From: Physcia stellaris
Taxonomy: Eukaryota; Ascomycota; Lecanoromycetes; Caliciales; Physciaceae
Length of the DNA stretch: 64,000 nucleotides
Direction of reading: 5' to 3'
Assembly (NCBI GenBank): GCA_018902385.1
Contig: JABSSW010000045.1
Coordinates: 248,001 to 312,000, forward strand
Shown: positions 1 to 64,000 of the stretch, in pieces
Layout of the letters: each line of letters opens with the position of its first letter
Numbering within the stretch: position 1 is the stretch's first letter
Notes under the pieces: generated by a model
What the model was told of the DNA's origin: nothing
The model's input: only the letters and a program-made list of their open reading frames with translations
Databases searched by the model: none
Program-made: the position numbers and the translations under genes

Positions 1-3000
1 TCAATCGATGGAGCTTCTTGGGCAGCTGGCGGATCTAAGTCACTGGTGATTGATTGCTTGCTCGGTTTAGGCAAGGCAATTTCTACATCGGACTGCAGAT
101 CCTGGATGCAAGGCTGAATCCTTAGAAATGCCGACCTTTTCTCCGCTTGAGCGTTCCCGGCTTCCCTATCTCCAGGACATAAATTACGCTCGTACTGTTT
201 CGCTTGAACGGAGTTCAGATCATGCATCCTGCTGAGCATGCCAACTACGCGTTTGGTCAATCGTCCATGCTTGACTCTCTGAACGGGTCGTAACAGTCTT
301 TGCAAACTGGGGAACGCATTCAGACTCGGCACTGCGACGACCTGATCTGTATCACCTTTTACGTCAAGATAGTTGCGTTCGAGTGTTCTCTTCTCAGTAG
401 CGCTTAACAAAGTATCCTGAAGGGTTGGTATGGGCTCCGGTGAAGGCTCTAAGCGTGTAGGTGGTTGTTCAAGCGAGTCGCTCTCGCTTTCGCCGCCGCT
501 TATCCCGTCGATCCGTGAGGCTTTGACAAAGCCAGTGCGGACATTGTCAGGCATAGAAAACTTTTTGGCCGGCCGTTTTGGCGGCTTTGCTCGCTTGGTC
601 GGTTCAGGCAAATCTGGCTGTGTGTTCTCTGGAGGTATATCGATGACCTTTTTGTCAACAACTGGCTGAATTGTCTTGGGAACTATCCGCCTTGAACTTT
701 CATCGTGAAAGGAAAACTTGTTGCCAGATGCAATTTCACATTGCATTTTCTCATAATTGTCTTTTGCCTTGATAAAATTATTCTCCTCTTTGCCTCTCAT
801 AAGCGTAACAACAATGTTGCCAGCTCGCTTCCTTCCTGTTCTACCCATCCGCTGTAACATCCTAATCGGGGAAGCGGATGCGTCGTAGCAAACGATCAGA
901 TCCACTTGTCCGATATCAAGGCCTTCCTCCCCGATAGAGGTAGCAACAAGGGTATTGTAGATGCCATCCTGGAACTTCTTTATGACTGCCAGTTGCGTCG
1001 CTTGATCCATCCCTTCAGAGTTCTTCGAGTTGGCTTGGCCTACAAAAACATGAGGCCTGATCATTGGTTCATTGCGACTCAAAACCCTAGCTATCTCCTC
1101 TGCGCTATCACGGTAGTGTGCGAACACCATTATCCTTGTTCGTGATGGATCTGTTTCACCTCGGCCGTCGCCTGCATCGAGGAAGTGATTCATCACCACG
1201 CTCTGCAAGTACTCGAGTTTTGGGTGACCAACGAAATCAGGGTTGTTGACCCACGACTGTACTCTCGTCATCATTTTCTGAAAAGGCTCGGACTCTATTA
1301 TCTGCTTCTTGTATTTACTGCATTTTTCGCCGCTCGCCTGAGCTTCGTTTCGAAACGCAAGCACCTTCTGAAAGAAAGGGCCTATGCCATGAAATTTGAG
1401 AAGCTCGGTGCCGTGGGACAAGCTAGCAAGGAGAGAGAAAATTGTGTTCACCATCCCCTTGAGCCCGAAATTAGCCTTTCGCCCTGCATCAGACTGCATC
1501 CAAGTTCCTCGAGCCTGATTACAGCCGTATGGTGTTAGTGCCATTGGGTCCTTGTTCCAGTACGCATTCATCCCGTTGAGCTTATCAAGAATAGGTTGTA
1601 GAGCTCTGGAGAATAGCTCCATAATCAGTGTCATCTCGTCTGAATTGTCAAATATGACAGTCTCGATCTTTCGCGAATGTACGTATTGGCGGATGTCTAG
1701 CGACTCCTCTGTTCTAATCTCAATTCTCGATATTCCCAGGCCGTCAATGACTTCTTGAACGGTCTCTATAGAGGCACCCGGTGTTGCAGTTAGAGCCAAC
1801 ACACGAAAGCTTGCATTGAAGCGCTTAAGAAATTTGACAACCTCAACATAAGCGTAATTCCCCGTGGCTCGGTGAGCCTCATCTACAACAAGAAGGACAA
1901 CTTTCTTTGGATCACACATCCCGGACTTCAGATCGTTGATGAGAGTTTGTGGGGTCATGAAAAACACCCTTTTCTTCAACCACTCTTCTGCTCGTATGCC
2001 AGGTGGCGTATTCCCAGTGAGCATCGTGGTATCTGCTCTTGGTATACCAGCAACCTCAAAACATGCTATGACTTGTTGGGACACCAGGGGTCTTGTAGGA
2101 GCTACAAATATAATCTGCGCTTTTTTGGTCCATCGAAACCAGTTCAACATGACAGTTGCGGCAATAAAAGTTTTCCCAAGTCCTGTTGGCAAAGCTACTA
2201 GAAGGTTGTGGTAAAGGCCTTTGGAAGTAATGGAGTATTGGTAATCGCGGATGCTGCCTAGATTGGTTGGATATATCCAAGTTTGCAAGGCCTCACTATC
2301 CAACTCATGATGTGTCGGTGGCTCTTCCCGACTCGCCAGCGGCCAATTATGTCGCTTTGTAGACTGGCTCTGCGATGCTGTCTCCAGATTTGGTTGACCA
2401 AATAGAGTTGTTTGTCGAAGATTCGCTTGTGGTGCTCTCAGGGGCTGCTGATTCTGTATAGCCGATTGCATTGTCGGAGAAAACTCTTGAAGTGAAGCCA
2501 AATCTATCGGATCAGAAGAGTTTCCTGCACCCGGTCTTTCGGGAGAAGAAAACGCATCAGAGGGAATATCTGCCAATATATCCTCATAATTCTCAGCCGA
2601 CGCTGGCTGCGGACTGCGATTCAGCGCCTGCCTGGACTCCGAACGGGCTTTCTGAACTTGATTGCCATTTGTTGTAGTGTGATGACACGATTCACGCGTG
2701 GCTCCGATCTGATTTCGCACCAAGGGAGACGGTGCTTTAATGCGCTCAATGCTGTTGTTCACAACCGGCGCAGCGGTCGTTGGCTTTTGCCAGCAGAAAG
2801 GTTCAATCCGGTACGGGCTGGATGATCTTTGCGGTGGTTGCGTATAGAAGGTATCTTTTGGTAGATCTCCATTCTTGGGGACATGGATTCTATATTTTGA
2901 TTTGGGTTTTTCTTGAGGCGTTCTAGAGCCTCTCGACTCTTGAGTCCCTCCTACGGCATCATCCGATGTTGAATAGTTGGTGTTATCGCTGAGAATGCTT

Positions 3001-3140
3001 CCAGAGGTATTGTCTGCCTCAGAGCGGTGTGCGGCTTTACTATTCAGCCTTCGCCGTTTGCTTGACCGTTGGATGGGGAAGTCCTCATCTGAGACAGCTG
3101 CCAATTCGTCCTCCGATCCATCTAGAGGTGATCCGCCCAT
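1..3140 (-). CDS. MPH1: ATP-dependent 3'-5' DNA helicase MPH1 (FANCM family), 3' end cut by window edge
   Basis: Superfamily 2 DNA helicase of the FANCM/Mph1/Hef type, which remodels forks and D-loops in recombination and interstrand-crosslink repair in the nucleus. One uninterrupted frame of about 1046 codons runs from the ATG at 3140 to the left edge, so the C-terminus is missing. A disordered, Ser/Pro-rich N-terminus of about 270 residues precedes the helicase core. Walker A reads PTGLGKTFIA near residue 312, the Walker B/DEAH box reads VVDEAH near residue 417, an ALTATPG motif III follows, and the motif VI RMGRTGRKR lies near residue 763. The QYVHSRK segment between the RecA lobes is typical of this family. 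After the core comes a basic Pro/Lys-rich tail (AKRPPKRPAKK). No intron is needed. What is seen: motifs and an open frame. Known: family role. Confidence 0.95.
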   Translation of the reverse strand, partial: MGGSPLDGSEDELAAVSDEDFPIQRSSKRRRLNSKAAHRSEADNTSGSILSDNTNYSTSDDAVGGTQESRGSRTPQEKPKSKYRIHVPKNGDLPKDTFYTQPPQRSSSPYRIEPFCWQKPTTAAPVVNNSIERIKAPSPLVRNQIGATRESCHHTTTNGNQVQKARSESRQALNRSPQPASAENYEDILADIPSDAFSSPERPGAGNSSDPIDLASLQEFSPTMQSAIQNQQPLRAPQANLRQTTLFGQPNLETASQSQSTKRHNWPLASREEPPTHHELDSEALQTWIYPTNLGSIRDYQYSITSKGLYHNLLVALPTGLGKTFIAATVMLNWFRWTKKAQIIFVAPTRPLVSQQVIACFEVAGIPRADTTMLTGNTPPGIRAEEWLKKRVFFMTPQTLINDLKSGMCDPKKVVLLVVDEAHRATGNYAYVEVVKFLKRFNASFRVLALTATPGASIETVQEVIDGLGISRIEIRTEESLDIRQYVHSRKIETVIFDNSDEMTLIMELFSRALQPILDKLNGMNAYWNKDPMALTPYGCNQARGTWMQSDAGRKANFGLKGMVNTIFSLLASLSHGTELLKFHGIGPFFQKVLAFRNEAQASGEKCSKYKKQIIESEPFQKMMTRVQSWVNNPDFVGHPKLEYLQSVVMNHFLDAGDGRGETDPSRTRIMVFAHYRDSAEEIARVLSRNEPMIRPHVFVGQANSKNSEGMDQATQLAVIKKFQDGIYNTLVATSIGEEGLDIGQVDLIVCYDASASPIRMLQRMGRTGRKRAGNIVVTLMRGKEENNFIKAKDNYEKMQCEIASGNKFSFHDESSRRIVPKTIQPVVDKKVIDIPPENTQPDLPEPTKRAKPPKRPAKKFSMPDNVRTGFVKASRIDGISGGESESDSLEQPPTRLEPSPEPIPTLQDTLLSATEKRTLERNYLDVKGDTDQVVAVPSLNAFPSLQRLLRPVQRVKHGRLTKRVVGMLSRMHDLNSVQAKQYERNLCPGDREAGNAQAEKRSAFLRIQPCIQDLQSDVEIALPKPSKQSITSDLDPPAAQEAPSI

Positions 3141-3724
3141 AGTGAGTACCTGGATTTAATAGAATTCGACCCTGCAAATGCGCTGTCCACATACTCTTAT
3201 ATAGGCTCAAGTCCTGGGCGGTCGATGTCTTCAAAATAAATCGTATTTAGCAGAAGACCACGAAACCGCTAAATACTCGATGACCCCCTACTCAATGATT
3301 AGAGCTGGAACTGTTGTATTTAATGACACGGCTCAGTCAAAACCTATTGAACACAATTGTCGAGTTCACAAGCTCGTAAAGCCGTGAATGTGACGCGCAG
3401 ACGCGACTCTCGGACCTTGCTCCGAAGTCTCTCCGGATTTTAATAATAAACGCCGGTCTGCCAATACCACGTGGTTTTTCCAGGAGTATTATCTACATGC
3501 ATGAATTGCGTATCAATAGGATCAAGTCGTTGTAGATTGCTATCTCATTTGAGATGAAGAGCTTGAGTGAGAGATCAGGCCTTCAGAAAAATACTTCCTG
3601 AACTATTTATGCTACCTAGTCTCATACAACAGCATGATACCTCCTCAGCAGCACCAGGACGGAGTACCCGAATTTAATGGTCACATTGCAGAATATCCCA
3701 TGTCTCTATCATCTTCGGCCATTG
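3141..3724. promoter_or_regulatory. MPH1 upstream region / MDE1 3' flank
   Basis: This 584-bp gap lies between the MPH1 start codon and the stop of the next minus-strand gene. It should hold the MPH1 promoter and the MDE1 terminator region. I see no coding frame, repeat or recognisable motif in it. Confidence 0.4.
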
Positions 3725-5145
3725 CTACAGTGTTCTCCTAGGGCGGCCCGGTCGTCCTTTAGCAACCTTATGTACAGGGATTGTCGGCGCTACTGCGTCA
3801 TCTGGATCGACTTCTTTCTTAGGACGGCCACGTCCCTTCTTTGCGGCAGACTCGTTCACCCCATTACCCACGCCATTAACAGCAGTGAAATGATTTTGAG
3901 CTTCCAACTGCGTACTCTCAGGGTTGGAATGAAGAAGACTATCGTCAATCAAGTCACCTTCCAAACTCTTCCTTGGTCGGCCAGGTCTCCGCTTCTTCGG
4001 TGTCTCAACAGTTGTTTTCTCGAGGCCCTCGCGGTTTCTTTTCGCCTGCCCTTGGCGCGAACCAAGTAATCGCTGGCTCTCCTTGCTGGCCGCGAGAGCT
4101 TGCTGGGAAAGCTGCGCTTCTTGGACTGCTTCTTCGGCGGTCCAAGGTAAATTTAAATTACGCATCTCGACTGCCAGACGGAAAATGTAGTCCAGACTAT
4201 TCATTGATGAATATAAGACTCCACGAGCTTAGTATTGCACGTACCTTTCAGCTTGCGTTTTCGCTTTCGCGACATCATCACCCCAGACGTACCTAGGAAA
4301 GTCAGCACAAATGCACTGAGATACAGACAAGATCAGAGTCACCAACACTCCATGCCTTCGGACCAGCACTGCGTAGGTATCTGGATAGCTTGCCATTGCC
4401 TCTTCTAAGCTTTGAGTCAGGTCTTCCTCACTGCGAAGGTTAGTGGAAATAGCTTCAGACTGCAGCAGTAGTGAGGTCATACTGTGCAGTGTTTTCGATT
4501 ATTGGAATCCTCAGACGATCGAAAAAGCCAAGCATCCCCGGCTTATCTTTACCCCTAGGAATACCCTTGATTTGTTCTATCTTCTCAATCTCAAAGCAAC
4601 TATCATTGGAAGTTCCACCACTTGCCGCTGCAGCTTTTTCAACCAATAGTGTTACCAAAACAGCCCATTGGCTGTGAGTGTGGATGCAACAGCCAGCGCC
4701 TTTATCAAAAGCCGCAAGGAACAAAGGCGTGCAGGCTGACGGCTTCAAACTTAGCGGTTTACGGAGATAGTTGTGAGTTGATCGATCCATCACGAATATG
4801 TTCTCTGGCTGCCTACACGTTCCCATATTAGATTTCCCCTCAAGAGAAGGCCAAGGTCGCGGCCAACCTTGGGCGCCAGGTGAGGAAGTCATCTACAGAG
4901 TGGATACAAACAGGGAAGGGGTATGAAGAAAGATTGAGAACCCATTTTAATACTCGAACTTACATGAGTTCTTTCTGAACACCAGAAGGCGCAATAAATA
5001 TGCGAGAGTCCCTGGCAATAGAGGTTCCCCCTCCGGTGCCAGTAACCCATCCTAAATTGTAGAAGTTGCGACACAAAGTACAAATGAGATTTGCAGGGTG
5101 GTTAGGATCAGTGGATGTAACAAGGTGATCATTACCCCCGTCCAT
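3725..5145 (-). CDS. MDE1: Methylthioribulose-1-phosphate dehydratase with C-terminal AT-hook tail
   Basis: Class II aldolase-like zinc enzyme of the methionine salvage pathway, dehydrating MTRu-1-P in the cytosol. Exons by hand: 5145-4964, 4812-4483, 4430-4347, 4292-4245, 4196-3725; all phases agree and give 371 residues. Family signatures are [33 protein letters not shown], the zinc ligand pair in [11 protein letters not shown], and LVRRHGVYVWGD split over two exons. An in-frame ATG at 5220 would add 25 residues; I prefer 5145 because the family normally starts close to the NLGWV block. The enzyme core ends near residue 230. The remaining ~130 residues, in the same exon, are basic and low-complexity and carry three AT-hook-like cores ([26 protein letters not shown]). 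Such a DNA-binding-type tail is not part of the usual enzyme. The first intron (151 nt) is the least certain. Confidence 0.88.
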
Positions 5146-5220
5146 GTTGTTTTCGACGGGCCGTCTGGCGTAAGGGCTGACGATTGTCCAAGCAGCAAAT
5201 TCCCGAGGCAGCCAACTCAT

Positions 5221-5754
5221 GCGCCAACGGAGAATTTTCTAAAATAGGTGGTTTTGGTTTCGTACTTGTGTGGAACGGTAAGAGCGTTGCGGCTCCTACG
5301 GAAATGTGAAACACTTAAAGCTCGTGCTGAGAAAACATAGCAAACTGAGGTGACCAATCTACGGCTATCGGGCGTCAAGATAGACTTGAGAGAGTGAATC
5401 CGCTCTAGAATTGGGTATGTGTGTTAGTCATAGTATGTATATCTCATGTGTTATTGCAAGAGGACCGGAGGATCAAAGACAAGAGTCAAGTAAGTATTCA
5501 TGCCTTGACGGGAGTACCCATTTGCCGTTTTGAAGTGTTGCAAATTAAGCGCCATACAGCCGCCAAGCGCCAATTTCCAGAATTATTCGGAGCAGAAAGC
5601 CAAGTGGCCTCATCTTCGAAGCTAAATAGCATCTTCACTCGCGGAACTCCTATCATCCATCCTGTCAACTTTCTGTGCCATATTTACTTTCGCTTTTTAC
5701 TGTCGGTGAACTGTGCGTCAGAAGACCTCAGTGCTTACAGTATAAGTCATCAAG
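5221..5754. promoter_or_regulatory. Divergent promoter region, MDE1 and calnexin
   Basis: About 530 bp separate the divergent starts of MDE1 (minus) and calnexin (plus). It probably holds both promoters and 5' UTRs. I recognised no specific operator or convincing extra frame. Confidence 0.4.
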
Positions 5755-7709
5755 ATGCGTCTCAACGCAGCGCTTCTTTCGACCCTCTACACCTCCGCTG
5801 CCCTACTAGGCCAGGTGCGAGCGGACGATGAGGCGGAAGATGCTTCATCAACGTCGATAGTCGAATCATCTACTTCGTCGGTGATTGAGAAACCCACCTT
5901 TACTGTGAGTAGATTGTTCCTCGTTTGTAGTATATGAAGCAGCCTCTAACGAAACGTAGCCTTCTATCGTCAAAGCCCCCTTCTTCGAGCAATTCACCGA
6001 TGACTGGGACTCACGATGGGCACCATCGCACGCCAAAAAGGAAGACTCGAAGGCCACCGAAGATTGGGCTTACGTCGGCACCTGGTCAGTTGAGGAGCCC
6101 ACCGTCCTCAAAGGTATTGAAGGGGACAAAGGCCTCGTCGTCAAGAACCCGGCAGCTCATCATGCCATTTCCGCCAAATTCGACAAAGCTATAGATAACA
6201 AGGGGAAGACACTTGTAGTCCAGTACGAAGTCAAGCTCCAAAGTAATCCTTCCAGCTACCCTCCCGCTCTCTGTCATGTGGAAGCTAACCACCTGTTGCA
6301 GATGGGTTGGAGTGTGGTGGCGCTTATATGAAGCTATTGAAAGATAACAAGGCACTACACGCCGATGAATTTTCTAACGCTTCGCCATATGTCATCATGT
6401 TTGGTCCTGACAAATGTGGCGCCACTAACAAGGTTTGCAGACTCCTGCTGAGCCATTTACCGTTCGAAACTAATTGCTCCCAGGTCCACTTCATTTTCAA
6501 GCACAAAAACCCAAAGACCGGCGAATATGAAGAGAAGCATCTCAAGAGTGCTCCAATGGCTCGCATCGTCAAAACCTCCACTTTGTACACGCTCATTGTC
6601 AATCCTGACCAGACTTTTGTCATCAACGTGGACGGGGTGGAGTCGAAGAAGGGCAGCCTCCTGGAGGACTTTACTCCAGCAGTAAATCCTGAAAAGGAGA
6701 TTGACGACCCCGCGGATACTAAGCCCGAAGACTGGGTTGATGAGGCAAGGATCCCCGACCCCGAGGCTACGAAGCCGGCAGATTGGGACGAGGACGCCCC
6801 ATATGAGATCATCGATGAAGAGGCCACTAAGCCTGATGATTGGCTTGAGGATGAGCCAGCCATGATCCCAGATCCAGAGGCAGAGAAACCAGAGGACTGG
6901 GATGACGAAGAAGATGGAGACTGGATCCCACCTAGCGTTCCAAACCCCAAGTGCGAAGAGGCCTCTGGATGCGGCAAATGGGAGAAGCCGACCAAGAAGA
7001 ACCCAGAATACAAGGGCAAGTGGACAGCCGAGTACATTGATAACCCGGCCTACAAAGGAGTCTGGAAGCCTCGAAAGATTGCCAATCCCGACTACTTCGA
7101 GGACAAGACACCGGCCAACTTTGAGCCTATGGGAGCCGTGAGTCAATGTTGATATTTGATCGTGTGCTGTAGCTGACACGATCATAGATTGGTTTCGAGA
7201 TCTGGACAATGCAGAACGACATCCTCTTCGACAACATCTACATCGGCCACTCCATTGAAGACGCTGAAAAGCTCAAGGCGGAGACCTGGGATATCAAGAA
7301 CAAGGTCGAGACCGCAGAGGACGAAGCCAGCAAGCCCAAGTTCGACGACGACACGCCCAAGAGCCCCATGGACCTTAACTTCATGGAAGACCCAGTCCAC
7401 TATGTGCGCGAGAAGCTCGACCTCTTCGTCACCATCGCCAGGGGCGACCCAGTCCAAGCCATCAAGTTCATGCCTGAGGTCGCGGGCGCCATTGGCACCG
7501 TCTTCGCTCTCCTCCTCGCCGTCGTCATCGGTGTCCTTACTAAATCGAGCGGAAGTCCATCACCCCAGGTCAAGAAAGCCGCGGAAAACCTCAAAAAGAG
7601 CGCAGCTGATGCGAAAGACCAAGTCATGGATGCAGCAGCTTCGGGTTCTGAGAAGGTCCAGGCTGAGGTCAACAAGAGGACCACTCGGTCCTCCGGCCCG
7701 GCTGAGTAG
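5755..7709 (+). CDS. CLX1/CNE1: Calnexin, ER membrane lectin chaperone
   Basis: Type I ER membrane chaperone that binds monoglucosylated N-glycans during glycoprotein folding. Exons: 5755-5904, 5960-6242, 6302-6432, 6484-7137, 7188-7709, giving 579 residues with consistent phases. Residues 1-23 form a signal peptide ([19 protein letters not shown]). The lectin domain shows [10 protein letters not shown] and [16 protein letters not shown]. The P-arm follows with alternating repeats: [14 protein letters not shown]-type motif 1 units, then [16 protein letters not shown] and NPDYFED motif 2 units. The lectin fold closes with [21 protein letters not shown] single transmembrane helix at about 504-523 ([20 protein letters not shown]) precedes a ~55-residue Lys/Ala-rich cytosolic tail. 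The gene is complete and looks ordinary. Confidence 0.96.
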
Positions 7710-8073
7710 GTGTTCGGTGATGGTTGTAAGGTGAAGATCGCGCAGCGATAGGTAATTGAGAAAAAGTGGTAGGCCAGAATGGGGAGGCCAAAATGGGGAT
7801 GTATCGGCATGTAAGAAGCTCCGGGCTGCGCGTTGGCATGTCTTCAATACATTTAGCGTGCTGCCAGATTGTACAGTATGCAAAGTTCGGAAAAGTACCT
7901 TAGATTGCTTGGTCGTTTGATTGCGATTTTGAATGGCAATGATGACTCTAAGGCACGTTGTTCACGCAATCAGATTCGTCAATGACATTGGTGTCCCTTT
8001 ATTTTGTGTTTGATTCGTACAATATCTATACAACTGCATCTCACTCTACCTATATCATGAAGACTAACGGCCT
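7710..8073. other. Convergent intergenic region, calnexin / sugar transporter
   Basis: A 364-bp spacer separates two convergent stop codons, so it should contain both terminators or poly(A) sites. A plus-strand open frame covering about 7958-8326 has a leader-like start but lies antisense to the transporter's last exon, and I do not call it. Confidence 0.35.
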
Positions 8074-10182
8074 TCAACGCGCAGCCTTCATCCTTGCGGT
8101 AGCATACGCTGCACCAACCGCACTCAACGCCCCAATGAAAAGGCAAACCGCAATCGCATTTGGCCCATCCGTAGACTTCTCAGCCGCCTCGCCCTCTAGT
8201 CCTTGTTCCGGACCCTTGTGCAACTCTGGATGCTTGCCTGGCTCCAGCAGACTGAATACGATCATGCTGATAAAAGTACCCACAAATTGCGGTAGGGTCG
8301 TGAACAAGTTCAGGATTCCTAGGTAGATGCCCGCTGTCTCGCCTGTTGAGGCGTCGGCCGAGTCATCGATGTCCCGGTCGAGATGGTTCAGGCGCAAGAA
8401 AGTCGGTGATGGAGCGGGCGAGGCAAAGTCATTCTCGCTATTCGAGAGACGGCGATAAGAAGAGCCATTCGCGAGGATGGTATTCGGGGCTGTTAGTCGG
8501 TTGATTTCGATGCCCATGAAGGCAAAAGGAGCCCAGCAGGCTAAAGCCCAGGGTCTAGTAATTCGTTCAGCTTACTGGTCGGACTGAATATGATGAGAAG
8601 CCACACTTACATTCCACAGACGGAAACGATGACTGTTGCCATCTTCAGCGACCGGACGAAGGGTGCTATGCTCATAGCACCTGCAAAGATAAGGTGACTG
8701 GCCATCCAAGCGGTCATCAGGTCAGGCTTGTATTGTTGGAGAGTGTTCACTAAGGGTGCAATGCTTCTGGGTGGCCGTGGAGTGAATCCAGGCTTTTCAT
8801 ACTCAGGAGACTGCACGATCCACGGAAGGAGAACCGAGCCGGCAAAGGTAATGATCGAGAAAACCACGAGGGACAGAGAACCGACACGGCCTATGTCACC
8901 CAGAGCATCTTTCGACTCTGCGGCCGAGGCGTGTTCCGAGTAGCGAAAGTAGACCTCTCCGACCCAAGTGGTGCTGTAGAACAAGAACGGAAACCATCCT
9001 AGATCAATTAGCACTAGAGAATTTCCTGTTTATGAAACCCCAAATTTACCTATCCACGCCCAGAATTGGACCCAGCAAATTGCTTGTATTCGGTCTGGGA
9101 GATGCATAGTAGTCCTGAGAATTTTGCTAATCATTTTTACTGCTCCGGCTTTTGCCTCGTCATCTCTGCTAGATGGTTAGCCACTTTCATGATATCTGTA
9201 GCTTAGACCGACGTACTTTGTCGATATCAAGACGCGCTCTTCCACCGCGTAAGACGTTACACCGACGGCAAGCAACAGTGTCGCAGCAGCCAGGAGACAC
9301 AGCTGCTTGAATTGCGAGTCTCCTAGGGTGGTCCCAAAAATGCTGAGCAGATCAATTGTGCCCAATCCATATCCGACAAGATGGCCGATAGCGATCATTC
9401 TACTTGCTTCAGGATCTCAATTTACGCACGAGAGTGTGGGTCGGGCAGGATCACTCACCCCAAGCAGAACCAAGCTGCTGCTTAGGTATCGGTAAGGTAT
9501 CCACAATCAAGCTCCTGCACGATGATTGCACTTGCGCAGAGTTAATACTCTCCACGTTTGCCCATTGAGCTCTATCGTACCTGCGTTAATTGCGAAGTCC
9601 ACTGCGTAGATACTAAGAACAGCCAGGGCGATTGTACATGATCGTTTCTGCCGTGTACCGTCAGCAGGCCACCTCTCTGCACTATAGTTTGTCTGACTCA
9701 CTAGGTGTTCTTCCGTGACGAAAAGGCTGACAATCTCTGCAGTCCATCCAAGAATGACCAGACAAGCGCCGACAATCACAGAGCCTCCAATCATGAACGG
9801 CCTCCTCCTTCCCCACTTTGACTTTGAACTATCGGCTAGGACTCCAACGACGGGTTGCATGATGAGGCCTGAGAGGGGTCCAGCGATCCATACCAGCGAT
9901 GTTTTACTCTTAGTCAGGCCAAGCTGTAGGAGATAAGGCGTGCAGTCTGTAGCAAGTCATCAGGAAAGGCTTCTTGAAAATTCGAGAGAACATCGTATCC
10001 AAGACCTACATGTCATCTCAATGCCCCAGGTGATTCTATATAATTTAGCTCAAGCTTTGTATACGATGCGCCAGAGGTACATACTGTAGTCCGACTAGGC
10101 TGAAGGTCAAGAGCGCCATGCGTACGGATTCCGTAGAGCCTTTGATAGACGGCGTACCTGTCCATGACGCAGCCTGAGGCAT
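8074..10182 (-). CDS. MFS/GPH-family sucrose (alpha-glucoside) transporter
   Basis: Proton-coupled sugar transporter of the fungal Sut1/plant SUT type, expected at the plasma membrane. Eight exons by hand: 10182-10085, 10035-10010, 9946-9581, 9530-9459, 9406-9217, 9168-9050, 8998-8611, 8554-8074. All phases agree and give 579 residues. Diagnostic segments are MTYCTPYLLQLGLTKS, LVWIAGPLSGLIMQPVVG, the loop SKWGRRRPFM, CTIALAVLSIYAVDFAINA, SRMIAIGHLVGYG and the strongly conserved WFPFLFYSTTWVGEVYF. About twelve membrane segments are expected. Exon 2 is only 26 nt. The start ATG at 10182 (MPQAASWTGTPSIKG) matches family length; an upstream in-frame ATG at 10377 would add 65 atypical residues. 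The substrate is inferred from family; maltose or other alpha-glucosides are possible. Confidence 0.9.
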
Positions 10183-10910
10183 TGACGCCGGATGATCTTG
10201 CTCTTTGTCGTAGTAGTCTGCGGCGTGATAGTGGAAAGAAGAGCAGGGACTGCTTGTGCTTGACAAGAGCGTGTGCAGCGCAAAACTCCCAATGATTATG
10301 TACCTGAGGGCGCGGGTGACTTCAAGGACTGGAGCATTCTGAACACATAGCTCACGACGGGAGTCGGAATAATCCAAGAGTCATATGGAGTGCAATTGAG
10401 AGCAAAAGCCAGCTGGCGTGTGGAACATGCGGACCATCACAATATTGTTTACCCTTGAAGGATTGCGGGATCGACTCGGCAGCTCAGCCGCAACTCAGCA
10501 CTCGCCAGGAAAGAGCCCCGGGCTGTCCCCCAACGTTCCCGCTTTGCTTAAGGCGACGTGCCTGAAACCCTTCGAGTTCAACCCCCACTACTGCTGCCCT
10601 ACGGATATCATTGGGAGCTTTGGCTCTTGTTCTGGAAAATCCGACCTTCGTCGTGGGACAGCGGAAAGAAGCTGCGATAGAATATCTTGTGTTTGTATCT
10701 CGTCCGCTCGATTTCTATTCTACTATCAAGGCGTGAACGCTCCTAGCAAAATCAGACAAACGGTTGTTAAACAGTAAATCCACTCATAGCAAGCGACTTC
10801 CCATGTCGAGCAACTAACATCTTATCCTAGTCACCACAGTTCCAATGTACCAGCAGCCTCTATTCAGCAAGGGGATCTTATGGACCTCCAAGTTTATAAT
10901 ACCCCATCAT
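10183..10910. promoter_or_regulatory. Upstream region of the sugar transporter
   Basis: This 728-bp stretch lies between the transporter start and the 3' end of the next minus-strand gene. It should contain the transporter promoter. I see no repeat or RNA gene. A plus-strand open frame at 10418-10777 has no family likeness and is not called. Confidence 0.35.
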
Positions 10911-11810
10911 TTACGGCATGACGGAATCCTCCGCCCATTGGAAACCTATGTAGGTAATGGAGTCAGCACTGCCTGACAGGAGGTGTTCTTGGGCCTCAGT
11001 CTCCTCGGGAAACACGTGACTAATTTGATAAGAGGGAAAGAGAAAAGCCCGAGATTTGCTTACCCAGTTCTCTAGCTTTCTAGCAAATTTCTCATCTGCG
11101 AAACCCTCGAGCTTGAAGGTTTGCAATGCTCGAAGTCCAACAACCAAATTCGCCAACACCTTCTTCTCTGCCTTTAGCATCACCTGCGCCATGGGTGCCT
11201 CCCTCGGAAAACCATTCCTCGTTGCATTCGGCTCCGCTTTCGGCATCAACACCATGTGATTCGCATCCTCGACCACGTCACGGCAGGGCTCCACAATTGT
11301 GATTTTCAAGCTCTTGAGTCCTTGTATGCTTCCCAGCGCACTGGCAATGAGGGGAAATTTGGCCCAGAGCTGATCAGCCCAGTCGATCTCCAGTTCAATC
11401 CGACGAATGAACTGTAGGTTTCTGCCTGGCAACTTGAGAAGGTCTCTATCAAAATTTGCCGAGGTTGCTGGAGACGAGGCAGTGAAAGTGTTACTGCCGT
11501 AGAGTATCTCACGACCCATATCATAGATGTAGTGGGAGGTCCGAAGGATGGCTGGCGTAAGGCCACTTGCTACAGGCTGATTGATATCGATTTCAAGGAT
11601 CAGTGGCTCGGTGGAGACAAGCAAGAAACTGAGTACTTGCTTCAAGGCATCTCGAGGAAGCTTAGAGAGGAAGTTGGCCCGCATTCTAGGTTTTGATGTC
11701 TTGACAGCTAGCTTTGCCAAAGCCTTAGGAAAGTCGAATGAGTCAAGAGTGGAGGGTTTCTTATGGCGAACGGTAACGGCGTTGAATACTACCAGAAGAG
11801 TAGAGGACAT
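10911..11810 (-). CDS. Hypothetical protein with F-box-like N-terminus
   Basis: A single-exon frame encodes 299 residues from ATG 11810; an in-frame ATG at 11936 would add a 42-residue hydrophobic leader that looks like 5' UTR. Near residue 55, LSKLPRDALKQVLSFLLV resembles the Leu-Pro-x-Asp/Glu core of an F-box. It is followed by ILRTSHYIYDMGREILYGSNTF, a pattern common in fungal F-box/2EXR-type proteins where a helix ends in an aromatic YGSNTF block. The C-terminal half (RRIELEIDW, LKSLKITI, LRALQTFKLEGF) has leucine-rich-repeat-like spacing. I infer a possible SCF substrate adaptor. The family call is tentative and the substrate unknown. Confidence 0.65.
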   Translation of the reverse strand: MSSTLLVVFNAVTVRHKKPSTLDSFDFPKALAKLAVKTSKPRMRANFLSKLPRDALKQVLSFLLVSTEPLILEIDINQPVASGLTPAILRTSHYIYDMGREILYGSNTFTASSPATSANFDRDLLKLPGRNLQFIRRIELEIDWADQLWAKFPLIASALGSIQGLKSLKITIVEPCRDVVEDANHMVLMPKAEPNATRNGFPREAPMAQVMLKAEKKVLANLVVGLRALQTFKLEGFADEKFARKLENWVSKSRAFLFPSYQISHVFPEETEAQEHLLSGSADSITYIGFQWAEDSVMP

Positions 11811-11936
11811 GGTGGCAAAGAAGAAATAATTTCGGCTGGCAGGCTCGATGAGTATGGGTATGATGGTAAAGTATTGGTTGAAAGTGAGGAAGGAACCAAG
11901 TGAGCCAGTGATTAAGAAAATGTGAAAAGTCGGCAT

Positions 11937-12602
11937 TCATCTTCTTAGCGGCTTCGCACACCTGAGTGAATGGTGGTATTAATCAAGTGAAGCTGGTGCC
12001 AAAAACGCAGAAGTATTCATGGTCCTCGTCAATCAACACTTGTTGATTTGTTGATGAAGATTCAAATATGTCATTATTATGGGTCCATATCACATACAGT
12101 CTGTCACTGCTGAGAATATGCGTAGACTCTTCGTTATCATAAAGCTCCCATAATCATACACTGGTTAACTTTATCAATGCATGATTGAATGAGAGACGGA
12201 GTTATGTGCCTTATCCCTTGCTTTGCTATTTTAAGCATTTTTAGTTAGCAAAAATCAATGGATTAGAAACCAAAGTACATACCTTGTTGAAGACTTTGTC
12301 GATCATCTAGTAGACAGATGCAGAGCTCATAAAAGATCTGTGACGTAAAATTGTCTACAAAATCAAAGCCGGTCTGACTATGTTCGCCGTATGTGCCAGG
12401 ATGATGAGGATAATGCAGGGTCCCAAAGGTTGGCCCCTATGTGTTTGATGAGTACTAGGTTTGGGTGTCCCATATCTTCTTCCCGTATACATATCCAACT
12501 ATAGAGCCTAATGGGAGGCGAAGCTGAAGATCTTGAGAGATGTTCCACCAGATTTGGATTGCTAGCGGACTGTGAACTGTGGAGAAGTGGCCTAATTAAG
12601 CT
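11937..12602. other. Intergenic, no gene seen
   Basis: This 666-bp AT-leaning spacer lies between two minus-strand genes. I see no open frame, repeat or RNA gene that I could support. Confidence 0.35.
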
Positions 12603-14436
12603 CTAGTTCTGCGTTGGCATCTCAGTGCTCGCCTTGGTTGCCACGGCGTCTTCACTTCGCCAGAGACTGGTAACAGTCTTGGTTTGTGTATAGAAATTGA
12701 GTCCAGACTTTCCGTAGAAGGTGTTGGAACCTCCGCCAGCCACACTTTTCTTATTGCCCGTAAATGAGAACATTGGTAGAGGCACTGGAATGGGTACATT
12801 GATACCCACTTGCCCAGCTTCAATGTCCTTCTGGAATCGCGCAGCTGTGCTACCACTCCGAGTAAAGATGGCCACGCCATTCCCATACGGATTTGCGTTG
12901 ATCAACTCTATAGCTTCATCAATAGTATCGACATTGATACAGACGAGTACTGGACCGAAGATTTCCTCGGTATAACATTTCATATATGGCTTGACGTTGG
13001 CAATTACCGTAGGACCAATCTATTCGCACAGAATCATCAGTACTGCCATTAGTGTCATGCCTTGCAACAAAGATCATACCCAGTTTCCGTTAGGATATTT
13101 CGCTGGCTTGTACCCTCGACCGTCGAGCAGGATCGTAGCGCCTTCTTCCTCGGCGCTTGCTATGAGTGCTTCAATACGCTCCCGACTCTGTGGGCTGATA
13201 AGAGGACCCAGATCGGCCCCCTCCTCAAACCCACCATTAACATTGAGGCCCTTCGCTCGTTCCGCCAACTCAGGAAGCCAGTCTTTCGTATCGCCAACCA
13301 TCACAAGCGCGCTCAAGGCCATGCATCGTTGCCCAGCAGCACCGTATGCTGCTCCAGCTATAGCATTCAAGGCATGGTTCTTATCGCAATCGGGGAGCAA
13401 AGCAGCATGATTCTTCGCCCCCAGATTTGCCTGTACGCGTTTGCCATTTGCCGAGCCTCGAGTGAAAATGTATTCCCCAGCTTTGTTACTACCAACGAAA
13501 CTGATCGCTTTAATGGCAGGTTCATCAATAATAAAGTCTACCGTCTTTGCCGAACCATGGACAATGTTGATAACACCGTCTGGAAAGCCAGCGCTTCGGG
13601 CGAGTTCAGCCAATATCATTGCGGCTCCCGGATCTCGCTCAGACGGCTTGAGAATGAGTGTATTTCCGGTAATGGTAGCTATGGGCATAGACCACAATGG
13701 AATCATGGCAGGGAAGTCTGCATGGCGTTGATGAGCAAAGCGCCAACTGGTATGGACGGTGGTACTTACTGAATGGGCAGATAGCTGCCACGACGCCAAG
13801 AGGCTCCTTATAGCTGCGGGTTTCCATGTCTTTAGCAACCTCGAGCACCTCGCCTGTCAACTGCGTCGTAATGCCGCATGCGGTCTCGGCTACTTGCAGA
13901 CCTCGCAGCACATCGCCCTTGGCATCTGAAAATGTCTTCCCTTGTTCCAGCGTGATGCTAGCGGCCAATCGATCCCAATGCTCTCGTATCAAGGCAACGA
14001 ATTTGAACATGATCTGCTGCTTATGGAGCAGACTTGTGGCCCGCCATGCTGGAAACGCCTTCTTAGCGCTCTCTACGGCAGCACGAAGTTCTTCATCGGT
14101 GCTTTGAGGAACGCGTGTGACTAGATTATTGGTGGCCGGATCGCATAAATCTATCCATGTCGAGGCTTTCGAGTCCACGAATTGGTTGTCCAGGAAGTTT
14201 TGAGTATTTGCGGGCGATTCGATTGGCTGATGATTAAGTGAATAGCTTTCTGAGGCGATTGCAGGATTAGCAACTGCTGGCTTGAGGTGCTGAGTCGTAG
14301 CATGAAGTCGTCGAGAGGCCACTAGGCGTTGAATTGGCGATTCTGGCATCTTGCTTGAACGTATCATAGTATGGCAGCCCAATGGTCGTACTCTTAAGAC
14401 TGACGTTGCCCTGTTTATTCCCCTGAAGAACGCCAT
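12603..14436 (-). CDS. Methylmalonate-semialdehyde dehydrogenase (acylating), mitochondrial
   Basis: CoA-dependent aldehyde dehydrogenase of the ALDH6/MmsA family, converting methylmalonate or malonate semialdehyde to propionyl- or acetyl-CoA in valine, pyrimidine and inositol catabolism. Exons: 14436-13770, 13717-13080, 13019-12603, giving 573 residues with consistent phases. The Arg/Ser-rich N-terminus ([20 protein letters not shown]) looks like a mitochondrial presequence. Core blocks are [65 protein letters not shown] and KNHAALLPD. The catalytic Cys is in [13 protein letters not shown], near residue 354. As in ALDH6, the general-base Glu of ordinary ALDHs is not in the usual place. The end shows [27 protein letters not shown] and [18 protein letters not shown], typical of the family. 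Confidence 0.95.
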
Positions 14437-14915
14437 GGAGCTACGAAATTTGAGATTGGTCCCGTGCTGTCAAACAGAAACAACGCAGGCTTGAGAAGAA
14501 ATACAAGATGACGTTGTAACACGGATCATCTCGAGTAGATGAGACTTGCCGTGTAGATAATTCAATTACTAGAAGAGATTTGGGGTGGGGAAGAATAATG
14601 GAGAGGGACATCATGAGGGTTGGCTAAGGTGACGCTTTGCGGGGTATGGAAACATTCGGCCCATCATCGGCAGATGGAATAAGGTAACGCAATCTTTCAC
14701 ACAGAATGATCAACAACAGTGTCTCGGAAGTTCCACCCAAGGGAGTTTGGTTGAACACTATCTCGAAAGACCAGAAAAAAAGGATCAACACAAAACATTC
14801 ATCTCCTGGCCACAGGTAAATCCCATAATGTAGAAAGGTTGGTCTCATCTCTCCAAGTGTCCAACAGCGGTCTCCTGTGTGCCCCGCTTTCACTGTCTTA
14901 ACGAAAAGCTTTACT
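14437..14915. other. Intergenic, ALDH6 upstream region
   Basis: This 479-bp spacer should contain the promoter of the dehydrogenase gene and the 3' flank of the DUF3602 gene. No further feature was recognised. Confidence 0.35.
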
Positions 14916-15484
14916 TCATTTCTCTCCATTGTCGCCTTTCTTGAAAATCTTTTCCTTCAATTTATCGGCCAAGCCTTTATGCGTCGTACCTCCCTGCTCG
15001 TGATGCACATTTCCTTCCCCACCGCGGCCAACGTGGTAGTTCTGGTGCTCCGTCCCAGCTTGGTGCATTGCAGGCTCTGGGATTACGTCGCTATCGTGTG
15101 CACTCCCAGGATTGGTAGGCTTGACGTGTGGAGAGTCAATATTGCCCGCACCACCGCGCTATATGCATGGCACTTAGTATTGCGGGTCCCTTCAGAAAGA
15201 TCGCACGTAGAGAGAATCGAGAATTGGCTGTGGAAGGCATACACCTGAGGAATACGCGCCATCTCCTTGGTCTCCGGTCGCTCCTTCACGAATGATTTCA
15301 CCATCGACATAGCTATCCCAGAGCTGTCAGCCAGGAAGCCCAAATTTCAGCATCGCCCATTGCTTACGGCGTATCGTCGGGCACCATATTGCCAGCACCT
15401 ATTTAGAATGCATCAGGAACTGATTGGAACCAGGACGAAGGTCAGGATCTCACCGCCACGCCCGTGAGACACATTGTCGGTCAT
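14916..15484 (-). CDS. Small DUF3602-family protein with RGGxGN repeats
   Basis: A short four-exon gene reconstructed by hand: 15484-15454, 15398-15368, 15312-15243, 15158-14916, giving 124 residues with consistent phases. It starts MTDNVSHGRGGAGNM and carries three copies of the glycine motif: GRGGAGNM near residue 8, GRGGAGNI near residue 47 and GRGGEGNV near residue 91. Repeated RGGAGN motifs are the hallmark of the fungal DUF3602 family (function unknown, usually small, hydrophilic and disordered). The protein ends in a Lys-rich helix (KGLADKLKEKIFKKGDNGEK). No signal peptide or membrane segment is present. Exons 1 and 2 are each 31 nt, so the coding region is invisible as one long frame. 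The first glycine motif straddles intron 1 and the second begins right after intron 3. Confidence 0.85.
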
Positions 15485-16506
15485 ATCGAATACCGCAAAT
15501 ATTTCTGTTAACGAATTCGAAAGAGATTTCTCTCTTTTTTAGCGAAAAGAGTCACGGAAGGAGCACAGAGTCAGAGGAAGGCTTGGAATCGATGGCGCGA
15601 GACGCAGCCTTGGCAAGGTGGGGCGTAGTCGATAGACGGCACCCTGATGACTTACTTCCGAATATGGCGGCGATCGTAGGGGCGAAGGGTAGAAAGCTTG
15701 AGGGACTGTTTGAGGCGTGGGCTGGGAGTAGGTGCTATTTTGTATAGCTCGTTGTCGAGTCAAAGGAGCACATGGCGATGATGGAATTGGGAATGTGGAA
15801 TGACGATGGAGGGGCAGACGGTAAACAACGTGCTGTCGCGCATGTGCAGGAGCGATGAGAGTAACGGGAAAGCGGAAAAGCAAGCGAGATGGCGTAATTG
15901 GATGAGCAAATAATAAATGAATGTGAAGAACAAGGCCAAGACTTCAGAAGCTTGTTGATTTGTTGAGTTGTTACCTACGGAGTATGGTACGAGAGTTCGG
16001 TTATCAGTTCCCCTCGACCTCTATGATGCTAGGCAGACGATAAGAAGCCCACGCTACTGTGTCACGAAGGTGATTCGGCCGCTTTGAGAAGAGTAGAAGT
16101 AATGCTATCATGAGATTGTAACGTCAGAGACCCCAAGGCCAGATATCTCAGTCTCAGCAAAGTTGTGCGGGTTCGAATGCAATCAAAGGAAGCTTAGACT
16201 AGCTATTTATTACGTTGTCCATGGCGCCATAGGTATTGTTCTGTGATCTCGAACTTTATATGCAAATGAATGGCTACTGCCTGGGCCAGTGGTTGGTGTA
16301 GTGAAACTTCTGTTTGAGGACGAAGAAACATATGTAAGGTATGGTACTGATGAGCCAAGTTTAGCTGGCTGAAAAACACAGAGGCTGAATTTGCTACTCG
16401 GCTTTATCGGCGTTAGTTCGATACAAATCACCAACAAGATGTTACACTTATTAAGCCTTCAAATTTCTCTTCACTTTCATGATAAGATGCGCAGATAGTT
16501 TGCACA
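15485..16506. promoter_or_regulatory. Divergent upstream region, DUF3602 gene and CBS-domain gene
   Basis: About 1 kb separates the two divergent start codons. It contains short open frames with no protein-like composition. Both promoters should be here; I see no specific site. Confidence 0.35.
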
Positions 16507-17064
16507 ATGGGAGACGACCAGCTTAATGGCAGTGTTCCTGTAACGGCAATGGCAACCTCACCTTGGGCTCATAAGTACCGTGGGGTAAGTCCATGGCTTC
16601 ATTCGACAGCTACTTGGGCAAGAGGCTAAACCATCGTAAAGGCCACTGTCGAGGATCTAGACCCTCCACCTGCGCTCTCCTGCAAGCCTACAGACTCTAT
16701 CTCCTATGCCTTAATGAACGCTTACGAAAGAGATTATACCCACCTCACCGTTGTCTCTGAGGACACAAGAGCCTTGCTGGGCTATTTGAATATACCGCGG
16801 CTAAAGCAGCTACTCAAAGACCATAAGGTCATTGATATGGATCATGTTGAAAAGGCCATGCAGAAATTCCAGCGACGAGGCAATGTCTACAAAGTCATTA
16901 CCATGGATACACCTCTGGAAGAGCTTGAAGCCTTCTTCAATGGCGGTGTCCACGGTAACGAGCCTCAAAGCTTTGCAGTCGTAACCGACGGAAGTCGGAG
17001 ATTCGTGCTTGGCGTTGCGACGAGAGGAGATCTTGAAGAGTTCGTCAAGAGACGGCCCGCATAG
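16507..17064 (+). CDS. CBS-domain pair protein
   Basis: Small stand-alone protein of two exons, 16507-16584 and 16642-17064, giving 166 residues with phase 0 at the junction. After a short N-terminal tail (SPWAHKYRG) the first CBS motif covers about residues 27-75, including SISYALMNAYERDYTHLTVV and ALLGYLNIPRLKQLL. The second covers about 100-160, including VYKVITMDTPLEELEAFF, SFAVVTDGSRRFVLGVATRGDL and the end EEFVKRRPA. CBS pairs usually bind adenine nucleotides or S-adenosylmethionine as sensors; here no enzyme domain is attached, so the partner is unknown. Stand-alone CBS proteins of this size are common in Pezizomycotina. Confidence 0.88.
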
Positions 17065-18010
17065 GCTTCAGATGCTGTCAGGTATTCAAGGCGCAACCGC
17101 CTTTCCGATGTCGAATGTGCTCTCATAAGAAGTTTTATGAACCGCGGCGCCTCTTCAGACATCTTACAGACCCTTTGACCAGTGTAGAAAGTCTGGGAGT
17201 TCCGATTGAACAGCAACCAAGAACGGCCGTTGCTGCTTCTCTCATGATCGTCTCTAGCTTAGGACGAGATCGAGCAAGTCTCCGCTAATAGTATTAGCGG
17301 AGGTACAATAGCTTCTGTTCAAGACACCAGATGAATCTCAAACGTATCTCCACTCCTACAACATGGTCAACACCCAAACAAAAGGGCTCGGACGCGGCTT
17401 TCCGAATGGCAAAAATGCAAAAGCATGCTCTCAAAGACGTAATTGAGATCGCTACGCCACTAGCTGATCATATATGGCTTGGTTATTCGGAAGCCAGGCA
17501 CTATCTGCCTGCCACCTCGATATCGCCGCCCATCTTTGGACTCGCACCTCCCAGTTTTTCAGCCATCTTGACCAACTTTAGATGCCTGGTAATGGCGATC
17601 GAACCTATATATCTTCATGCATTCTGAATGTCTCGGTTGCCTTTGATCAGGGTTTTCTCGCGATTGGCTTTGCTCATTGTACAGTAGCGCTAGAAACATG
17701 AATGTACAGGGTCTAAGTGACGCCGGGTCCCCAGCTGTACTCAAAGCTTCCAACATGATCAAAACCACACAATTGCAATTGCCATATCTGTCCATAAAGT
17801 TAACAAAATAAGGTATTGTTGTTCCGGATGCAGTCTAAAGGCAGACAAAACCCTAATCACGGGATCATGAGTATGGCATGTTCCGAACCACAACACCGAG
17901 CTCACAATTCATCCCGATCTCCCTATTCCGCTACATGCAATTGCTTCTCCACCAAATGAAAAAATCTTAGAAAACAAGTAAATCGACCGAAGCCTCGCAC
18001 ATTACAAACC
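17065..18010. other. Intergenic, no gene seen
   Basis: This 946-bp spacer lies between two plus-strand genes and should hold the promoter of the ChaC-like gene. A 98-codon plus frame at 17331-17627 and minus frames nearby show no family likeness. No repeat or RNA gene is recognised. Confidence 0.35.
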
Positions 18011-19091
18011 ATGACCCCATCACCCGCAAACGAGACCAATGAATTCTGGCTCTTCGGCTACGGTAGTCTGATCTGGAAGCCACCGCCTCACTACGGTCAG
18101 TCCCCATAGCCTCCACTTCGTCTCCAACCCCTTTTTCCTTTACTTCCACCGTAGAAACTCATCCACTCCAATTTTGCATCTCCCAAACCTCAGTCCCGTC
18201 AATCCCTAACCTCCCATCCCAAAGCCCAGATCTCCGCCTCCCAGGCTACATAACGGGCTACGTCCGCCGCTTCTGGCAAGCCAGGTTCGTCCTTCACCTC
18301 CATCAACCCCACCGTCCCATCCCACAAAAAGGCAGTCATGTAAGAAAAGGGAGGGAGAGGGAAAGCTCACACCCTCCAAAGCGAAGACCACCGCGGCACA
18401 CCCGCCTCCCCAGGCCGAGTCGTCACGCTAATCGAACAATCCTACTACGAGAAGCTTGTGAAGCCAGTATGCTCTTCTCTCCTTTTCCATTCATTGCACC
18501 CCCTCCCCAACCCCGCCTCCTCCAAAAAAAAAATTAGAAAATCTCACCGCGAAGGAACCCAACCACCCCCTCCCCGTCCACGGCGCCGCCTACCGCATCC
18601 CACCCCAACACGTCGCCGAAGTCTCCGCCTACCTCGACCTCCGCGAGATCAACGGGTACAGCATCCAATACACGGATTTCTACCCCTCGGTGCCGGCTTC
18701 TGGCCAAGAAGGAGAGGGAGGAGGCACGATCAGATGTCTAGTCTACATCGGGCTGCCCACGAACCCGCAGTTTCTGGGCGTGCAGCCGCCTGAGCGGGTG
18801 GCGGAGGTGATTCGGCGGAGTAGAGGGCCGAGCGGGGAGAATTCCGAGTATCTGTTTATGCTGGAGCGCGCGCTGGAGGGGTTCGGTGAGGGGGCAGGTG
18901 GGGATGAGCATGTTAGTGATTTGGCGAGGAGGGTTAGGGCGTTGGAAGCGAAGGGGATGCAGGGAGGTGGAGCAGCGAGTGAGGTTGCTGAAAGCAGGAT
19001 TGGGGATGAAGCCGTGAGTGCTGAGTTTGAGAGGGTACATAGCGGAGCAGATGGTAGTCACGGAGTGCAGGAAGAAACCGAGAAACCTTGA
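18011..19091 (+). CDS. ChaC-type gamma-glutamylcyclotransferase (glutathione-specific)
   Basis: Cytosolic enzyme expected to cleave glutathione to 5-oxoproline and Cys-Gly. Exons by hand: 18011-18095, 18230-18284, 18382-18466, 18555-19091, giving 253 residues with consistent phases. The N-terminus carries the substrate-loop signature FWLFGYGSLIWKPPPHY. DLRLPGYITGYVRRFWQAS, EDHRGTPASPGRVVTLI and GAAYRIPP follow, then YLDLREINGYS, whose Glu is in the position of a catalytic acid in ChaC proteins. RCLVYIGLPTNPQFLG and SGENSEYLFMLERALEGFG close the fold. A ~60-residue Glu/Ala/Gly-rich tail (from about residue 190) extends past the usual end. The acceptor of exon 4 is the least certain boundary; an alternative at about 18536 would need a different donor. 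Confidence 0.9.
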
Positions 19092-19573
19092 CAGTGATCT
19101 CGAAGCTAATCATAGTCTTTCGTGTCTGGACCTTTGCAGGTCGGGAGCTATCTAGATTTGATGGACGTGGGCGAAGCCCTAGTCCCTAGATTAATGGTTC
19201 GATCTCGTGTCCGTCAAAGTCTGAAAGGGAAATGTGCTGGAATAAGTGCTTTTGGGTGCCAATGGACAAGAGGGAAAGTCGGAAGTGTCGCAATCGAGGT
19301 TCGTTCTTACAGCGTAAAGAAAGGTCTCCACCAGGCCTGAGTCTGCGGGTGAGATTGCCGTGATTTTGAGCGTTTCTAGGAGTGCTGCTTCGGCCGACTT
19401 CAGTATCCGTGTTCATAGTGCTTGTAGTCTTTAGCATATTCGCAGGGGTATCTTCGCGCATCATTCCTTTTCATCGCCACCATCAAGAAATCGTTCTGTC
19501 GACTGTCGCTGGGTCGTCAAAGAGCCGTTGAAGGCAAATCCAGGCGGTGTTGGAAGCGTGTAGGGTGCTGGGT
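19092..19573. other. Convergent intergenic region
   Basis: A 482-bp spacer between two convergent genes, presumably holding both 3' UTRs and poly(A) sites. I see no additional gene. Confidence 0.35.
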
Positions 19574-20324
19574 TTACCAGCCTCCACCACCGCCGCCACC
19601 ACCCTGGCGGTCATAGCCTCCACCGCCACCGTACGATTGACCACCACCAGAGTAATGTTGACCGCCTCCGCCGCCGTAGTCTGTGTTCAGAATCAGTGAT
19701 GTGATCATCTATGGTCATTAGATCAAACTCACTGCCTCCACCTCCGCCTCCGCCCTGGCGATCATAGCCTCCTCCACCACCTTAAGATAGATCAGTATGT
19801 TGTAGCTTCAGTCTCGAATTTGTGCTTACCATATCCACCTCCTCCACCATAACCTCCACCTCCGCCACGAGGAGCATTGTACCCTCCACGTCCACCAAAG
19901 CCGCCGCCTCCGCCGCCTCCACCGCGCTCAGAGGCTTTGTCCACGCGAATGGTACGACCGTCGAACCTTTTGACTATTAGTCTTTTGTATAGAATGTGCA
20001 ATACATGGTCAGACTTACTCGATGTTGTTCATCTGGCCGATGGCTTGATCGGCGTCTTGCTCCGAAGAATAGCGAACAAAGCCAAAGCCACGGCTACGGC
20101 CCGTGTCACGGTCTTTAACGACGATCTGCTTGGAGGTTAGACATTTGCTCAGAGCCAGTGTCGGAGCAGACTGACAGCTTCCTCGACAGTGCCGAATTCC
20201 TCGAATTTAGCACGAAGAGCGCTATCATCGGTGTGCCATGCAAGGCCACTATGTTTCGTAAGCTTCCAAAAGATGAGCAAACATGATAGGCAATCTGGAC
20301 TTACCCAATAAAAAGCTTGGCCAT
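19574..20324 (-). CDS. Glycine-rich RRM RNA-binding protein
   Basis: One RNA-recognition motif followed by a Gly-rich tail, as in plant-type GRP/cold-inducible RNA-binding proteins. Six exons: 20324-20305, 20248-20176, 20128-20019, 19966-19830, 19780-19733, 19680-19574, giving 164 residues with consistent phases. The RRM covers residues 1-80: RNP2 is KLFIGGLAW, split by intron 1 after 20 nt, and RNP1 is RGFGFVRY. Then come [26 protein letters not shown]-type elements of the domain end and a tail of GGGYGGGG and GGGYDRQGG units, ending GGGGGW. The Gly tail is spread over three exons, each ending in nearly the same triplet pattern. It probably chaperones or binds mRNA in nucleus or cytoplasm. 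The exon 3 acceptor could shift by one codon. Confidence 0.92.
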
Positions 20325-21771
20325 ATTGAAAGACTCGTTGAGTGTTATCGGACTATCACAGCACTCAATCTCTGGACTCACACACCAAACGCACGGTGGT
20401 CGAGTTGACACGGAAGTAGAACGCAGCAGAACACGGAAACATCGTTGGGATACATGACCGTCGCACAAGAGCAAGGAGTGACAGGTAAATCAGATTCAGC
20501 ACAGTAAGAGCAGCGGACGAACATCTCAAGGTTTGACTCCTGTTTTTGGTTAGGTTATCGTCGTGCTGAGTTGCGCGACGAGATAGAGGACAAAGTGATC
20601 AGAGATCTGATCACGAGAATAGTAGGATGAAGTTATGGGAGTGGTTGTTGTGAGGAAGATGGAGGGGAGAAGTTGGGAAGAGGGATATTTGGAAAAAACT
20701 GGGAACCCAAAGCTGCCCCTCTTTTAGCGTGCTCGACGTGCTCAGGGTCCACGCTAAGCCTAGTCTCTCAGAACGTGAATCGTGTCTATCACCAGCCTTC
20801 TCGCGATGAATGAAGTACGCTATCAATGCGGCAGGAAAGTGAAAGCTCTGTGAGATAGACCTTCCACTGTTCAATCATATGAACTGATGGACTACGAGGC
20901 CTCGTTTTTGGCGGGTATACACGTCTGATCGATAAGGCACTATCAATTAAGCTTCGATCTAGCCCCTCGGGCGATAAGCGAGAAGGAGACAGATCAGGTG
21001 ATGTGGGGGAACCCACTCAGGGACTTTTCATCTCAGGGAGACTTTCTGTATGACGTTCTCAAAAATTCCACGAAATCTGCTCTGATAACCGACATTGTGC
21101 ATGCGAGATGCTCGGGAATCTCAACCCCAATGAGAGCCCGGCCAACGCATACTTTGACCCAGACAGGTTTGCTAATCGAGTTATCCGTTGTCGCATTTCC
21201 TTGGAGATGACTTTACTTTCGTTCAATTTTGAGCACCTTCGACAAACATCCCCGAATACCTCCGTAAAGGCTACGAGTACCTTGCACCTCCCTCGATGCT
21301 TCTTGAGAATTATGGATTTCAGCAAAAGCTCACTAGATTTCTTCAGAGCGCAACGCTGCTCTAATATGTACATTTGAGAAATCAGCCAGCTTACTCTGAG
21401 ATATAGTAGCTATTGATATGTCTGCTACTATCCCCAAAAATCCAAACCACTGATAGGTAAATAAGCAATCGCCAAATGCTCAGAATTCAGTCCCACACAT
21501 TTGTCCAATTTAAACCAACATGCAGCCAATGGTGGCAATACCGTCCCAACGTCTCTCTTCCAACTGAACGGTTTGTTGTCACTCACGATCGTCAGATTCA
21601 GATCGTGTCTATCATTGCAAGCAGCGCTCGTTCGGGAACATCAATGAAACCATCGTCATAGTCCTAGACATTTCTGCGAGCACGCGCAGGAGGGGAGTAT
21701 TGGTCTGTTGGTGATCGCCGAGTCAGCATTTTCATTCCTCGATCGAGCCTTGAGCGGCAAGTCACGTCTTT
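20325..21771. promoter_or_regulatory. GRP upstream region, otherwise no gene seen
   Basis: This 1.45-kb stretch contains the promoter of the RRM gene at its left end. Open frames of 75-104 codons at 20789-21377 overlap on both strands and resemble no family. No repeat or RNA gene was recognised. Confidence 0.35.
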
Positions 21772-24214
21772 TTAGAAAGATGACCCTCGTCGCATAGCCT
21801 GTAGCTCTAATGCAATTCCGAAAAAGGAAGAAATTCTACCAAAGGACTTACAGATCGTGGTCGTTGCTATTGGTGTTGGTGTTCCAGTGACTGTGACGGT
21901 TGTAGCCGTCGGACATGTAGATGCGCCGCTGAACAAGGAGCGCAAGGAGATTGAGGACGAGGACCTAGAAGATGCGACGATGGCGATTAGCAAATAGGTT
22001 CCCAATGATAACATACTCAGGCCTGTGGAATACTTACGATGTGGAGGACCTGAGGATATTGATAAGGAGTGGTTAGCTAGCATTCTTCGCTCAAAGATCT
22101 GTCAGACAACCGAGTTCGATATCACTCACGAAGTGGAGCTGTAAAAGATGTATCAGTCTTTACTATTCTGAAGAAAGATAGGAAGAGCGCAAAAATACCT
22201 AGACGAAACCGGCGGGAAGTAGGTTGTCGTTGGCCGCACTGTGGCTGTGACTGTCGAGGTAAAGTAATCAGATTCCGTGGTGGCCTATCGAAAATCTCTA
22301 GTCAGCATTGCTTGCTCAGTTGACACGTGATTTCTTCCATGTCATCAGGCTCCCTTAAGCTGTTACAAGCCTACGATCTCAACAAATCCGTGTAAAAGAA
22401 TAGAGTTCAGATTGCTCTACCTGCGTGGTTGTGGCAGTGGTCACACTCGTGGCCGTCGTCGTGACTGTTGTTGTAAGCGTTTGCTGCGTCGTGTAGGTGG
22501 AGGTGATATAAACGTTAGAATAACTACGTAGCTGTCAGCATAACACGAGCCAGCACGCTTCACAAGCTTCTACAGCTAAGAGACTACCCACGCGTAAACT
22601 GTAGTCGCAGCGGTTTGAGTTGTGTACACGGAAGTTGTAGAGACTACTGTGGTAGTGGCGTAGACAGAGGTAACGGTCCCAGTATTTGTGGTACCTGCAT
22701 CGCCTTCCGGACCAGCTGCTCGAGGACCTGTGTTGCCGGTCGTACCAGCTCCTGTATTCGAGTTGCTGTTCGGACTAGCCGATGTATCAGTGTTGACGTT
22801 GTTGCCATTCGAACCAGCGCCTGTATCTGAGTTGCTGTTCGAACCAGCAGATGTACCTCCGCTGTTCGAACCAGCAAATGTATCTGTGTTGCCTGTGTTA
22901 CCGTCCGAACTAGCTGATGGACCTGCGCTGTTCGAACCAGTTCCTGTGCCTGTGCTACCTGTGTTGCCGTCCGAGCCAGCTGATGTACCTGTATTGTCGT
23001 TGGTGCCGGTCGAACTAGCTCCTGGATCTGAATTGCTGTTTGAATCCGCGCTTGTGCCAGCTTTGCGGCTCGAACTAGCTGCTGAATCCGGTACTATACC
23101 AATGAAGGTGCCGTTGGCATTGTATCCAGCGTTGGGCGGAGCCACATATGGGGATGTTGCGTCTGGGCCAGGAAGAGCTGGACTGTAACAGCCCTGTAAT
23201 TTATGGTTTGCGAATATTGAGACAGCGTTATCACCACCGCAAGTAGCGTATCCGCCTCTAAATTGACAATTAGCAAGTCCAAACAGTGCAGCCCTTGGCT
23301 GGAGGCGGGCTCTCATAGTCCGCCAACGAAGATCTGCCAGTGCAACTTACGCGGCTCCACCAGTTCCATTGCTATGATGAGTTTAACATGATCAGCATAT
23401 CTAGTCTCGAATGGCGGCAATGGAGGTATGATAAATGTAGGAAGGGTCTAGAGATGGCTCACCAGTAGTTGCCACACGAACTTTCATCTATTTGCGTCCC
23501 GGACTGAATTTCCGGGCTGCATCCGCAAGTATCGTCGTCTGTTGCTAGATCGGTTCCAGATCGATGCGAGAAAGGATATCCAATGAGACCGCAATGAGTT
23601 TGACAGGCAGAAGTACTTGTTGTTCTGAAAGTTTTGTATGACGGTCCAGGGGAAACGTATTCATAGCATCCTACGTAAGCATAGTTGCTGGCTGACTGGG
23701 TCGACGGTGTGATAGGCGAGAACGAAGGATCTTGGTATATAGAACTGGTACCTGCTCCGCCGCACGTTTGAGAACTGTTGCCTTGACACGGAGTGTTGCA
23801 CGCGCTTGCGTCCGTCTGGGTTCCTGGGGAGGAACCAGGAGGTGTTCCAGGACCATTCGCGGTATCGGTCGTTTCGGTTGGTAATGGGAAGTTTACACTG
23901 CAATAGCAATGTGCCCCATAAAGATTTGCATATTGATGTCCATGACCTCGACAAGCTCGGGTGCAGATATCTACAGACATTTGATCAGAGATGAAACCTG
24001 GGTAGTATTTCGGATCAGTCGTGCTGTTTTGGAGCTGCCAGGTGAATCCTGCATGTCGTCCGTTATCATTATCGTCATAACATCCCAGTGAAGTCCAAGG
24101 TTGAGCAGAACACGATGCCTGGCTACCACCAGCGCTGCCCTGAGCCGTCGCGATCGTCGCAAGGCCTAGAGCTGCAAGAGCGCCGAAGATGTGCATCTTC
24201 ATAAGCGGTCCCAA
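21772..24214 (-). CDS. Secreted two-WSC-domain, Ser/Thr/Gly/Asn-rich cell-wall protein
   Basis: Likely secreted or wall-associated carbohydrate-binding protein. Exons by hand: 24214-23463, 23371-23351, 23257-22588, 22531-22421, 22284-22199, 22138-22130, 22049-22038, 21964-21772, giving 617 residues with consistent phases. A signal peptide (MKMHIFGALAALGLATIATA) follows a 4-residue lead; ATG 24202 may be the true start. WSC domain 1 covers about 35-150 (WTSLGCYDDNDNGRHAGF, CRGHGHQYANLYGAHCYC, CQGNSSQTCGG). WSC domain 2 covers about 175-290 (YAYVGCYEYVSPGPSYKTF, ATDDDTCGCSPEIQ, GGYATCGGDNAVSIF). Next is a 160-residue linker of Ser/Asn/Thr/Gly repeats, then Thr-rich segments (TTTVTTTATSVTTATTTQ). 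I see no transmembrane helix, so it is probably not a Wsc1-type stress sensor. Exons 6 and 7 are microexons of 9 and 12 nt. The last exons and 3' end are the least certain. Confidence 0.8.
22690..23090 (-). repeat. In-frame coding minisatellite of the WSC protein linker
   Basis: Imperfect short units encode runs such as GSNSNSDTGAGSNGNN, GSDGNTGSTGTGTG and SSDGNTGNTDTF. The DNA repeats a Ser/Asn/Gly/Thr codon pattern whose complement shows recurring tokens like ttcgaaccag and ctgtgttgcc. Units vary in length (about 18-60 nt) but remain in frame. This is typical of length-polymorphic linkers in fungal wall proteins. Confidence 0.7.
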
Positions 24215-26276
24215 AGCCGAAGCGCGAGCTGAGATTATTTTGTACGATACTCAGAACTCAGAAACAAATGAAAGGTAATGACAGATAGTGGACTGATAGG
24301 ACGAACCGGCATTCAAGCGAGAGCGTGTTTCTGGACCAAGCAAATTTCCTCCAAAGGTACTATATAAAGTGCGTCACCAAGAGCTCGACTAAACGCGTGG
24401 ATGTGGACGTGATTTTTGGCGTTCATTCCAGTTCTGGTAGAAACTCATTCTTCGCAAAACTACGCTAAGGGTGCAAAACAACGAAATCCATTCCAGAAGA
24501 AATGAGTAACTTGCCCTTCGTCGTCTTGTAGACTCAGCACCTTTCGCAACTGCGACTGCATACGTTGAGAAAGTCTAAAACACGGTGGTGAATGTAGAGG
24601 AAATAATCCTTGAACTCCAAGAGACTATTTACCTTTACCGAGCATATGATCTATAGTCAAGCGTCTAGCATATATTGCTCAAATCATTCTTGCAAGTTAC
24701 TGATCGGTTAGCTAGGGTCATCCATCAATCAACGACTTTCATTTGAGCAGTCGGAGCAAATTTGGTAGCCCACAATGATCAAAAGATAGAAATAACGATT
24801 AAGATTAACCTACGGTAGCAGGTCAAGTGCTCTTGACGCTTCCTGGGGCCTTTAATTAGTACACCCATAGCTATTTACTTTTCCAACAGCGTAGGCGGTC
24901 TTCCCCCCTGAAAAATCGAGAGATGGGTGGTGATTTAGAAGACTTTAACCGATATCACTATTTCTCGACGAATGGTGCTGCCGACACTCCAAATAATTAC
25001 CCCTTCCAGCTGTTAGCTTTGAGATGAGCCAATGCAGCCTGAATCGTTCCGTAAAGCCCTTGAACATTAAGGTAACCCTTTTTGCATGAGCTAGAATCTC
25101 CGCATAGGGGTCCTCTCAAGCAAGTCCTACCAGACTGTTTTAGCTTAATAGAGATCATCAAGACGCCGGTAGTGATCTCTCATTTGTTCGACCACACTAT
25201 GGAGATTATTGAAGTCTCCACTAGTCCATAAGAATAGCAACAGAATCGCCACCAGCTTTGACCACAGCGGTATTCAAGTGTGAAGAGTAGAAAACTTAGA
25301 CCGAGGGTTTACTCTAGTACAAAACGCGATTGTCGCGTTCAAGCCCCAAAGTCTTTCCGTTCAATTTCACCATATTCTCCTCATCTCAAGTAATTTTTCA
25401 ATGAAGATCAGACATTGCTTGACGATCAATAGCCTACAGCTACCGTAAATTTGGGTTTGAACGCTATCAAACACTGTATTTGAGTCATGTTTGAGTGTTC
25501 CTATATGGAGAGGAGGGGAGGGTGTAGAAAGAAAGCTGAATGACCAGTAGGTGCTCCTAGTTGTCCACGCATGACACCCACGCGACTGTACGAGTCAAGC
25601 CTGAAACACGTACCTTGACAGCCGAGCTGTCTGTACAAACAGTGAAAGACCTACTCCTTAATATGTCGTGAAAACCTCTCAAATAAAGGTATGAGCAGCT
25701 GGTACTTGTGCCAATCAGTACGGGGTAGCGTCCTTGTCATTGACCATCAGTAGTCAATCGCAATCCTGTGTAAGTGAGAGGATCTACTATCCCTAACGTC
25801 TGAATCCTCGTTCATTATAGTCGGAAGTGCGTACGGGTGATGGAAAGACAAATGAAGATGGTTCAATGGCTGCGCACGGACCCTCGCATTCAACAATCTA
25901 AACGCGGAAATTATGTAAGCAGCACGTTGTTCTGACAGCACGAGGAAAACCGTCAAAATTACTCCCATGCCTCTTTCATGTCCCATTTACTCTTCATATC
26001 TTGACAAAATGAGAGTCTGAGACTCGGATCTCACGATGGATTGACATGGTCGCAGCGTCCGAGTTTGTCCAGGAGAAGCGATCTATCTCACGGGATGCTT
26101 TAGTGAAGAAGGTATGTACTTTTCGAACGTAAATCTACGTCGAATCAACAGTCAATTAGAGATTAACTATGCTAAAGAAAAATCTCGACAACATAAATTT
26201 TGATAGTGGGTATTTCCATACACCCAAACGCCCTCGCTCGCTAAGATTACTCCGACGTTGAAGACTGCGTTCTCTT
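24215..26276. other. 2.1-kb intergenic region, no gene seen
   Basis: This region holds the promoter of the WSC gene at its left and the 3' flank of the next gene at its right. The longest frame (79 codons, minus, 25747-25986) has no family likeness. Base composition is normal for the gene space, and CpT/CpC are common, so it lacks the island's mutation signature. No repeat is evident. Confidence 0.35.
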
Positions 26277-28585
26277 TCAAGACTCAATGTATCGATTGAC
26301 CTCAGGATTGTAGCTATCGATTCTGAAGCTGCCGACGGAGAATTTTTTGGTCATAAAGTGTTTGACGTCCTGGTCATATGGCCTGGCTACACTTTCATCA
26401 TCACCGTAGACACTTGCGCTTCCGGTGACACTCGCGTGTTCCATGGCGTCCTCGTCGGAACTCGTGTCCCAGCCGCTGCTGCCTTCTTCTTCCGAGGAAG
26501 ATGGTGTGCCTGGTTGAGTATCGGCATCCAGTGGACTTGAATTCGACTCGTATCCGTGTAGAAGCACCTCGCACAACCCAGCTTTTTTCGGTTGAGGCGA
26601 CTTCACGGACAGCGTATGACTGACGGAGATCTTGTGTGGCAAATACAGGGCAGGTGCTGGTTTTGCTTTTGGAGCCAGAGGATGCGGTTTGAGGGCCGAC
26701 CAATCGTTGTCTGGCCTGATTTCAACGACAGGGTCTGAATGGCTACTGGAGGGTTGTGGTCGTGCCGTCTTCGAGGTTTGTGCCCTTGTACCGATTGCCC
26801 ATGGGGGTGTCCCAGCAATTTGGCAACACAAGGGATAAGATACGCCTTCAGTATCCCTGACCTCTTTAGGCGCACGAGTGACGGACACTAAAGTCTGGAG
26901 CATCGCATAGACCAAGATCCAGCGAACTTTGCGGGCGTCGGCGCATGTGATGCGTTCCTCTTCATTCATTGACCATGTCTTTTCAAACTTGATATACTGA
27001 CGAACAAGACCACAGTCCAAGACGGTCATATCGCCAGCATTCGTAGCTCTGAAAAGCGCAGCAGAACTGGCTAACCGGCGGTCGGTCCTGCTTTGCTTGC
27101 TGGCGAACAACTTGGCCAGTCCATGCGCTTTCGGGCCTGCCAAGTCAAGAGGCAACACAGGTATTAAGGGAAGAACGTGAGGCAAAGAAGTATATCTGTG
27201 CCTTGTGTCAAAAGCCTTAACGTTTTGTAAAACACATATGCCGCCGTCCAGCTGTCGGTCATTTTCGAAAGAGTCACTTGACTCCGAGTCTACGAGGTAT
27301 TCGTAGAGGTTACGAATCTCTGAATACATCGTTTGGTATGTGGACTTGGGAAGAATTTTGCATTTCCGCTTAGGCTGAGGAGGAGGCCAGTAGCCATACT
27401 TCTGGACATAAAAAGAATGCAAGAACGACCTGAACCGCTCGAGATGCACTCGAGCTTCTTGTCCGAGGCCAAGGTAGGACCCAGACAGGTCGTCTTCAAG
27501 AAAATTGCCAAGAGCTTGTCCAGCATGCTCCAAGCGCAAGTCCATCTCAAGGTGGGCCCTAGTGATTAGAGCCTTTGACGTTCGCGAAGTGTACTATGGT
27601 CTTGTTAGAAAGAAACAATACTTGCTGGATGACTCTTACACTGAATTCGGCGCTTGACGCCAAATCGTTGTTCATGCCGGCACAATGTACAAAAGCATCA
27701 GTCCAAAGCTCTCGCAGCTCGAATTTTTCAGCAAACTGCAGCACAGCTAGGGCATGATCCGGACATTCGCGGAAATCGGAGTACTCCTGTCCGTCGATGT
27801 ATGCTAGCAAGTCACCCTGATTCTCCGCTTTATCGGACCTCAGTTCGTTCATACGTTCGAGCAAAGCGATCAAAGCTTCACCCAGGCGTTCTCCGACCAA
27901 AGGTTTCTCAAACACCCAAGCGAAAAAGTTGCGAGTTGTCAAATGATACTCAAAAGCTTCTTCTCTGCTCAGATGAGACGGCGCGGGGATGTAAAGTTCG
28001 CATCTAGCGCGATATGCAGGTGGTTCCAAGCCTACGCCGGAGTCGGTCGATGTTGGTGACGGGTTTTCGGAGCATGACGGATACACGGCGAAACGCTTGA
28101 GCAAGGGTTGGCACTGGCTCGCCTCAATATCCGCATAATACAGTCGGAGCGAAGGTCCTCGTTTGGACTGGCCACGGCCGTAGAAATGCACAAGGCAGTC
28201 ACCATTCGCAAACCAAAGCTCATTATCCTGTCATAGAACGAGTGTCAGCAATCAGGGCATGATGTCTATCAGAAACCAAGATGATTACCTTTCTCAGATT
28301 ATTCCAACTAGTCGTCGTTCTCCGGTTACCATCCCATCTCTTGATGTTGGCAGCCCGCAATGCGTTTCGCGCTGTTGTCGCCTCGCTGTTGAACGTCAAT
28401 CTATCGACTGACTGACACGCTGATCGAGAAGCATAGAAGCTGTTCAATTTGGCGATACGGCCTCGTACCGGCGGTGATTGATTGTTTTTGCTGGACTCCT
28501 TGGTCGGCTGGCATGCTACGCTTTCCATAGAGGCCCGCTGGCGCAGTGGCTGCCGTGGAAAGATATCTGGGGTGAAGGAAGGCAT
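26277..28585 (-). CDS. Large fungal conserved protein (DUF8004-like), function unknown
   Basis: Three exons by hand: 28585-28289, 28227-27640, 27593-26277, giving 733 residues with consistent phases. The N-terminus is disordered (residues 1-70) and leads to RWDGNRRTTTSWNNLRKD, NELWFANGDCLVHFYGRGQS and SLRLYYADIEASQC. Then comes AYRARCELYIPAPSHLSREE with FEYHLTTRNFFAWVF, and a helical block with LLAYIDGQEYSDFRECPDHA, KFELRELWTDAFVHCAGMN and KALITRAHLEMDLRLEHAG. The second half contains FLEDDLSGSYLGLGQEAR, FLHSFYVQKYGYWPPP and RWILVYAMLQTLVSVT, then a disordered Ser/Glu-rich tail. These blocks match a widespread Pezizomycotina family that I recall as DUF8004; the name is from memory. No signal peptide or membrane segment is seen. 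An ATG at 28528 is an alternative start. Confidence 0.82.
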
Positions 28586-29405
28586 CTGCTTTGGCCTCAG
28601 ATTGCGTTCTGTGACCTTGTACAGCGGCCAAAATGGGGTCTGAAAGCAATGATTCGGGAAATATAATGAGCAATAGTTCCACAGGCCAGCTGAGAAGTGG
28701 GGCAGACGAAATAGAATAAGTATGGAGGATACGCTCCAAGGCCAGATTTTGCGGCAACTCGGTGACCGGTCCAGAAACCGCCATGGCGGAGAAGGGCTCT
28801 GAAATGCCTATGGATGGGTCGATGGCGTATGATCCAAAGTTTCCTTGACGCGCATAGACCCTGGACTGGTCGCTTCTCCAGCTTGGCATGTGCATGTCGG
28901 CGTGATCGGAAAGAGAGCAGTCCGTGTGACGGGCTCTGCTGCTAACTTCTTTCGGGGATGCGGCAAGAAGGCTAGGCTTGGGAGGGCTAGAGAATTCGAT
29001 AACGCTGCCACATATCGACAGGCTATTGTCACAACCATTCCCAAAAGAATCATCAGCATGACCTTTTCTCCGGTATGATTTGCTACTGCATGCGAGCTTA
29101 TTTCTTCATATTTCTCGATTGAGGCACAAATGTCTTAGCAGGCTTCAAGGGCGGGACGACCAATAATCCTTAAATTCCAGATCGAACTGAAAGGATCTCA
29201 GATGTTTCGCACCTTGTCTCAAGATCTGCTATCATTATTAATACTCCAATACCGAATGACTTTCCAACTTGCTAGTGCTAGATAAAGGAATCTAAGAGTC
29301 AAGATGAGATCAGCGATTCCAAGGACACCGAATCCTGCAGGACGGGACCCTTTTGCCTTACTCGCATAGGGTTAGGGTAAGCTGCCAACAACTCCAAATC
29401 TATCC
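28586..29405. promoter_or_regulatory. Upstream region of the DUF8004-like gene, left flank of the AT-rich island
   Basis: This 820-bp region is of mostly normal composition, with AT content rising toward the island. A 164-codon minus frame (28401-28895) overlaps exon 1 in another frame and is not called. I see no repeat before the target-site duplication at 29406. Confidence 0.35.
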
Positions 29406-29418
29406 TCGTGGTCGTGAG
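29406..29418. repeat. Target-site duplication of the LINE, left copy
   Basis: The 13-mer TCGTGGTCGTGAG here is repeated exactly at 42630-42642 on the far side of the AT-rich island. Flanking bases differ, and AT-rich element sequence begins immediately inside. This fits target-primed insertion of a LINE. Confidence 0.9.
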
Positions 29419-30112
29419 GAAAACAAACACAATTTATGCTACAAACCGAATTTTTGAAATAACTCAACAACGAAACGTGATATTGATTTGATTGACGCGT
29501 CATTCGATTCGTCGAATTTTTACGCATCGATCAATGAACAATTGATGATGATGAAAAAAATTACATGATCGCAATTAAATCAAACGAACGAAAATGTTCA
29601 CAAACAAAAAACAATGTTGTTGAAAAACATCAAAAAATGTCGAAAATTCGTTCGAACAAAAAAAAAAATTATCATCAAAAATCATCGAAAACTGATTTAC
29701 AATCGTCGTGATATATTTTGAAAACACGCAATTTGCATTTATTCAAAAAATATGATGAATTTAACGCAATGAACAAAATAATTGTTCAATTCAACAAAAA
29801 ACACGCGAAAATGAAAAAAATAATGTCATGATTCGTCATGAAATTACAAAAATAATCATTTTTTCAATTTTTTTTTTTTTTTCACGATCAAAACGAATTC
29901 ACGCAATTGAACAATCGTCGTTGCGATTTTTCAACGTTCAAAATCATTGCGAACAAAAACATCGAAATCATAATACGTTTAAACGACAACGAAAAAAACA
30001 ACAATTGAATCAATACGAAATCAAACGTATCGTCAATGAAATCAACACGTGCATTACGAAAAAAAACATACAAATCAAAAATATTCGAACGATCAAAAAA
30101 TTCTCGAATGAT

Positions 30113-30117
30113 GATTT
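30113..30117. repeat. 5-bp target-site duplication GATTT (left copy)
   Basis: GATTT immediately precedes the 5' LTR and is repeated at 37462-37466 directly after the 3' LTR. Five bases is the usual duplication length for Ty3/Gypsy integrases. Confidence 0.85.
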
Positions 30118-30513
30118 TGTAATACGCTCGCGCTATCGAACAGTTAGTTCATGCGTTAATTCTGAATACGCGTTTGCGTAACGCAAATGCTTGACATTAA
30201 TAATGAATGTAACTCAAATGTAACATAATTATAAACGCACGTTTAATAAAGACGTCGTGAATTGATGCCATAATCGTGACGTTAATCAAAGCGTCATAAC
30301 TATTACGTCAAATACGAATATAAATAGATTGTTCACTTTTTTTTTTTTTCGTTGAGTTTCAACGATTAATTTTACATTTACAATATTCATACGATGCTGA
30401 TAATTAATAATTGAAATTTATTAAATTTCACGTTTTTCAATAATTCGATGCGTTATCGTAAAATTAATACATTATTGAAATTTGCTTTACGTCAACGCGT
30501 TTAAATTTTTACA
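30118..30513 (+). repeat. 5' LTR of the Gypsy element
   Basis: A 396-bp direct repeat pairing with 37071-37461, with TG...CA ends. It differs from its partner at about 24 positions, all transitions, plus a poly-T length change and a one-base indel. It retains more CpT/ApG dinucleotides than the element body. Confidence 0.9.
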
Positions 30514-33500
30514 ATTTTAATCGTTTCATTTTTCGAAAAAAAAAATTCGAAATTTATTAACATCATGACTGAATCAAATATCAACATTTCAAGCTTTAAA
30601 GTAAAAAATCTTGATGATGTTTCAAATATTTCAAATAATTTTATTTTTTCGAATTGAAACGACGTGAATCAAATTCAACAAAACATTTTTATTATCGACA
30701 ATGCGACGACGCAAAACATTTTGAAACAAATAACAATTGTTTTTCGAAAATTTAACGATGAAATCGCTCAATTGCGAATTCAAACTCGAGCAAATCAAGA
30801 CGCAACGCAATTCGTTATCGCATCGCAAACGCAATCAGTATCAATTGTATTTATCGTTCATTTCAAGAAACGAAAGTTCAAAAAACAATCTTTTTATAAA
30901 AACGAAAACGAAAATGAACATATTCGTTGATTTCGCGAAATCGAACTCGAATTTTTGACGTGTTTTAATTATTTTATGAATGATCGATCGAAAATTTTTT
31001 GATGCATGTCATCGTTGCGAAAAAATTTTCAATTTCAATGATTCAATCGTATCGACAACGATAAAAATTTGAAAAATATTTTTTACGATTATTACAAGTT
31101 TTTTTTTGAATTTGATAACAAATTCAGTGAATCGTCGATTCGTCGTTTATAAAAATTGAAAACGAATTCGTCAACGTGCGAATCAAAAAATGTTTAATTT
31201 CAAAAATGAATTCGAAAAATACGAAACTCATTTGTCGTTTTTTGATGAAATTCATTCGATCAATTTTTTTTTTGTAAATTATTGTCATTGTTGAAAAAAA
31301 AGTTGTTAAATATCGAAAAAATATCGATGAATAAAAAAAATTTGTTTGCGAAAATCGTTATGTTGAAAAAGATTTTTGAACGCGAACGACGAACAAATTC
31401 GCGTGTTCAAAATAATCAAAACATTTTCAAACAAAAAAAAAACAAAAACAAAAATAAAAAGCAATTTCAACAACAAAATCAACAACAAAATCAATTGCAA
31501 AATCGTTTCAATCAAAATATTTTTCACGATTTTGAACGCAATACGCATGCGAAAAACAAACGAAAACGCAATGAAAATGATCAAAATACAAAATCAACGT
31601 GTTATCGATGTCATCGCAAAAATCATTATGTTTTCGATTGTAAAATTGATGTAAATGAATCGAATAATCAACATATTATCGTTGTCGTCAACGTCACATT
31701 TGAATTAAAAAATCAAATTTCGCGAACGTCTCGCAAGCGAAACAAAAAAAATCAATAAAAATTCGAAATTTTATCGTGATTCAAAATTGAATCAAATTTT
31801 TGAAAAATGAGCGATTTGTTCGCGCGTTCGTAAATTTTGAAATCAAAATCAATTTTATCAATCAAGTTTTTGTCATTCAATGAGAAATGCAATCGATAAA
31901 CGAAATTATTTTATCGTTATCGAATTTTTGAATGAACAAAATCGCTATTGTTATGAAACGCATGAACTCATTTACAACATAATAAATTCGTGAAATCAAT
32001 ATCGTCAATGCAAAATTTTGTTTTATGCAATTGATTATATTGAATCGAATTTTATTTTGAATATGCTTTATGTTGATTGTCGAAAACATATTAATGAATT
32101 CGACGAAAAACAATTGACGTTTCAAAATCAAATTCAAGAAATTTCAGATTGATACGTTTAGACAATTTGTCAAGAATTTAAAAAATCACGGACAGATATT
32201 CGCGTTGATGTGTGCAGAAATCGAAAAACAATCGAAAAAGCAGAAATTTAAAATTACGAAAATGTCGAAACAATTAAAGAATTTAGAGAGTCAATTTGAC
32301 GACACGAAAGCAAATATTTTATTCGAATTAAATAGAAATGATCATGCTATTGATTTGAAAAAAAACGAAAAATCGTCGTTCATGTCGTTGTATAATTTAT
32401 CACAAAATGAATTAGCGAAATTTCGACGTTATATCGAAAATGTTTTGATCAAAAAATGAATTAAACATTCAATTTTTTTCGTTGACGCGTCGATATTTTT
32501 TGTATCGAAAAAAAATGAAAATTTTCGTTTTTGTGTGAATTATCGAAATTTGAATGCGATAATTATCAAAAATCGTCATTCATTATTTTTAATCACAAAA
32601 ATTTTGAATCGTTTTAATGATGTCAAAAAATTCATCAAAATCGATTTGAAAAATGTTTATCATCGAATTCGCATCAAACAAAACGACGAATGAAAAACGA
32701 CGTTTCGCACGCGATATGAACATTTTGAATATCAAATCATGTTTTTGAATTAGTCAATGTCTCAACAATTTTTCAAATTTATATCAATAAAATTTTGCGA
32801 AAATTTGTCGACGTCATTTGTGTGATTTATTTGAACGATATTTTGATATATAACAACGATTCAACGCAACATTGACGACATGTACGTTTTGTGTTCAAAC
32901 GATTGAAACAATACGAATTGTATGTCAATTTAAAGAAATGCGAATTTGTCATCGATCAAATCGAGTTTTTAAATTTCATTGTGTTCATTTGAGAATGTAC
33001 AAATGAATTCAGAAAAAAATTCGAATCATTGAAAAATGATCGCAATTTAAAAACTATCGCGAATTACAAATGTTTTTAAATTTCGTCAATTATTATCGTC
33101 GTTTTATTCATGATTATTCAAAGTTGATTGCATCATTTATTGATTTGTTGAAAAACAATAAACAAAGCAAAAAATTTGAATTTTTGTTTGAAAAAAAAAG
33201 TCGAAATTGACGTTTTGTCGATTGCGCAATATTTTTACATCGATTTTCATTTTTCATCATTATGATTCAGTCAGAAAAATCAAAATGAAAATCGATGTTT
33301 CGAGTTTCGAAATTTCAGATATTTTTAATCAATTTGATGAACAAAATCATTGACGTTCGATCGCGTTCTGATCGCGAAAAATGATATCGACAAAAATGAA
33401 TTACGAAATTCATGATCAGAAATTACTAATTATAATTATGATTTTTCAACAATGACGATATTATTTCGAAAACGTTACGCACGCGATAGAGATGTGATTT

Positions 33501-36068
33501 GATCACAATAATCTAAAAAAATTTATGAAACAAAAAAAGTTTAACTCAAAACAAATCAAATGAATTTTTAAATTAATTGTTTATGATTTCGAAATTTTTT
33601 ATCGTGCAAACAAAATCAATTCGACAAATGAATTATCGAAACGTTCAAATTACGAAAAAACGTCGTTATTCAATATCAAATTTTTGTTCACGTTGCAAAA
33701 TAAATTTGCGTTATCGTCAAAAAAACGAATCGATTTTGAAAATCAAAATTTTGTTTCGAATATCGCAACAAATATTCAATTATTCAAAAACAATGCGCGT
33801 GCGAAAAACAAACGCGAAATGTTAAAAAATTTAAATTCATTGTTTCAATTGATTGATGTACAAATTGTCATTTTCAAAAAAAAAATACGAAATTTATTTG
33901 AAAAATTCTATGAAAAATCGCAAAAATCGATGAAATTTTTGATTAAAAAATTTCAAATTATCGACAAAACGATTAAGAAATTTGTCGAAAAAAACAAAAA
34001 ATCATTTCGTCGTCGACGCAACAAATTTTATTGAAAAATGAATTTCGAAAATTTTTTTAAATTCAAAAATCGTTTTTATGTATTTGAAAATGCAACAATA
34101 AAAAAAAAATTCATAAGCAAAAATCACGATGATTCATTGACAAAACATTTTGATGTTGATAAAATTGTGAATTTGATTCAACGAAAATTTTATTGATTCG
34201 TTTGCGCGAAACAAATTCGTTCATATGTCAAAATTTGCGACATATGTCAACGTATCAAAATTCATCGACATAAATTTTATGAAAAGTTCAAATTTTTATC
34301 TGTTTCGAATATTTTTGAAAAAAATCATCATGAATTTTATCATCGATTTGCTTTTTAACAAGCGTCGCGATGTCGTTTATGATTCGATTTTAATGATAAT
34401 AAATCGACGATCAAAATAATCAAATACATTTCGATTACGATCAAAATCGATGTCGTTGCGCTGACGAAAATTTTCTATGAAAAAATTGTTTTACGATTTG
34501 ACGTTTCGAATGATATAATGAATGACAGAAATTTTGTTTTCACGAATGTTTTTGATTTTCGATGTGTTATCACGCACGCATTAAACGACGATTAAACATT
34601 GTTTTTCATTTTCAAACGAATGATTTAATCGAACGTCAAAATTAAATTTTTGAAACGTATTTGCGTACATTCGTCGACGCGAAACAAACGAAATGAACAA
34701 ATATGTTTTCAATGATTGAATTTGTCTATAATAATGTTATTTATTTTTTTACAAATGTTTCGTTTTTTTATTTAATGTATGATTATCATTCAGAAATTCA
34801 CTATGTGATCGAAAACGATTTCAAAGAAAAAAAAATATTCATTGCAAAAAATAGAATAAAGCATTTGCATGAAATAAAAAAAACGTTGATAAAACGATTT
34901 GAATTCGCTGTCGCAACGCAAACGAAATATTACAATCAAAATCATGAATCAAAAAAATTCAATGTGAATGATTTAATAATGTTTAATATCAAAAATTTTA
35001 AACAACGACGTTTTAACAAAAAAATGTCGCACAAATTTGTTGAATTTTTTCGTGTAAAAAATAAAATCGATGCGCAAACGTATCGTTTTATTTTATTCAA
35101 TATTTATCGCATTCATAATATTTTTCATGTTTCGTTATTGAAAAAATATTATCATAAAATAAACGATAAACATACGAAACAATTTATGCAAATTTCAAAA
35201 TTTATTGATGACGAAAAACAATGAAAAATTGAAAAAATTCTGAATAAAATGAATGACAAAAAGAATATTTGATACAAAAATCAAATGACTTGATTGAAAT
35301 TCGAAATATAATCAATGATTACATGAAAATGAATTCAAAAATGTTTTAAATTTGATGAAAAATACAATGAACGTGCGTCGCGCAAGCGCAAACGACGTCA
35401 TTAATTCAAAATTATTTATTTTGTTTCAATGTCAACAATGATTTGATTTTTTCGTTCTATCGCTTAAAACGATAAAGACGATGAAATCGTTTAACATCAA
35501 CATATAATCACGAACAAAAAAATAAATAAACGTCAAACGTCAAACAAAGAAAATCTATGAACAGAAAAAAATCGTTTATTTATCGCATATTCATTTTGAA
35601 TCGAAATCAAAATCATTCGAAACGAACGAATCGAAATTCAACGAATTCGAAAAATTCGAAATGTTCGAAAAATTCGTTTCATCGAAATTCATTTCGTTGA
35701 TCGAAATCGCAAAAAAAATTTTTCGAAATTTTCGATTTTTGAATCATCATTTTTTGAACGAAAATTTTGTATTCAATCAATGCAAAAATGAAAATAAAAA
35801 ATGTTTCGTTTGTTTATCGTCAATTGCGCATTTTTTTTTTCATCAAAAAAATTCATCAATTTTTCATTTTTTTTTTTTCAATTTTTTCATTTTTTTCGTC
35901 AATTTCATTTTTTTCGTTTTTTTTTTTTTCAATTTCATTCAACAAATCAATGATTTGTTTTTTCGTTTTCGTCAATCGTTCGTCAAATTGATTCGTCAAA
36001 ATCGTGACACGATTGATCGTTGATTGTGCGCGATTTGCGATAATCGAAATGTATTCATGATTGCGACG

Positions 36069-36344
36069 TCATTGTTTCAAATCAACAATCGCATTTTTTT
36101 TTCGTTTTTCGATGCGAACGAAAATGAATTGATCGCGACGTTCGATTTTTGCGAATTCGCGCACGATTTTTTTCATTTGTTTTCGAAATCGTTTTGAAAA
36201 TTGTGATTTGTTAACGTCGTCGCATCGCTTGCGCAAACAAATACATATCGAATGACAGAAATTTGAATCGTGATGTTGAAAGCGACATTTTTCGCAAATT
36301 TTCAAAGCATCGCGAACGCACGCATGACGATCAAAACACGTCAT
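36069..36344 (-). other. Antisense cysteine-rich frame in the 3' region of the Gypsy element
   Basis: On the minus strand, between integrase and the 3' LTR, a 91-codon frame has a protein-like composition: CFDRHACVRDALKICEKC, then CRFQHHDSNFCHSICICL and a basic helical stretch. The Cys/His spacing suggests a zinc-binding module. I do not recognise the family. It could be a chance antisense frame, since this strand's codon set is shaped by the same mutation bias. Confidence 0.3.
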
Positions 36345-37070
36345 ACATGCGAGATTTTCGCAAATTATAAAAAATTAACTTGTTGTTGTTGTTTGCGCTC
36401 GTGACGCGCGCGCTTCATGATATTTACGTCGATTTTTTTGAAAATCGATCATGATTTGAAAGTAAATAAATTGTCGTATTGATGACTATATACATAAACA
36501 AACGTTGCGCAAACGTTGAAAAATATTTTACGCGAAAAAAGTTGTGATAAAAAAAATATGAAAAAAAAAAAAATGCGAACAGAAAGTTTGTTAATAAACA
36601 ACATCGTGAAATTATCGACACGTTGTTTTCGCAATCGGCGAAACTTCATGTTTATTAACAAAAAAATTCGCGTCGACGTTTCGATGAAATTGAATTTAAA
36701 TTTCGTCATTCAAATCTTGATGTTGACATTTCGATTTTCGATTTTGAAACATTGTCATTCAAAATTTGCATTGAAAACATGCTTTACGATTGCGCAATTA
36801 CATTGAAAACTCTTTTCTTTTGAACAAAAATTTGAAAAATTTTTAACGAGTTTTTGAACAAACGATACATGAACGCAATGTGATATCGCACATGATATTT
36901 TTTGAAAATTTTTTTTTTTTTCGTTTGCTTTCGAAATTTTGAGAGTTTTTGTTACGAATTTCAATAGAATTTTTGAAACTTTACAGTCAAGACATTTACA
37001 TGTTGTTTCTATTTATTGCATTGATATTGTTTCTATGCATTGAAAATCAGCGCATTGAAAAAAAAACAAC

Positions 37071-37461
37071 TGTAATACGTTCGCGTTATCGAACAATTAA
37101 TTCATGCGTTAATTTTGAATACGCGTTTGCGTAACGCAAATGCTTGACATTAATAATGAATGTAATTCAAATGTAACATAATTATAAACGCACGTCTAAT
37201 AGAAACGTCATGAATTAATGTTATAATCATGACGTTAATCAAAGTTGTCATAATTATTACGTCAAATACGAATATAGATAGATTGTTCACTTTTTTTCGT
37301 TGAGTTTCAACGATTAATTTTATATTTACAATATTCATACGATGCTGATAATTAGTAATTGAAATCTATTAAGTTTCACGTCTTTCAATAATTCGACGCG
37401 CTATCGTAAAATTAATACATTATTGAAATTTGCTTTACGTCAACGCGTTTAAATTTTTACA
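37071..37461 (+). repeat. 3' LTR of the Gypsy element
   Basis: A 391-bp direct repeat of the 5' LTR at about 94% identity. It is preceded by an A-rich polypurine-like tract (gaaaaaaaaacaac) and followed by GATTT. Confidence 0.9.
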
Positions 37462-40400
37462 GATTTCGCGATACACGCGATAAACGCAAAAAAAAAAAAA
37501 CAAAAAAAGTGCGAAACAACAATGCATGAACGACGATATTCGACAAAAAAACGAAAACGATCGTTTCGATTTACGCGATCATGATCAACGAAATAAAAAT
37601 CAAAAAATTCGATTTAACAACGACAAAAATAAAAAAACGACGATGCGTAAAATAAAAAAAAAAACGAAAACGTGAAAAAATTAAAACAAATGAAAATTTT
37701 GTACGTGTTTTGAAAAAACAAATTCACGACAATGCAACAATATCATTTTTTGATTATTGAAATCACTATTTCAAAATGAATAACAATATGTTGAACAACA
37801 GATCATGATCGAAAAGAAATTGAAAATTTGTTCAATATTCAACAAAACATGCAAAATTATTCAATATTATAAATATCATCATCACGAACACAATACAATT
37901 CAATGCAAAAAAAAAACGATGCGATTATTGCGCAAACGCGCATGTTACAAAAAAAAAATGTGCAAAAATTACAAAATCAAATGTTGTGTATATGAAAAAC
38001 ACATAATTCATGAAAAAAATGCAAAAAAAAACAAAAAAATCGAAAAAATCATGTATCAACGCTCGATTACGTCAACGAAATTCGAAATTCAAAAACAACA
38101 ATACATCGTCGTCAACAAAATGATAACGATTTCGAAATCGATGAATACAATTCACGAAAATTCAAAAACGACAATCGCTGCGAAAAAATTCAATCAATTA
38201 AAAAATTACAACGACGAAATATCGAAAAATCACAAAAAAAAATTTATTTAAACGAAATCAACAAACGCAAAAAAACAAACGCGTATGAATTTCACGTGAA
38301 AATGATTTTGTCGATCGAAACAATGATATTATCGCAATTATTTTTAAATTCACAAAAATTTCGAAACAAAAAAAATGATAAATCGACGTCATCGATCAAA
38401 AATAAAAAAACATCAATGATTAAAAAAAAATATGAAAAAAAAAAAAAAAAAAAAATTTTTCGTTCACGATCATCAAAACATTTTTAATTGACGTCACAAA
38501 TCGAAATACGAAATTCAAAACAGTGAAAAAATGTTAAAAAACGACACATTATCGATATTACAATACAACGTCAACAATTCGAAAATTCAAATCATGATAT
38601 CGTTGTTCGAAACAAAAAGCAAAAAAATTCGATATATTGATCATGCAAAAATCATGAAAAAATTCATTTCAATTCACGACAAACAACAAATTTTCGCAAC
38701 AATTCGAATTATTGTACATATTCGATGCAATTACGAAAATGTGCATGTTCATCAACAAAAAAATAACGAAAATCGAATATTTTTACACGTTTCACAACAA
38801 AAATTTAATTTCGTTAAAAATGCAAATCGCGAACGACAAAATTATCAATATTCACAACATGTATAATTTATGCAAAAACAACGAAAATTTCAACGCGATA
38901 TTCAATTTTAAAAACGCGATACAAAAAAATCAACGAAAAACACGTCATTGTAAAAAATTTTAATTTGCATCATTTCAATTGAAAAAAATCACATGTGAAA
39001 ATAAACGCGAACGCATACGAATTCATAATTACGATAAAAAAATATAAATTAAAAAAAATCATATCGATCGAATTAATTACATGAAATAAACACACGAACG
39101 AAAACACAATCGATTTCACATACGCAATATCGTTGTTTCGAAACAACATGATCGAAATTGATATCGACGAAAATATGAACAATCATTCGAATCATCGTTC
39201 AATCAAAACGATATTGAATTTGCGTACAAAAACGATCACGTCGAAAATTACAAAAATTTGAACGAAAACGAACATCGATATATTACGCGAAAAATTGCAA
39301 ACAAAAATAACGAATAACGAAACGTTCATTTTTATTAACGATACGTACAACAATCAAACAAAAAAAATCGACGATCAAATCAAAAAATTGATAAAAATCA
39401 TTCAAACAATTATCGAAACAATCATTTCGATCAACAAATCGAACGTTTACGCGAAATCAAAATTCATCGAAAAATGTAAACAAACATCGAAAACGATCAA
39501 ATCGATCAAAAAAAAATATCAAAACAACGACAAAATCGAAATTCTGTGAAAATCGTACAAAAAAATGAAAAATCGTTTGAATCACGTAGTTTTTAAAATC
39601 ATGAAAACACAATACAAAAAAAAAATCGAAAAAAGATGTGATACATCAAACAACATGTGAAAAACATGCAAATGAACAAAAAATCGAATTTCAAAAAAAA
39701 TTTGTTTGTCGATTTTACACGATCATTCATTTATGTTATTCGAAATTGACTCAATCAAAAAACATTCATATTGTTAAAAAAAAATTTTTTTCGTCGTTTA
39801 CGATTGTTTTAATCGATATACAGAAAATCACATACAATCAAAATCTGAAATTGAAAAACATACAATTTCATTGAAATGACGAAAATCATAATCAAACAAA
39901 ATTCGAACAAAATTTCAAACGACGACGACATAATCAATAAAATATGAAAATGAATAAATAACATTATCGCATTACATTTGCAACGTATATACAACGTCAA
40001 TTTGAACGAAAATTATTGTTCGAAACATTTTCGAAAATCGATCACGATCGCATTACGCAAATCAAACAAAAATATTTATTCAATGACGATTTCGTACAAA
40101 TCAATAATTTTATTCAATATTATAAGCAAATTCATGAAATTCATATTAATCAAACGAATCAATTTTTGACGAAAAATACGATTTGCTGTCACGCAGCACA
40201 TTTCGAAATCAGAAAAATCGTGTTTACAAAACACGCATTACATTACATGATGAAACGTATACATTCGACATGAAACAAAAATTGATAATCGTAATCATGT
40301 TATTCGACGTGATAAACGTTTTCGACAATATAACGCGTTTAAAATTGTTACACAATCTCAAAATGAAACGTTTAAACGAAAAACTGATACGATATATTGA

Positions 40401-42610
40401 TTTTTTTTTGTTCAATAAAATGACGATATTGAAAACGAACGAATACGATATCGAATGACTCGAAATATTCATAGAAATTTCACAAAATTCATTTATGTTA
40501 TCGATTTTTTTTTTTTTTACAACGCATTTCTATTGAAAATTTTGAAAAAAAAAATATTTCAACGAACGAATTCGTCGACGATGTAAAAATGTTGACGAAA
40601 AATCACATTTTCGAAAAATGCAACGATATCATAATCAAAACACACGAAAAAGTTTGCGTATCGTGAACATTGAAACATGAAATGAAATTTGCATTTTTCA
40701 AATATCAATTCATTTATTTCAATCGAAGAAAAAAAACAAACGTCACAAAATCGATATTATTTTTTGAATTCAATCAAAAAATCAAAACAAACAAAAAAAT
40801 GAAATATTTGAACGTCATAATGAACGAAAAACTCAATTGAAAAACACAAATTAATCAAAACAAAACGAAAACATTGAAATCAATAAAAACATTACGCAAT
40901 CTTGACGACATTACATGAAATGTTAAATTTTCGAAAATGAAACAAATGATGCAAACGATTTTCGTTTCACAATTCATATACGCATGTTCGATATGATACA
41001 CGTCAACGAAAAAAAAAATCACAACAAAAAAATAGCGAAAAAATTAACGAACGTTCAATATCAAATCGAAAAAATTATAACGAAAACATACAAAACGATT
41101 TCGAAAAAAACGTTCAACATCGAAATCAATTCAATGTTCATGCATTTACGTTTGAACAAATTCATCAATGCGTTCGCAATGAAATTGATAACGAATTCGA
41201 CATACGACACGATTATACGCGATCGTTTCATCAAAAAATCGAAAAACGTCAATTCATTGAAAAAATTAATGAATAAATTCGAAAAAAAAACGAACATCAA
41301 AACACACGATATGAAAAAAATTTTATTTTTTGTCGCATCGTCATGATGAACATCGTCAATTGCACGTATCATGAAAAACAAAAAAAAATCGAAAAATATC
41401 ACAAAATACAATTAGCAACGAATTCGATCAATTACATATACACAAATGAAAACGACATTAACGACAAAATGAATGCAACAACGATATTTTCAAAAACGAA
41501 ATTTATTACAACGAAAACGTATTTGAAATTCATTACGTCATACACGATTTATTTTGCTGAATTATATAACATCGTTTTAACAATGAATATGCGATTGCAT
41601 TCGTTTTTGAAATTTGCAAAAAAATCGAAATTCGTCATATGCATCGACAATCAAACAACAATTCAAACGATGCACAATTCAAAAATCAATTTCGATCAAT
41701 ATTTGATGAAATGAATAATTTGATTGATCGACGAATTGCAAAACAAATATATTGAAATGAAATTGCGTTGAATTTCGATTCACATCGATATCGAAAACAA
41801 CGAACAAACAAACGTTGCGATCAAACAAATCACGAAATGAAAATTGAAAAAAAAAATAAAAAAATGAAAAAAAATGAACATCGATCACAAAAAACACAAC
41901 AAACGAACGTGCAAATGCTGAAAAACGTCGTCAAAATCGTGATGAATAAATCGATAAAACAACAATGAAATCAAAAATGAAAAAATTGCAATAAAAAAAA
42001 AAATCTGTACAAAATTACATCGAAATTCAATAAAACAATATTGCGATTACACGAAAAATTCACAAAAAAACTCAACGTCATAACAATACAATTTCGCATG
42101 ATCAAAATAAATTTACAAACGTTTTTATACAATAAAAAACAAATCGAAAATTTCATGTGTTTATGCATGTGTAACAAACAAACGATCAAATACGTGTTTT
42201 CGAATGCAAAAAATTGAAAAAAATTTCGCAAAAATTTATGAATTGACGAAATTAAAAAAACGAAATGAAAAAAAATAAAATTGATGAACGTATTGATCAA
42301 TTCGATCAATTTGACAAAAACGACAAAATTTATCGAAAATTCGAGTTAAATTTGATTATTTACGAATTTGATTACGAACGACGAAAAATAAAAATTGCAA
42401 AAAAAATGCATTGAATTGAAAATTTTCGTACAAAATGAAAATGAAAAAAAATCATGAAAATAAAAATGTTTGAAATGATTTGTTCGAATCGAAAAATTAA
42501 ACATCAAAAACAAATTAATTGATATAAAGTCAAAAATTTTTTAAAAAATGATTGATTCGATTGTTTTTAGTCGCATAACGAATTCTTAAAATCGATTTCG
42601 AGTGCTTAAT

Positions 42611-42630
42611 GAATCAATCAATCAATCAAT
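42611..42630. repeat. (AATC)n 3' tail of the LINE
   Basis: About four to five tandem AATC units end exactly at the right target-site duplication. A simple-repeat tail in place of poly(A) occurs in Tad1/I-type LINEs. Confidence 0.75.
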
Positions 42631-42642
42631 CGTGGTCGTGAG
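42630..42642. repeat. Target-site duplication of the LINE, right copy
   Basis: TCGTGGTCGTGAG, identical to 29406-29418. Normal-GC gene space resumes immediately to its right. Confidence 0.9.
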
Positions 42643-42865
42643 ACTCGTGACTGAACGATGGCTTGATCATTGATGCATTGTACATTGTAGTAGCTGGTTC
42701 CATCCCAATCTATCCGGTAGAATTGCTATAGCAGCAGTAGTATGCCTCCGAGCATTCTTGAGCCTCACCGGCTCAACCCTTGCATCAAACTTCCATCCTG
42801 GCCAAGAATGCGTACGGCTTCATGCCCATGGCTGGCATCAAGAACTATTATTGTGATATTTCTAG

Positions 42866-44486
42866 ATGGGCTATTACATTAGAAGTTTGAGTATCGGCGG
42901 TAAGCCTTGGGGCAGAATATTTGCTTTCATCTTCTCTTTTGTCGCAATCCTTTTCATCACTCATTATATATATCCCGGCGGATCTGTGAACCACTATGGA
43001 TTTTCTCCCGCTCAATCGCTCCAATCTACTTTCTCGAGAGTTCGTCCTGTCAAGTTCTCAACATATCGTTATGAGGCCCCTCAAGACCTCGTAATACCTC
43101 AGTGGCAAGGTAGAGAAGTCCAAGCCGAGTCCTTGATTGGCAAAGTGACCATACTCTTCCATGGCAAAGATCCTACTTACATCCGAGCAATCCAAACACA
43201 TCAAGCACACAACAGGCTCCACGGATACCCGCTGTTGGCTCTCCGTCATGCTATCCTTGATGGCATCTGGAGCAAACCCGCTTACATCCTTGCAGTGTTG
43301 CTGGAAGAGCTCAGGAAACCCGACGGACAAAGATTGAGATGGCTTTTGTGCGCCCTGTGGATTAAGCTTACGATAACTGAGGCTGACATTCTCTAGTTGG
43401 GTTGACGCAGATACCGTTGTGACTAATCCAAAAATACCACTGGAGATCTTTCTACCTCCTGAACAATTTCCTCACCTCCATCTTCTTGTAACCGCAGATC
43501 CTCATGGACTTAACAATGGCGTCTTCTTCATAGCAATACATCCGTGGTCCGTTGAGCTGCTCTCTGCTATAATTGCATATCCAACTTTCCGACCTGAAGT
43601 ACATCTTGAGTTCCGCGATCAATCCGCTCTGGAAGAGATACTCAAAGAAAAGCCCTTCAAGAAGAATTTTGCGATCTTACCGCAGAGATGGATAAATGCT
43701 TATCAAGCTGAGCGCGATGGCTCTCGGACCCTCCCGTTTCAAGTAGTCCCGGGCGACCTTCTCGTTCATCTTCCAGGCGTTCCGCAACGAGACGAATGGA
43801 TGCGACACTATCTTGGCATAGCAGAACGGCATTGGCCGAAATGGGAGGTGGATCTGGATGCAACTAACTATTCTACAGAGATAAGAGACTACTGGATCGA
43901 GCAACAGGCTACACTGGCAAAAGAGAGGACTCAAGCTCAAAGACTGGCAGGCGAGGCCAGGGAGTTTTTCGTCATGTTCAAGAAGGACTTTGAGGAATAC
44001 CGGAAACGATTAGATACTGGTACAATCGAACAAGCCGAACGGTATATGAAAGAGATGAATGATGCTTTGGAAGATAGTCGTGACGATCTCGAAATCGTAG
44101 CCCAAGCACTTGAAAACTTGAAGAAGGTATGTCGAAACCCTCTTGACTGATTCCGCAATTTAATCTAAGAATACGGATAGTTCGCGCTATCAATCCGTAA
44201 ATTGGTCGATGAATCGAAGAAAGCATTGCGTGACGAAGCATTTAGTGCCATATCGCAAAGCGAGGAGTTATTGTCTGAAGGAGCTCAAAATTTCAACTTC
44301 GCTGAAGAAGAAAAGAGCAAGCTGGTATCGCACAAGGAAGCTCTTCAGCGTCTACTCGCCGGAGTCGCAGACGACCAGAATGCAATCCGTCAAGCAATCG
44401 ACAGCTTGACAAAAATAGCATCCGAAGCCAAAGCCAAAGCCGACGAGAAGCCGGTGACGAAAAGTGAAAAGAATTCCTCAAGCTAG
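42866..44486 (+). CDS. GT34 (MNN10/GMA12-type) glycosyltransferase with long coiled-coil C-terminus
   Basis: Type II Golgi membrane glycosyltransferase likely adding mannose or galactose to N-glycan outer chains. Exons: 42866-43347, 43397-44126, 44181-44486, giving 505 residues with consistent phases. A membrane anchor lies at about 19-37 (FAFIFSFVAILFITHYI). The catalytic domain shows KVTILFHGKDPTYIRAIQTH, NRLHGYPLLALRHAI and the DxD metal site in RWLFWVDADTVVTNP (D164, D166). HGLNNGVFFIAIHPWSVELL, ILPQRWINAYQ and GDLLVHLPG follow, all family hallmarks. From about residue 320 the protein is almost wholly charged helix (LAGEAREFFVMFKKDFEEYR through AKAKADEKPVTKSEKN), predicted coiled coil of about 180 residues that ordinary family members lack. 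Its start is only 223 bp from the right end of the LINE insertion. Confidence 0.9.
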
Positions 44487-46247
44487 GTCAACTTTGATCC
44501 TATGGTACAGAGAAGACGATGTCACCACGGGAATTTTCAACACTACATCAAAAGAACCAGGACATCTCCAATAGCTCTCCATATATCCTTCCATTCTCAC
44601 TACTTTATCTCTATACCTTCCAGAATACCCCAAGCATCAGTACCAACAACTTTTTACTCCAAGGAACAAAGAAAACTCGCCAACATCGCACATACCTCTG
44701 ATTCCATTCCCATATATCCTTCTATACAGCCCCTCAGGAGTCCCCAAGTACTCATCTCCTAAACCCAATCGCACGATGTTCCAAAAGTTTCATTGACTAT
44801 CACTACACACATTAGCGCGGCAATCTCTTCCATTTCTGCAAACATTGTAAGTCCAGCACTTCTCTCATCCCCTCTCATTGATAGTAGAGCTATCATTCGT
44901 TTCACTGTATTTGAGATCTCTTCCGCCACGCACTCATGATGATCCTCAATACATGCTCCGGGTCCACCAAAGTCTCAATTAACCGAGTCGCTGGTAGCGT
45001 TACTGTGCATGCAAGTCTTTCTCCCCAGTTTAATAGTTCTTATAGCGAAGGCTTGCAAATAGCCAGCGCTGCATTACCCTAGAAGCGTTGCTAGCAATAA
45101 GAAGTTTCGCAAAGCGAGTATGTCGGCGCGTTGGAAACTCCAGGCAGGAGAAGTGGAGGATAGGGCTAAGAGGTATGATACGAGGAGTCCGATTAAGGAG
45201 GGAGGAAGTGGCCCAGGGCCATAGAGTAACTCATATCAAATCAAAAGGACTCCGGGGATTACATCTTTAACGAGAAGAGCGACGGCGTGTCGATGGGCTG
45301 TGATGAGAGGGGTTCGCTATATCACCTCACTTCCTGAAAAAAGGTATCAGGACCGCTACTTGCCTCACTAAATGCCCTGCTTATGAAATAGGAGCTTGAC
45401 CAGGTCGGTAAGCCAAAAACGGAAGTCAATACTACCTAAGAAAAGAGGGAGGGGGATCTCATCACTTACTACTTCTCCGTACTAGTTATGGAATTATATC
45501 GCTTCGCTCGCAAAGGCAGAAATTGAGAGTCTGGCAAATTTTATAACTCTGGCAGCCTTATTAATTTCGGCTTTCTAGGTGGAGGGAGATTGGTAACCTG
45601 AGTACGATATGTGGGCGTAACGGGGAATTTTCTACTGTATTACGGGCCTACGAGCGATATTTGGCTTGAGGCTAGAATTGCTCGATGGGAGAATATAGTA
45701 CTGTCCAGAGGAGGTACCTTAGATACTACACAGGTAGTAGGGCCTTGCGTTGCGCTGTTGACGGTAAGTTCTGGATTAAATCGGATTTAAAACCGTTCAA
45801 AGAAATTTAGACCAGAGAAACACCCTGTACCCTTAGCCACACCGTGCAGATTGCGGTTGCATGAAAGCATCAGTATGAGGTATCAGCCCCGTCTACAACC
45901 CTAGATGGGTGTGTTCGGGCACACTTCCGCGACTGCTTGATTGGGCTTTGGTCCTGGGGAAGGGAACCTTTTGCAATTCAAGAACACGTGAATAACGCAC
46001 TCAAGAATACGCTGGGACGTAAAGATCAATCGTTAAGCCGGCCGGCCAAGTGAGTAAGCTCCTAGAGCACAGGTTTTCGGAAATATATACAAAGAATCGA
46101 AACATCATGCCGGCGACCGTTTCCAGAAAAGTCCGATTTGGCTTCTCCCCCCTTCCCTTTCCGCAATGCGTCTATAAAGGAATGTATGTACCTGAAAATG
46201 TGAAATCCGAATAAGGAAAAAGAAGTAAACAAATGAATGGCTCGGGT
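44487..46247. other. 1.8-kb convergent intergenic region, no gene seen
   Basis: This lies between the GT34 stop and the 3' end of the GH128 gene. It has many stops in all frames and no protein-like frame above about 86 codons. Parts around 45.0-45.8 kb look degenerate, but I cannot match them to any element. Confidence 0.35.
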
Positions 46248-47577
46248 TTATCCGAAATTTCTGTAGGCGTCGCCGGCAGGCGAGAGGCCGTTCCCGTTGT
46301 CCGCGATGAAGTTGCCTGGCCACAGGCCTCCAAAGGCCTGGTAGCCAATGACTGTGTCTTTGCTGTCCAAGTAGGGCATTATTTTCTGGAGGTAGTCTCT
46401 GCCTTCTGCTTCGGATGCGCCCGTGACGTAGAACTGTTTCTACGGATTAGCCAAATCTCTCGCTGCGAAACGATCACGTGGCTCGGAATGAGAGGGAGAG
46501 AAGCAGCCTACCTCGCCAATGATGATCGGGAGACCCTGGATCTGTGGGTGCTTTGCCTGCAGCGCGGGAACATCGTTTTCGATGTACGACTTCAGCGCCG
46601 ATACCGCCTGGTCGATCGTCAGATCCGACCTTGGCACGTAGTGGTGGATGTTGATCATGTCGAAATGGCAGCCGTTGCATTGGTCGAGGAACGCGCCAAG
46701 GAAGTTGAGGCCCGTCGCTCCTCCGCCGTTGGTGACGGCTGGGGTGGCGAGCTTGGCCTTGCCTTGGAATTGGTTCATGTATTTCTGGTATACTTGAGCG
46801 GTATTCTGAGGGCTGAGGTTGGCTTGGCCGGCGTTGTCGGGTTCGTTGGAGCTGGATAAGGCCATTAGTATTCAAAGAACTGGTAGAGGTAGAAGAAGAA
46901 ACTTACGCGAAGAGCCATTGCGATCCACTCTGAATCGCGGCATTCGCATCTTTTACCCAGTCATTGTTGTTAAGGTTCCCATCAACGCGAAGGGTGGGGA
47001 CGAATGGGAAAGAGTTATCCAATGTCACGGCACTGCCGATGGCCCGCTTGGAGCCCCAATTGGAGCAGAAACCGATGTATTTACTGCCTTTATATATATC
47101 CCCATATACGGTCTTTGAGGTCCAGTCGTAGAGAAGACCACGCTTTGAGCTGCTGCCAGATGCCACTTTCGTGGGGAGAGTGGATGTTGTAGAGCTGATG
47201 CTTGAAGTTGTGGGTGTCGTCACTGGAGTCGACGTGATTGACGGTGTTGTCGTCACGCTTGATTTTGTAGTAATGCTGGAAGCGGACGAAGTTGACGTCG
47301 GTGCCAGTGTGCCAGCAGTTTTCTCGAAACATTTACAGGCACTGCTGATTAGGTTGGGCTTGACGCCCGCAAATTGACTGGGAACAACAGTCGAGGGCGA
47401 GGAGAGATACGCCGGGCAGAAGGCGGCGGCCTGAGAAGAGAAGCGTTCAAAGGTTCGAAGTGCGTTATCCTCAAAGCAGACATCTGCTCGGCTACTGTGA
47501 CGAGGGTAGGCTGAAACACCGTACAAGGTGACGCCCAGCGTCAGAAGAAAGATAGTTGAGAAGTGCATATTGGTCAA
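46248..47577 (-). CDS. Secreted GH128-type (Asl1-like) glycoside hydrolase, probable beta-1,3-glucanase
   Basis: Exons: 47577-46907, 46851-46512, 46439-46248, giving 400 residues with consistent phases. A signal peptide (STIFLLTLGVTLYGVSAYP) is followed by a Cys-containing N-terminal module of about 85 residues (ADVCFEDNALRTFERF and LISSACKCFEKTAG). A Ser/Thr-rich linker (about 95-145) comes next, then the TIM-barrel catalytic core starting KRGLLYDWTSKTVYGDIYKG. The expected acid/base Glu is in ASNEPDNAGQANLSP (E227) and the nucleophile in GLPIIIGE (E337), the last residue of exon 2. INIHHYVPRSDL and GYQAFGGLWPGNFIAD are also typical. The enzyme is probably wall-associated and trims beta-1,3-glucan. 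Start choice between ATG 47577 and 47568 is uncertain by three residues. Confidence 0.92.
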
Positions 47578-49303
47578 ATGTGAGTTTCAAGTATGTGGAA
47601 AGAAAGGTATGTCCTGACCCAGAGGATAACGTGACGGCTTAATTGTAGGAGTGAGTGGACGAGCAAGTGCTCAAACGAGAGAGTACAGCAGACTCGATGG
47701 CTGCTGGAAGGACAGAACGCGAGAAGGAAAGTAATGAGCGCGATGAAGGGAAGCGTAGTGTGTAGTGGGTTAATAAAAATAGAGGGGAAGAGAGACCACT
47801 TATGGACATCCATCTTATATCGGAGAAGGGTCCAATTCGAGCAATCGATTCCAGAGCCAGTCAGTCGAGGGCTCAATGGCAGCATCCTGAGCAATTTCCA
47901 TGCTGAGCAGGTGGCTTCGGCCGCGTACAGAAGATGCAGGCGAGGAAGCTCGATGCACCCAAAAATCGTAGACATGGGCAAATTTGCAGCTACCAGGGCA
48001 GTAGTCGAGTGTCAAACTCAAATAGAGGACGATGTAGGGATCCAGGAACAAGTCTCAGAATTGGTGTGTTGGTCTGGTGTCTGATTGCTCGCCAGGGCCG
48101 ACGGGTTTCCCTCTGGCCTTATGCACGTTCTTGAGGTCTGGATGTGACTAGCCACAACAGCATACGGTCCTTGCTTTGCCATTCGCCAGCGCTTACTCTA
48201 GCCTTTCCAACAGCCTGGGTGTCGCATGGGTTGTTAGTTAGTCGTGAGAAGTTGCCGCCGAGGGAGACTGGGCTGTTGAAGTGGTACAGTACTTATGGAC
48301 GCTTGGACCGGTCGACTGCACTTTGATGCTGCTACTGCGATCAATGACCGCACCCTTTCGCGATGAATGCTCCATTGCGCACAATGATGCGACAAGCAGA
48401 GAGTCGACAAGGTGATGAAGGTGTCGTGCGCTGTCATGGACTCGGTCGATACAAGGTCTCGGCATTGAAACAGTGGTTGTGGCGCACGAAGCGTTTAATA
48501 TGGCTGGTCCCGAAGATCTGAAACAGGCGTAATCTTATCACCATCTCGCCAATCAACTCGACAAAGGAATCCGCTTTGATCCACCTCCCTGTAACCACTT
48601 TGCTCAATCCAGAGACCATTTTCCCGACGACTTCCCATCTCGGGCTGAGATAAGCAACAGTCTGACTTCGTGCCCAAACATCGGTAACAAATGGCCATCA
48701 CCAGGCCCACCCCCACCGTCCAAGAATCTGCGTGTTAGTGTTGGCAGTGCCGGCACATGTTCCTCAGCCTGCTGCAGCTGCAGATACCTGCAGAGCCGAA
48801 AGGTAAAGGCAAGGTACTGCACTGATCACCGCAAGCCCGTGCTCAGAGCCGGTTCGTCGCTAAGCAGTTGGCCTGTCGACTTTCGACATGCATAGATGAT
48901 CCCGCCCGAATGCAACTGCCCATACTGATAGGTGGGGATAGCAGTGAGCGAGACGATGCAGAACAGCATGCAACTACCTCTTGACAACGTTGTGATCACC
49001 AGCCGGTTGGCATGCATTTAACCTTTGGTAGCGTTCACAAAAGCCCCTTTGCCCACATCGAAAATCAATAGCCTAATCCTCAATATATGATGCTTAGGCC
49101 ATCAAACACGTAATGGCTCCTCGACGACGCACGGTCTTGCTCTACAATGACCCTCCACACTTGAGCTCACACACCTCTGGCCTAGACTAGAGTATGTCCC
49201 AGCCTTTTATCACGCCCACCATCCTTCGAGCATCGTCTCCTCGGACTCTTTGTGGCCGAGAGACTTCGGTACAAGGCTGCCATGTCCGGTGCATGAACAG
49301 CCA

Positions 49304-49417
49304 GATCGTCGGGCTTGCATATGTCAGTGAATGCTGGCTTCCAGTAGTACCAGCTAGATCGTTCGGGCTTGCAGATGTCAGTGAATACGAGACCGTTGGC
49401 TTCCACTGGTACTACCA
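49304..49417. repeat. Imperfect tandem duplication, two units of about 50-60 bp
   Basis: Unit 1 (49304-49352) and unit 2 (49357-49417) share gggcttgca, atgtcagtgaat, ggcttcca and gtactacca-like blocks in the same order. Unit 2 carries a short insertion. No gene function is evident. Confidence 0.6.
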
Positions 49418-50525
49418 TGAAGTCCTGAAAAGCCCCGCGTTCATTGTGCACTAACAAGAAATCCTCTCCTCTGTCTCTATTCTTGTCTCACACGTCTTAT
49501 CCTCTTCAAGAATGCGGATGCCTGACTGTAGTGAACACTTCCATTGCATAAACCCCGAGAAACATGTCTTCGGGGTGTTTCAGATGTTCCATGAGAGAAG
49601 GTGAGCAACTCAGGAAGTGCATGCACAAGTACAGCTATCTGTATATCGGCCGAATGTGTCCAATACCTATCCCGTAAGTTCAGCAAGCCTTGGTTCATCT
49701 GGCCTACGCCCAACGAATGATCACCAGCGGGGTCGTTAGGGGACGCTCGACAGGTCGAGAAGAAAAGGCAATTCTCTGCCGTGCTAAGTAGTCCCTCTTC
49801 TCATATGGATCGTCGTTGTCTCGGCGTGCAGATCGTCTGACAAAGTGCCACTATAACGAAGAAAGAGTGAAGTACACAGCGCCATTGTAGAATCGAACGT
49901 GTGTAGGATCTTGCAAGCGACATGATCTGATAAGCTTTGAGCATGTCTGCTACTTTAGCACACTGAAAAGGAGTTACAACCAAGAACCTCTGCCAACTTC
50001 GGATAAGCAGAGCAAGAAGCCCTACTTGCATGCTTCTGTCGTTCTCGCCAGTATCCCAGCTAAACACCGGGCGACGTCTAGTTAGCCATAGGTGCCAGGT
50101 TATGCTCGCCTTGAGTGTATCACCAGAAAGAGGATTTGCTTACTTATTGACTGCCTGGCATGGCATGGCAAATTATCATCAAAGGCGCCAATATGGTCCC
50201 ACACTAAGTTGGACAGTGTACCCTAGACGCCTTTGATCGTACTAGACTGTACTCCGAAGGAGTGTGAAGTAATCGGATTGACTGAAGTAGAAGGTCGTGC
50301 TTTCCGGTAAACAGCACTCTCCGGACTGATGGCGATGATGAGTGTAACGCCGTGCAAGACGAGAGCCAGCCCCCAGTACAAAGGCCGAACGCGATCATTG
50401 TATGTATACTCGTGGCCGACCTCATAAGCGTAATTCCCCGGGAAAAGGTAAATTGCTGGAACGTTGTTCCCGATTCTAGATGGAGAATTTTGTTAATTGA
50501 TCGTGTTGTCTCTATTTGCGAATGT

Positions 50526-50855
50526 TCAGAGGCTTTCTGGCATTGACAGGCGACTAATGGGAGCCTTGATGTGGTGGCCATCAAATTGGAAGCCCGGTGT
50601 CTCATCGGGAGCGTCAGGTGTGTTATTGATTTCCGTTAATCTCGGAGCCTGAGTATTCTCGTACGTTCGTAGGAACAGCCATTCCTCGTTTCTGTCCACT
50701 TCCACTGCCAACCCAACCTGCTGACAATTGTCGTCCTCCGCAATCCGCGATGCAAGGATAATGTGCTTGCCATAAACAAGAACCTGCGGGGAGCATGCCA
50801 TCATTCCGTCGAATAGTATAATAGCCCTCCATAGCCCTCCATCGACTTCCTCCAT
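50526..50855 (-). CDS. Orphan 109-residue open frame, possible lineage-specific protein or exon
   Basis: A minus-strand frame from ATG 50855 encodes 109 residues of balanced, protein-like composition (GGLWRAIILFDGMMACSPQV, GLAVEVDRNEEWLFLRTY, ETPGFQFDGHHIKAPI). I recognise no family, signal peptide or membrane helix. It stands alone in the gene-poor region, and no splice partner was convincing. It could be a remnant exon or chance frame. Confidence 0.25.
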   Translation of the reverse strand: MEEVDGGLWRAIILFDGMMACSPQVLVYGKHIILASRIAEDDNCQQVGLAVEVDRNEEWLFLRTYENTQAPRLTEINNTPDAPDETPGFQFDGHHIKAPISRLSMPESL

Positions 50856-51814
50856 AGAGTAACAGCGTTGACGCCTAGAGCCAACAATCGCATAGAGGAG
50901 TTTCTGCTATCAAGGCGTATGATGGGAGCTTGCTAAAAAAATCACAAACAACAAGATTTCAACAACAGGGAGACATGTTCTACTTAACAAAAGACGAGAC
51001 TATACTGTAACAAGAACGGTAGAATCTAGAATTACCAAACACGTGGAGAGACCTGTGATCAAAATTGGATCAGCCAAGTCTTATAGAGCCCGCACGACTG
51101 CGCCTTGGGACCTTCATTAGCGATACTCTGCTTCGTTCCCCAAGGTGTGCAATAATGTCGATATCACGATATTCATTCGGTGTCTAAGCACGTCACGTGA
51201 AAGCTTACTAGCATCAGGGCCTACAGTGACTGATAGGCCAACGTCGCAGGATACTGAAAAAACCCTTGAGTTGAAGCTTGAGTCTGGATCAATAGAAAGG
51301 CCAGCGCGGCCCCTTGTTCGAGACCCGTAAATTGCCTAGTTCTCGTTACCGGTCAGAAGCCTTCAATAGCCTAGATTAAATTTTGAAACGTCATCCAGCT
51401 TGAGATATACCTGATCATCGGGAACGTAGAGATTGTTGAGGGCTGACGTACTGTGGAAGATGCACATTCAAAAGCTACCAAAATCTTTCAAGCGAAGCGA
51501 AATCTTGACCTTCTAGAGGTATCGTCTGCTTGTACCAGAAGCAATCTAGTGTGCCTAGTACCATCGACCGTCCAGACCGAGCTCAATTATCTCCTCTAAT
51601 TGTAGGAGCCCATGAGGCACTCAGCAACAGCTTTAGGTGTTGCAGGAGATTTCTAAGATACTGACCAGACCCACCGGGGTTGATGGCTTAAGGACAAGCC
51701 TGCGTTCTGGGCCGAAAAGTGAAGTGAAAGGAGAATTGATGCCCATGATCGAAGCGAAGCATTTGACAATCGAACAAGGTAGGTTTGGGATATCGCTAGT
51801 GGTAATGTACAAAA

Positions 51815-52975
51815 TTATTGATCTTCAGACGCTGCTGCTCCAGTGATGATCTCCACCAATTCTCCAGTGATGACAGCTTGACGGGTTCGATTGAAAAGAA
51901 TCTGAAACTTGTTGATCATATCTCCGGCATTCTTCGAGGCATTCTATCAAAACAATTAGATACCGTCTGAAACAGTAGCTTTCAAAGATGAACATCACTT
52001 ACGTCCATGGCATTCCGGCGCGCTGATTGTTCGCATGCATGGCCTTCTGCGAGCGCCTGCTCAAGTAATTAGCAAACGTTGGGCTTCAAGGGGAATCAAT
52101 TTTCCATCTTACCCAGTAAAGTGAATTGGCCAAAGCATATTCCCGGAGATTTGCGAGCACCGAATCATCGATTTCGAAAGCGGCAAAGTTGGCTGTGACC
52201 CGCTTGTTAGCTTTTCGGCGCGGCAAAATATGGATTACACAACTCACGAGAGTTAGCGATAGCCTCTTCAGAAAATGCCTCGATTGGGGTAGCTTCGTAA
52301 CTTTGAGCATTTATGAATTTGTTGTATAAAATCTGTACATCGGCGTAGTCCGTCGGAAGCAATGAGACCTGGTCAGCTATAGCCTGAGCGTCTGCAAAAG
52401 TCGGCACGTCTTTTCCGACACCGGCGAAGCTCATGACCACATTCTTGCCGTTGGATCGGCCTAGCTGGGCTTTTGATTTTTCGCCAATCACCACGATATC
52501 GGCATCTGGCTGTTTCTCCAACATCCTTCGTGTGGCTTTCGATAGCCCGGAGTGGATTCCTCCGCAGAGGCCTTTGTCAGAGCTGCAAACAATAAACAGG
52601 GTTTTCTTGCCCTCTCCTTCAACGGCCTTTGTTTCGGCTTGCTCGAACACGGTATTCGAAGTCTGTCCGTAGTTTCGAGACTCGGTCATGGCTCTCTGAG
52701 CCCTTGTGAGCTTGGTGGAGGCTACAATCTTCATCGTTTTTGTGATTTTTTCGATGTTGCGAATGGACTTGAGACGCCCTTCAATCTCGCGAAGCGTAGC
52801 ATAATTGGCGGCATTGGAGACAAGAGGCCTGCGCATCTATGTTTAGCAGTCGAAAAGCAGCAATATAGACCACTCGTGAACAGTGCTGCGTAAGAACGTA
52901 GATTTGTGAAGAGGCCTACCGTGCTGAAGCCGCCGCACCAGCGTTTAAGGCAGGGCGAACAGCCCTTGAGAGCAT
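51815..52975 (-). CDS. ATP3: ATP synthase F1 subunit gamma, mitochondrial
   Basis: Central rotor stalk subunit of the mitochondrial F1Fo ATP synthase. Exons: 52975-52920, 52828-52248, 52192-52113, 52056-52003, 51943-51815, giving 299 residues with consistent phases. A short basic presequence ([20 protein letters not shown]) is divided by intron 1. The N-terminal helix reads [20 protein letters not shown] and [18 protein letters not shown]. The Rossmann-like part includes [19 protein letters not shown] and [14 protein letters not shown]. The C-terminal helix shows [38 protein letters not shown] and [20 protein letters not shown], the conserved family end. It is divergently arranged with TOP1 across a 456-bp gap. 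Confidence 0.96.
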
Positions 52976-53431
52976 TCTGATAACGCGGTAGTAAGAGGAG
53001 CAACTTGCGAATCGTCGACGAGCCTGACTGATTACAACCTCAGCTCAATTGATGCTTAATGCGTTGTGAGCTTGCAAGAGCTGGAGCGAAGGTCCCACGC
53101 TTAGAGAACGCACTAAACCCGATTCGTTTTCCGCAACCGCAACAAATCCGTTTCAACCAGATTTGCCTAAGTCCCGACCGAGAGGATTGTTCAGCCCGGC
53201 TTCGTTTTCACTCATTTCAAACACATTCGCTCTTTCACATCTCACCCTCTCTATTTCGAACAATTTACCTGCTTCTGACTTCACTTCTTTTATCTTTGTG
53301 GCACTGATTGATTTCAAGCGTTCTTCTCTATGAGTTTCCTTCCGAACCGTTGACTGGTCGCGTCAATACGACCCTATCCCTTTACATACCTACCACGGAG
53401 CCTCTCACCTTTCCTCACAAATCTGCCAAAA
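52976..53431. promoter_or_regulatory. Bidirectional promoter region, ATP3 / TOP1
   Basis: 456 bp separate the divergent start codons of two constitutively needed genes. The TOP1-proximal half is pyrimidine-rich on the plus strand (for example 53255-53300), as is common near fungal transcription starts. No specific factor site is claimed. Confidence 0.5.
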
Positions 53432-56400
53432 ATGAGTTCCTCAGACGATGATGTGCCTTTGGCGGCAACTAAGTCCAAAAAACCCACCGTGAATGGTAAG
53501 TGCCTCATTGAGTTTAATCAACGTCAGCGCTTGTGCTGCAAATTGCGCAAGCCGCGAATCCGTCAGGCTCTACCTTTGAATTTACGCTTTACTGTCTTGC
53601 CGACCAACCGAAACATCACCTAAAGATGATCTCTGCTAATTCTCACTTGGTGTTTAGGATCTGGTCATAAATCTCAGAATATCATTTCCAAGAGCGTTGA
53701 TAAGGCCATGGACAAAGCGAATCAAGCTGGGCAGAACGCCCCAGCTGGGATATCAATACGAAATGGTCCAGTCGAAGAGATGGATCTGGACGGACCTACG
53801 ACTAATGGCAATTCTAAACGCAAAGCCAGAGGCAGTATGGGCAATGGTCAATCCTACAAGGAAGTGAGCGATGAAGATGAGGATAAGCCTTTGGTCTGTT
53901 ACTACCCAAGGATGAACCAAATAAGCAGAGAACGCTAATCCTTCGTAGAGTAAGCGACGGCGTGTTTCGAAGTCGAAACCACAATCCCAATCAGACTCCG
54001 ACTCCGATGACATCCCTCTAGCCACCAAGAAAGTTAAACCAAAGCCCGCTCCCGCTATCAAAAAGCCGCCTAAAATTACCCCGGCCGAGATTGGGGAGTC
54101 GGAGGACTCAGACACTCCCTTAGGCGAGAAACTCGCAAAAGAGAAAATTAAAATTGAGAAACGTGCTGAGAAAGAAGCGAAAGCTATCCGACGTGAAGAA
54201 AAAAGCACCCCGGCGGCCAAGAAGAAGGCTAAGAGATCTGACACTGACGAGGAGCCAGCACCGAAGAAGAGAGTGAAGAAAGAGCAAACCAATGGTACTC
54301 CAGCTTCTAAGAAGAAGGCAAATGGAGTGAAAAAAGAAGGCTCTGATGATGAGACTTCAGCTCTCAAAGCACCTGCTAAGAAGAAAGGCAACAAGACCAA
54401 AGGCGTGAAGAAAGAGGATACGGAACAGGACCAGGCTGCAGAGGAGGAGGAAGAGGAATACCGTTGGTGGGAAGATCCTACGAAGGGTGACGGGACCAAG
54501 AAGTGGACGACACTGGAACACGCTGGCGTTGTTTTCCCCCCTCCTTACGAGCCACTGCCAAAGAGTGTCCGAATGCGTTACGAGGGTAAGCCAGTTGATC
54601 TAGCTCCTGAGGCTGAAGAGATTGCTGGTTTCTTTGGTGCTATGCTGAACTCCACTCACAACGTCGAGAACCCTACATTCCAGAAGAATTTCTTTGCAGA
54701 CTTCCAGAAGATGCTGAAAGAAACCGGCGAAGCGACTGATCGGGATGGGAAGAAAGTCCCAATCAAGGAATTTGCGAAGTGTGATTTCCAGCCAATCTAC
54801 GACTACTATGATGCTCAGCGTACTGAGAAGAAAACACTACCTGCTGCCGAGAAGAAGAAATTGAAGGCAGAGAAAGACGCAGCTGAAGCTCCATACATGC
54901 ATTGTGTCTGGGATGGTCGAAGACAGAAGGTTGGAAATTTTCGGGTGGAGCCTCCTGGACTATTCCGTGGCCGCGGCGAGCATCCTAAAACTGGGAGAGT
55001 CAAAGCTAGAGTACAGCCTGAACAAATAACCATTAACATTGGAAAAGAGGCTACTCCACCGGCGCCACCGGAAGGCCACCGCTGGAAAGACATCAAACAC
55101 GATCAGGAAGGCACATGGCTGGCTATGTGGCAAGAGAACATCAATGGTGCCTACAAGTACGTCATGCTCGCAGCGAACTCCGATGTCAAGGGGCAGAGTG
55201 ATCACAAAAAGTTTGAGAAAGCACGAGAGCTCAAGGTATTATATCCCATCGATATTCGTGGATTTGCAATTCTAACACTTAGACAGAAACACATCGACCG
55301 TATTCGCCATGATTATACTGCAGAGCTGAAGCACGAAGTCATGGCAAATCGTCAACGAGCAACAGCTGTCTACTTGATCGACAGGTTCGCGCTTCGAGCT
55401 GGTAATGAAAAAGGCGACGACGAAGCAGACACCGTAGGCTGCTGTTCCCTCAAATTTGAACATGTATCTCTCAAACCTCCCAACACCGTCATCTTTGATT
55501 TCTTGGGCAAAGACAGCATTCGATTCTACGATGAAGTTGAAGTGGATCCACAAGTCTTCAAGAATCTAAAAATCTTCAAAAAGGCTCCTAAGAGTGAGGG
55601 GGATGAGATCTTCGATCGTCTGACTGTAAGTTCCTCTGTCAGCTTTTAGGTCCGAAAACCCAGCTAAGACAATGCCAGACTGACGGGCTTAACAAACATC
55701 TGTCCAACTATATGCCAGGTCTGACTGCGAAGGTCTTCCGTACCTACAACGCTTCCTACACCATGTCGAATTTGCTCAAAGACATGAAGTCGACCGGTAC
55801 TATTCCGGAAAAAGTTAAGGATTACAATGCTGCTAACCGTAAGGTTGCTATTCTTTGTAACCACAAGCGTACTGTAGCTGCGGGTCATGAAACCCAAATG
55901 GAGAAGTTGACCGACAGAATCAAGGGACTGAAGTACCAGAAATGGCGTGTGAAGCAAATGATGATCGACGTTGACCCCAAGATCAAGAAAAAGAAGGAGC
56001 CGGAGTACTTTGACTTGGAAGATGATCTGGATGAGGACTGGATACATGAGCACCAGAAATTTCTGGCCGAAGAACTGCGTACGAAGATCGAAAAGAAATT
56101 TGCAAAAGACAACGAGAAGCTGAAAGCTGATGGGGAGAGGGAGATGAAGCCGAAGGAACTGGAAGAGCGACTTGAAGCCGTGGACGAGCTGACGCAGAAG
56201 TTCAAGAAGGAGAATAAGAGTGGCAAAGTCGAGGCCGAAGGAAAAGGTCCCTCGATAGAGAAATTCGAGACAAACATCGAGAAGATTGAGCAGCGCATCA
56301 ACACGATGCTTGTGCAAGCGGAGGATAAAGAGGGCAACAAGGAAGTTGCTCTCGGCACCTCTAAGATCGTGAGCGGTCTCCTTGTCCTGAAGCTCAATAC

Positions 56401-56556
56401 GTTGCTGACTGTGTATTGCAGAACTATATCGATCCCCGTCTTACGGTCGTCTTCTCTAAAAAATTCAATGTGCCTATTGAGAAATTCTTCTCCAAGACTT
56501 TGCGGGAGAAGTTCAACTGGGCTATCAAATCAGTAGATGAAGACTGGGAGTTCTAA
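53432..56556 (+). CDS. TOP1: DNA topoisomerase I (type IB)
   Basis: Nuclear enzyme that relaxes supercoils through a 3'-phosphotyrosyl nick. Exons: 53432-53495, 53658-53893, 53949-55235, 55287-55625, 55679-56368, 56422-56556, giving 916 residues with consistent phases. Residues 1-330 form a Lys/Glu/Ser-rich nuclear-localising tail ([22 protein letters not shown]). The core starts [20 protein letters not shown]. It contains [50 protein letters not shown] (active-site Arg), [13 protein letters not shown] and NHKRTV. A coiled-coil linker (about 740-850) precedes the C-terminal domain, where the catalytic Tyr lies in the block [14 protein letters not shown] (Tyr near residue 874), split by the last intron right before NY. 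The C-terminus [16 protein letters not shown] is typical of fungi. Confidence 0.97.
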
Positions 56557-57634
56557 GTGTGAAGGGTGCTTATTGGCATGGTGGAAGCGCTAAGCATTTT
56601 CAGATGGAGGGAAAGGTTAATTTGCATAATCTGAGGCAAATCTTGGTTTTGCTTTGCAGGCATTTCAAGTGGACTTGGTGAATTGGATGGCTCCATCGAA
56701 GCTGAGACAGCAGGGCACGCTCACAGCTGAGCCTCTTTCTTACAACGGCTCTTCAAATGAGTCCCAGAGATAGAGATAGAATGATGAACACGCGATTCCA
56801 CAGCAGAGATGTTATTGTTTTAGACCAAGACATGCACCTTTGCCCGACTTCGCCGCAGGGACACTTGCAGTATCAGTAACACACGATATGAGATCTGGAT
56901 GTCATGCCGTTTGATATCCTTGGTTGAGTGGTCAACCATACGTCCAATGTATAGGCACATGCAGCATGATACTGAGGCTGAGAGGTGCATATGCGAGCTG
57001 AGGAGCGATGTGCTACCATATCCATGTCTGCATTGCTTGCGTCCATAAAGTCGCTCGTGCAGTCCATGAAACATTTCAAGACCACCTCTCGACGCCACCA
57101 GGATAGCATGAGAGAGAAGCAGCAAGCCTATCCAGCAAAACATCAGCTGACATTTGAGAGTGTGGAACATACAAACTGAAAATAGGGCATGACAATGTAA
57201 CGTCGATGGCAGTGATTTACCAACCCCGGCGTGCTTCCTCTCTTGACTACTCCCTTCAGAAAACATCTCTATCCCACCATTATTTCCCAGTCGGCTGGCT
57301 GCACTACGCCGTTGTTAGAGCTGCACGTTTCCAATCAGGCATCCCCACTCCCGTGTTTCAACATCTCCCATCTGCCCTTCCTGAACTGGAGAGCTGTATT
57401 TCGAAGCGTGCACGAACACAGCAGCACCAGAACTTTTGGTGGGCGAGCTCCTTTGGCAATTTGAGCTCGCCAAGGCTTCCATGCCTCTCTTCACTTGATT
57501 CTTGTATATATTGCGCCTGGTATTCCCTTGGTCTTCATGTCTACATTACACGTTCGGTAGCATCCATTGCAAAGCCATTGGCAGCGCCCGCGCAAAGTCG
57601 ATCATTCAGATCTTAACAGAAGGCACGCGCAGCC
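56557..57634. other. Intergenic, no gene seen
   Basis: About 1.1 kb between the TOP1 stop and the next plus-strand start. Overlapping frames at 56820-57266 (minus) and 57206-57616 (plus) lack family likeness. It presumably carries the promoter of the downstream gene. Confidence 0.35.
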
Positions 57635-58982
57635 ATGGCAGAAACATCCACCGAAAAAAGCGCCCCGAAGTCACCTACAAGTGCAGAAAGCAAGCCTGCG
57701 ATTCTGATTATTGGAGGATTGGGTAAGTCTCCACGCAATGCGGGGAGTCTTCGATCACATCTGATTTGTTCGATTTACCTTTGCAGGCTACATTGGGCGT
57801 TTCTTAGCCCTGCATCTTCACCAGAACGATCTTGCTTCTGAAGTTCGCCTTGTCGACAAAGTCCTTCCTCAATTGGCACGTCTTGCGCCGGAGTTTTCCG
57901 AGGCTTGCTCTCAAGACAAGTTCATGCAGGCTGATGCGAGTCGTGAACGTAGGTCCTCAACCTTGTCCTTTCATTACTCTTCCCCCCCATTGTGGCCTCT
58001 TGCTAACAGCTACCTCTGAACAAATACAGAGTCTCTTTCGCGAATCTTCACTCCTGTCAAGGCTAGCGAATATACCTACGTCTTCAATTGTGGCGGCGAA
58101 ACAAGATATTCTCAAGACGAATCTGTATACTCTGCTCGGTCACTCGCCCTGTCCCTCAACCTAGGCAGGGAATGTGCTCGGCGCAAGACCCCAGCGCTTG
58201 TTGAGTTCTCCACTGGCATGGTCTACAAGCCGCCGAATTCATCGACGATCTCAAGCGGAGGTTGCACGGAAACGGCAAACCTGAAACCGTCGCTCAAGAT
58301 CGCGAAGTACAAGCTTCAAGCCGAGGAGGGGCTCGAGAAATTAGCCAAAGAGCAAGGACTGAAATACGTGGCTTTGAGGCTTGCGCATGTGTATGGGCCT
58401 TATGATGTGGGCTTCCTTGCTCGAGGCTTGTGTCTTGCCCGCGTCTACAAGAGCCAGGGCAAAGAAATGAAATGGCTCTGGAGCAAAGATCTTCGGGTCA
58501 ATACTGTACACGTCTCGGACGTATGTCGCGCTGCTTGGTCCGCGGCCAATTGGTGTGCCGCGAACCCGCCTAATGCCTCTTCATCCACCCTTCTCTCGGA
58601 CCGAGCGTTCAACATCGTCGACAACGGCGACACTTCGCAGGGCACCCTGGCTACTCTCTTTGGATCCATCTTCAATATCCAGACCGGCTTCCAGGGGACC
58701 CTAATCTCGACGTTTGCGCGCTTCAACCTCGACAGTGTCGTCGACGACGTCAATGAAGAGATCCTGCAGCCGTGGGCGGATCTGCTGAAGGAGAATGGAA
58801 TCGCTGAAAACGGCCCGCTCACGCCTTTCATGGAAAAGGAGCTGCTGAAGGATGACCACCTTGCCCTGAACCCTGCCAAAGCAGAGCGCGTTCTGGAATG
58901 GAGCAAGACCAGGGCCAAGCTGGGCGAGGATGAGGTCAAGGAGGTGATTGACAGCTATGGGAAGATGAAGTGGTGGCCTTAG
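57635..58982 (+). CDS. NAD(P)-binding epimerase/dehydratase-like (extended SDR) protein
   Basis: Exons: 57635-57722, 57787-57948, 58030-58982, giving 400 residues with consistent phases. A short Ser/Lys-rich lead precedes the Rossmann fingerprint ILIIGGLGYIGRFLALHL (GGLGYIG, residues 27-33, split by intron 1). EVRLVDKVLPQ supplies the acidic end of beta-2. VFNCGGETRYSQDES matches the NAAG-like region, followed by FSTGMVYKPP. KYKLQAEEGLEKLAKEQGL sits where the catalytic YxxxK helix would be, but a canonical YxxxK is not obvious. YVALRLAHVYGPYDVGFLAR and RVNTVHVSDVCRAAW are classic extended-SDR blocks. This type is often annotated as NAD-dependent epimerase/dehydratase; the substrate is unknown. 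The C-terminal ~120 residues are helical. Probably cytosolic. Confidence 0.88.
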
Positions 58983-59911
58983 GCTGCATTATATGGGGCA
59001 TTGCATAGCGGGGCCTGAGGATCACCTTGGGAGATTCTGTTTGTATTCTGCAGTTTTCATCTATTTTATATCTTGTATTGCTACTATTTATTATACCACG
59101 TCTCTGATGAGGTATCTCTATGGGCAAATGTGCCTTTTCCCTTCACCCTCACCCTCTCCCTCGCTTTTCCTTAAGCGGCGTTCAGATGATTCGTCCTGCC
59201 TGCACCTTTCCTCTCTGAACACTGACCATCCCCAGTCCATCGAACCCGCTGGCCGATAGCCGTACCAGTTTCAACCCAAGACCCCATAAAACGAAATCAA
59301 GCAGCCCGCAACGGTCATAGCGAACCCGCGCTTCAAAAAAGCACCCGGAGCACAAACACCTCTGACCCTGTGACCCCTGGACAGTGGTTACAGCTTCTCA
59401 ATTGACGGAGTCGAATGAATGGAATCGGTATCTGAGTCTAGGTTTTGATCAACTAATTCACTTTCCGACCGGATGGGAAGCTGTTTTTTTTTTTGTTTTT
59501 TTGGCATTTGGCATTTGGAAGGGAGAAGATGGGGATTCGTTATCACGGAATTTCTTCGAATCGGCGTATTCAGGGTCTGGATTTATGGATAGTTACATTC
59601 AAAGCACGAACAGGACTGTCCGAATGGAAAGGAGAGGTCGAGAGCTGGGACTGAGAGGTGCAAGGATTTAAACTACCTTAGACTCACGGCGGAGATGGAG
59701 AGTTTCGAAGTGGGAGATTGGAGCTTGGGAAAGGTCAGGATATGATTTCTTGTAGTTTCTTCGAATAGGGTTGTCGAATTTGGCGGTACATCATTTCTAC
59801 CAGACTTCCTCTTTGGGAGCAAGAAAACGGGGGATATTAAAACCCTCGGGATCCCATCTCCCATCTCGAACCCCCAAGCAGCCAACACCAAATCAATCCA
59901 TCCCCCTACTC
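58983..59911. other. Convergent intergenic region, no gene seen
   Basis: This 929-bp spacer lies between a plus-strand stop and the 3' end of a minus-strand gene. It contains poly-T and low-complexity pyrimidine tracts (around 59145-59165 and 59484-59502). No gene is called. Confidence 0.35.
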
Positions 59912-60899
59912 CTACCTCGCAACAATAACCCCCTCCCCCACAACCCCCGTCCCATCCACCAAAACACTAAACTCCATCCCCGCCCACTCCCACCGCTTCA
60001 TGAAGTGCTCTATGCCCATGACCACATGGCTCAGCCGCAACCAGGTCATCCCGCCCACGTTCTCGCTCGGGGTCAGGTGGAGGGTTACGCTTCTGTGGGG
60101 CGAGTTTTGGGGGTTAGTGTTGGATTTTTTTTTGGTGATGTAGGTGAGGGGATGGGATGGAAGTCGATGGGGTAGTAAGTAGGTGATGATTTACTATGAA
60201 GGGGGGATGCAGGGCTTCCTCTCTGTTCCGTGTTCTTGCTACCTGATGCTGCTGTGCAAGAGGAAAGGGTCTGGACAAGGTCGAAGAGAAAGGGAGAAAG
60301 AAATTGAAAGAGAAAATGAAAAGAGCACCACAAAAAAAGAAAAACTCATACCCAAACCCCCACTCAAACTTCCCCGCCCCCATCGCCCTGTCCCCCCTGC
60401 TATTAGCCATCATCCGCGCGGCGTCATACTGCATATCGAGCAGCATGGTCAGGCCATCGGTTGGGAGGATCGGGTAGGTTTTGTAGTGTGAGAAGAGGAG
60501 CGAGATGGGGGTGCGGGAGATGCGGAAGAGGGAGGGGCCGGGGGGGAAGCTGAGGTTTCTGTCATCTGGAATTGGATGTAGACTTGAGCTGGATGTCAGT
60601 GTGCGTTGTGGGTTCAGCGGGGGAAGTGATAGGGCAAAGTAGGAAAGGGGGGCGGCTGGTTTAGACTCTGTGTGGGGATATCAATGGGGAGAGAAAGCGA
60701 GGTATCAAGATGGGGAGGAGTAAGAGTACACGAACTTCGCAGCAGAGACGTTATGGGATGCCGGCACCACCGGCGTAATCGTCCCGCTGGGGAGCGCCTC
60801 GGGATGGATTATGGGGATGGTAGGGAAAGCTGCTAGGACCGAACCCAGAGCATTGACGAGGAGTAAGACGGCTCGTAGAAGGCCGGTCGGAGGCTGCAT
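59912..60899 (-). CDS. Small secreted protein of unknown function
   Basis: Three exons reconstructed by hand: 60899-60730, 60588-60352, 60092-59912, giving 195 residues with consistent phases. The N-terminus is a clear signal peptide (LRAVLLLVNALGSVLAAFP). The mature part has HPIPDDRNLSFPPGPSLFRI, TPISLLFSHYKTYPILPTDG and MLLDMQYDAARMMANSRG, then MTWLRLSHVVMGIEHFMKRW and EFSVLVDGTGVVGEGVIVAR at the end. There are no cysteines beyond the leader, so it does not look like a Cys-rich effector. The conserved-looking C-terminal segment suggests a real fungal family, which I cannot name. The exon 1 donor (GTACTC) is weak and intron 2 is long (259 nt), so the model could miss an exon. Confidence 0.65.
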
Positions 60900-61341
60900 G
60901 TTGTCGGCCTCATAGCCCGCTGGCTCACTGACTAGGTTAAAACAAGGTAGTGTACTATGTGTATAGCTTTCGTGATTAAGGAGAACGAAGCTTGGGAGTT
61001 ACGATAACGACGTCTCCGCTTCACGCGCATGTCGCCTGGCGATCAATGCGACTCGCCGACTGCAGGTACGTCAATCTGACAGAGACTGGCTCGACTAGCT
61101 GGAGGTTGGCGGGCATTGGGTGACAAAGTACCTGTATTCTAGTGCCGCATAGATATCCCTGTGAGCTTCGGCTTCACAGCAACGTGGATTGATTGTTGCT
61201 ACGCAAAGTGGGGAGAAATATAGGTAAAAGGTACGAGTATCTTATTAAAGGCTATGGAGACGGCCATTTGTACTAAGGCGATTTGTACGGAACGACATGT
61301 ATAATAAGAAACGACAAAAAAAATTCAGACTTTGCCGAGAT
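60900..61341. other. Intergenic, no gene seen
   Basis: 442 bp between the start of the small secreted protein and the 3' end of the sulfate permease. It should contain the promoter of the former and the terminator of the latter. Confidence 0.35.
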
Positions 61342-64000
61342 TCACACGGTTCCCACACCCTTTGCTTCGTTCTGCTCTCTTGCCTCCACGTTGGCGATCG
61401 CGCTCTGTAAAGCACTAGTGAGGTCGATGTGGAAAAATGGTCTGTTCAAACCATTGACGGCAACCACTCGAGACACGCCGACGTGGGTCTGATTGAGCTG
61501 TCGCTTCAAGTCGCTGCTCGAGTCGCTGGCGTTGTCTTTGGTAATGGCGTCGGTTCTACCCATGCCCTTCGCTCCGAAATCTTCTACGTCTTCCGATAGT
61601 TGTCGTCTCCTCTCTTTCTCGTTTTCCCTGGTCTCAGCCGCTGCAGCTGCACTATGAGAGCCGCCAATTTCAGCAACGCTGAAGATAGGCTTCCACCTTT
61701 CTTGAACCGGAGCACCACCCTCCGGAGTTGGGAAACCGAAGCCAGCAGACGCCAACGCTCGCTTGGTCCACCGATTGTTGATGCAGGCGAGGTGCCAGTC
61801 GACTTTATCTGGGGCAGCATAGCGATCTAGCTGGTTACGTACATCGATAAGGTTTTGCACAGAGGTGATATCAACGTTATTGACAGACGAGAGGTCAAGT
61901 ATGATTGCTTTGAGAGTCGGCAGATTGTATGAGATGTCTACGGCATGCCCACGGCGTGGGCCTGGGTCGTTCCAGGGGCGATCCTAAATTGCTTGTTAGT
62001 AACGCCGTTGCACAAAAATGAGAGAAGATCACGACTCACCCCGAGTTTGCCGTAGGTGTTTGGATTCGTCCTTCGAGTCTGCTTAAAGATGGTAGCAACC
62101 ATATAATCTAAATAGTGATTCGCATTGGGGTAGTTGAAGCCCTCGGAGAATCGATATATGAATATGCCGGGATAAGGAGTTTCGACCTCAATCTGGGGGT
62201 TGGATCCATCGTTATGTTCGATAGGCAGGAATATATTCCTTACTGATTTGTCGGGATTCGTCCTATCGAAAGCAGACGACATTGCACCATTTTTGCCGTC
62301 ACCATCAATAAGATGATCACCGACTACTGAATGTACCTTGACTTTCCCCATAAATCGACCCTTGGCCTTGAGCACACGGAACAAAAGCACGGCTGCGGAG
62401 ATGGATATTGTGCAATAGATCCCATCCTCAATGCTGGAGAAGATAGTGACTATGACTCCGACAAAGAAAATGATGACTTCCAACGGAGAAACCGCCCAAA
62501 ATTGGTAAACAGTGTTCGGAGGAGTGATGAGGTCGCCGACGGCGTGGATGATGACTGCGGATAGCGAGGAATTTGGAATATAAAAAAACACAGCAGGCAA
62601 GGCGTATATTGCCAGTAATACAACCACAGCCGTGATAACCCCAGCAAACGGTGTGCGGACGCCGGCTTTTGATTTGATAGCCGTCCTGGAAAAAGAACCT
62701 GTGGCAGGATAAGCACCCAGGAAAGGTCCAAGTAGATTCGTGACGCCGATGGCAACCATTTCTTGCGAGGGATCGATGGTGTAGTTATTGATTCTTCCAA
62801 ACGACTTGGCAATCGCAATGTGCTCGATCAGCAATACGATGACGGATGCTGGCAGTTCTCCAATGAACGCTTTGACGATTGACTTGTTGATTGTAGGAAC
62901 GGCAGCATTCTGGAATCCTAAGACGAAATGAGGTCAAGAATAGTAGAACGGCATGGAGCTCAGATCATACCTCGAGGGACCGTGCCCAGAATCTTGAACA
63001 CGGGTTTCTTGCGGTGATGCCTGTTAGCCAGATAGCTGATCAATGTATAAAGCAAGATGACGAAGGCAGTCCGAAGAGTTGCCAGGAAGAAGAACATCTT
63101 GGCTCGACTTGGCATTCGCCGCGCGCCGAAGTTGCAGGCAGATCGTATGAGATATAGCATGGTCAAAGCCGTCAGACCCATCGCGGCATCAAGCTTTGAG
63201 CGGCCCAGATGCTTCAGTATGTTGATGACCACCTTGTAGGTAGAGTCTCTGTTGGAGAACCCGGTGATTCCCATAAGACTGGGGACTTGACCAACAGCGA
63301 TGTTGATAGCTGATCCAGTCATAAACGCAGAGATAGCTGCCAACGAGATGAAGTCGACGATGGCGCCAAGTCGAATAAGTCCTATGAAACAGATGATACC
63401 CCCAGCAACTATCGCGAGTGCCGACGCCACCACATGAGGGGGAACATCCGGGATCGTCTTTGCGGCCTCGTTGACAACATTCCCGGTTACGGTCGACATG
63501 ACCGCTACTGGCTTTTGGACAGTCAAAATCGTCAACAACTTCAGGATGAGGATTATGCGGGACTTACCCCGATGGTGATATCCTTCGATGTTGCAAAGAA
63601 CCAGTATATCAACACACCCATGAAGGATGAATAGAGACCAAACTGTGGGTCGAGTTCAGCCAGTTTGGCGTAAGCCATAGACTGTGGGACGACGACACAG
63701 CCAACGGTGATACCTACAGAGTACTTAGCAGAGTATCACGCCTGGGCACGAAAGAAGCGAACCGGCGACCAAGTCTCCAAAGAGCCATTGAGCGTTGTAA
63801 CGAGTAATCCAGTGGGTGAACGGGAAGAGATGATATGCCCAATGAGCCAAATTTCGTCCGTTGGGTGTGATCTCCCGGATCCATTCCATGGCAGTAGGCT
63901 CTTCCTCGACATATGTATCTGCCGACGAAACCGAGAAGACCGATTCACCCCGAGTGATATCCTGCCCAGTCGGGTTTCTGTATGGAAGCTTGATGCCCAG
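61342..64000 (-). CDS. Sulfate permease (SulP/SLC26), 5' end cut by window edge
   Basis: High-affinity sulfate transporter of the SUL1/SUL2/CYS-14 type at the plasma membrane, feeding sulfur assimilation. Visible exons: >64000-63763, 63713-63568, 63511-62971, 62917-62040, 61983-61342, with consistent phases, about 815 residues seen. The visible start (LGIKLPYRNPTGQDITRGES) lies a little inside the normal N-terminus. WITRYNAQWLFGDLVAGITV and VVVPQSMAYAKLAELDPQFG form the sulfate-transport signature. Then come LYSSFMGVLIYWFFATSKDI, AISAFMTGSAINIAVGQVPS and IEHIAIAKSFGRINNYTIDP, with NLLGPFLGAYPATGSFSRTA. A C-terminal STAS domain contains KAIILDLSSVNNVDITSVQN and an inserted Glu/Arg-rich loop of about 90 residues. 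Upstream exon(s) with the start codon are outside the window. Confidence 0.95.

Follow-up and report, generated by a model that had tools for sequence, protein, structure and literature searches.

What kind of process strips two transposons of nearly all cytosines that precede a pyrimidine, and spares those that precede a purine? The question is raised by an AT-rich island in the window (the whole 64-kb stretch of DNA analysed here). A preliminary description, drawn from five sampled lines of sequence, had read the island as hypermutated in a context opposite to that of classical RIP. We counted its dinucleotides in full, compared the two LTRs of an inner element, modelled the context rule and weighed the possible causes.

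Two nested insertions

The outer element, a LINE-like insertion that ends in an (AATC)6 tail, is interrupted by a Ty3/Gypsy element (Table 1). It has no LTR, a 13-bp target-site duplication and a simple-repeat tail, all of which fit LINEs in general; the position of the tail matches LINE 3′ ends. The longest between-flank repeat in 1000 shuffles was at most 12 bases (mean 7.3), versus the 13 observed. The island begins and ends at the inner ends of this direct repeat, with sharp edges at the target-site copies. In the bin directly right of the insertion (42631-42690), the CpY share is lowish (0.25), and slight leakage is possible. The LINE-like frames gave no Pfam match at or above the cut-off, with a loose limit also tried (RNaseH_like, at E = 0.0085, fell below the cut-off), no relative among solved structures, and a poor fold model (pLDDT 52). 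Their resemblance to Tad1-type elements is presumed by eye.

Table 1. Coordinates of features in and around the island (positions in the window).
Feature	Position	Strand	Basis or remark
Left 13-bp target-site duplication copy, TCGTGGTCGTGAG	29406..29418	.	Not hypermutated; longest exact repeat between flanks
Hypermutated island	29419..42629	.	GC about 27 per cent; dinucleotide counts, shuffles, edge bins
LINE-like element, 5′ part	29419..30117	+	From left target-site copy to 5′ LTR
GATTT, 5-bp target-site duplication of Gypsy element	30113..30117 (left), 37462-37466 (right)	.	Flank sequences
5′ LTR of nested Gypsy element	30118..30513	+	LTR alignment, TG...CA ends
Gypsy pol remnants	31986..35311	+	In two or more reading frames: reverse transcriptase, RNase H, integrase zinc domain, Tf2-type SH3
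Open frames between pol and 3′ LTR	35576..36374	-	Open with TGA read as W
3′ LTR of nested Gypsy element	37071..37461	+	LTR alignment
LINE-like element, 3′ part	37462..42629	+	Frames read with TGA as W
Tad1-type reverse transcriptase-like frame; RNase H-like frame	~40475-41035; ~41277-41957	+	Resemblance by eye only
(AATC)6 tail	42608..42631	+	Adjoins right target-site copy; tandem repeat search
Right 13-bp target-site duplication copy	42630..42642	.	Same between-flank repeat search

The inner element has TG..CA LTR ends, a short target duplication and the domain order reverse transcriptase, RNase H, integrase that define Ty3/Gypsy elements. With TGA read as tryptophan, its pol remnants matched RVT_1 (3.7e-14, with a second match of 3.7e-6 below the cut-off), RT_RNaseH (5e-19), Integrase_H2C2 (3.9e-12) and SH3_Tf2-1 (5.2e-10), and Ty3 Gag-Pol (7q5b, E = 8.2e-9) was found as a structural relative. 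Across the segment 33162-34358 the domain-bearing frames are broken by TGA, without TAA or TAG, and the other frames carry 9-13 TAA/TAG. This segment had no relatives in viral contig, phage or plasmid collections, in which fungal genomes are few or missing; the absence thus says little. The reverse-strand frames downstream of pol had no Pfam match above the cut-off. The Gypsy domains shift frame several times and the LTR pair has seven indel columns; decay was thus not wholly C-to-T.

The window also includes what we take to be a topoisomerase I gene, with a possible short intron; this and the gene content suggest that the host is a filamentous ascomycete. A piece of this gene had no relatives in genome contig or viral contig collections, where few or no fungal genomes are found and absence again says little. 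Rfam gave no match in the window. After an identical in-silico collapse of the island and the remainder, a search for copies of either element elsewhere in the window returned only eight short matches (24-72 bases), taken as simple sequence. Aligning the island with itself by blastn gave many long matches at 57-60 per cent identity, which reflect composition and not repeats.

Dinucleotide composition of the island

The 13,211 bases between the 13-bp repeats contain 2 CpC, 2 GpG, 88 CpT and 110 ApG, together with 967 CpA, 709 TpG and 819 CpG. Over 29480-42600 (13,121 bp), the counts and odds ratios are 1 (0.00) for CpC, 2 (0.01) for GpG, 85 (0.15) for CpT and 109 (0.16) for ApG; CpA (957, 1.21) and CpG (816, 3.53) are spared, as had been claimed, and TpG stands at 704 (1.40). 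Odds ratios in the gene space at 1-29000 are 0.97 for CpC, 1.05 for CpT, 1.09 for CpA and 0.88 for CpG, and those at 43000-64000 are similar. The island's CpT and CpC values thus lie far from the gene space, with no depletion of CpA. Relative to 1000 sequences made by shuffling the bases of the island itself, z-scores were -18.6 for CC, -26.3 for CT, -31.8 for AG, -16.6 for GG and +44.7 for CG.

Counting both strands, the fraction of cytosines that precede a pyrimidine ranges from 0.000 to 0.143 across the island (26 windows of 500 bp) and from 0.422 to 0.629 across 100 gene-space windows, with no overlap. The mutation is confined to both elements, its limits matching their ends to about 60 bases. 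Both strands are affected and the targets are close to saturation. Even the short 5′ part of the LINE-like element has only 4 CpT, 0 ApG and 1 CpC in 698 bp. The 202 surviving target sites show no strand clustering (p = 0.53), and strand-wise processivity is not supported. The preliminary description had stated that C survives only before purines, which is right for CpC (2 left) and too strong for CpT/ApG, of which 198 are left, about one-tenth of expectation. Our recount of its five lines gave CpA 26 and CpG 20 (in place of 27 and 21) and identical values for CpT (1), CpC (0), ApG (1), GpG (0), TpA (16) and ApT (44); five-line samples of gene space had CpY shares of 0.27-0.72 in 2000 draws.

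The island is also RIP-negative by the standard indices, as predicted: TpA/ApT is 0.41 and (CpA+TpG)/(ApC+GpT) is 1.39, where classical RIP is called at 0.89 or above and 1.03 or below, respectively. Indices built on the pyrimidine contexts separate the island from the gene space, with (CpC+GpG)/(TpC+GpA) at 0.002 versus 0.79 and (CpT+ApG)/(TpT+ApA) at 0.041 versus 1.00.

The context rule

Direct evidence for the rule comes from the LTR pair, which differs by 24 substitutions. All are transitions, in both orientations, with 0 transversions; sixteen fall at CpT, one at CpC, three at CpA and four at CpG. Among sites that can be seen in one or both copies, 17 of 24 CpY differ versus 7 of 99 CpR (odds 31.9, p = 2.5e-10). 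The CpR changes (7 of the 24 differences) outnumber transversions, and the context rule is therefore not absolute.

When gene DNA from the window was mutated in silico under a CpC+CpT rule, the outcome came close to the island (divergence 0.0046), and the other nine forward-model settings fit worse (0.094-1.36). A free four-rate fit gave cumulative rates by 3′ neighbour of 0.042 for A, 5.2 for C, 0.0003 for G and 2.35 for T; of its four starting points, two agreed closely, one came near and one stuck at a poor fit. CpC is the best target and CpT the next, and CpA and CpG are hardly touched. The 5′ neighbour has little influence, with residual CpT relative to its gene-space frequency at 0.175 after A, 0.103 after G and 0.155 after T (less than a two-fold spread), as expected for a methyltransferase that reads the 3′ side. 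The full counts, the LTR pair and the models support a C-to-T process acting before pyrimidines on both strands of both transposons, to near completion, and the observation itself proves stronger than was first claimed.

The two elements differ in degree. CpY:CpR is 157:1817 in the Gypsy element versus 37:1466 in the LINE (p = 5e-13), and the nested order agrees with dose, the older host element keeping fewer targets than the younger insert.

Candidate mechanisms and known systems

We favor, as the probable cause, a DNA-methyltransferase-type mutator that works like RIP and is directed at repeats, with a 3′-neighbour preference of C over T and of both far over A and G; it would have hit the LINE-like insertion and the later Gypsy insertion. 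The LINE-like element would have inserted first and the Ty3/Gypsy element into it later, and both would have been hypermutated from C to T on both strands by a genome-defence process that reads a pyrimidine, instead of A, 3′ of the target cytosine. As catalyst, a RID/Masc1- or DIM-2-type C5-cytosine methyltransferase is most likely; its pocket for the 3′ neighbour would accept C or T, and round after round of action on recognised repeats would have removed nearly all CpY. Repeat recognition, methyltransferase chemistry and timing in the sexual cycle are parts of this model that we infer. It does not account for the CpT residue being higher in the LTRs, at about 38 per kb, than in the Gypsy interior, at 18.8.

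The same chemistry and context would be expected if the elements had been methylated at CpC and CpT (by MIP or as heterochromatin) and their 5-methylcytosines deaminated spontaneously over a long time, and a DIM-2 preference for CpT is reported (PMC13297926). Yet hardly any CpC and only about a tenth of CpT remain, with no transversion in the LTR pair, so spontaneous deamination would have to run ahead of transversions of every kind by a very wide margin. This argument is strong and not final, as some transversions could have been masked by gene conversion between the LTRs, and we regard slow decay as unlikely. A DNA deaminase acting on cytosine, AID/APOBEC-like or of another type, and aimed at repeats or at reverse-transcription intermediates could also drive C-to-T change near completion, and the enzyme proposed above is a candidate only. 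AID/APOBEC enzymes read 5′ neighbours strongly, usually on one strand per event. Here the context is 3′, with the 5′ neighbour altering residual CpT less than two-fold; the strands were hit about equally (CpT 88, ApG 110), unlike the editing of a single cDNA strand; and one rule holds in the LINE and in the Gypsy element inside it. Such an enzyme seems to us improbable.

We give the same low weight to the idea that CpC and CpT were each attacked by a separate activity on the same repeats. The roughly two-fold difference in fitted rates and the 16 CpT among 17 CpY differences between the LTRs could be read that way, but a CpT excess is expected if CpC was exhausted first, both losses run along the whole length of both elements, and a single 3′-pyrimidine rule is simpler. 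That there was no hypermutation at all, and that the elements simply have an unusual native composition or were distorted in sequencing or assembly, is hardly credible. Admittedly this is one locus, known from its assembled sequence; against this stand the edges at the target-site duplication, the concentration of LTR differences at CpY, Gypsy domains recognisable with TGA as tryptophan, and the recreation of the island's profile from gene DNA by one context rule.

The pattern in the island shares with classical CpA RIP (Neurospora crassa, Leptosphaeria maculans) the change of C:G to T:A on both strands, with 24 of 24 LTR substitutions being transitions, as well as its confinement to transposons, its extent and the breakage of reading frames. 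It differs in retaining CpA, with an odds ratio of 1.21 and a fitted rate of 0.042 versus 5.2 for CpC, as well as CpG, and in losing CpC and CpT. In Microbotryum TpCpG hypermutation and MIP/CpG methylation decay, C-to-T change in transposons is likewise context-dependent; CpG decay would deplete CpG and raise TpG and CpA, whereas CpG is the best-kept context in the island (3.53).

CpT-biased RIP has been published (PMC4352252, PMC6180176, PMC10998396, PMC2621366, PMC7882544). In nearly all the cases consulted, CpA is lost alongside. In the portions consulted of three of these reports (PMC4352252, PMC6180176, PMC10998396), CpT to TpT is a main transposon change, as in the island, but CpA loss goes with it and CpC is not named as a main target. 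Magnaporthe oryzae, Botrytis cinerea and Sclerotinia sclerotiorum all combine a CpT bias with CpA as the other signature (PMC4352252). LTR families of Colletotrichum truncatum have TpA/ApT of 1.59-1.68, with the (CpA+TpG) index down to 0.08-0.12 in CpT-biased families (PMC6180176), and the mean TpA/ApT in Anisogramma anomala is 1.14 (PMC10998396). Closest in one respect are the repeats of Monacrosporium haptotylum, where CpA is reported as not decreased; the products of CpA change are still present there, with high TpA and a TpA/ApT of 1.12 (PMC3828140), whereas the island falls to 0.41. Another similar case is transposon RIP in Cladonia rangiformis (PMC12542154), which has in common with the window a gene space of about 48 per cent GC, very AT-rich transposons, sharp edges and later nested insertions less mutated; its main text uses neither 'dinucleotide' nor 'CpA', and the portions consulted give no dinucleotide rule. 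In searches of an open-licence library we recognised no description of CpC and CpT being lost while CpA and CpG persist, though the main survey of ascomycetes, Clutterbuck 2011, may hold a similar case.

Given these precedents, including the CpT preference of DIM-2, the suggestion of an undescribed system is not established, and CpC+CpT loss without CpA loss is probably best filed as a variation on RIP. 'The reverse of CpA RIP' describes the neighbour preference well and is not evidence for a separate mechanism. It is doubtful that the 3′-pyrimidine rule (CpC over CpT, both far over CpA and CpG) belongs to a separate catalyst and not to a RID/DIM-2 enzyme whose preference has shifted; such a separate mutator, perhaps widespread, might have been overlooked because surveys of RIP look at TpA and CpA.

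If the rule holds genome-wide, it would point to a natural enzyme that prefers a 3′ C over A more than 100-fold (as fitted), the opposite of classical RIP, and comparison with CpA-type relatives would reveal the residues that set the choice of 3′ neighbour. Pipelines and RIP indices based on CpA and TpA would score such a genome as RIP-negative though its transposons had been destroyed, so surveys of the fungi that use this defence would be biased. The rule turns TGG into TGA and spares CAA, CAG and CGA, and genes would be broken by a route unlike that of classical RIP.

Structure of the nested elements

The hypermutated island at 29419-42629 consists of a LINE-like element split by a second transposon (see table). 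The layout is that of a LINE insertion, since the same 13-bp repeat stands at both ends and the right copy adjoins an (AATC)6 tail. We take the outer reading frames to resemble a Tad1-type LINE by eye. None of ten outer frames scored above the Pfam cut-off (six were rescanned with a loose limit), no useful relative was found among solved structures, and a single fold prediction was of low quality (mean pLDDT 52). With TGA read as W, frames of the inner element matched RVT_1, RT_RNaseH, Integrase_H2C2 and SH3_Tf2-1 in Pfam, and a search of solved structures matched Ty3 Gag-Pol. These matches identify the inner element as Ty3/Gypsy, with its domains in the usual order. Between Gypsy pol and the 3′ LTR, and opposite pol, open frames (TGA as W) with a cysteine-rich start lie at 35576-36374 on the minus strand; these had no Pfam match above the cut-off.

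Features of the island and flanking genes
Feature	Position	Strand	Remark
Outer element (LINE-like)	29419-30117 and 37462-42629
Inner element (Ty3/Gypsy)	30118-37461		LTRs included
Exact 13-bp repeat	29406-29418 and 42630-42642		bounds island; longer than every match in 1000 shuffles of both flanks
(AATC)6 tail	42608-42631		adjoins right copy of repeat
LTRs	30118-30513 and 37071-37461		inner element
GATTT duplication			either side of inner LTR element
Calreticulin	6289-7152	+	Pfam
Aldehyde dehydrogenase	13639-14469	-	Pfam
ChaC	18462-19091	+	Pfam
WSC	23459-24250	-	Pfam
GMA12/MNN10	43377-44150	+	Pfam
ATP synthase gamma-type	52207-52836	-	Pfam
Topoisomerase I	53949-56536	+	Pfam
Epimerase	58020-58982	+	Pfam
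Sulfate permease	61938-63655	-	Pfam; STAS match below cut-off at 61342-61983

Sequence context of the changes

GC content is 43-58% per 1-kb step in the window's gene space and ~27% at 29.5-42.6 kb. The preliminary description had claimed, from five sampled 60-base lines, that C is lost before pyrimidines (CpY; GpG and ApG on the reverse strand) and kept before purines (CpR). Our recount of those lines gave almost identical numbers, and the claim stands on the full count of 29480-42600, where 1 CpC, 2 GpG, 85 CpT and 109 ApG are left alongside 957 CpA, 704 TpG and 816 CpG. Shuffles of the island's own bases never approached its CC, CT, AG and GG counts. As shares of dinucleotides on both strands, CA (6.3% in the island versus 6.9% in gene space) and CG (6.2% versus 5.2%) are as frequent in absolute terms as in gene space, and were thus spared rather than replenished. 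Gene-space dinucleotides are ordinary. Two strand-skewed stretches occur there, one C-rich (18001-19000, CC 125 per kb) and one G-rich (60001-61000, GG 133 per kb).

We applied context rules to the window's gene DNA, a stand-in only for the unmutated elements, and compared the resulting dinucleotide profiles with the island. With rates set by hand, this forward model gave a divergence of 0.0046 for the CpC+CpT rule. Single contexts gave 0.094 (CpT), 0.20 (CpC), 0.74 (CpG) and 0.79 (CpA), and the combinations CpA+CpT and CpA+CpG gave 0.61 and 1.36; values for all contexts, all non-CpG and no change were 0.27, 0.33 and 0.38. A free four-rate fit by 3′ base returned A 0.042, C 5.2, G 0.0003 and T 2.35, which implies changes at ~4% of CpA, ~99% of CpC, ~0% of CpG and ~90% of CpT sites. 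Two of its four starting points gave matching fits (0.0026-0.0027), a third came close (0.0059), and the fourth was trapped at a poor fit (0.196).

The LTR pair, whose copies were presumably identical on landing, provides a test that is independent of base composition. All 24 differing positions in the 397-column alignment are C/T or A/G, with no transversions and seven indel columns. By the context of the C-bearing copy, sixteen are CpT, one CpC, three CpA and four CpG. Among CpY sites that either LTR carries, 17/24 differ, versus 7/99 of the corresponding CpR sites (odds 31.9, P = 2.5e-10); the two LTRs share seven unchanged CpY sites. The pair also shows a small CpR component of change that is hidden in whole-island counts. 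The CpC/CpT context rule is established for this one locus.

Edges, dose and reading frames

In consecutive bins of 60 bases, the share of CpY drops at the left target-site copy (0.57, 0.18, 0.00) and climbs again at the right one (0.17, 0.25 at 42631-42690, 0.62). Flanking DNA is normal up to the element itself on the left and from ~42690 on the right. The LINE must be older because the Gypsy element inserted within it, and its lower CpY:CpR remainder (37:1466 versus 157:1817, P = 5e-13) fits repeated rounds of mutation. CpT/ApG per kb in the LTRs is about twice that of the Gypsy interior, an excess not accounted for by the proposed explanation. Strand labels of surviving sites show no clustering over the whole island. 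Locally, 32100-32400 holds fifteen surviving ApG/GpG and one CpT/CpC.

Under a CpY rule TGG becomes TGA, and no stops can arise from CAA, CAG or CGA. The domain frame of Gypsy segment 33162-34358 has nine TGA and no TAA/TAG before its end, and keeps eighteen CAA/CAG and twenty-one CGN codons; each of the five remaining frames contains 9-13 TAA/TAG. The missing TGG, CCN and most GGN codons follow from the island's dinucleotide counts and hence are no separate evidence. Gypsy domains start in different frames (31986, 32618, 33162, 34646). The sequence thus also contains indels or errors, which counts against a pure C-to-T history.

Relation to RIP and candidate enzyme

From 1,239 fungal genomes, one survey concluded that a preference for CpA is common to RIP-like defences (PMC12543289). 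CpT signatures are reported in Magnaporthe oryzae, B. cinerea and S. sclerotiorum, CpA being the other signature in each (PMC4352252), in A. anomala together with CpA (PMC10998396), in N. crassa Tad1 copies and S. nodorum (PMC2621366), and in several families of C. truncatum, where CpA indices are very low (PMC6180176). In a comparative study, changes from CpT to TpT predominated when sequences of control fungi capable of RIP were aligned (PMC7882544); we suspect that CpA was already exhausted in those copies. In M. haptotylum repeats CpA is reported not to be decreased, yet TpA is raised (PMC3828140). Loss of CpC and CpT with CpA and CpG kept was not found in the portions of the literature searched, Clutterbuck 2011 being outside that scope. 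Sharp transposon edges and less-mutated nested insertions, similar to those of the island, are described in Cladonia rangiformis (PMC12542154), and DIM-2 has been described with a CpT preference (PMC13297926).

Residual CpT varies less than 2-fold with the 5′ base, and the decisive base is 3′ of the target. AID/APOBEC-like deaminases prefer a particular 5′ neighbour, so this pattern points to a C5-methyltransferase rather than such a deaminase. The catalyst would most likely be an enzyme of the RID or DIM-2 type whose 3′ pocket accepts a pyrimidine. The island shares with RIP its action on both strands, confinement to transposons, sharp edges and near-saturation, and is best read as the product of a RIP-like variant.
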